The translations under genes were made by a program, and so were the position numbers. From positions 1-35,449 of the forward strand of contig JAPLRS010000025.1 in assembly GCA_026399015.1 (NCBI GenBank): 35,449 bases of DNA, written 5' to 3'. Origin of the DNA: Methylococcales bacterium. GTDB taxonomy: Bacteria; Pseudomonadota; Gammaproteobacteria; Methylococcales; Methylomonadaceae. The notes beneath the pieces are model-generated. The model made no database searches. It was not told the DNA's origin and was given only the letters and a program-made list of their open reading frames with translations. How positions within the stretch are numbered: the stretch's first letter is position 1; the number at the start of each line of letters is the position of its first letter. Shown here piece by piece: positions 1 through 35,449 of this stretch.

Positions 1-52
1 ATTAATTTTAGGTGTTATCCCTACCGCTCATGCAGCTTTACAAAAACTTTTA

Positions 53-232
53 TCAAACGTATGCATTAAGGCAGAACCGCAGGCGGAAAGATATAAATAC
101 ACTATGTTGACTGATTAAATCACGGACAATCGCGTCTTGCCAAGACAACACATCCCGTATTTCTTTAGGTATGACGATTTGACCTTTAGCCACTGCTAAG
201 GTTGGAGATATTAACCTTAGTCTTACAGGTAT
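53..232 (-). pseudogene. Decayed AbrB/MazE-type antitoxin fragment
   Basis: Read on the minus strand, this frame is open between stops and contains the stretch TLAVAKGQIVIPKEIRDVL (about 203-146). It matches the SpoVT-AbrB swapped-hairpin core seen in MazE/VapB/AbrB antitoxins (T-L-x-S-K-G-Q-[VI]-x-I-P-K-x-[IV]-R-x-x-L). There is no ATG in the open frame. The segment after the core (SWQDAIVRDL and on) lacks the usual G-D-x-[VL] continuation and becomes unrecognisable. No toxin partner is visible downstream within the window. I read it as a remnant of a toxin-antitoxin locus rather than a working gene. The motif match is seen directly; the decay is inferred. Confidence 0.5.
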
Positions 233-246
233 TTAGGTTGCGTTCT

Positions 247-275
247 TTTTAGTTCAATTAGTTTTCAGGTATAAT
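247..275 (+). promoter_or_regulatory. Candidate argG promoter
   Basis: A perfect TATAAT lies at 270-275, 35 bases before the chosen argG start codon. The -35 region is poor: the best 17-base spacing gives TTTTAG at 247-252. The TATAAT is therefore the main support. Confidence 0.4.
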
Positions 276-310
276 CAGCGGAATTTTTTAACTCTGAGTA
301 AATGCGTATT

Positions 311-1525
311 ATGTCGAAAATCAATAAAGTGGTATTGGCCTATTCTGGAGGCTTAGATACTTCCATTATTCTTAAATGGTTACAAGATGTTTATGATTGT
401 GAAGTCGTTACCTTTACTGCTGATTTAGGTCAAGGTGAAGAAGTAGAACCCGCACGCGCAAAAGCACAAGCGGCTGGTATCAAAGACATTTTTATTGAAG
501 ATTTACGTGAAGAATTTGCCCGTGATTATGTCTTCCCAATGTTTCGCGCTAACACCATTTATGAAGGTGAGTATTTATTAGGTACTTCTATTGCACGACC
601 ATTAATCGCTAAGCGTTTGATAGAAATCGCTAATGAAACAGGTGCAGAGGCTATTTCTCATGGCGCAACGGGTAAAGGTAATGACCAAGTGCGTTTTGAA
701 TTGGGTGCTTATGCCTTAAGACCTGATATTCATGTGATTGCGCCTTGGCGTGAGTGGGATTTAAACTCTAGACAATCTCTTTTGGCTTACGCTGAAAAAC
801 ACGGAATTTCTGTTGAGAATAAAAAAGGTAAAACATCACCTTACTCAATGGACGCTAATTTATTACACATCTCTTATGAAGGTCGTATCCTTGAAGATCC
901 TTGGACAGAGCCAGAAGAAGATATGTGGCGTTGGACAGTTTCTCCAGAAAACGCACCTGATAAAGCGACTTATATAGAGTTAACTTATCAACACGGTGAT
1001 GTAACTGAGATTGATGGCGTGCCAGTTTCTCCTGCGACTGTTTTAGAGCAATTAAACAAAATAGCGGGTGCTAATGGTATTGGTCGTTTAGATATCGTAG
1101 AAAATCGTTATGTCGGTATGAAGTCACGCGGCTGTTACGAAACTCCAGCCGGTACTATCTTATTAAAAGCCCATCGTGCGATTGAGTCTTTAACTTTAGA
1201 TAGAGAAGTAGCGCATTTAAAAGATGAGTTAATGCCACGTTATGCGTCTTTAATCTATAACGGTTACTGGTGGAGTCCTGAGCGTAAAATGTTACAAACT
1301 ATGATTGATGAGTCACAAGTATCGGTTAACGGTAAAGTGCGACTTAAATTGTATAAAGGTAATGTAATAGTTGTTGGTAGAGCTTCTGATACTGACAGTT
1401 TATTTGATGAAAGTATCGCGACTTTTGAAGATGATGGCGGTGCTTATAATCAGAAAGATGCAGAAGGTTTTATTAAATTGAATGCCTTAAGAATGCGAAT
1501 AGCAGCGGCCAAACAAGCTCGTTAA
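311..1525 (+). CDS. argG: Argininosuccinate synthase
   Basis: The product joins citrulline and aspartate with ATP to form argininosuccinate, the penultimate step of arginine synthesis, in the cytoplasm. The N-terminal ATP-pyrophosphatase loop AYSGGLDTS is at residues 10-18. The family signatures [18 protein letters not shown] and the C-terminal region LKLYKGN follow in the expected order. The protein is 404 residues, normal for bacterial ArgG. An ATG three codons upstream (302) is in frame and sits 3 bases after a GAG. The start at 311 (MSKINKVV) is preferred because family members begin this way, but 302 cannot be excluded. The gene stands alone behind its own promoter; the next gene has its own promoter 40 bases downstream. 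Confidence 0.97.
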
Positions 1526-1541
1526 TTCGTTTAAAAAACAC

Positions 1542-1580
1542 AGGACAAAAACTATTTAGCTTGTATAATTACGAGCTAAA
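1542..1580 (+). promoter_or_regulatory. Promoter with overlapping 7-bp dyad, upstream of the membrane protein gene
   Basis: AGGACA (1542-1547) and TATAAT (1564-1569) are separated by 16 bases. The -10 box lies in the loop of an inverted repeat, TTTAGCT (1555-1561) and AGCTAAA (1574-1580). There is no T-tract after the dyad, so it looks more like an operator than an argG terminator. Confidence 0.45.
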
Positions 1581-1650
1581 TTGCATTAATAAAAATAACA
1601 ACGTCCTGCTAAGTCTATAATTTTAGGCTTGGTTTGAGGGGAATCTAATA

Positions 1651-2226
1651 ATGAGTGAGTTGCGCGAGACCAAAGCAGAACTAGTTGTTCTGGAAAGAAT
1701 ACCTTCGCATCAAGCTTTGGTGAAAGTAAATCGATGGTTAACGGCTATTATCTTTGTATTGATGGCCGTTATTATTGTGGCTGGCTTTTATTGGGTTCCC
1801 TCTCAAGATCTTAATCGTCTTAGAAGTTCGGATGTAAAAATATCTGAAGCAAATCCCGTTTTATCAGCAGAAGTTAATGCTTTAAAAGGTCAATTTGTTG
1901 GTTTAGTTAGTGGTTCCATCGAAAGTAAATTAAGAGCGTTAGAAGATAGTATTCGGGTCGGTACGGTATCAAATTCTTTAGGTACCCTTGAGGAACTGAA
2001 GAGTGAAGTACAGGTTTTAAAGTCATATTCAGAAGCACCTAAAAGAGATGCAAGCGAGATTCCTAACGAGCAAATTGTTCAGGAAATGCACAGCTTAAAG
2101 CGTTTGGTGTATTTGACTTTAGCTTCTTGTGGTTTGATGTTGGCGGCAGTTGCTGGCGTTTGGTTGAAGAACCGTTATCGACTACCTAATAAAGAAACGG
2201 TTACACAATATTTAGCAGAAAAATAA
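1651..2226 (+). CDS. Hypothetical two-helix inner membrane protein
   Basis: I do not recognise the family. The 191-residue product has a polar N-terminus, a membrane helix at about residues 30-49, and a hydrophilic central part of about 100 residues rich in Glu, Lys, Ser and Leu with heptad-like spacing (about 70-125). A second helix follows at about 152-172, then a basic tail. This layout suggests both ends in the cytoplasm and a periplasmic, possibly coiled-coil loop. The start has a strong ribosome site (GAGGGGA about 9 bases upstream). It has its own promoter and ends at a strong terminator, so it is probably monocistronic. Nothing in the neighbours points to a role. Confidence 0.75.
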   Translation: MSELRETKAELVVLERIPSHQALVKVNRWLTAIIFVLMAVIIVAGFYWVPSQDLNRLRSSDVKISEANPVLSAEVNALKGQFVGLVSGSIESKLRALEDSIRVGTVSNSLGTLEELKSEVQVLKSYSEAPKRDASEIPNEQIVQEMHSLKRLVYLTLASCGLMLAAVAGVWLKNRYRLPNKETVTQYLAEK

Positions 2227-2256
2227 TTAGCTTTATTTTTCTTTAGACAAAAAAAT

Positions 2257-2292
2257 GCCGCCCTGCTGTTTCAGCAAGGGCGGCTTTTTTTT
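2257..2292. terminator. Strong bidirectional terminator
   Basis: GCCGCCC-TGCTG (2257-2268) pairs with CAGCA-A-GGGCGGC (2272-2284) around a 3-base loop, with one bulged A. It is followed by eight Ts at 2285-2292 and preceded by a run of As, which is a T-tract for the opposite strand. It lies between two converging genes and can serve both. Confidence 0.9.
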
Positions 2293-2311
2293 GTGTTCGT
2301 CTTTTTTATTC

Positions 2312-2650
2312 TTATTTGCTGCTGATGTAAGCGAATAAAGCGTCAACCGCTTGATCTTCACCGTAGCCAGCTTTTTCTACTGCTTTATTTTTCATGATCT
2401 CTTCGATCGCTTTTGGCATGCCGCCTTTACCTTCTTTTAACATTTTTTCAAAGCTTGCTCTAGTTAAAGAACCAGCTTTAATGTTTTCAGATAATTGTGG
2501 GTTTGACTTAATGTCATGGCAAGTGCCACAACCACGACCGAAAGCGCGATCATAAATTTTTTGACCAACTTCTAGTTGTTCATCAGCGAAAGTTGAGCCG
2601 CTTAAAGCGATTAAAACGATACCAGCTGCTGTAGCAAGTGTTTTTTTCAT
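2312..2650 (-). CDS. Small secreted class I cytochrome c
   Basis: This is a periplasmic electron carrier. The 112-residue precursor has a Sec signal peptide at about residues 1-22 (basic MKK, hydrophobic core, likely cleavage after TFA). A single haem c motif, CGTCH, is at residues 41-45, and a probable distal Met ligand is at residue 78 in GGMP. The mature protein would be about 90 residues, typical of small class I cytochromes. The start at 2650 is chosen because GAGGTCACT precedes it as a ribosome site and because the signal peptide begins there; the frame is open 24 codons further upstream but without signal character. A perfect 8-bp dyad lies 25-43 bases upstream. The redox partners are not identifiable from the neighbours. 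Confidence 0.9.
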   Translation of the reverse strand: MKKTLATAAGIVLIALSGSTFADEQLEVGQKIYDRAFGRGCGTCHDIKSNPQLSENIKAGSLTRASFEKMLKEGKGGMPKAIEEIMKNKAVEKAGYGEDQAVDALFAYISSK

Positions 2651-2674
2651 AGTGACCTCTTGGTTTTTATAATT

Positions 2675-2693
2675 AAGAGAACTAGGTTCTCTT
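2675..2693 (-). promoter_or_regulatory. Perfect 8-bp dyad upstream of the cytochrome c gene
   Basis: AAGAGAAC (2675-2682) and GTTCTCTT (2686-2693) flank TAG. The dyad lies just upstream of the ribosome site, so it could be an operator or a leader hairpin. It has no following T-tract on the minus strand. Confidence 0.4.
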
Positions 2694-2852
2694 GGTGGAA
2701 AATTTTTTTGCTTAAAAAGCAAACCAGCAAAGAATAGGGAATTTAACAGAAAAATTCAATCTTTTATTTTATATTGTCATAAAACACAGTATATAGAGCG
2801 TATTTACTCGCTAATTCTTGCTCAGTTTTAATACTCAGTTCAAGTAACTTTA

Positions 2853-4247
2853 TTAAATATTACTTTGTAATTGGAACCAGTTTAGTTTGTTATGTAAGGT
2901 AACCACGGTACCAATAATAATTAAGGTGGGTGGTTTAATGTCTAGCTTGGCTATTTTCTCAGCGAAGCTTTCTAGAGTACCTGTTACTACGCGTTGATTT
3001 GTAGTGGTGCCTTGTTGCACTAGGGCAATGGGTAAATCTTTTGGACTACCGTGTTTAATCAACGCTTCACAGATTTTTTCTAGCCCAACTAGGCCCATAT
3101 AAATAACAATTGTTTGATTGGGTAGCGCTAGTTGAGTCCAGTTTAAATTGATGGAGTTATCTTTTAAATGCCCCGTCACAAAGGTACAGGATTGCGCATG
3201 GTCTCTATGGGTTAAAGGGATGCCAGCATAAGTAGAACAACCCGACGCGGCCGTAATTCCAGGCACAACTTGAAAGTTGATGCCTTGCTCCATTAACGTT
3301 TCTATTTCTTCACCACCTCTGCCAAATATAAACGGGTCTCCACCTTTTAAACGCACAACGCGTTTGCCAGCTTTTGCGAGGTCTGCAAGTAAGGTATTGA
3401 TAGATTCTTGGGGTAGGGTATGTTTGTCACGCTGTTTACCCACATAAATTTTTTCTGAATCACGTCTAGCTAAATCAATAATGTCAGGTGAAACTAAATG
3501 ATCATAGACAATCACATCCGCTTGTTGCATTAAGCGTAAGGCTCTAAAGGTTAATAAATCCGCAGCTCCAGGGCCTGCACCTATTAAATAAACCTCACCT
3601 ACTGTTTCAGTGTTTTTATGTTGCTGTAATGCTTGCAGTAATTGTTGTTCAGCACCATTATCATTACCTGAAAATACCGCTTCCGCTACCGAGCCTTGAA
3701 AGATATTTTCCCAAAAGATGCGGCGTTGAGCAGGTTCTTTGATGAGTGATTTAACTTTGTTTCTATAGTTTTCTGCTAACTGTGCTAATTGGCCATAAGC
3801 GGGAGGGATTATGGTTTCAATTTTGGCTCTTAATAAGCGCGCTAAAACGGGTGCTGCGCCACCTGAGGAGACTGCGGCAATAATAGGTGAACGGTCAATA
3901 ATTGCCGGGAAAATGAAACTACACAAATCTGGGCTATCAACGACATTGACTAAAATTTTGTGAGCTCCTGCACTTTGGGCGACCAATTCATTAGTGGCTC
4001 TATTGTCTGTTGCTGAAATGACTAATTTAAAATTAAGTACATCATCAGGTTTGAAAGCTTTTTGATGGATAGTTAAATTATACTTGTGTTCAAGACTCGC
4101 AATATGATGACTAACTTTAAGTGCAATGACGGTGATGTTAGCACCGGCTCGCGCTAATAATTCAATTTTACGGGCGGCGATTTCACCCGCACCAATGACT
4201 AAGCAGGGGTTATTTTGCAATTTAACAAAGATGGGGAAATAGTCCAT
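2853..4247 (-). CDS. cysG: Siroheme synthase (fused dehydrogenase/ferrochelatase and methyltransferase)
   Basis: This trifunctional enzyme converts uroporphyrinogen III to siroheme: SAM-dependent methylation at C2 and C7, NAD-dependent oxidation of precorrin-2, then Fe insertion. The N-terminal half carries the Rossmann motif GAGEIAARK (about residues 19-27) and the SSGGAAPVLAR segment of the CysG-B domain. The C-terminal half from about residue 218 carries the tetrapyrrole methylase motifs LIGAGPGAADLLT, LKGGDPFIFGRGGEE and VPGITAASG. The 464-residue length equals that of fused CysG. Siroheme is required by NirB, whose gene lies at 32173-34713, and by sulfite reductase. No clear ribosome site is seen before the ATG. 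It diverges from the TusA-like gene across 75 bases and may read into the cytochrome c gene downstream. Confidence 0.96.
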   Translation of the reverse strand: MDYFPIFVKLQNNPCLVIGAGEIAARKIELLARAGANITVIALKVSHHIASLEHKYNLTIHQKAFKPDDVLNFKLVISATDNRATNELVAQSAGAHKILVNVVDSPDLCSFIFPAIIDRSPIIAAVSSGGAAPVLARLLRAKIETIIPPAYGQLAQLAENYRNKVKSLIKEPAQRRIFWENIFQGSVAEAVFSGNDNGAEQQLLQALQQHKNTETVGEVYLIGAGPGAADLLTFRALRLMQQADVIVYDHLVSPDIIDLARRDSEKIYVGKQRDKHTLPQESINTLLADLAKAGKRVVRLKGGDPFIFGRGGEEIETLMEQGINFQVVPGITAASGCSTYAGIPLTHRDHAQSCTFVTGHLKDNSINLNWTQLALPNQTIVIYMGLVGLEKICEALIKHGSPKDLPIALVQQGTTTNQRVVTGTLESFAEKIAKLDIKPPTLIIIGTVVTLHNKLNWFQLQSNI

Positions 4248-4322
4248 TTATTCGAGAGCATTTTTTAGATTTGTTAGGGAATGGTATTATAAGCACTCTA
4301 CAGCTTAGTGAGTACCTAAACA

Positions 4323-4553
4323 ATGCTTGAATTTAGTCATGAAGTCGATGCCAGTGGCTTACTATGTCCTTTGCCTTTGTTACGATTAAAAAAAATATTA
4401 GTCTCCATGGAAAGTGGCGATGTGGTGAAGGTGATTGCCACAGATCCAGCAGCGCATTTGGATTTTGGTGTATTTACCGATCAAGCGGGACATCAAATCC
4501 TAGCGTTGATGAAAGAAGATGATCAACAGATTTTTTATATTCAGAAAAAATAG
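4323..4553 (+). CDS. TusA/SirA family sulfur carrier protein
   Basis: This small cytoplasmic protein (76 residues) is of the TusA/YedF/SirA fold. The family signature is intact: after the first beta strand, LLCPLPLLRLKK places the persulfide-forming Cys at residue 15 in the C-P-x-P motif. The remainder (SGDVVKVIATDPAA and FTDQAGHQILA) fits the beta-alpha-beta-alpha-beta-beta layout. Members relay sulfur for tRNA 2-thiouridine, molybdopterin or other cofactors; which of these applies cannot be told here. The gene diverges from cysG across 75 bases that contain a TATTAT (4285-4290) as a possible -10 box. A weak GTGAG lies about 10 bases before the ATG. Confidence 0.85.
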   Translation: MLEFSHEVDASGLLCPLPLLRLKKILVSMESGDVVKVIATDPAAHLDFGVFTDQAGHQILALMKEDDQQIFYIQKK

Positions 4554-4574
4554 CCTATTCGTTTAACTGTCGCC

Positions 4575-4603
4575 TTGTACCTTGCAACGCGCTACTTTAA
4601 AAT
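4575..4603 (+). promoter_or_regulatory. Candidate glnS promoter
   Basis: TTGTAC (4575-4580) and TAAAAT (4598-4603) are separated by 17 bases and lie 31 bases before the glnS ATG. The -35 match is only partial. Confidence 0.35.
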
Positions 4604-4633
4604 GATCTATCCCTACTCCTTACACATAAAGTT

Positions 4634-6301
4634 ATGACTACAAACGATACGCCCGTTTCGACCAATTTTATTCGTCAAATCATTACCCAAGATCTTAAAG
4701 AAAATAAAAACCAAGGCAAAGTAGCCACACGATTTCCTCCTGAGCCTAACGGTTATTTACATATCGGTCACGCCAAATCTATTTGTTTAAATTTTGGCAT
4801 TGCGGGTGAATTTAAAGGGACTTGTAATTTACGTTTTGACGATACCAATCCCGAAAAAGAAAACATCGAATATATGGAATCAATAGAACGCGATGTGAAA
4901 TGGCTGGGGTTTGAATGGGCGGGTTTGTACAATGCATCAGATTATTTTGAACAACTTTATAGTTACGCTGTACAGTTAATTGAACAAGGTTTAGCTTATG
5001 TGGATAGTTTATCTGCAGAAGAAATTAGAGTGTATCGCGGTACTTTAACCGAACCGGGCAAAGAAAGTCCTGATCGTAATCGGTCAATTGAAGAAAATTT
5101 AGATTTATTTACTCGTATGCGTGCTGGCGAGTTTGCTGATGGCGCCTATGTGTTGCGCGCTAAAATTGATATGGCATCACCTAATATTAATATGCGTGAT
5201 CCAGCGATTTATCGTATTCGTCGTGTGCATCATCATCGTACGGGAGATGCTTGGTGTATTTACCCTATGTATGATTATACGCACTGCATTTCTGATGCCA
5301 TTGAAGGCATTACCCATTCTATCTGTACCCTAGAATTTGAAGATCATCGACCTTTATATGATTGGGTGTTAGATAAATTACAAACACCTAGTCACCCACA
5401 GCAAATTGAGTTTGCTAGATTGCAATTGGAATACACCATTGTGAGTAAGCGTAAGCTCAATCAATTAGTGACTGAAAAGCATGTTAATGGATGGGATGAC
5501 CCGCGTATGCCCACTATCGCTGGCTTGCGTCGTGCTGGTTTTACTCCTAAAGCGATTCGTGATTTTTGTGAGCGTATTGGTGTGACCAAGCAAAACTCAT
5601 GGATAGAAATTGGTGTGTTGGAATACTGTATTCGTGAAGATTTAAACGAGAATGCCTTACGCGCTATGGCGGTTTTACAACCTTTGCGTGTGGTTATCGA
5701 AAACTATCCTGATGGCCAAGTTGAACAATTAGAAATCAGTAATCATCCGCAAAAGCCTGAGTTAGGTAAACGCCAGGTGCCGTTTAGTAAAGTAATCTTA
5801 ATTGAGCAAGATGACTTTGCAGCAATTCCACCACCCAAGTACAAACGTTTAATTGAAGGTGGTGAAGTAAGGTTACGCGGTTCTTATGTGATTAAATGTA
5901 ATGAGATTATCAAAAGTGCTGAGGGCGTGATCACTGAGTTACGTTGCTCCTATGATCCAGACACCTTAGGTAAAAATCCAGAAGGTCGTAAAGTAAAAGG
6001 CGTGATTCACTGGGTATCAGAAGCAGAGTCTGCAGAAGCTGAGATTCGTTTGTACGATCGTTTATTTACGGTACCGAGTCCTGACAATGAACCTAACTTT
6101 TTAGATGTGATTAATCATGATTCTTTAGAAGTATTAGAAGGCTGTCGGGTAGAAGCGAGTTTGGCTCAAGCATCACCAGAAAACCGTTATCAGTTTGAAA
6201 GAACAGGGTATTTTTGTTTAGATTCAGTAGATAGCGTCGATGGAAAGTTAGTCTTTAATCGTACGGTGACTTTAAGAGAAGGCGGCTGGGCTAAAGATTA
6301 G
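4634..6301 (+). CDS. glnS: Glutaminyl-tRNA synthetase
   Basis: The enzyme charges tRNA-Gln with glutamine using ATP. The class I motifs are present: [15 protein letters not shown] (the HIGH motif, about residues 36-50) and the KMSKS equivalent VSKRKL (about 270-275). Between them, [11 protein letters not shown] is the typical GlnRS/GluRS element. The C-terminal beta-barrel anticodon-binding domain ends in VTLREGGW. The 555-residue length is normal for bacterial GlnS. The ATG has no obvious Shine-Dalgarno sequence; the preceding bases are pyrimidine-rich. A rho-independent terminator follows at 6326-6360. Confidence 0.97.
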
Positions 6302-6325
6302 TCGTTTTATAAAAAGACAGGCATA

Positions 6326-6360
6326 GCCGCGTGTTTAATTATAAAATACGCGGCATTTTT
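6326..6360 (+). terminator. Terminator after glnS
   Basis: GCCGCGT (6326-6332) and ACGCGGC (6348-6354) are perfectly complementary, followed by ATTTTT. The stem ends about 25 bases before the next start codon. Confidence 0.75.
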
Positions 6361-6381
6361 AAATATTAACTCGGAAGAGAC

Positions 6382-6792
6382 ATGGCACAACAAGAAAGTA
6401 TTAACCTCGTAGAAAGCTATTACGCAGCCTTTAATGGTGGCGATATGGAGACTTTTTTAAACTTACTCACTGATGATGTGATTCACGATATTAACCAAGG
6501 TAGACGTGAAGTAGGTAAAGAAGCGTTTTCTGTGTTTATGGGTGGAATGAACACTAATTACAAAGAGCAATTGGTAGAGATGGTTATTATGGCCAGTACT
6601 GATGGTGCGCGTGCTTCTGCTGAATTTGTGGTATTAGGTGAATACATTAAAACTGATGAAGGATTACCAGAGGCGAAGGGTCAAACTTATCGTTTACCAG
6701 CCGGTGCATTTTTTGAAATTCGTGATAACAAAGTAGCACGTATTACTAACTACTATAATTTACAAGATTGGATTGCGCAGGTTTCTGCATAA
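6382..6792 (+). CDS. NTF2-like/SnoaL-like protein (ketosteroid isomerase-related)
   Basis: This 136-residue protein has the NTF2-like cone fold pattern. An N-terminal helix (VESYYAAFNGGDMETFLNLL) leads into T-D-D-V-I-H-D-I-N-Q-G, and a beta-rich half ends with FFEIRDNKVARITNYYNLQDW. That combination is typical of the SnoaL-like, ketosteroid isomerase-related proteins of Proteobacteria. The substrate is unknown. The family includes isomerases, hydratases and non-catalytic ligand binders, and the sequence alone does not decide. The ribosome site is GGAAGAGAC before the ATG. It converges on the diguanylate cyclase gene with only 10 bases between the stops. Confidence 0.8.
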   Translation: MAQQESINLVESYYAAFNGGDMETFLNLLTDDVIHDINQGRREVGKEAFSVFMGGMNTNYKEQLVEMVIMASTDGARASAEFVVLGEYIKTDEGLPEAKGQTYRLPAGAFFEIRDNKVARITNYYNLQDWIAQVSA

Positions 6793-6800
6793 TCTCATCA

Positions 6801-6842
6801 GTTCAATCTGAGCTTGTTGAAGTGTTATAGTTCAACAAGCTC
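6801..6842. repeat. Palindromic element forming the 3' end of the diguanylate cyclase gene
   Basis: GAGCTTGTTGAA (6810-6821) and TTCAACAAGCTC (6831-6842) are a perfect 12-bp inverted repeat around a 9-base loop. The left arm in context (GTTCAATCTGAGCTTGTTGA) closely resembles a dispersed palindromic repeat of many proteobacterial genomes, with core CTGAGCTTGT-C/T-GAAG; this comparison is from memory. It encodes the last 13 residues and stop codon of the gene on the minus strand, and could also act as a transcript-end hairpin between the two converging genes. Confidence 0.6.
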
Positions 6843-8575
6843 TCATGTTGTGAGCGTGTTTGCTTGTCTAATTCAATATCAAAAATATGGTAGCCATTTC
6901 TTCCGGCTAATTTGGCTTGATACATCGCTTGATCAGCTTGGCGTATTAAAATGTCCGGATCGATATCAACGGTTTGAGGATAGAAAGTTACACCCATGCT
7001 CGCGGTTACATTTAAGTTGATCCCATTAAAAACTTCTGGTTGTGATGCTGCGCTTAGAAGTCGATTGAATAAAAATACATGGCTTTCCATATTACCAACA
7101 TCAATTAATAAAGCAATAAACTCATCTCCACCTATACGGGCCAAGGTATCTACTTCGCGTAGGCAGTCCGACATGTTTTTTGCAACAGCAATAAGTAGTT
7201 GGTCACCGGCAAGGTGTCCATAGGTATCATTAATGGCTTTAAAACCATCTAGATCAAGAAAAACTACGGATAGAATCAAATTTTGGCGTTTAGCTAGAGC
7301 AATAGCTTGGTGTAAACGATCTTCTAATAACACTCTGTTAGGTAAGTTGGTTAAAGCATCATAATGGGCCTTGTGTTCTAATTCATGTTCATGCAATTTT
7401 GCTCGTGTAATGTCAGATATTAGAGCTACATAATGAGTAGGCTCACCCTCGTTATCATAGACAGTGCTAATATTTTCTAAAGCAGCATAAACTTCACCAT
7501 TCTTATGTCGATTCCAAACTTCTCCGTACCAATGACCTTTATTCATTAAATCATGCCACATGTCTGTATAAAATTCTTTTTCTTGCCGACCGGAGCTTAG
7601 AATTCTGGGATTTTTTTTAAGAACTTCCTCACGCGTAAAACCAGTGATTTCAGAAAACGCATCATTAACTTGTAGAATTGAGCCCTCGCAATCGGTAATT
7701 AAAATGCCTTCAAGTGCATGCGTAAATACGCTGGCAGCCAGCTGTAATTTTGCTTCAGTCAATTTATGTTCTGTGATGGCGCTATGCGAGACTACAACTC
7801 CGTTTTTTAAGGGTGTTAAAGGGGTAATATTCATTTTAAACCAGCGCGATTCTGAGGGGGAGTGGCAGGCGTACTCCATTGAAAACTCTGGTAAGTTACC
7901 GTTTAATACGGCTTTGATGCCTGTGTGTGCACTTAAGGCAGGTTTAGTTGTGTCGCTATTTAAATGAGATTGACAAACATCTAGATAATTAATGCCTATA
8001 TCTGTTTTTATTGATTTAGAATCCGCTTCGGGACTATTTTGAATAGCAAAATCTTTCCATGCTTGATTGGTTAGGATGATAAATCCATTGTGATCTAAGA
8101 CTGCAATTTGTGCGGAAACTGAATTAAGAATACATAGTTTAAAGGCTTCGCTATTTTTAAGGTCTAGTTCAATTTGTTTTCTAAGGCTAATATCTTGAAA
8201 GAAAGCTGCAATTTGCCGGTTGTTAGGTAGAAATTGTATAGAAACTTCAACATCGAAGATCGAACCATCTTTCCGACGATGTTGTGATTCAAAACGGGAC
8301 TGTTTTAATTTTAAATGCTTTGGAATATCGTCTGTAGTGCTTAAAGATTGTAGTTTTTTAATGTTGATATTTTTGAGCTCTGTTTTACTATATCCACTCA
8401 TTTCACAATAACTGGTGTTAGTTTCAACTAAACGCATGTTTTTGTCTAACAACCAAAAACCATCAATTGCATTGTCAAGTATATGCTGATGCTGATCATC
8501 TTTTTGGTGTAGGTTGTTTACGAGTGTCGATATTTTTTTATGAAGCTTGAGGTGTTTGAGTAGTTTTAGCCGCAT
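6803..8575 (-). CDS. Diguanylate cyclase with three PAS domains
   Basis: The enzyme is predicted to make c-di-GMP from two GTP in response to a signal sensed by PAS domains. In order it has PAS 1 (about residues 27-135), a degenerate PAS 2 (about 140-270), PAS 3 (about 278-390, typical V-N-D-A-F-S-E-I-T-G-F) and a GGDEF domain (about 400-575). The active-site loop GGDEF is intact at 482-486. An inhibitory-site motif, REVD at 473-476, lies five residues before it, so product inhibition is expected. There is no EAL domain and no convincing membrane helix, so it is probably cytoplasmic. An AAGG about 9-12 bases before the ATG may serve as ribosome site. The last 13 codons come from a palindromic repeat. 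Confidence 0.92.
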   Translation of the reverse strand: MRLKLLKHLKLHKKISTLVNNLHQKDDQHQHILDNAIDGFWLLDKNMRLVETNTSYCEMSGYSKTELKNINIKKLQSLSTTDDIPKHLKLKQSRFESQHRRKDGSIFDVEVSIQFLPNNRQIAAFFQDISLRKQIELDLKNSEAFKLCILNSVSAQIAVLDHNGFIILTNQAWKDFAIQNSPEADSKSIKTDIGINYLDVCQSHLNSDTTKPALSAHTGIKAVLNGNLPEFSMEYACHSPSESRWFKMNITPLTPLKNGVVVSHSAITEHKLTEAKLQLAASVFTHALEGILITDCEGSILQVNDAFSEITGFTREEVLKKNPRILSSGRQEKEFYTDMWHDLMNKGHWYGEVWNRHKNGEVYAALENISTVYDNEGEPTHYVALISDITRAKLHEHELEHKAHYDALTNLPNRVLLEDRLHQAIALAKRQNLILSVVFLDLDGFKAINDTYGHLAGDQLLIAVAKNMSDCLREVDTLARIGGDEFIALLIDVGNMESHVFLFNRLLSAASQPEVFNGINLNVTASMGVTFYPQTVDIDPDILIRQADQAMYQAKLAGRNGYHIFDIELDKQTRSQHESLLNYNTSTSSD

Positions 8576-8950
8576 TATTTAAGCCTTGAGGTTAATGCAT
8601 AGGTCTGATTACAGATTATTGAACTATTTTTAGTATTACTTAATAGAAACTGAGCCGCATAACAATGAGATAACGAGTTTTTCTGCTAACAGGTAGTCTA
8701 AGTAATTAGCTCGGTTTGAAGTCTAGTAGAAGATTTTAATAATTCAAATTTAATTACTTAAACTTAATTACGCGGGTTAAATAGTTGGTTTTTTGTTGTA
8801 AAGATTTACGTAGGGGGGGTGATAAAGACGGGTATCTTAGAGAGTTGCTGTGAGGGGAGAAGGCGCTGACGTGTGTTTCTTATAAATCAGGTAGGCTAAT
8901 TTCTCAACCTACCTGTTTAAGTTATGTAGTTAACAGTATTTTTAAATGAA
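8576..8950. other. 375-bp intergenic region
   Basis: No open frame with coding character and no RNA gene was recognised. It holds the 5' region of the diguanylate cyclase gene (AT-rich, 8700-8800), a purine-rich stretch at about 8811-8865, and one hairpin at 8888-8915, downstream of the next minus-strand gene. I looked for a c-di-GMP riboswitch and did not find its conserved core. Confidence 0.6.
8888..8915 (-). terminator. Candidate terminator of the repeat-motif protein gene
   Basis: CAGGTAGG (8888-8895) and CCTACCTG (8908-8915) form a perfect 8-bp stem with a 12-base loop. On the minus strand it is followed by ATTTATAAG, a weak T-rich tail. It lies 35 bases past the stop codon. Confidence 0.45.
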
Positions 8951-9541
8951 TTAGCTGTTTTGTAATGCTTCGTAGTGACGGCGTAAGATAGAATCAGTTG
9001 GAACTACGCTAAGAGGCGCTTCAGTTGCTGCAACTATTGTTTCTGTTTCAGCGACTACTGGTGCTGCTTCGGTTACAACTGCAGCAATAACGGGTGTTGT
9101 TGGTTTAGCAAGTGCTTCGTAATCCGCATAAGCGTTCGCTAAGGTTTTTTTACAAATAAGTGAAAGTGCAATTTCGCTATTAATTTCAGCATCATAATGA
9201 CGACTTTGAACTGAATCACTTGGACGTGATCCCTTAACAGCTTCTAAAATGTTTTTTAGGTTTGTTAAGGCATGGCGTCTTTGAATTGAATCTTGGGGTA
9301 GGTTGTCTGTGGTAATCGCTGTAGTAGTTGTAGAGACAGCAACAACAGGTTTGTTAACGGGTGCTGTTTCTTTAGGTGTTTCTATAACGATTGGTGTTTC
9401 TACTTCAACTGGCTTAGGTGCTTCAGGGGCAGGTTGAGTTGTTTGAGTTGTTGCAGCATTGCTAGCGGCGGCAAGTTGCTCTGTAATAAGTTGTAAAGTT
9501 TTTTTGCCGAAAGAAATCAAGGTTTGTAAAAATTCATTCAT
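8951..9541 (-). CDS. Hypothetical protein with three P-x-D-S-[IV]-x-x-R-H motifs
   Basis: I do not recognise a characterised family. The 196-residue product begins with an amphipathic helix (about residues 2-28), then a Pro/Thr/Val/Glu-rich low-complexity linker. A conserved nonapeptide follows three times: PQDSIQRRH (82-90), PSDSVQSRH (107-115) and PTDSILRRH (181-189). Each is followed by an Ala/Tyr and a short helix-like segment; the third copy is at the very C-terminus. A second Ala/Val/Thr-rich linker (about 145-180) separates copies two and three. There is one Cys and no signal peptide or membrane helix. The start has AAAGAG 9 bases upstream. It is monocistronic between two intergenic regions. 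The repeats look like short linear binding motifs; the function is unknown. Confidence 0.75.
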   Translation of the reverse strand: MNEFLQTLISFGKKTLQLITEQLAAASNAATTQTTQPAPEAPKPVEVETPIVIETPKETAPVNKPVVAVSTTTTAITTDNLPQDSIQRRHALTNLKNILEAVKGSRPSDSVQSRHYDAEINSEIALSLICKKTLANAYADYEALAKPTTPVIAAVVTEAAPVVAETETIVAATEAPLSVVPTDSILRRHYEALQNS

Positions 9542-9590
9542 TGTTATTACTCTTTAATTAACTTAAATAATGGAGATTGTATGTTGAATT

Positions 9591-9614
9591 ATTGTTACTT
9601 AACTGAGTAACAAT
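9591..9614. promoter_or_regulatory. Perfect 9-bp dyad in the upstream region of the repeat-motif protein gene
   Basis: ATTGTTACT (9591-9599) and AGTAACAAT (9606-9614) flank a 6-base centre, 50-73 bases before the start codon. The 24-bp dyad has the size of a dimeric repressor site. No gene reads into it on the plus strand, so a terminator role is unlikely. Confidence 0.4.
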
Positions 9615-9777
9615 GGTTTTTGTTTTTATAGTCAAACTATAACACTTGTTGTTTAACTTGGCGATAATCAGGGTAATAAAAACTTAGTAATATGACCGAA
9701 ACTTGTAATGTTTTTATGTTGAAGTCAGGGTTTCTCTAAGGTTATATCGGCAAATTTATTTCGCTAAATAGACAGAA

Positions 9778-9813
9778 TGATTGGCGGTAATTGCTTACAA
9801 ATATCGCCAATCA
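9778..9813 (-). terminator. Candidate terminator of mtaD
   Basis: TGATTGGCG (9778-9786) and CGCCAATCA (9805-9813) are perfectly complementary with an 18-base loop. The stem lies 13 bases past the mtaD stop. The following minus-strand bases are only moderately T-rich. Confidence 0.5.
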
Positions 9814-9825
9814 CGATTAAGACAA

Positions 9826-11136
9826 TTATCCAATGATACGTTCTTGCCAAAGTTTGGTTTTTTCTTTTAAAGAATCTACATTAAACGTAGTTAATTGACG
9901 GTCTTTTAATAAACGTTTTCCTGCGACCCATACATCAGATACTTGCTGACGACTGGCAGCATAAACAATTTGTGATAAAGGTGAATAGATGGGTTGCGTT
10001 TCTAAAGCGCTTAAATCTATTGCGATAACATCGGCAGCTTTGCCTATGGTTAAAGAGCCCGTGATATCCTCAATACCTAAAGCTTTGGCGCCATTAATAG
10101 TCGCCATTTTAAGGGCTGTCATAGCGGGTACTGCACTTGCATCTCCTGATACTCCTTTAGCTAATAGGGCCGCGGTACGCATTTCGCCAAACATATCTAA
10201 GTCATTGTTACTGGCGGCGCCATCAGTGCCTAAGGCAACATTAACGCCGGCAGCTAAACATTTAGCAACCGGACAAAAACCACTCGCTAGTTTTAAGTTA
10301 GATTCAGGGCAATGCACAATATGTGCACCTGATTCGGCAAATAAACTAATTTCTTCGTCATTGAGTTGGGTCATGTGTACAGCGACTAAAGACGGGTTAA
10401 TTAAACCTAAAGCATTTAAACGTTGTATTGGGCGTTGACCAGACTGGCCTTGAGCTTGCTCGACTTCGAAGGCTGTTTCATGAATATGCATATGAACGGG
10501 TAAATCTAATTCATCTGCTAAGGTTCTGATTTTTAGTAAGGGCTCATCAGAAACCGTATAAGGCGCATGTGGGGCAAAGGCAGTGCTGCAAAGCGTGGAA
10601 TGTCGAAGTTGTTCTTGTAATGCTAGCCCTTTAGCAATATATTCTTCACTATTTTGGGCCCAAGCTGAGGGGAAGTCGATAACGATTAAGCCCACTTTTG
10701 CACGAATGCCATGCTCGAGTGCTTGTTGTGCAGTGACTTCTGGAAAGAAGTACATATCGTTAAAGCAAGTGGTACCGCCCAAGAGCATTTCGGCAATCGC
10801 TAAATCCGTCCCGTCTTTTACAAAGGCGGGGCTTATCCATTTTTGTTCTAAAGGCCAGATATGGTTCTGTAACCAATCCATTAATGCTAGGTCATCGGCG
10901 ATGCCACGCATAAGTGTCATAGGAACATGCGTATGACAGTTAATTAATCCGGGTAACAGGGCGTGGTTTTCTAAGTTTTCTGTGGTGCTTGCTTTATACT
11001 TCTGTTTTGCCAAATCTGTGGGTAATAAATCAATAATTTTACCTTGATGAATCACCAAACTGTGGTGTTCGTAGGTTACGGATTCCGGTTCAACGGGTAT
11101 AATCCAACGCGCATGTATAAGAGTATCGACTTGCAT
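9826..11136 (-). CDS. mtaD: 5'-methylthioadenosine/S-adenosylhomocysteine deaminase (TRZ/ATZ family)
   Basis: This amidohydrolase-superfamily enzyme is predicted to deaminate methylthioadenosine or S-adenosylhomocysteine to the inosine derivative. The metal motif is CHTH (67-70) in the GLINCHTHVPMTLMRG segment. It is followed by HMHIHET, a His in SLVAVHMTQL and the Asp in LGTDGAASNN, in the expected order. The 436-residue length is typical. It is divergently placed 72 bases from mtnA, which acts on a later methylthioadenosine salvage product, and this supports the MTA/SAH assignment over other ATZ-type substrates. A good ribosome site (AGGA, 7 bases before the ATG) is seen. A TATAAT on the minus strand (11180-11175) is the likely -10 box. 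Confidence 0.85.
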   Translation of the reverse strand: MQVDTLIHARWIIPVEPESVTYEHHSLVIHQGKIIDLLPTDLAKQKYKASTTENLENHALLPGLINCHTHVPMTLMRGIADDLALMDWLQNHIWPLEQKWISPAFVKDGTDLAIAEMLLGGTTCFNDMYFFPEVTAQQALEHGIRAKVGLIVIDFPSAWAQNSEEYIAKGLALQEQLRHSTLCSTAFAPHAPYTVSDEPLLKIRTLADELDLPVHMHIHETAFEVEQAQGQSGQRPIQRLNALGLINPSLVAVHMTQLNDEEISLFAESGAHIVHCPESNLKLASGFCPVAKCLAAGVNVALGTDGAASNNDLDMFGEMRTAALLAKGVSGDASAVPAMTALKMATINGAKALGIEDITGSLTIGKAADVIAIDLSALETQPIYSPLSQIVYAASRQQVSDVWVAGKRLLKDRQLTTFNVDSLKEKTKLWQERIIG

Positions 11137-11174
11137 CAGTTGTTCCTGTGTGAGTAACTATTTTTAATAAGAGA

Positions 11175-11180
11175 ATTATA
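11175..11180 (-). promoter_or_regulatory. Candidate -10 box of mtaD
   Basis: A perfect TATAAT on the minus strand lies 39 bases before the mtaD start. The -35 region at standard spacing is poor. It sits in the 72-base divergent region shared with mtnA. Confidence 0.35.
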
Positions 11181-11208
11181 ACTTTTTAGCCTTAGGTTTT
11201 AGCAAATA

Positions 11209-12252
11209 ATGACGCAACAAACGAACGAAACGGTGCAAGCTCTGATTTGGACAGGGTCTTCTTTAAAAGTATTAGATCAGCGTAAATTACCTGATACGAT
11301 TATTTATGATGAATATCAGGACGCCGCAGGTGTTACAGAAGCGATTGCTTCAATGCGGGTTCGTGGTGCGCCTGCCATTGGCATTGCTGCTGCCTATGGC
11401 GTGGCTTTATCTGTTTCTCAGTATCATGTTAATGATGCCGTAGATTGGCAAGCACAAGTGTCTAAAGATATTGCTTTACTGGCGCAATCAAGACCGACTG
11501 CCGTTAATTTGTTTTGGGCTTTAGCGCAAATGGAAGCCCTTTTAGCTCAAAACCTAGATGATCCTAAAGCTGAATTTATTGTTGCTGCTGAACAAATTCA
11601 TGCGGATGATATCGCGGCAAATATCAAAATGGGTGAAATGGGCGCAGATTTGTTGGCGGGCGCTAAAGGTTTAATGACGCATTGTAATACGGGTACTTTA
11701 GCAACAGGTGGTTATGGTACAGCCTTAGGTGTAATAAGAAGTGCCACTAAACGCCAAGCCGTTAATGTTTATGCGGGGGAAACGCGCCCTTGGTTACAAG
11801 GTGCTCGTTTGACAGTGTGGGAATTAGCTCAAGATGGCATTCCGGTGACTTTGGTGGCTGATTCTGCGGCAGCTTGGTTAATGAAATCTGGGGCAATTGA
11901 TTGGATTATTGTCGGTGCAGATCGTATTGCGGCAAATGGGGATACGGCTAATAAAATTGGCACTTATTCTTTAGCTGTTTTGGCGAAACAGCATGGCGTT
12001 AAATTGATGGTGGTAGCGCCAACTACAACGATTGATTGGGGCATTGAAAGTGGCTCTGAGATAGAAATAGAACAGCGTGATCCTAAAGAACTATTACCCG
12101 TTTGTTACGATCACGAGGGCTCTTTAGTGACTGCGTGGAATCCGGTTTTTGATGTAACCCCTGCAGAGTTAATTGCGGCGATAGTGACAGAACGAGGCGT
12201 GGTATTGAATCCTTCTATTGAGACTATGAGGAGTATAAAAGATGCGATTTAA
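11209..12252 (+). CDS. mtnA: Methylthioribose-1-phosphate isomerase
   Basis: The enzyme isomerises 5-methylthioribose-1-phosphate to 5-methylthioribulose-1-phosphate in methionine salvage. Family signatures are all present: RVRGAPAIGIAAAYG (about residues 48-62), the catalytic Cys segment THCNTGTLATGGYG, ETRPWLQGARLT, and the catalytic Asp segment VGADRIAANGDTANKIGT. The 347-residue length is normal. The last 11 bases overlap the start of cysZ, so the two are co-transcribed. The ribosome site is weak. The divergent mtaD would feed the same salvage route; later pathway genes are not in the window. Confidence 0.96.
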   Translation: MTQQTNETVQALIWTGSSLKVLDQRKLPDTIIYDEYQDAAGVTEAIASMRVRGAPAIGIAAAYGVALSVSQYHVNDAVDWQAQVSKDIALLAQSRPTAVNLFWALAQMEALLAQNLDDPKAEFIVAAEQIHADDIAANIKMGEMGADLLAGAKGLMTHCNTGTLATGGYGTALGVIRSATKRQAVNVYAGETRPWLQGARLTVWELAQDGIPVTLVADSAAAWLMKSGAIDWIIVGADRIAANGDTANKIGTYSLAVLAKQHGVKLMVVAPTTTIDWGIESGSEIEIEQRDPKELLPVCYDHEGSLVTAWNPVFDVTPAELIAAIVTERGVVLNPSIETMRSIKDAI

Positions 12253-12961
12253 TAAAAAAGCGAATAATCCTGTGTTAGCGGTTGGGTATTTGTTTAAAGG
12301 CTTAAATTTATTAACCAGCACTTCTTTACGCAGTTTTATTTTGATCCCCGTTTTGATTAATTTAGTGTTGTACGGAGTGGCTTTAACTTTAGGGTATTAC
12401 TACATCTCTGATCTGATTAATCAGTTTATTCCTAGTTGGTTAAACTGGTTAAGTTGGGTGTTATGGCCTTTATTTTTTATTAGCTTCTTTATTGCGGGTT
12501 TCTTTACTTTTACGGTGTTAGCCAATTTATTAGCGTCGCCCTTTTACGGCAAATTATCTGCAAAAACGTTAAGTTTAGTGGCTACCAAGTTAGTTGATGG
12601 TAAAGAGCAACCCTTACCGCAAGTGGTGAGTGCTGAAGTAAAGCGAGCTGTTTACTTATTAACTAGAGCTATTCCTTTAGTGATCATCTCTTTTATTCCT
12701 GGTCTTAATGTTTTAGCGCCATTTCTTTGGGCTTTATTTGGTGCATGGGGTATGGCCTTGGAGTATTGTGCTTATCCTTTAGAAAATGCAGGCCTGTTAT
12801 TTACTGATCAACAACAATTGCTTAAAAGTGTTCGGTTTGGCGCTTTAAGTTTTGGTGGTGCTGCAGCCTTAGGTTTAACCATACCCGTGCTTAATATACT
12901 CATTGCTCCTGCAGCAGTTATTGGCGCCACTTTGTACGTTAATGATATGAAACAAGATTAA
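12242..12961 (+). CDS. cysZ: CysZ-like sulfate transporter / EI24-domain membrane protein
   Basis: This inner membrane protein of 239 residues has about four hydrophobic segments (about 30-55, 68-100, 135-165, 200-232). It resembles Escherichia coli CysZ along its length: a WL-x-WLS-x-x-LWPL segment, ANLLASPFYGKLSAK, the TRAIPLVIISFIPGLNVLAPFLW stretch (split here by family variation), the EYCAYPLEN motif, and a final IPVLNILIAPAAVIGAT. CysZ mediates sulfate uptake for cysteine synthesis. A strong GAGGAG (12228-12233) inside mtnA drives this start, and the genes overlap by 11 bases, so translation is probably coupled. The link to methionine salvage is a shared sulfur theme, not proof of joint function. 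Confidence 0.85.
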   Translation: MRFNKKANNPVLAVGYLFKGLNLLTSTSLRSFILIPVLINLVLYGVALTLGYYYISDLINQFIPSWLNWLSWVLWPLFFISFFIAGFFTFTVLANLLASPFYGKLSAKTLSLVATKLVDGKEQPLPQVVSAEVKRAVYLLTRAIPLVIISFIPGLNVLAPFLWALFGAWGMALEYCAYPLENAGLLFTDQQQLLKSVRFGALSFGGAAALGLTIPVLNILIAPAAVIGATLYVNDMKQD

Positions 12962-12971
12962 CGTCTGGAAG

Positions 12972-15398
12972 TTAATAATTGAGTCCCGCTCTGACCACTA
13001 TTTTAGTAGCGTTTCGGGCGGGTAAATAAGTGGCAAATATCGCCAAGATGCACACGACTACCAGCCAAATTAATACGGAAAGTTGTGAAAAAACAAAGTC
13101 TAAATGCATGCCTAATAGAGTTAAGCCTAATTTTTTAGCCAAAGGGGCTGCGACGAGATAGGCAGTGGGTACGCTGATTAGCCAAGCTAACAAACCATGT
13201 AATAAACCTTCCAGCATAAATAGTCTAAAAATAGTGGTTGAATTAGCACCAATCGCTCTCAGTACCGCTATCTCGCGAGTGCGTTGCAAAACGCTAATAG
13301 CCAATGTTCCTGAAAGACCAATCCCTCCCACAATGGCAATCATAATAGTTAATCCTAGTAGCATCCCCAGCATAGGTTTGAATTGATTCTCTGCAAATTG
13401 GCGTTGTTCACGTTTAGCTATCGTGGTGTAGACATCTAAAACGATGGGGTGTTCTTGGAACACTGTTTTTAAAGCTTCGAGATAGGTTTTTTCCTCATTC
13501 AAAGAATTTAGCCTAGCTGTTAATAGTGCAAAGGAATATTTAAATTCATTTTTAGTATTTGTTTGCAAGGTGCTTAAGGGGCCATAAATGGGTTCTACTG
13601 TATAACCCGTTCCTGCAAACCACCGGTATAAGCCAATAACTTCCCATTCTTGGGCTGTGTGTTGTAACAGTTTAGTATTTATTTTGTCACCCACATGAAT
13701 TCCATTAAGTGCCGCAGTATCAGCATTGATTACCAAATGCTGTTGTTGTTCATCTGAATTATCAAACCAACGGCCTTCAACAATAAGGGGTTTATACATT
13801 GAGGTATTAGTGGGTAGGGCGATCATTTGCATGCCCAAACTACCAACTTGTTGGATGACTTTATCCTTAACCGATAGTTCTACTGGCATGCGATTCCATA
13901 GCTCTATACTTTGGGTATTTGGAACGCTATTTACCAGTTTGTTGATGATTTCTTGAGGTTGGTCTTGGATAAAACCTAAGCGAATATCATACGAGCTACG
14001 ATCGAGTTCGTTATTTAGGGTCAGATTAAGTGACGCTATCAAGCTCGTAATCACTATAAACAAGACACCTGCAATAATCAATACGCTTTGTGTCCATAGT
14101 AAACGGGCTTTACGGCGTAACAAATTAGCTATTGCAATTGCATAAATCGTGGGTAAGCACGCAGCTATTTTAAGTTCTAGCCAGCGGTCAAAACGAGTGC
14201 TGACAAAATCCGCTCCTAGGCGGTAACTTGAAATAGCATACCTTACAGATAGTGATGCACCCTGTAAGATAGGTTGTAAAGCCGCCAAAATGGGTGCAAT
14301 TAATCCGCCGGCAATCATTATGTAAATTGTTTTAGGTGAATAAACAAATCCTGAGAGTTCAATATTAAATAAATCTAATAACCAACGACTACTGTAATAA
14401 GCGCCTGCTGCACTTAAAGGAATTGCGATTAATAAGGCGATAATTGATAGCACAAAAACTTCTGATAAATAGATTTTAGCGATGCTGGAACGGCGAGCAC
14501 CCAGTGACTTCATAATGCCTATTTGATCAGTCTGTTGGGTAATTAAAGCCGCCACGGTATTTAAAATCAGTACAGAACTGAGTGCTAAAGATGCCCAAGC
14601 CATAACCGTCAATATGAGATGTATGCCTTTAAAGATAGCACGGCCCCAATGTTGGTCAGGGTTTTGCAATAAGGTGGCATTAACAGGGATGTTTTGGCTG
14701 GCAAGTTTTTGGCGGATTTCACCTGCTATCAAATTAACTTTTCCTGGGTTGTAAGGCGGTTTAACTTGGACTAATAATTGTCTGAAACTAGCGCTAGGAA
14801 TGTTGAAGGTAGGTGCTAATTCAGGCGCGATAAATACATGTAATTGACCACCAAAACTGGGCGGTTTAACAAAAGGATGTCGAATGATACCGGCAATCGT
14901 AAGGATCTCAGTGCCATTAGGTGTTTTTATTTCAAGAGTGTCGCCTAGGCTTAGGTGAGTATATTTGGCGGATAAACGTTCTATAGCCACAAATTTATCG
15001 TGTGGGAAACTACCTGCTAACAAGCGCATTTGGTCTTGTTTTTGATTTATATAATCGGTTCTGAATAATAAAGTCCCTGTTTGCCAGGGAGAAGACTCTG
15101 AGGTTTTAAATTGCCCAGTAAATTGCGTCATGATATCAACGCTATTCACTTCGTCCATGTTTTTGATGCTTTCGGCTACAGAAAAATCCACATCCCTTCT
15201 AAGCATTAAACTAATATGTGAAGGCTGTGAGGCTTGATGCGCTTTATCCATGTAACTGAGTTGTAAGTCCATCATGCCCAGTAAGGTACCAATCACAAAT
15301 AGACCAATAGCAATACTCGATATGGCTAAGACGGTATGGTATTTATGCATTAGCAGATCACTGCTAACTTTTTTCCATAGAATTGAGTTAAAAAGCAT
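12972..15398 (-). CDS. ABC transporter permease with two FtsX-like domains
   Basis: This 808-residue inner membrane permease resembles the YbbP/MacB/LolC-type group. It has an N-terminal helix (about 20-42), a large extracytoplasmic domain, then three helices (about 255-375). A mid-protein helix (about 437-458) is followed by a second extracytoplasmic domain and three more helices (about 675-800). The FtsX signature occurs twice (Q-T-D-Q-I-G-I-M-K-S-L-G-A and R-T-R-E-I-A-V-L-R-A-I-G-A). Two FtsX units in one chain mean it may pair with the ATPase as a monomeric full permease. It starts 5 bases after the ATPase stop, so the two form an operon. No membrane-fusion protein is nearby. The substrate is unknown; lipids, lipoproteins or peptides are possible from the family. 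Confidence 0.88.
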   Translation of the reverse strand: MLFNSILWKKVSSDLLMHKYHTVLAISSIAIGLFVIGTLLGMMDLQLSYMDKAHQASQPSHISLMLRRDVDFSVAESIKNMDEVNSVDIMTQFTGQFKTSESSPWQTGTLLFRTDYINQKQDQMRLLAGSFPHDKFVAIERLSAKYTHLSLGDTLEIKTPNGTEILTIAGIIRHPFVKPPSFGGQLHVFIAPELAPTFNIPSASFRQLLVQVKPPYNPGKVNLIAGEIRQKLASQNIPVNATLLQNPDQHWGRAIFKGIHLILTVMAWASLALSSVLILNTVAALITQQTDQIGIMKSLGARRSSIAKIYLSEVFVLSIIALLIAIPLSAAGAYYSSRWLLDLFNIELSGFVYSPKTIYIMIAGGLIAPILAALQPILQGASLSVRYAISSYRLGADFVSTRFDRWLELKIAACLPTIYAIAIANLLRRKARLLWTQSVLIIAGVLFIVITSLIASLNLTLNNELDRSSYDIRLGFIQDQPQEIINKLVNSVPNTQSIELWNRMPVELSVKDKVIQQVGSLGMQMIALPTNTSMYKPLIVEGRWFDNSDEQQQHLVINADTAALNGIHVGDKINTKLLQHTAQEWEVIGLYRWFAGTGYTVEPIYGPLSTLQTNTKNEFKYSFALLTARLNSLNEEKTYLEALKTVFQEHPIVLDVYTTIAKREQRQFAENQFKPMLGMLLGLTIMIAIVGGIGLSGTLAISVLQRTREIAVLRAIGANSTTIFRLFMLEGLLHGLLAWLISVPTAYLVAAPLAKKLGLTLLGMHLDFVFSQLSVLIWLVVVCILAIFATYLPARNATKIVVRAGLNY

Positions 15399-15403
15399 TG
15401 TTT

Positions 15404-16102
15404 CTAAATTGGTTTAGATAGGCATTGATCACTTGAAACATGTCCATCGTGCAAGGTGATATGACGGCTAGCTGTTTTTGCAAGGTCTTCATTATGAGTA
15501 ACAATGACGAGTGTTTTACCCTCTTGCTGTAATGCCGTGAAGAGTGTGTAGATATTTTCTGCGGTCGATGAATCTAAATTCCCCGTGGGTTCATCTGCAA
15601 CTAGCAATGCTGGGTCATTTGCCAATGCACGTGCAATCGCGGCACGTTGTTGTTGTCCCCCAGAAACTTGTCCGGGTAATTGTTTGCCTTGTTTTGTTAA
15701 ACCAACTCGATCAAGTAAATAATGCGCTCTATCCAAACGCTCGCGTTTTGGGTATTTATTTACAAAATCCATGGGTAATTGGATATTTTGTAGCAAAGTG
15801 AGTGAGGGCAGTAATTGAAAAAACTGAAACACAATGCCTACGTTTAAGCCTCGCCATACTGATAATTCTTCTTCTTTTAATAGTTGTAAAGCAGTTTCAT
15901 TTATTATTATTTCACCACTGCAGGGTCTATCAATACCCGTTAATAAGTTTAATAAGGTTGATTTTCCATTGCCAGATGGACCAGTAATTGCGACAAACTC
16001 ACCGGTATTAATGTTTAAAGAAATGTTTTGTAAAACAGGCGTAGTTAATTGTCCTTGCGTATAAGATTTATAAACATGGTTTAGTTTTATAAGATTTTGC
16101 AT
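15404..16102 (-). CDS. ABC transporter ATPase (LolD/YbbA/MacB type)
   Basis: This 232-residue ATPase is the energising partner of the FtsX-like permease immediately downstream. It shows Walker [10 protein letters not shown] (41-49), a Q-loop in [12 protein letters not shown], the ABC signature VSGGQQQR (146-153, with V in place of the usual L), Walker [14 protein letters not shown] (from 166) and the H-loop VIVTHNE. The L-L-P-S-L-T-x-x-x-N region and the length are characteristic of the MacB/LolD/YbbA subfamily that works with FtsX-type permeases. The start is set by the family N-terminus; no strong ribosome site precedes it. It diverges from the methyltransferase-like gene across 83 bases. 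Confidence 0.93.
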
Positions 16103-16185
16103 GGCAAAAGGTGTTTTATGATTGCGTTATTTATAAAAATATTAGATTCTACCACGCACTCATTGTTAGAACTTGAAATACGCGG

Positions 16186-16764
16186 ATGACATTTATACAA
16201 CAGTTATGGCTAATATTAGCGGGTACTTGGACAGTGTTGGAGATTCTTGTTGGGTATAAAACACGTATATCGTTTTATGATTCAGTTCCACAGCTAAAGA
16301 ATTATCAAAAGGAGCGCCTTATTTGGCTGGTCGTGGTAATTTCGATTATCGGCGCTTTTGGTTTTAAACATTTGCAGTTAGTGCAATTACCCATGAGCTA
16401 TGGGGTGCGGCAAATAATTGCTTTAATAATGATGTTGATAGGCCTGATGATCCGTTTCTACGCGATAAAAAGGTTGGGGCGGTTTTTTAGTACGACAGTT
16501 GTGATTCAAAATGAACATGCACTGATCACTCATGGACTTTATCAGTTTATAAGGCATCCTGCTTATACGGGGTTACTGATTAGTTTTTTTGCCATAGGTG
16601 TTGCTATGGGTGATATTTTAGCGATACTTATTTTAGTTTTGCCATTAGGACTTTTTCTAAAACAACGAATTAGCGTTGAAGAAGATATTTTAATCGGCCA
16701 TTTTGGTAAAGACTATTTGGAGTATGCCGTTCGAACAAAGAAGCTTATTCCTTGGCTTTATTAA
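16186..16764 (+). CDS. Isoprenylcysteine carboxyl methyltransferase family membrane protein
   Basis: This 192-residue integral membrane protein has about five hydrophobic segments. It carries the C-terminal SAM-binding signature of the ICMT/PEMT-like family: HGLYQFIRHPAYTGLL (about 128-143), the E-E-D acidic pair at about 166-168, and F-G-K-D-Y-L-E-Y-A-V-R-T-K-K-L-I-P. Bacterial members methylate poorly known lipid-soluble acceptors. It lies 64 bases upstream of crtN on the same strand, so it is probably read with the carotenoid genes. Because that pathway ends in isoprenoid carboxylic acids, carboxyl methylation of a carotenoid is a reasonable but untested guess. The ribosome site is weak. 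Confidence 0.85.
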   Translation: MTFIQQLWLILAGTWTVLEILVGYKTRISFYDSVPQLKNYQKERLIWLVVVISIIGAFGFKHLQLVQLPMSYGVRQIIALIMMLIGLMIRFYAIKRLGRFFSTTVVIQNEHALITHGLYQFIRHPAYTGLLISFFAIGVAMGDILAILILVLPLGLFLKQRISVEEDILIGHFGKDYLEYAVRTKKLIPWLY

Positions 16765-16828
16765 TAGTTGATACTTCTATAGATTCAAAGTTTTCATTCA
16801 TTTAAATTATTTAATCTCTTTATCTTTT

Positions 16829-18334
16829 ATGCCTAACAAGAAACAAATTGTCATCGTGGGCGCAGGACCTGGGGGTCTGTGTGCTGGAATGTTATTAAGC
16901 AAACGCGGTTTTAAGGTCACTATTTTTGATAAGAATCACGAAGTGGGAGGTAGAAATCGTCCCATTAGATTGGGTGATTTTGTATTTGATACAGGACCAA
17001 CTTTTTTATTAATGAAACATGTGCTCGATGATATGTTTGCATTATGCGGTAAAAAAAGTGCTGATTATTTAGGGTTTATTAAACTCGATCCTATGTATCG
17101 GTTGTTGTTTTCTGATCGCAGTATTCAAGTATTTTCTGATAGAAATAAAATGCGAGCTGAATTGGAGCAAGGTTTTAATGAAGGCAGTTCAGGATATGAC
17201 GCTTATTTAAAGCGGGAAGGAAAGCATTTTGAAAAACTTTATCCTTGTATCAAACGTGACTATACCAGCATCAAGGCATTTTTCTCTTGGGATTTAATAA
17301 AAGCCGTTCCCTATCTTGCATTGAATCATAGTGTGTTTTCTAATTTAGGTAATTATTTTAAAGAAGAAAAAATGCGCTTAGTTTTTTCTTTTCAGTCTAA
17401 GTATTTAGGTATGTCACCGTGGGATTGTCCGGCCATATTTACCATGCTGTCTTATTTAGAACATGAATACGGTATTTATCATGTAAAAGGGGGGTTAAAT
17501 AAAATTGCTGAGGCTATGGCCAAAGTTATTATCGAGCAAGGTGGGCAAATTCATACTGATACTGAGATCGAATCTCTAGTTATCAATAATAAAAAAGTAA
17601 ACGGTGTACGTTTACAAGACGGTACTGAAATTTTGGCAGATGATGTGATTATCAATGCTGATTTTTCACATGCGATGACTCATCTAGTTAAACCTAATGA
17701 ATTAAAGCAATATAGCCCAGAGAAGGTAGATAAGTTGGAGTACTCTTGCTCTACTTTTATGTTGTATCTAGGTTTAGACACGCATTATGATTTACCGCAT
17801 CATACTATTGCTTTTGCCGATGATTATGTAACGAACATAAACAATATTTTTCATAGTAAAACGCTTAGCAAAGATTTCTCTTTTTATGTGCAAAATGCTT
17901 GTGTTAATGATGACACCTTAGCGCCAGCAGGAAAGTCAGCTTTATATGTATTAGTGCCTACGCCTAATAATGAAAGCCATACAGATTGGGATTCTTACTG
18001 TGCTGACATGCGTGAGCAAGTATTAAATACCTTAGAAACGCGTTTAAATTTAACTGATATTCGTGCCCATATAGAACAAGAAAAGATAATTACGCCTAAA
18101 ACGTGGGAAACCGATGAGTATGTTTTTAAAGGTGCGACTTTTAGTTTGGCACATAAATTTAGTCAGCTTTTATATTGGCGCCCACATAACAAGTTTCAAG
18201 AACTTGATTCATGTTATTTAGTGGGTGGCGGCACGCATCCTGGCAGTGGTTTACCAACAATCTATGAGTCTGCGCATATTTCGGCAAAATTGATTTGCAA
18301 AAAGTATGGAGTCAAATTCGGATTGGCAATATGA
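16829..18334 (+). CDS. crtN: C30 carotenoid desaturase (diapophytoene desaturase-like)
   Basis: This FAD-dependent enzyme of the CrtI/CrtN family is predicted to desaturate 4,4'-diapophytoene. The dinucleotide-binding loop VIVGAGPGGLCAG has GAGPGG at 11-16. It is followed by the E/D-rich second strand (F-D-K-N-H-E-V-G-G-R) and the family C-terminal motif GGGTHPGSGLPTIYESA, the form seen in true desaturases rather than in the CrtD/CrtP-like oxidases. The protein is 501 residues. The C30 (not C40) assignment rests on the neighbours: ald and a second CrtN-like gene follow in the order I associate with Methylomonas. No squalene/dehydrosqualene synthase lies in the window. The ATG lacks a Shine-Dalgarno sequence. 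The stop overlaps the next start as ATGA. Confidence 0.88.
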   Translation: MPNKKQIVIVGAGPGGLCAGMLLSKRGFKVTIFDKNHEVGGRNRPIRLGDFVFDTGPTFLLMKHVLDDMFALCGKKSADYLGFIKLDPMYRLLFSDRSIQVFSDRNKMRAELEQGFNEGSSGYDAYLKREGKHFEKLYPCIKRDYTSIKAFFSWDLIKAVPYLALNHSVFSNLGNYFKEEKMRLVFSFQSKYLGMSPWDCPAIFTMLSYLEHEYGIYHVKGGLNKIAEAMAKVIIEQGGQIHTDTEIESLVINNKKVNGVRLQDGTEILADDVIINADFSHAMTHLVKPNELKQYSPEKVDKLEYSCSTFMLYLGLDTHYDLPHHTIAFADDYVTNINNIFHSKTLSKDFSFYVQNACVNDDTLAPAGKSALYVLVPTPNNESHTDWDSYCADMREQVLNTLETRLNLTDIRAHIEQEKIITPKTWETDEYVFKGATFSLAHKFSQLLYWRPHNKFQELDSCYLVGGGTHPGSGLPTIYESAHISAKLICKKYGVKFGLAI

Positions 18335-19926
18335 CTCAAGAGATTACAGCGTGTTCGGCGATAACTGAACAGCTCGTTAAAACTTTTGCGGTGACTCCGT
18401 TAGAGGATGTTACTAAGGCACTGCTTGAGGCACGGGATGCTGTGACTGTCTGGGAGGCTTTTACGGTTGAGCAACGCCTTAAACATTTAGTAAAACTTGA
18501 AGCAATTATTATTGCGGAAATGGATGCTATTGTTGAAATTATTATGGTCACGACAGGTAAAGTGAAAACTGAGGTTTTACTCGGTGAAATTTATCCAGTT
18601 TTGACTACCTTGCGATATTATCAAAAAAATGCGGCGGCTATTCTGGCCAGTGCGCCGGTTATTACGTCGCCTATTTTATTTCCAAAATCTAATGCTGAAG
18701 TTTATCGTCGACCTTTCGGGGTAGTCGCTATCATTTCACCGTGGAATTTTCCGTTTCAATTGACTCTAATTCCTATACTGACTGCGCTTATAAGTGGTAA
18801 CTCGGTCATTTTTAAAATGTCTGAATTAAGCTTACCCGTAGGTGATTTGTTGATAGATTTATTATCAAGATTGGCTTTGCCAGAAAATTTAGTTCAACAT
18901 GTGATCGGTTTTGCGGAGACGGGGCAACAATTGATAGAAGCCCGTCCAGATTTAGTGTTTTTTACCGGTAGTGTTATTGCTGGTAGAGCTGTAATGGCAA
19001 GTGCCGCCCAGCATCCTATTCCCGTTATTTTAGAATTAGGTGGCAAAGATGCGATAGTCGTGTTTGCTGACGTTAATCAAACTCGGGTAGTCAATGCTGC
19101 TTTGTATGGGGCTTTTAGTAATAGCGGTCAAGTGTGTGTGTCTGTTGAGCGGTGTTATGTCGAGGCCTCATATTATCAAAATTTTATTAGTCAGCTTAAT
19201 GTTGCCGTGCAGAATCTTAAAGTCGGGCATGGATGTTTAGGCGATTTAGGTGGACTTACTACCTTAAAGCAATTTGCTGTCATTGAAGCTCATTATAACG
19301 ATGCCTTGGCAAAGGGTGCTAAAGCATCAGGACCATTGAAACTAGAGGGTCGATATTTGCATCCTGTTGTATTGTGGGATGTGACCCATGATATGAAAAT
19401 TATGCGCGAAGAAACGTTTGGTCCCGTCTTGCCAGTGATGAAGTTTACTTCAGTAGCTGAGGTGATTGAATTAGTAAATGATAGTAATTTTGGTTTAAAT
19501 GCTAGTGTTTGGAGTCAGAATATTGCAAAGGCGGAGCAGGTCGCCAGACAATTAAATGTCGGGAGTTGGGCGGTAAATGACGTTATTAAAAATATCGGTC
19601 ATCCCAGTTTACCCTTTGGGGGGACTAAAAATAGTGGCTTTGGACGATACCACGGTGCTGAAGGCTTGCGAAGTTTTACTTATACCGTAGCAGGACTGAC
19701 GAGTCGTAGTACTTATGAATCTGAACCTAATTGGTTTCCTTATTCAGATCAGCGTTACATTGAAATGCGGGCTTTTCTTGATCTAATGTTTGGTGATGGG
19801 TGTTTGTTTTTTCGGATAAAAAACAACTGGCGTGCATTACAAGCATTTAAACAGTATTCATCTTTAAACTTAGTTCAGCATTGGCATAACTTAAAAATAA
19901 AATTTTTTAAAAAATCTATTGGTTGA
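18331..19926 (+). CDS. ald: Carotenoid aldehyde dehydrogenase
   Basis: This NAD(P)-dependent aldehyde dehydrogenase is likely to oxidise diapocarotenoid aldehydes to carboxylic acids. Catalytic residues are in place: Asn139 in SPWNFPF, Glu235 in ELGGKD and Cys269 in SGQVCVS. The nucleotide loop FTGSVIAGR and the late motif EETFGPVLPV are present. The start at 18331 is chosen over an in-frame ATG at 18295 because it makes an ATGA overlap with the crtN stop; that gives 531 residues and translational coupling. The last ~70 residues form an extension beyond the ALD core with aromatic and basic character, possibly for membrane contact, as expected for an enzyme with a membrane-bound lipid substrate. 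The crtN-like oxidase follows after 48 bases. Confidence 0.88.
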   Translation: MTQEITACSAITEQLVKTFAVTPLEDVTKALLEARDAVTVWEAFTVEQRLKHLVKLEAIIIAEMDAIVEIIMVTTGKVKTEVLLGEIYPVLTTLRYYQKNAAAILASAPVITSPILFPKSNAEVYRRPFGVVAIISPWNFPFQLTLIPILTALISGNSVIFKMSELSLPVGDLLIDLLSRLALPENLVQHVIGFAETGQQLIEARPDLVFFTGSVIAGRAVMASAAQHPIPVILELGGKDAIVVFADVNQTRVVNAALYGAFSNSGQVCVSVERCYVEASYYQNFISQLNVAVQNLKVGHGCLGDLGGLTTLKQFAVIEAHYNDALAKGAKASGPLKLEGRYLHPVVLWDVTHDMKIMREETFGPVLPVMKFTSVAEVIELVNDSNFGLNASVWSQNIAKAEQVARQLNVGSWAVNDVIKNIGHPSLPFGGTKNSGFGRYHGAEGLRSFTYTVAGLTSRSTYESEPNWFPYSDQRYIEMRAFLDLMFGDGCLFFRIKNNWRALQAFKQYSSLNLVQHWHNLKIKFFKKSIG

Positions 19927-19974
19927 GTCGGATAAACTCAAATCACTAATATTTATAATCACTGAGACAATGGC

Positions 19975-21474
19975 ATGAATAAAAATAATAAACCTCATAT
20001 TGTTGTAATTGGAGCTGGGCTAGGTGGTTTGTCCGCGGCAATTTCATTGGCATCAGAAGGCTTTAGTGTCGATTTATTGGAGAAAAATGACAAAGTCGGC
20101 GGTAAATTAAATATCTTAGAGAAAGACGGCTTCACCTTTGATTTAGGTCCGTCTATTTTAACCATGCCACATATTTTTAAAGCCTTGTTTGATAGAGCCG
20201 GCAAAAATATGGATGATTATGTCAGCATTCAAACAGTTGAGCCGCATTGGCGCAATTTTTTTGAAGATGGTACTACGCTCGATTTAAGCTCGGATCCAGA
20301 AATAATGCAACAGGAGTTGTTAAAATTGGGGCCGAATACACCTAAAGAATTTGCTCGGTTTTTAGCCTATTCTAAAAAACTATGTGAAGTGACTGAAGAC
20401 GGTTATTTTGCACAGGGCTTGGATTCATTTTGGGAGCTTCTTAAATATTATGGTCCGGTTAAGAGTTTGCAAGAGTTTGATGTTTTTCGATCAATGGATC
20501 AGGGCGTTAAACGCTTTATTAAAGATCCAAAGTTAGTCGATGTACTCAATTATTTTATTAAATATGTTGGTTCGTCTCCTTACGATGCACCCGCTTTAAT
20601 GAATTTATTGCCTTATATTCAGTTTGGTTATGGGCTTTGGTATGTTAAAGGTGGCATGTATGGCATGGCGCAAGGTTTAGAAAAGTTGGCGCTTGAGTTG
20701 GGGGTTAATATTCAAGTGAATGCTGAGGTTAAAGAGATTCAGCATGAAGCGGGTTATGCTTCTGCTGTAAAGCTAGCTGATGGGTCAGTGTTAAAAGCGG
20801 ATATTGTCGTTTCAAATATGGAATTGATTCCGGCTTATAAAGAATTAATGTCAGGACAAGAAAAAGAAATAAAACGCATAGAAAAGTATGCGCCTAGTTG
20901 TTCTGGCTTAGTCTTGCATCTGGGTGTTGATAGAATTTATGAACAATTAGCGCATCATAATTTCTTTTATTCTGATCATCCGCGTGAGCATTTTAAGGCA
21001 ATATTTCATGAGCATAAATTGTCAGAAGATCCCACAATATACTTAGTTGCTCCTTGTAAGAGTGATCCAGCACAAGCCCCCGAGGGTTGTGAGATCATTA
21101 AAATATTACCGCATATTCCACATTTAGATCCTAATAAACCTTTAACCGCAGAAGATTATGCTGATTTAAGAGAGCGAGTTTTAATTAAATTAGAACGCAT
21201 GGGTTTAACGGATTTAAGAAAACATATAGTTAGTGAAGAAAGTTGGACGCCTGTAGATATTCAAGCCAAATATTATTCTAACCAAGGGTCCATCTATGGG
21301 GTAGTGGCAGATCGGTTTAAAAATTTAGGGTTTAAAAATGCTCAGCGCAGTAACGTTTTAAAAAATCTGTATTTTGTAGGGGGTAGTGTTAATCCAGGTG
21401 GTGGAATGCCTATGGTGACATTATCTGGACAGTTAGTGCGAGATAAGATTTTGGCAGATTTATCTAAGCATTAA
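19975..21474 (+). CDS. crtNb: CrtN-like carotenoid oxidase (CrtNb/CrtP type)
   Basis: This FAD-dependent member of the phytoene desaturase family has 499 residues. It has VIGAGLGGLSAA (GAGLGG at 13-18), L-L-E-K-N-D-K-V-G-G-K-L, and a C-terminal motif GGSVNPGGGMPMVTLSGQL. The N-P-G-G-G-M-P-M form is closer to the CrtD/CrtP side of the family than to desaturases, so I predict oxidation of terminal methyl groups of diapolycopene or diaponeurosporene to aldehydes, supplying the adjacent aldehyde dehydrogenase. The assignment between oxidase and second desaturase is inferred from this motif and the gene order, not proven. GAGAC lies about 8 bases before the ATG. A 111-base gap separates it from the next gene. 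Confidence 0.8.
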   Translation: MNKNNKPHIVVIGAGLGGLSAAISLASEGFSVDLLEKNDKVGGKLNILEKDGFTFDLGPSILTMPHIFKALFDRAGKNMDDYVSIQTVEPHWRNFFEDGTTLDLSSDPEIMQQELLKLGPNTPKEFARFLAYSKKLCEVTEDGYFAQGLDSFWELLKYYGPVKSLQEFDVFRSMDQGVKRFIKDPKLVDVLNYFIKYVGSSPYDAPALMNLLPYIQFGYGLWYVKGGMYGMAQGLEKLALELGVNIQVNAEVKEIQHEAGYASAVKLADGSVLKADIVVSNMELIPAYKELMSGQEKEIKRIEKYAPSCSGLVLHLGVDRIYEQLAHHNFFYSDHPREHFKAIFHEHKLSEDPTIYLVAPCKSDPAQAPEGCEIIKILPHIPHLDPNKPLTAEDYADLRERVLIKLERMGLTDLRKHIVSEESWTPVDIQAKYYSNQGSIYGVVADRFKNLGFKNAQRSNVLKNLYFVGGSVNPGGGMPMVTLSGQLVRDKILADLSKH

Positions 21475-21585
21475 CTTTCTTAGTCAGCCTTGTTAATGAT
21501 TAATATTTTAACCATGCTGGAGACTAACGATTCTTTAATCAATGTTAGCTCAGGCTTTAGTAACCATTTTATGTTGGCGTAATTT

Positions 21586-24500
21586 ATGAGTTTATCTGCT
21601 AGTTCTTCTCAGTCTGATGTAATCAGTGCAAGTCAATTACAAGAGTTACAACATATTAATTTGCAATTAGCGGCTTTAGGTCAGCCAATTTGCCAGATTG
21701 ATGATGAGCAAAATTATTTACAAATTGCAGATAGTCTTTTAAAAAATTATGTTCAGCAACGTCGCTTATTAGCTAAGTATCGTTGTCCTGCAGATCAGCG
21801 TATTCAAGATTTTTTAAATACCTATTTAAAGGTTAATGGCGTTTCTGCAGATATAAATCTGCCGGGGCAGACATTTGTCTTAGAAAGGACCGGTTTAGCA
21901 AGAGCCCTATCATTACCTTTTCAAGAAAATGAATTTCATTCAGCGTATGTAGATTCCTATCGAATGGCGCAGGGGGTATTACATAATCCACAAAATGATA
22001 GGCGCACTACTAAAGGTGTGTTTCATATTGTTGCGGGTGGATTACCTGTGCCTGCTGACAAAAATGAGGTGCCTGTTGCTGCTTATGCGCAATTATTACG
22101 TTTAGCGTTAACGCCTCCAGATGATTTGTTGGATTTACCGTTTACTAGTCAACAAGAAAACTCAGCCAAACTTTGGTTATCTTTGTCATTAAGCCCTATT
22201 GTAGTGCCAGAAGTGGCCGGAGTTACACCCTCAAAAATCATGGAAACTCGATTTTTTGTGCCTGGTGGCTTGGTATCCAATTTAGATTTTGTGGAGTCTA
22301 TTTTCGGTAATGCAGGGGATCCGTTTTTACCAGAAAATGATGTGGCTCTGGATATTGAACATTGGACGGGGCATACAGGCTGTATTATTTTAGCGCCCCA
22401 TTTAGTGCGCTACCGCAAGCAGGATTTAGGCTTACCCCATTATAACGATGCGACTGAGCGACAACGCATAGATGGTATGTGTTGGCAAAGTCCTGATGAG
22501 TTATATAACGATGGTAAACCCTTTAAGCTAGTGTGCCGAGATATGACCGGCGTGATTGTGACTTTAATAGCTGATAATTATTTTGGTTACAGTAAAAAAG
22601 AAATCAAATCTCAAATCAGTTACTCAGCAAACCTTTTTGGCGGTTGTGAAGAAGAACATTCAGGCGGAGCGTTGGCTTTTCCTAGAGCTATTTTAGGCGA
22701 AGTGTATTTGCCGCAACTTGATCATAGTTATCATGATCATTCATTTGAGAAACTGAGCCAAAAGTGGGGTGCTGATATTGCGTTACAAATAGAGGGTTAT
22801 GCGATTGATAAGCGCTATCCAAGCATTGTTTTTATCCCTGAGACTGCTCAAATAAGTATTCCTAAATTACAGATTACTTGGCAACATGCCGGCAGTTTGC
22901 GGACTTTAAAATTGCTCCATAATCATACCTATGTCTATCCAGATGGCTTTAGAGTGACTATGGAAAGGCATCCTCATGCGCCTAGTTGGCGACTGATTGG
23001 TACTTATCCAGAAGGCACTTTTTGTCATAAACCTAGCACCGTTTCTGGTGGAGGCAAGTCTGAAATTTCAAAATCTATTGCAGGTGCAGTTATATCGGGT
23101 GCTGTTTTTGTCGATGATTTTGATAAAGATATGGCGATGGTAGCGGATATTTTTAATTACGATTATTCAAAACGGTTTTTAGACTCGCATCGTAATGGAT
23201 CTGATCAACGGACGTTGTTGAGTAATGAGCGTACTTTAGGTTCTGTGATTAAATTGCTAACGCCGTCGGTGACGCAATATACCCATGAGTATAATCACTG
23301 GCTAAAGAAAATCCCGCAACACATTTTAGCCTTAGTGTTGATGATTAAACGGTTTTACAAAGTGGAATGGGGTCAAAACTGGCGCGAACACTTCTCGGTT
23401 GACTTAGTAAATGGCTATCCGGGTAACGAACTTAAGTTTAATGGCCGAAAATTGTTGGCGAGTTATTTACGGGTGGGTTTTGATACTAATGGTGCTTGGC
23501 GGGTTTTTAAATTAAGACAAGATTTTGTGGCTTCTGAAAAAGTGCAATTAGAAGATGATATTACCGCTTCTGTCGTGGTACCAGCCAAACAATTGACTGG
23601 ACTTAATCCAGACTATGAAAATGCAAGCGTTAAATTAGTTGAGAATTGTGAACTAAGCTTCTTTCAAAGACCAGACGATGCTGTTAATCGAGGCGCAGAT
23701 TTACAAACGGAGTTGGATTTTTCGGGGACAAACAATTTCATTTCAAATTTTGAACCGCTTACTGCGACTGATGCGAGAGAATTGATTGAAGATATCGTGC
23801 ATTTTGAAGAGTTTAGTCAGCCCATGCGTGAGTTGATTATGTCAGCTGCACAAAATAAAGCTGGGGAATACTTTGTATCATCTGCACATCCGCGCTTAGT
23901 GGAAGGTAAACCAAGTCAAAATGTGCGTTATTTACAAGCAAGGCCCGATAAAGTTAATCCTATGACACGTTATTTGGCAGAATTATCAACGCGTTTAGCG
24001 CGTGGCTTAAAAGCTGAGCAAGCCATTTATTTTCCTGTAAATGCTGTGATGCCCGGCAGACGTAATAATCCTAGTGACCTTAAAGCTGGTATTAGACCGT
24101 TAGCAATTTACAATCCTATTCATTATCAGGAACTTCCTGAATTGTTTATGGATTTTATTTGTAGTTTAACGGGTAAATCACCCTCTACAACTGGAGCGGG
24201 TTCTGAAGGCGCTTTAACTAAAGGTCCGTTTAATGCTGTATCAACGACTGCTGATCTAAATACCGCATTAGTGTCTTATATTTTATGTGGATATGATGGC
24301 TATTCAACGGCTGCTGGCTATATCGGGGCAGAACGTAAAATTGATCATGATATTAGCTTATTAATTCCCGAATTATGGTCAAGATTACCCGTTGAACAAC
24401 GTGATCCTCAGCATTTAATTGCGCAAGGTCAATTAGAAAAGTTGGAAGATTTCGAATATGAAGGCGAGATAGTGTATGCCAGTCGCTTAGGATATCGAAT

Positions 24501-25038
24501 TACCGAGCGTTTTGTGCATACTAATTTTGGTAAAATATTTGACTATCCAACTGCTGTTTTTGATGAGGCGATGTTAAAACCTGAAACACAGGATATGGCT
24601 AGTTTTGTAGATGGTATTAATAATGTATATAGCGCTCAGCAACGCGTGGCTCAGATGTACTTTAAGGATGGAACTATTAACGATGCTTGTCCACCTCTAA
24701 AAGCTTTGTTACATATCATGGCTTACGGAACTTATGAGGGTAAAGATATTAATGATGCCAGTATTAGGAAATTATTTAAGCGTGATTACTTATTGCAAAG
24801 CGCATGGTATCAAGAGCGTTTAAGCATTAAGCAGCAAAGAGATATTGAACTTTGGCAACGACATTTTGATTATTTATCACAGCGAATCTCACAAATAGAA
24901 GCGTCTGATGAATTGACGCCTGTTTTTGCAGAAAAATTAGAGGTAGTTGATCAACGTTTGCAAGAGTTAAAGCACGATTCGTATTTGCAAAGTTTATCAG
25001 GCACTTTAGGTGCTGATTGGGTACATCGTACTCATTAA
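21586..25038 (+). CDS. Candidate PPi-type phosphoenolpyruvate carboxykinase
   Basis: This 1150-residue cytoplasmic protein has no signal or membrane segments. I assign it tentatively to the pyrophosphate-dependent PEP carboxykinases (about 130 kDa, described in Entamoeba and Propionibacterium), which interconvert PEP, CO2 and phosphate with oxaloacetate and PPi. PEPCK-like elements occur in the right order: FGGCEEEHSGG (351-361), which I compare with the glycine-rich substrate loop; a P-loop-like VSGGGKSE (486-493); and VFVDDFD (507-513) as the acidic metal-binding strand. A second glycine/serine-rich loop, TGKSPSTTGAGSEG (862-875), is unexplained. Length and motif order are the main support; without a search it could be another large PEPCK-like family. 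Only a weak GG-containing stretch precedes the ATG. It is followed at 35 bases by the O-methyltransferase gene, likely in one transcript. Confidence 0.6.
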   Translation: MSLSASSSQSDVISASQLQELQHINLQLAALGQPICQIDDEQNYLQIADSLLKNYVQQRRLLAKYRCPADQRIQDFLNTYLKVNGVSADINLPGQTFVLERTGLARALSLPFQENEFHSAYVDSYRMAQGVLHNPQNDRRTTKGVFHIVAGGLPVPADKNEVPVAAYAQLLRLALTPPDDLLDLPFTSQQENSAKLWLSLSLSPIVVPEVAGVTPSKIMETRFFVPGGLVSNLDFVESIFGNAGDPFLPENDVALDIEHWTGHTGCIILAPHLVRYRKQDLGLPHYNDATERQRIDGMCWQSPDELYNDGKPFKLVCRDMTGVIVTLIADNYFGYSKKEIKSQISYSANLFGGCEEEHSGGALAFPRAILGEVYLPQLDHSYHDHSFEKLSQKWGADIALQIEGYAIDKRYPSIVFIPETAQISIPKLQITWQHAGSLRTLKLLHNHTYVYPDGFRVTMERHPHAPSWRLIGTYPEGTFCHKPSTVSGGGKSEISKSIAGAVISGAVFVDDFDKDMAMVADIFNYDYSKRFLDSHRNGSDQRTLLSNERTLGSVIKLLTPSVTQYTHEYNHWLKKIPQHILALVLMIKRFYKVEWGQNWREHFSVDLVNGYPGNELKFNGRKLLASYLRVGFDTNGAWRVFKLRQDFVASEKVQLEDDITASVVVPAKQLTGLNPDYENASVKLVENCELSFFQRPDDAVNRGADLQTELDFSGTNNFISNFEPLTATDARELIEDIVHFEEFSQPMRELIMSAAQNKAGEYFVSSAHPRLVEGKPSQNVRYLQARPDKVNPMTRYLAELSTRLARGLKAEQAIYFPVNAVMPGRRNNPSDLKAGIRPLAIYNPIHYQELPELFMDFICSLTGKSPSTTGAGSEGALTKGPFNAVSTTADLNTALVSYILCGYDGYSTAAGYIGAERKIDHDISLLIPELWSRLPVEQRDPQHLIAQGQLEKLEDFEYEGEIVYASRLGYRITERFVHTNFGKIFDYPTAVFDEAMLKPETQDMASFVDGINNVYSAQQRVAQMYFKDGTINDACPPLKALLHIMAYGTYEGKDINDASIRKLFKRDYLLQSAWYQERLSIKQQRDIELWQRHFDYLSQRISQIEASDELTPVFAEKLEVVDQRLQELKHDSYLQSLSGTLGADWVHRTH

Positions 25039-25073
25039 TATTATAAATTTAATCCGTTCATAAGGAAGTAATA

Positions 25074-25766
25074 GTGACTGATGTTTTAAGTCCGAAAAAG
25101 ATGCCGCCACCGCGTCGAACCCCACCAGTCAGTCCTGCAGTAGAAAAGTACTTATTAGATTTATTGGGCCCCGCAGAAAATGCAGTATTACAAGAAATGG
25201 AAGCCTTAGCAGAAAAGAATAATTTTCCTATTGTTGGGCGTTTAGTCGGTGTGTTTATAGAAATGCTGGCTAAGATGATTAACGCCCAGCGCGTGTTTGA
25301 GTTTGGTAGTGGTTATGGTTATTCGGCTTATTGGTTTGCTAAAGCAGTGGGCCCCAGTGGGCAAGTAATTTGCAGCGAGGCTGATTTTTTAAATAGAGAT
25401 AAAGCTGAGCACTATTTAAGTGCTGCTGGATTATGGGACAGGATCGATTTTAAAACCGATATGGCGCAAAATGCTTTTGCGCAGACTGAGGGTTTGTTTG
25501 ATATTTGCTATAACGATGTGGATAAAGGCGATTATCCCGATATTTGGTTATTGGCTAAAGATAGAATCCGTCCGGGTGGTTTATATATTGCGGATAATGT
25601 TTTGTGGCGCGGGCGAGTCGCAGCGCATTCTGGAAAAGACGTATTTCAAGGGTGGACGGAAGCCATTCGACAACACAATCAAATGATTTTTGATGATCCT
25701 GATTTTGAGACCTTTATAAATCCGAGTCGTGATGGTGTAATAGTCGCACGTAAAAAAACAGATTAA
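25074..25766 (+). CDS. SAM-dependent O-methyltransferase (Methyltransf_3 family)
   Basis: This class I methyltransferase of 230 residues belongs to the caffeoyl-CoA/catechol O-methyltransferase-like family. Motif I is VFEFGSGYGYSAYW (about residues 76-89), with an acidic residue after the next strand (VICSEAD). D-I-C-Y-N-D-V-D-K-G-D-Y-P supplies the metal-binding acidic residues, and PGGLYIADNVLWRGRV is the usual late motif. The N-terminus is Pro-rich (PPPRRTPPVSP). It starts with GTG, which is decided by a strong AAGGAAG 5 bases upstream. The acceptor is unknown. Spacing of 35 bases from the carboxykinase-like gene and 24 bases to the next gene suggests a three-gene unit. Confidence 0.88.
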   Translation: MTDVLSPKKMPPPRRTPPVSPAVEKYLLDLLGPAENAVLQEMEALAEKNNFPIVGRLVGVFIEMLAKMINAQRVFEFGSGYGYSAYWFAKAVGPSGQVICSEADFLNRDKAEHYLSAAGLWDRIDFKTDMAQNAFAQTEGLFDICYNDVDKGDYPDIWLLAKDRIRPGGLYIADNVLWRGRVAAHSGKDVFQGWTEAIRQHNQMIFDDPDFETFINPSRDGVIVARKKTD

Positions 25767-25790
25767 AACATAAGTAATAAGGTTTCCTCC

Positions 25791-27284
25791 ATGCAACACA
25801 GATCAGCCAGCCAAGAACTTCATCATGAGATATTTGGCTCCATACTAGATAGGTCAGACTTAAGCCCTTATCTTTTATTATCTGCAAATAATTATAGTAC
25901 AGCGCTAAAACAAGCCACAAAGATGATGAGTAATCGTGGTTTTGATGTGGTGGCCAATGGTGAGTTACAAGAAAGTGAGCAAAAGCGAGCCTTAGTCTAT
26001 GTGGAGCGTACGTATCGGTACTTTTTAAAATGGTTGTTCCCATTTGTAAAACGCCAATTAGAGGCATTGATAGGTTTAGCGTCTAGTAATTTAGAGCTCT
26101 ATCAACAGAGTTTGCTGGCCATTAAACAGGTCGAAACGCAGTTAAAGAATCCTGCTTTTAAACAGATGGTGGAGCAAGATCCACGGCATCTATTTTTGTT
26201 AGCGTCTTCAGGAAAATATCCTACGGTATTTCATGGCTATCAAGGCAAAAAGATGGTCGTGCCTTTAGAATGGCAACAAACGGCTTGTGCTTTGTTAAAG
26301 ATGGGGTATTTGATTAAATCTATTGAAGAAGAAAGCCAAGATATTAATGACTTTGCCCAATTAGGTTTCTTTTTAGAAGCAGAAAAACAAAGTCTAAATG
26401 ATTTATTTAATTATGATTGGGAAAATCCCAAACATATTCCTGCTAATGAGCCAGCTCAACATGCCTTTGTTAAAATTTCAGCGTTTTTTCATAAATTAAG
26501 AGAGTCAGTGAGTATTGATGCAGATGGGCAGGGATTTGTATTTGATAGTGGAGATGGTGTTCGAGTCGATATTGCAGAGATTAAAGCCCGCTTAAAAAGC
26601 CCAGAAAGTATGTTTACCAAGTTAGGCAAAGATTTGGAAGGGGAGGCTTATGATATTAGAGATATTTTAGCCATCACCTTTATCTTAAGAGACAAAGACG
26701 ATACCTTAAAGCTGTTCCATGCTTTGCAAAAGAAAGGCGTTATCCTACAAGAAAACACTCATTCGCAGTCCATTACTCAAACCCTGTTCGATAATCCAGA
26801 ACATATGATGGAAGCCGTACGCAGATTAATGATTAGTTTATCGCAAAGTGCGGGCCACGAGACTAGCGTGAAAGATAAAGATGTATTAGCTAATGCGCAA
26901 ACTTTTTATAATGCCTTAAGTATGAATGCAGAAAAGAATCAGCATTCATCTGCAGGCCACAGAAAGTTTCAATGCAAGATTAGTTTCTCTTTACCGATCC
27001 ATCGGCAGTCTAGAACACACAAAATTATGATCCCCGGCACTGATGTTTACGCACGTAGAAATGAGATTAATAAGAAAACCCAAGAACATACTTTGGGTGT
27101 CGAGCTACGCATCTCTGATGAAGAAAGCTGGCGCACTTCTGAGCAGAAGGGTGATTCTCATCACAGCGCTTATAAGTTTAGGCAGTTAATAGCGGTTATG
27201 AATCGGGTCTTTAAAAATGTTTATTACATGCCTAAAGATAGCATCGCTCAGTTAAAGAAAGATCAGAGTGTGTTGTTTTCTTAG
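25791..27284 (+). CDS. Conserved hypothetical protein with remote RelA/SpoT-synthetase-like motifs
   Basis: The 497-residue product is of unknown function, possibly in the TIGR04552/TIGR04562-type uncharacterised families (from memory). Residues 1-240 are mostly helical. From 267 it resembles a (p)ppGpp synthetase domain: RLKSPESMFTKL (267-278) parallels the R-x-K-S-x-x-S substrate helix. DIRDILAITFILRD (288-301) parallels the strand carrying the metal-binding Asp. VELRISDEESW plus S-H-H-S-A-Y-K (437-462) parallels the E-V-Q-I-R-T ... H-W-x-Y-K end of the fold. A segment of about 130 residues separates the last two, and the G-Y-x-S-x-H substrate motif is not evident, so catalysis is uncertain. 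There is no HD domain, TGS or ACT domain. AAGG lies about 9 bases before the ATG. A terminator follows. Confidence 0.65.
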   Translation: MQHRSASQELHHEIFGSILDRSDLSPYLLLSANNYSTALKQATKMMSNRGFDVVANGELQESEQKRALVYVERTYRYFLKWLFPFVKRQLEALIGLASSNLELYQQSLLAIKQVETQLKNPAFKQMVEQDPRHLFLLASSGKYPTVFHGYQGKKMVVPLEWQQTACALLKMGYLIKSIEEESQDINDFAQLGFFLEAEKQSLNDLFNYDWENPKHIPANEPAQHAFVKISAFFHKLRESVSIDADGQGFVFDSGDGVRVDIAEIKARLKSPESMFTKLGKDLEGEAYDIRDILAITFILRDKDDTLKLFHALQKKGVILQENTHSQSITQTLFDNPEHMMEAVRRLMISLSQSAGHETSVKDKDVLANAQTFYNALSMNAEKNQHSSAGHRKFQCKISFSLPIHRQSRTHKIMIPGTDVYARRNEINKKTQEHTLGVELRISDEESWRTSEQKGDSHHSAYKFRQLIAVMNRVFKNVYYMPKDSIAQLKKDQSVLFS

Positions 27285-27300
27285 ATTACTTGACCATTAC

Positions 27301-27332
27301 AAAACTAGTGGACGTGGGAAACTGGTTTTTTT
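27301..27332 (+). terminator. Terminator after the RelA-like gene
   Basis: AAAACTAGT (27301-27309) pairs with ACTGGTTTT (27321-27329), including one G-U pair, around an 11-base loop and continues into a T-run to 27332. It closes the long plus-strand block of genes. Confidence 0.6.
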
Positions 27333-27364
27333 ATGCGAGTTGATTTGTGTTTTTGGGTGATTGT

Positions 27365-27649
27365 TTAACTAGAGGCGTGTTCGTTAAGCCATTCTTTTAA
27401 AACCCCATCTATACGTGTTTGCCAACCTTTGCCTGTTGATTTAAATGCCTCTAATACATCAGGAGATAGGCGAATAGTAATACGTTCTTTAGTGACTTCG
27501 GCTTTGGGTCTTCCGCCTTTATAAGGCTTAAGTTCAGCAAATTCTGCCGCTGTCAGTTCGTATGTATCGGGGTCTGAGGCAATGCCGGCATTAATAGCGA
27601 CTTCTTCTTCAAGATTAGGGAAAATAGTATTTTCTTTAAGCTTTGGCAT
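27365..27649 (-). CDS. brnA: BrnA family antitoxin
   Basis: This is the antitoxin and DNA-binding autorepressor of the BrnT/BrnA module. The 94-residue protein has a flexible acidic N-terminal part (about 1-50) and a C-terminal ribbon-helix-helix domain: RITIRLSPDVLEAFKSTGKG followed by WQTRIDGVLKEWLNEH, the usual BrnA pattern. The start at 27649 is preferred over an in-frame ATG at 27727, which lies deep inside brnT. The chosen start has GAGAG upstream and gives a 14-base overlap with the brnT stop, typical of the pair. BrnA is expected to bind the palindrome upstream of brnT and to neutralise BrnT. Confidence 0.9.
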   Translation of the reverse strand: MPKLKENTIFPNLEEEVAINAGIASDPDTYELTAAEFAELKPYKGGRPKAEVTKERITIRLSPDVLEAFKSTGKGWQTRIDGVLKEWLNEHASS

Positions 27650-27902
27650 ATTGGTTAATCTCTCGATTATTGGCTTTTCGTAGGCTAATGATGCGTCGGC
27701 TTTCGTTGCGGTCAGTATAAATAACACAATGTAATCTGAGGCCTATATAGGCGTAACCTATTTGACGATCTTCGCCATAATCATAACGAGTATCTGCTAG
27801 GGTCCAAAGCGTATCCCACTCAAGTAGGTTGGCGTCATTAAGTGAAACGCCATGTTTATCAATATTGACAGTATCTTTTACGGCATCATAGATAATTTTC
27901 AT
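27636..27902 (-). CDS. brnT: BrnT family ribonuclease toxin
   Basis: The 88-residue toxin has the RelE-like fold. The N-terminus (YDAVKDTVNIDKHGVSLNDA) matches the W/Y-D-x-x-K-x-x-x-N-x-x-K-H-G-V-S signature. The C-terminus (RRIISLRKANNREINQYAKA) matches the R-I-I-S-x-R-x-A-x-x-x-E-x-x-x-Y signature with the expected catalytic Lys, His and Arg residues. BrnT toxins cleave RNA and inhibit translation. The order toxin-antitoxin is the BrnTA norm. There is no ribosome site before the ATG; the promoter analysis predicts transcription starting at or next to it. The gene lies 72 bases downstream of nasA on the same strand. Confidence 0.92.
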   Translation of the reverse strand: MKIIYDAVKDTVNIDKHGVSLNDANLLEWDTLWTLADTRYDYGEDRQIGYAYIGLRLHCVIYTDRNESRRIISLRKANNREINQYAKA

Positions 27903-27905
27903 ATA

Positions 27906-27936
27906 TTATTGTATGTACAATAACTTAGCGGGTCAA
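27906..27936 (-). promoter_or_regulatory. brnTA promoter and palindromic operator
   Basis: On the minus strand TTGACC (27936-27931) and TACAAT (27913-27908) are separated by exactly 17 bases, each a 5/6 match to consensus. The -10 box lies inside an 18-bp palindrome, TTATTGTA-TG-TACAATAA (27906-27923), a natural site for BrnA autorepression. Only 5 bases separate the -10 box from the brnT ATG. Confidence 0.7.
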
Positions 27937-27974
27937 CATATTCCTATCAAGGAATTAAACAGAAGCTATCTTCT

Positions 27975-30644
27975 TTACAATAGCGCTTTAATCTCTGGTA
28001 TGCACGAACCACAATTAGTACCGGCTTTTAAGCATTGCCCCACTTCTTGGTGTGTTTTAAGTTGTTTTTCTTCAATGCACGCGCGTATTGTTTTCTCGCC
28101 GACATTAAAACATGCACAGACCACTTTGCCTGACTGATGACTGCCTTTAGGAGGGAGTCCGCTCAGAAGCGCCATACGTGCTTCGGGCTCAAGTGTTACT
28201 TTTGCGAATAAACTACTTAACCAATTGCGTTCGGGTAGCTTATGATCAGCCGCTATGAAGATAACAGCATTTAATCGCCCTTTAATAAATTGTGCCGCAC
28301 GATAACTGCCTAAACTGGCATCTTGATAGGTTTGCCATTCTGAGTTTTCTGCAATATTAGCGCTTAAAGTATCTTTAAGCGTATTTAGCCAAGGGTCCGG
28401 TAATTGTTGCCCGGCTAGTTCATAACGATAAAAATAGTCACCTTTGCTACTCACCTGATAACTTATATCACTGAGTTCTAATGGCGCTCTGGATAGAATA
28501 AAGCCGTGCCAAACAGCTTGATACGATTTGATGCGGATGGGTGTATGTTTACTTTCAGGTTGCTTAGAGATGGGATCAACTTCTGGATTAACTAAGGCGC
28601 CCATACGACCATCATTGGCATTTTGCGCCGTCCAATGCATCGGTATGAAGACATTACCAAGTGTTTGATCATCCGTTATCTTAACTCTAGCTAACATTTT
28701 GCCCCATGCACTTTCTAGTTCTGCTAAGGCATCTGCTGTTAAGTTATAGTTTTTTACATCAACCGGATGAATTTCAACACAGGGTTCTGGGCTATGTTGA
28801 TTAAGATTTGCAGAGAGTGCGGTGCGGGTCATGGTGTGCCACTGATCCCTTAAACGCCCGGTATTTAAAATTAAAGGGTAATCTTTATGCGGCAAGTTAA
28901 CGGGAGGTCTTGGCGTAATAGCAATAAATTGCGCTTTGCCAGTGGGCGTAAAATAATGGCCATCAGTAAACATGCGCTCCGTGCCCTTGGGGTTATTGGC
29001 ATTTACTGGCCATTGTATGGGCTGTAGGTTTTCATAACTGTTTTGATCAAGTGTGGCTAGGCCAGAAATATCAAAGTCCCTGTAGCCGTGCGTTATATCG
29101 TTCTCAAAGCCTGATAGTGCCGCATGTTCGGTAAAAATCTCATAGGGGTGATTGTAGTTAAACGCCTGATTAAAGCCCATGTGCTGTGCAACTTGAGAGA
29201 TTATCCACCAATCGGCTTTAGCGTTACCTGCCGGTTTAAATAACGCACGTTGTCGAGAGATTCGGCGTTCAGAATTAGTGACGGTACCGTCTTTTTCACT
29301 CCAACCTAAAGCAGGTAATAACACATGTGCAAAAGCGCTGGTATCCGTTTGTGCAATACAATCGGATACTACGACAAAATCACATTGTTTTAATGCGCGT
29401 TTAACTAGATCTGCATTCGGCATACTCACTACAGGATTAGTACCCATAATCCAGATGGCTTTAATTTCACCCGCCGATACGGCATTAAACAGTGCAACCG
29501 CGGGTAGACCTGGTTTGGTGGCGATATTGTCTGATCCCCAAAAGCGGGCGACTCGATTTACATCTTCAGCTTTAGAAAAATCCATATGCGCCGCTAATTG
29601 ATGCGCTAAGCCACCCACTTCTCGACCGCCCATTGCATTGGGCTGACCGGTGAGGGAAAAAGGTCCCATGCCGGGTTGGCCAATTCTGCCTGTGGCTAAA
29701 TGACAATTAATAATCGCGTTGACTTTATCGGTCCCCGATGAAGATTGGTTAATGCCTTGACTATACAGACTCATGACTTTTTTATGGTTTTTGAACAAGT
29801 CATAAAAATATTGCACATCTGTTTCATTCAATTGGCATTGTCCCGCAACTTCGGCAATACTTGGTGCGCTTAGTTCAGCGGTTTGGATGGCTGGTGTAAA
29901 ACCTTCGGTATGGGTGTTGATGTAGTCTTGATTAAGTACTTGCTCTGTATTTAAAAAGCTTAATAGGCCATTAAATAAAACAGCATCACTGCCACTCGCC
30001 ACAGGTAAATGTACGTCTGCTAGGTCACACGTTGCGGTATGACGTGGATCAATCACCACTACTTTTAAATCAGGTCTAGCTTGTTTGGCAGCGCGAATGC
30101 GTTGGAATATAACGGGGTGGCACCATGCGGTATTGGAGCCAATTAAAATGATTAAATCGGCCAGGTCTAAATCTTCATAACAACCGGGTACGGTATCTGA
30201 ACCAAACGCGCGTTTATGACCCGCCACAGATGATGACATACATAAGCGGCTATTGGTATCCATGTTGGCACTACCAATAAAGCCTTTCATCAGTTTATTG
30301 GCGACGTAGTAGTCTTCAGTTAATAATTGTCCTGAGCCATAGATTGCTACAGAATCTGGGCCGAATTTATTAATAGTTTCTAAAAAGGTGTTAGCGACTA
30401 ATGATAAGGCTGCATCCCAGTCGACAACTTGGCCGTTGATGCGGGGATCTAACAAACGACCTTCTAAATTAATCGTATCGCCTAATGCAGAACCTTTTGA
30501 ACAAAGTCGACCTGAATTAGCTGGGTGCGTTTGATCGCCTTTAATATCAACGCTATGTTGATTTTGATTAACAACCGCACTGATACCACAACCTACACCA
30601 CAGTAAGGGCAGGTGGTTTGAATGGCAGGTAGGGCCTTAGACAT
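27975..30644 (-). CDS. nasA: Assimilatory nitrate reductase catalytic subunit
   Basis: This cytoplasmic molybdenum-bis-MGD enzyme reduces nitrate to nitrite. The N-terminal [4Fe-4S] motif is CPYCGVGCGI with the fourth Cys in RLCSKGS. The molybdopterin oxidoreductase core follows (SNTAWCHPVIFQRIRAAK, then MGTNPVVSMP and TGRLRDQWHTMTRT). The C-terminus carries an extra BFD-like [2Fe-2S] domain (C-A-C-F-N-V-G ... NCGSCIPEI), common in NasA. The start at 30644 gives 889 residues beginning just before the cluster motif. An in-frame ATG at 30752 would add 36 residues overlapping the previous gene and is unlikely. It overlaps that gene by 8 bases (ATGTCTAA), indicating coupling. It is the last gene of the nirBD-reductase-nasA operon. 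No nitrate transporter is in the window. Confidence 0.95.
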   Translation of the reverse strand: MSKALPAIQTTCPYCGVGCGISAVVNQNQHSVDIKGDQTHPANSGRLCSKGSALGDTINLEGRLLDPRINGQVVDWDAALSLVANTFLETINKFGPDSVAIYGSGQLLTEDYYVANKLMKGFIGSANMDTNSRLCMSSSVAGHKRAFGSDTVPGCYEDLDLADLIILIGSNTAWCHPVIFQRIRAAKQARPDLKVVVIDPRHTATCDLADVHLPVASGSDAVLFNGLLSFLNTEQVLNQDYINTHTEGFTPAIQTAELSAPSIAEVAGQCQLNETDVQYFYDLFKNHKKVMSLYSQGINQSSSGTDKVNAIINCHLATGRIGQPGMGPFSLTGQPNAMGGREVGGLAHQLAAHMDFSKAEDVNRVARFWGSDNIATKPGLPAVALFNAVSAGEIKAIWIMGTNPVVSMPNADLVKRALKQCDFVVVSDCIAQTDTSAFAHVLLPALGWSEKDGTVTNSERRISRQRALFKPAGNAKADWWIISQVAQHMGFNQAFNYNHPYEIFTEHAALSGFENDITHGYRDFDISGLATLDQNSYENLQPIQWPVNANNPKGTERMFTDGHYFTPTGKAQFIAITPRPPVNLPHKDYPLILNTGRLRDQWHTMTRTALSANLNQHSPEPCVEIHPVDVKNYNLTADALAELESAWGKMLARVKITDDQTLGNVFIPMHWTAQNANDGRMGALVNPEVDPISKQPESKHTPIRIKSYQAVWHGFILSRAPLELSDISYQVSSKGDYFYRYELAGQQLPDPWLNTLKDTLSANIAENSEWQTYQDASLGSYRAAQFIKGRLNAVIFIAADHKLPERNWLSSLFAKVTLEPEARMALLSGLPPKGSHQSGKVVCACFNVGEKTIRACIEEKQLKTHQEVGQCLKAGTNCGSCIPEIKALL

Positions 30645-31848
30645 ACGCTTTTCCAAAAATGAGCTGATCTCGAATCGGGGTAATAGATTGTTCTTTTTCA
30701 AGTAATTCTTGGTACCAATAACTATCTTGGGTGTCGCCATATAATACCGCACCGATCAGTATATTCGCTCTGATTACCAGTTTTTTATAGATGCCTAAGG
30801 CAGTATCAGTAAATTGAAGGGTTTCAGAAGTTTCATCACCGATAAAATCGCCGATGGAAAAAACTTGAACCCCTGTCACTTTAAGTTTAGTGGCCGTGGG
30901 TAATGTTAGATATTGTGCTACGCCATGTCCGGTTAAGTGATTAGCACACACTTTTGCTTGCTCAAATAAAGGTGCAACTAAACCGAAGGTTTGACCTCGG
31001 TGTTGAATGCATTCACCCACGGCATAGACTCTGGGGTCATAAGTTTGCAGGGTATCGTTGACTATAATACCTTGTTCACAATACAGTCCTGCGGCCTTTG
31101 CTAAGGCTTTATTGGGCTTAACGCCGATAGCCATTACCAATAAATCACAATCAAGTTCACTGCCATCTGTGAGTTGAATCGTTTTGATATGTTCATTTTC
31201 ATCACCTAGTAATTGCTCAACTTGGCTGGCCATTTTAAAGCTTAAGCCTTTTGACTCCAGTTCTTTTTGTAATAAAGTACCCGCGACTGTGTCCATTTGG
31301 CGATTTAATAATACGGCATTGTTATGGATAACAGTCACCCGCATGCCTCTTAACGCTAAACCGTTAGCTGCTTCCAAGCCTAATAACCCACCTCCTAATA
31401 CAACGGCATTTTTGTGATGTTGGCTGTAGTCGAGCATTTTATTAACATCCGCAATATCTCTAAAACTAATAATGCCTGCTAAATGATTGCCAGGTACATT
31501 AGCTATAACTGGCTTAGAACCCGTGCTAATTAATAAGCGATCATAGTCTGCAACCGTGCCATCTTGGGTATAGACCTTTCTGTTCTGGCGATCAATGCGC
31601 GAGACCGTTTTTGATGCACCGCTATAAAGGGTGATGTTATGTTGGTCATACCATGCTTGATCATTAATGAGTATATCATCCAGCGCCTTTTCACCACTTA
31701 ACACAGATGACAGCATAATCCGGTTGTAATTACCATGTGGCTCCGAACCAAATACCGTTATTTCGTATTGATGAGGAGCTGATTTAAGTAATTCTTCGAG
31801 GGTACGGATGCCCGCCATACCATTACCAATGACCACCAACTTAGGCAT
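30637..31848 (-). CDS. FAD-dependent NAD(P)H reductase subunit of nitrate reductase
   Basis: This 403-residue flavoprotein resembles the N-terminal half of NirB. It has the FAD loop VVIGNGMAGIRT at the N-terminus, the S-T-G-S-K-P segment, the NAD-binding loop VVLGGGLLGLEAANGL (about 150-165), and V-Y-A-V-G-E-C. It is expected to pass electrons from NAD(P)H to NasA; the role corresponds to Klebsiella NasC or Bacillus NasB, so I give no symbol. It overlaps nirD by 8 bases and nasA by 8 bases, so all are translated from one message. It has no BFD cysteines, siroheme or rubredoxin domain; the BFD-like domain on NasA could complete the chain. Confidence 0.88.
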   Translation of the reverse strand: MPKLVVIGNGMAGIRTLEELLKSAPHQYEITVFGSEPHGNYNRIMLSSVLSGEKALDDILINDQAWYDQHNITLYSGASKTVSRIDRQNRKVYTQDGTVADYDRLLISTGSKPVIANVPGNHLAGIISFRDIADVNKMLDYSQHHKNAVVLGGGLLGLEAANGLALRGMRVTVIHNNAVLLNRQMDTVAGTLLQKELESKGLSFKMASQVEQLLGDENEHIKTIQLTDGSELDCDLLVMAIGVKPNKALAKAAGLYCEQGIIVNDTLQTYDPRVYAVGECIQHRGQTFGLVAPLFEQAKVCANHLTGHGVAQYLTLPTATKLKVTGVQVFSIGDFIGDETSETLQFTDTALGIYKKLVIRANILIGAVLYGDTQDSYWYQELLEKEQSITPIRDQLIFGKAYV

Positions 31849-32176
31849 GAGTAATGTTTATTTCAATGTGTTGACCGTTAATTCGTACGGGGTAAGATGG
31901 AATCTTAACCGTACTATCTTCAATACATTCCCCGGTGGTTAGCTTAAAATGTTGCTTATAAATAGGAGATGCCACGACGGGTTCACCGCTAATGTCTCCA
32001 ATAATGCCGCGTGATAAAACATGGGCTTTAGCAAACGGATCATAGTTGTGTAATGCAAATACAGCTTGCAGTTTGGATACATAAAACAAAGCGATTTGTT
32101 CTGCATCTACCAAGGCACATATTCCGGAGTCTGCAGGTATATCATCAAGATTACAAAGAGTTTGCCACTGAATCAT
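31841..32176 (-). CDS. nirD: Nitrite reductase small subunit
   Basis: This 111-residue Rieske-fold protein is the small subunit of NADH-dependent assimilatory nitrite reductase. Its pattern follows NirD: WQTLCNLDDIPADSG, FALHNYDPFAKA, V-L-S-R-G-I-I-G-D, and S-P-I-Y-K-Q-H-F. The Cys-His pairs of true Rieske proteins are absent, as in Escherichia coli NirD, so no cluster is expected. It overlaps the nirB stop by 4 bases (ATGA) and the following reductase by 8 bases. Confidence 0.95.
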   Translation of the reverse strand: MIQWQTLCNLDDIPADSGICALVDAEQIALFYVSKLQAVFALHNYDPFAKAHVLSRGIIGDISGEPVVASPIYKQHFKLTTGECIEDSTVKIPSYPVRINGQHIEINITHA

Positions 32177-34713
32177 TGCGCCACCTCTAGAATTTTAAAG
32201 TGTTTATGTGGGCTAGGCTCAGCAGGTCGGATTTGCCCACGTTCTTCAATAAACTCAATAGATGGATCCGATTGGGCACTGTTAACAAAAGGTCTGAAAC
32301 GCTTTAATTTGGTTTCATCTGCAAGGGTTGATTTCCATTCGCACTGATAGGTAGCAACAACATGCTGCATCTGAGCTTCTAATTGGTTACATAAGCCTAA
32401 ACTATCATCAATGATGACCGCTTTTAGATGATCAAGTCCGCCCGCCATGTTTTCCATCCACACGGAGGTGCGTTGTAAACGATCCGCTGTTTGAATATAA
32501 AAGCTTAAAAAGCGGTCGATATATTTGATTAAGGTGTCTTTATCTAAGCTAGTGGCAAATAAATCGGCGTGTCTGGGTTTCATGCCTCCATTACCACACA
32601 GATATAAACTCCAACCGGTTTCAGTCGCGATAACTCCCACGTCTTTACCTTGCGCTTCCGCACATTCACGAGTGCAACCTGATACGGCGAATTTGATTTT
32701 ATGCGGGGAGCGGAGACCTTTGTAACGATTCTCCAATTCAATCGCGAGTCCAACACTGTCATCTACACCATAACGACACCAATTACTGCCCACACAGGAT
32801 TTAACGGTGCGTAAAGATTTGCCATAGGCATGACCGGATTCAAAGCCAGCTTCAACCAGTTCTTGCCAAATCAGAGGTAATTGTTCAACTCGCGCTCCGA
32901 ATAAATCCACCCGTTGTCCGCCGGTGATTTTGGTATACAGTTGATATTTTTTACCAATTTGTCCTAATACAATGAGTTTATCAGGAGTGATCTCACCACC
33001 TGCAATACGTGGCACTACCGAGTAAGTGCCATCTTTTTGGATATTGGCTAAAAATGCATCATTGGTATCTTGTAAGGGCGCGTGTTCTGTTTTTAAAATA
33101 AAGTCGTTCCAGTTAGAAGCAAGGATCGACGCGACCGTTGGTTTGCAAATTTCACACCCTAAGCCTTTGCCATGTTTGTCGAGTAAATCATTAAAGGTTT
33201 TGATCTTTTCAACTTTAATGAGCGTAAACAATTCTTGGCGCGTATAAGCAAAATGTTCACACAGATCGGTATTGACTTCTACACCCTGTTTAGTCAATTC
33301 TGAATTCAATACCGATTTAACTAAAGCCGCACACCCACCACAGCCTGATCCCGCTTTAGTCGCCGCTTTTAATGCGCCTACCGTATGGCAACCAGCTGCA
33401 ACGGCCTGACATATATCCCCTTTACTCACGTCATAACATGAACAGATTTGCGCAGAGTTGGGTAACGCATCTGGCCCAAGGCCAACAGGTTCTGCATTAA
33501 GACTAGGTAAGATTAAACTATCGGGTTGTGCTGGGAGTTGAATGCCGTTTAAGCAGTATTGTAATAAGGTGCTATAGCTGCTGGCATCACCGACTAATAC
33601 TGCGCCGAGTAAGTGTTTTTTATCGGGACTGACGACTAGGCGTTTGTAGATTTCTAATTCACCATTTTGGTAAGTATAGATAAGAGCGCCCGGTGTTTTT
33701 GCATGGGCATCACCGATACTGGCGACATCAACGCCCATTAATTTTAATTTAGTACTCATATCGGCACCAGTAAAACTGGCACTCTGGTTGGCTAAATCTG
33801 CAACAACTGTTCTAGCCATAGCATAGCCTGGGGCTACCAAACCAAAAATCATGTTATTCCATAAAGCACATTCGCCAATGGCATAAATGTCAGGGTCAGA
33901 AGTTTTACATTGATTGTCGATAACAATGCCACCCCGCGCACCCACTTCAAGCTCACAAGCTCTAGCAATATCATCTCGGGGTCTGATGCCAGCTGAAAAT
34001 AAGATAATATCTGTTTCGAGTTCTTCGCCATCCGCAAAGCACATTTTGTTTAGACATGCTTCCCCATCAGTAATCAATTGCGTATTTCTGTTGGTATGAA
34101 CGGTAACCCCTAGTTGTTCTATTTTGTTTCTTAATAATGCACCACCCGCTTCATCTAATTGCACCGCCATTAAGCGCGGGGCAAATTCGACTACATGAGT
34201 TTTAAGTCCCAAGTCTTTTAAGGCTTTAGCAGCTTCTAAACCTAATAAGCCTCCACCGACGACTACGCCCACTTTACTTTTTGCTGCAGCTGCTGCAATC
34301 GCTTCAAGGTCTTCAATGGTTCTATACACTAAACATTGCGGTCTATCGTGTCCGGGTACAGGGGGCACAAAAGGGTATGATCCCGTGGCTAAAACCAGTT
34401 TGTCATAAGCGATTGTATGGCCTTGGGCAGAGGTGATGGTTTTAGTCGTGCGATCAATTTTGGCGGCTTTGTCGCCTAAAAGCAGACGAATGTTATTATT
34501 CTCAAAAAAGTTAGTTTCAACTAAAGATAAGTCATCGGCGGTCTTTCCAGAAAAAAAGGCCGAAAGATGGACGCGATCATAAGCTACTCTAGGTTCTTCG
34601 CAAAAAGTAGTGATGGTGTAGTCATCTTTTATGGAGCTGGCAACCAATTGCGCTAAGAAATGTTGCCCAACCATGCCATTACCAATAACAACCAGATTTT
34701 TTTTAGTGTTCAT
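32173..34713 (-). CDS. nirB: NADH-dependent assimilatory nitrite reductase large subunit
   Basis: The enzyme reduces nitrite to ammonium in six electrons. Domains in order are: FAD/NAD oxidoreductase (LVVIGNGMVGQHF at the N-terminus, VVVGGGLLGLEAAKAL about 150-165); two BFD-like [2Fe-2S] cysteine sets (C-S-C-Y-D-V ... GSGCGGC, then GLGCEICKP); and a siroheme/[4Fe-4S] domain with SCVGSNWCRYG and VSGCTRECAEAQGKD. The start at 34713 is chosen for its ribosome site (GAGGTT 7 bases upstream) and gives 846 residues; an in-frame ATG at 34725 is possible. Siroheme would come from CysG (2853-4247). It is the first gene of the operon. The 90 bases upstream hold palindromic sequence rather than an obvious promoter. 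Confidence 0.96.
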   Translation of the reverse strand: MNTKKNLVVIGNGMVGQHFLAQLVASSIKDDYTITTFCEEPRVAYDRVHLSAFFSGKTADDLSLVETNFFENNNIRLLLGDKAAKIDRTTKTITSAQGHTIAYDKLVLATGSYPFVPPVPGHDRPQCLVYRTIEDLEAIAAAAAKSKVGVVVGGGLLGLEAAKALKDLGLKTHVVEFAPRLMAVQLDEAGGALLRNKIEQLGVTVHTNRNTQLITDGEACLNKMCFADGEELETDIILFSAGIRPRDDIARACELEVGARGGIVIDNQCKTSDPDIYAIGECALWNNMIFGLVAPGYAMARTVVADLANQSASFTGADMSTKLKLMGVDVASIGDAHAKTPGALIYTYQNGELEIYKRLVVSPDKKHLLGAVLVGDASSYSTLLQYCLNGIQLPAQPDSLILPSLNAEPVGLGPDALPNSAQICSCYDVSKGDICQAVAAGCHTVGALKAATKAGSGCGGCAALVKSVLNSELTKQGVEVNTDLCEHFAYTRQELFTLIKVEKIKTFNDLLDKHGKGLGCEICKPTVASILASNWNDFILKTEHAPLQDTNDAFLANIQKDGTYSVVPRIAGGEITPDKLIVLGQIGKKYQLYTKITGGQRVDLFGARVEQLPLIWQELVEAGFESGHAYGKSLRTVKSCVGSNWCRYGVDDSVGLAIELENRYKGLRSPHKIKFAVSGCTRECAEAQGKDVGVIATETGWSLYLCGNGGMKPRHADLFATSLDKDTLIKYIDRFLSFYIQTADRLQRTSVWMENMAGGLDHLKAVIIDDSLGLCNQLEAQMQHVVATYQCEWKSTLADETKLKRFRPFVNSAQSDPSIEFIEERGQIRPAEPSPHKHFKILEVAQ

Positions 34714-34730
34714 GTGCAACCTCAATGCAG

Positions 34731-34784
34731 AGGGGGATTTATCTAATAAAATCTCCCTTAACCCCTCTTTGTTAAAGAGGGGGG
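34731..34784 (-). repeat. GC-rich hairpins between the porin gene and nirB
   Basis: CCCCTCTTT (34762-34770) and AAAGAGGGG (34774-34782) form a perfect 9-bp stem with a 3-base loop. A second, imperfect pairing joins GGGGGATTTAT (34731-34741) and ATAAAATCTCCC (34746-34757). The sequence resembles dispersed palindromic repeats of some aquatic bacteria (from memory). On the minus strand it lies after the porin stop and inside the nirB leader, so it may act as a terminator or an attenuator. Confidence 0.5.
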
Positions 34785-34816
34785 ACTTAATAATTAAGTT
34801 TTAAGAGCTAAAGATC

Positions 34817-35449
34817 TTAGAAGTTAATATTGCCTTGTAACCAAATTTTCTGGGTATCAGTATTGTTAAAGAATGCATCTGGAGATCTGTAGTTATCGGC
34901 ATTGTAATAAGCATATTTAGCTAACAGCGAATAATGCTTGCCGAATTTTTTAAGAATCGAAGCATTCCATTCATCGCCGTATTGAAGTTGTCCGGTATCA
35001 TCGGTAAAGTTATGATAAACACCGGTAACGATGATGTCGCCTCTATCAAAACTTGAAACGACTGTACCAAAAACATCGCGGATACCATTTCTAGGTGTGG
35101 TTAAGAACAGGTCAGCCCAACCTTGGAAAGCGTGGTTGGTGCCCAGAGGGGTATCGAAGGTTTTATTGACGCCGTGGCCGTCAAGTTGTTCCATAGCCAC
35201 TTGAAAAGTCAGGTTATAAGCAGCTAGGCCCCCCATTAAATTGTAACGATCCGCTTCATAGGCCACAATCCCATGTCCGTAGTTTGTTTGATAACTGTAT
35301 TCGGCCGTATAAACAAGCCCATAGTTGTCGCTAATTTTGTAGCTATCCCCCGGTTTAACATAGTTGTTCATTCTGATGCCGTAAGATTGATTTGATTTGT
35401 TGGCATTTTCTCTTTCAGTGTAATCCAACCAATAACCATAACCGACTAA
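34817..35449 (-). CDS. Outer membrane beta-barrel porin (partial, N-terminus beyond the window)
   Basis: The last 210 residues of an outer membrane protein are present; the frame stays open to the window edge, so the true start lies outside. The sequence alternates aromatic/polar strands and turns (YGLVYTAEYSYQTNY, GIVAYEADRYNLMGGL, SLLAKYAYYNADNY). It ends in KIWLQGNINF, with the terminal Phe typical of the barrel-assembly signal. It resembles alginate-export/porin-type proteins. It is transcribed toward nirB, 103 bases away, so a role in nitrate or small-anion entry is conceivable, but no specific evidence supports it. Confidence 0.75.
   Translation of the reverse strand, partial: LVGYGYWLDYTERENANKSNQSYGIRMNNYVKPGDSYKISDNYGLVYTAEYSYQTNYGHGIVAYEADRYNLMGGLAAYNLTFQVAMEQLDGHGVNKTFDTPLGTNHAFQGWADLFLTTPRNGIRDVFGTVVSSFDRGDIIVTGVYHNFTDDTGQLQYGDEWNASILKKFGKHYSLLAKYAYYNADNYRSPDAFFNNTDTQKIWLQGNINF

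Follow-up and report, generated by a model that had tools for sequence, protein, structure and literature searches.

A conserved gene of Methylococcales and Nitrospirota

A 497-codon ORF in a contig of a methanotrophic Methylococcales bacterium, whose product carries motifs remotely like those of the synthetases of (p)ppGpp, the alarmone of starvation, raised the question of whether this protein is an active enzyme and, if so, whether it makes the usual product. The window, i.e., the whole 35,449-nucleotide stretch of DNA that was analyzed, comes from an assembly of 47 contigs with a completeness of 86%. Translation of the ORF at 25791-27284 (+ strand) gave an intact reading frame with an ATG start and zero internal stops, and profile matches, a structural model, and Foldseek assigned to it a helical N-terminal domain and a RelA/SpoT-type (SYNTH) catalytic domain.

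Homologues were found in 24 of 61 genomes, the host's own included and all 24 belonging to one genus, in 20 of the 295 genomes of a Nitrospirota survey, and at 42 loci in contigs taken from one genome per species. These 42 loci fell in Methylococcales and Nitrospirota, with one labelled Deferribacteres and one Spirochaetales, and the nearest named relatives among them were Methylococcaceae/Methylobacter. The initial annotation had called the protein an orphan, a description that these counts overturn. Identity to the window protein was 57-95% for 37 of the 38 aligned homologues and 49% for the remaining one. In a midpoint-rooted tree of 63 rows, Methylococcales formed a single clade (100/99) nested among Nitrospirota, which is consistent, under this midpoint rooting, with acquisition of the Methylococcales gene by one transfer.

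When 296 Spirochaetota genomes were searched with the NCBIfam TIGR04562 profile, two clear members were found (L097 and L075, the latter at the same place as L067), besides 12 weak matches, 11 of which lay within ORFs of 612-763 aa. RelA/SpoT motifs were present in seven of the eight weak matches examined (L098, L100-L104, and L107) and absent, under the filter used, from the eighth (L099). In Pseudomonadota, weak TIGR-profile matches occurred in ORFs of 726-738 aa, one in one search and five in another. One weak TIGR04562 match in Spirochaetota, L105 (G669:C43:64544-64690), contained three in-frame TAG codons and is either a broken gene or one in which TAG is recoded.

Relationship to RelA/SpoT proteins

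At the sequence level, Pfam RelA_SpoT was the sole family matched by 39 of 39 aligned members when E-values up to 10 were allowed (best 4.5e-5, window protein 0.0015), the next family being matched by nine members. The scores lay below the cut-off in both member rows examined, and the window protein itself reached 19.2 bits for a cut-off of 27. The NCBIfam models TIGR04552 and TIGR04562 (352 and 356 positions, versus 497 aa here) gave 67.5 and 70.1 bits over residues 215-475 and 230-475, respectively, below their cut-offs of 125 and 140. These models, whose entry carries the functionless name 'TIGR04552 family protein', share a common C-terminal core with our protein.

A search of 398 Pseudomonadota genomes gave a single protein, the TIGR04552 member L138, that scored above the cut-off of that model (295 bits); it also cleared the Pfam RelA_SpoT cut-off (28.2 versus 27 bits). 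In a one-sequence search, collinear alignments to the same regions of L138 were obtained with the family profile and with one built from 35 RelA/SpoT segments. These results support the kinship with RelA/SpoT that had been proposed from the motifs. Plain profile searches between the family set (39 sequences) and the RelA/SpoT set (35) were weak (best E about 0.009), and hhalign of the narrow family alignment against RelA/SpoT was not significant, although the expected 44 columns were aligned at E 0.096 when the comparison was limited to residues 240-497. L138 has R-x-x-K instead of R-x-K, retains D-W-I-G-I-R and F-E-I-Q, and reads S-Y-H-S-V-Q in its G-loop. Because it retains Arg and Gln where the 497-aa protein has T296 and R440, the change at the base sites may be a trait of this branch and not of TIGR04552-like proteins as a whole, to judge by the one L138-type protein compared.

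A literature search of titles and abstract starts found no study of this family; among the papers searched, one named TIGR04552 and none TIGR04562. In the 2011 classification of RSH proteins, the first trees are described as taking only RelA_SpoT E-values under 1e-5 (PMC3153485), as against about 1e-3 here, the E-value being library-dependent, and such proteins may therefore have been missed. Of six evolved Bdellovibrio lines, one reportedly carried an indel of a single base in a TIGR04552 gene (PMC9888234).

Predicted structure

AlphaFold2 was run on the full protein with an alignment of 39 sequences, and the best of five models was used (pLDDT 79, pTM 0.69; pLDDT of the other four: 72.7, 60.9, 59.4, and 58.6). 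Confidence in this model was low at residues 279-288, 321-324, and 383-389, the last stretch being the replaced G-loop. When the model was compared with the PDB by Foldseek, ranks 1-41 among the best 50 of 91 matches were all RelA/SpoT-family chains, namely RelP, RelQ, other small synthetases, SpoT, and an exported synthetase, with a best E of 0.018 (probability 1.00) and probabilities of 0.98-1.00 for the first 27 ranks. Other measures were weak, the TM-score by target length being 0.36-0.48 for small synthetases and the rmsd at least 7 Å, and zero matches of the full model reached E 0.001. The N-terminal 245 residues modelled alone (pLDDT 87) served as a control for this search: among the best 50 of their 126 PDB matches, none was a RelA/SpoT chain and the probability was at most 0.16 for all. 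The predicted fold is thus RelA/SpoT-like, as the motifs had suggested. A search of the PDB by sequence returned seven RTT109 chains (best E 0.002, 0.27 for a single stretch) and one other, with RelA/SpoT chains absent from the matches listed; these hits probably arose by chance.

According to DSSP of the model, residues 321-385 (26751-26945, +) form an insert of two helices ahead of the G-loop strand, which distinguishes the protein from the RelA/SpoT synthetase domain PF04607 of long RSH, RelP, and RelQ, the predicted fold being otherwise alike. L138 has an insert at the equivalent place, its Pfam match taking 168 residues for 110 profile positions.

Residues 1-240 (25791-26510, +) are helical in the model, which bears out the helical N-terminus described initially, and have no convincing match among the best 50 listed from the PDB. 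This domain is conserved, with D130 present in 39 of 39 sequences and R132, K176, E179, E180, and D184 in 63 of 63. The protein was also said to lack a hydrolase domain, in agreement with the absence of any Pfam HD match, another difference from PF04607 proteins, and of any RelA/SpoT hydrolase structure among the best 50 of the 126 N-terminal PDB matches. A degenerate HD hydrolase in the N-terminus, a candidate prompted by the likeness of 'IKSIEEDSQD' to a hydrolase motif, was rejected on the same structural comparison, in which the rows for the HD-type phosphodiesterase PDE10A had probabilities of at most 0.03 among those best 50.

Conserved and replaced residues of the active site

Conservation was assessed over 63 distinct sequences, among them that of the window protein and some that hardly differ from one another. 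The motifs RLKSPES (267-273), DIRDILAI (288-295), VELRIS (437-442), and SHHSAYK (456-462) lie where the initial annotation had placed them, and their conservation is above chance. Of the residues on which the annotation had relied, R267, K269, D291, and E438 proved invariant, whereas D288 was kept in 53 of 63 sequences.

The putative donor triphosphate motif R267-L-K269-SPE-S273-MFT-K277-LG-K280 (residues 267-280; 26589-26630, +) keeps R267, K269, S273, and K277 in 63/63 sequences and K280 in 61/63, with a spacing identical to that of R64-K66-S70-K74-R77 in FaRel2, a toxSAS tRNA pyrophosphokinase. According to the account of FaRel2 in PMC11782079, these five residues hold the donor triphosphate and D90 holds Mg; stacking of the adenine involves R64 and R95, together with E145 and Q147, and the acceptor base is held by residue 128, which is Tyr in wild-type FaRel2. 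We mapped these residues onto our protein by spacing and strand order (D291 to D90, T296 to R95, E438 to E145, and R440 to Q147). The metal Asp D291 and T296, five residues later (D-I-L-A-I-T; 26661-26678, +), are both present in 63/63 sequences. VE438LR440IS...SHHSAYK (residues 437-462; 27099-27176, +) spans the final strand, which carries the catalytic-type Glu, and the helix after it; here E438, R440, H457, H458, Y461, and K462 are kept in 62 of the 62 rows reaching them. By this mapping, the equivalents of FaRel2 R64-K66-S70-K74, D90, and E145 are kept, as are the RxKx3Sx3K motif, metal Asp, Glu, and last-helix Y-K of PF04607, but Y128, R95, and Q147 are replaced.

The replacements were examined against 35 RelA/SpoT segments, which had been picked, out of 38 loci tried, by their YxSxH motif. 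T296, at the fifth position beyond the metal Asp, contrasts with Arg in 35/35 segments, and two residues after the Glu, R440 contrasts with a Gln that is invariant in the 35 segments; the segments had been picked for neither Arg nor Gln. In place of the G-loop end YxSxH, present in all 35 segments because they were selected for it, our protein has SSxGHxK (residues 386-392; 26946-26966, +), in which K392 is kept in 63/63 sequences and H390 in 62/63, position 388 is variable, and model confidence is low at 383-389. The GYxSxH motif had correctly been listed as missing; in the mapping, the G-loop Tyr is without counterpart and SSxGHxK stands there.

With the phosphate and metal residues invariant and the base-contact residues replaced, the protein is probably a working transferase whose substrates have changed. 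We consider it reasonably likely, on sequence and model together, that it is a soluble enzyme of the RelA/SpoT-synthetase fold that would be catalytically competent; it is probably not a dead protein, nor one that simply makes (p)ppGpp. The initial annotation had left a choice between a divergent nucleotidyltransferase with a different product and a dead fold; the former appears to fit better, and the latter is less favored.

Among the alternatives, an ordinary synthetase ranks first, followed by a dead fold and then by a toxSAS. An ordinary (p)ppGpp (or ppApp) synthetase, with a G-loop that merely looks different, would explain why the predicted fold and the donor and metal residues are the same and why D-x-x-G-I-R and E-I-Q occur in the related L138. 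It is nevertheless unlikely, since none of the Arg, the Gln, and the G-loop Tyr is retained and two of the three have given way to invariant residues, and the host genome already carries two further, ordinary RelA/SpoT genes. A catalytically dead fold that senses nucleotides or binds proteins is a somewhat poorer candidate still. The missing acceptor Tyr and donor-site Arg and the failure to reach any of the three curated cut-offs tested (TIGR04552, TIGR04562, and RelA_SpoT) speak for it, but both carboxylates and the triphosphate set are invariant across three phyla, which would not be expected of a dead site.

If the protein does work as a transferase on changed substrates, R267, K269, S273, K277, and K280 would bind a nucleoside triphosphate, with a Mg ion held by D291 and E438 as second carboxylate. 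Because there is no Tyr to stack the acceptor base, the pyrophosphate (or nucleotidyl) group would then go to an acceptor other than GDP or GTP in the usual pose. The donor base would likewise have to be held differently, since Arg is replaced by T296 and Gln by R440. The N-terminal helical domain, which is conserved, would probably select the acceptor or sense a signal. Changes of acceptor in this fold have brought new biology, with ppGpp, ppApp, and tRNA 3' ends as examples cited in PMC11782079. The protein defines a strongly conserved branch beside families that databases know by number only, and since its reaction center is kept and its base sites are changed, its product can be sought directly.

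Possible linkage to nitrogen genes

The genes amtB, PII, or nifDK-type genes were found near the gene, on either side, at 10 of 32 Nitrospirota-type loci (6.5-19.9 kb each; 504 kb total), as against 0 of 59 contig-start stretches (833 kb) of gene-holding genomes used as a control, and 0 of 42 among those of at least 11 kb. The linkage was absent at the 22 other loci, and all ten positives lay within one Nitrospirota clade of 14 rows. In this comparison, the nitrogen gene sets were fixed post hoc, after the neighborhoods had been viewed, the queries were drawn from the same loci, and kinship was ignored.

In parallel, the presence of nifH was compared between genomes with and without the gene, kinship again being ignored. 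In Nitrospirota, nifH was above the cut-off in 16 of 20 genomes with the gene versus 65 of 275 without it (Fisher p 6e-7). The counts were 16/24 versus 7/37 for all relatives (p 0.0003) and 16/24 versus 1/11 within the host genus (p 0.003), or 17 versus 3 if contig-split nifH was counted. When host-genus genomes at least 95% complete were retained, they became 11/16 versus 1/5 (p 0.12), the split nifH of G032 being counted as present. A further 22 gene-bearing genomes, some overlapping the earlier sets, included 13 with nifH above the cut-off. A strict tie to N2 fixation was rejected, as nifH above the cut-off is lacking from five gene-bearing members of the host genus with a completeness of at least 95%, and likewise from G246 (L061, chromosome CP070632.1), in which the gene lies beside amtB/PII.

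The link of the gene to nitrogen status is thus a lead, obtained post hoc and with kinship ignored, and the physiological role would most likely be an adaptation to nitrogen or energy limitation. A more specific proposal, which we regard as possible though doubtful, is that the enzyme dispenses with the usual recognition of both the donor base and the acceptor base and makes a novel nucleotide signal (or pyrophosphorylates RNA or protein) tied to ammonium, PII, and nitrogen status in Nitrospirota and methanotrophs. If such a nitrogen-linked signal exists, ammonium sensing in both groups would gain an alarmone-like layer.

Least probable, and in our view very unlikely, is a toxSAS-like toxin with a partner antitoxin, acting by tRNA pyrophosphorylation or ATP depletion: FaRel2 likewise has a helical N-terminal extension (PMC11782079) and a BrnT/BrnA pair adjoins the gene in the window, but at 40 of the 42 loci, where ORFs of at least 70 aa were considered, no FaRel2-type antitoxin or other widely recurring small partner was found beside the gene (the commonest cluster of median <160 aa was PII, at six loci), the 497-aa protein had no match in PADLOC or plasmids at E 0.01 or in PHROG at E 0.1, 0 of 64 pattern matches in viral contigs were confirmed as this protein, and conservation is clade-wise.

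Genes surrounding the ORF

An O-methyltransferase gene (25074-25766, +; Methyltransf_3 E 1.2e-25) ends 24 bp upstream of the 497-aa ORF, with which it is possibly co-transcribed. In the same gene run, a gene for a 1150-aa protein (21586-25038, +) lies 35 bp before the O-methyltransferase gene; the NCBIfam search with this protein was empty, and its Pfam match was below the cut-off. The methyltransferase was a neighbor at 12 of 21 Methylococcales loci, some of them shortened by contig ends, and the 1150-aa protein adjoined at nine of the 21, with a conservation of 79-97%. An obligate operon of the three genes was rejected, as the neighbors were not found at the Nitrospirota loci and were missing from Methylobacter loci that have full flanks, such as L033 and L040. 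The upstream methyltransferase also matched PADLOC mads_2 (2.7e-9), probably a generic methyltransferase signal.

Downstream, a convergent NasC-type nitrate reductase gene was found in the window and at 5 of the 21 Methylococcales loci. In the window, it is separated from the 497-aa ORF by a BrnA antitoxin/BrnT toxin pair (27365-27902, -) and belongs to a group of nitrate/nitrite assimilation genes at 27975-34725 (-), which encode a NasC/formate-dehydrogenase-like protein with a NifU/NirB-like C-terminal segment, a NirB-type FAD protein, a Rieske protein, and a NirB with NIR_SIR domains. In genome G022 (L025), a 24-codon extra copy of the 3' end of the gene, 96% identical and perhaps the remnant of a duplication, was observed about 2 kb beyond the gene (contig C79:30541-30612). 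Finally, an aldehyde dehydrogenase gene lies between two CrtI-family desaturase genes at 16186-21474 (+) of the window, after an isoprenylcysteine methyltransferase-like gene, and this group looks like a carotenoid cluster.
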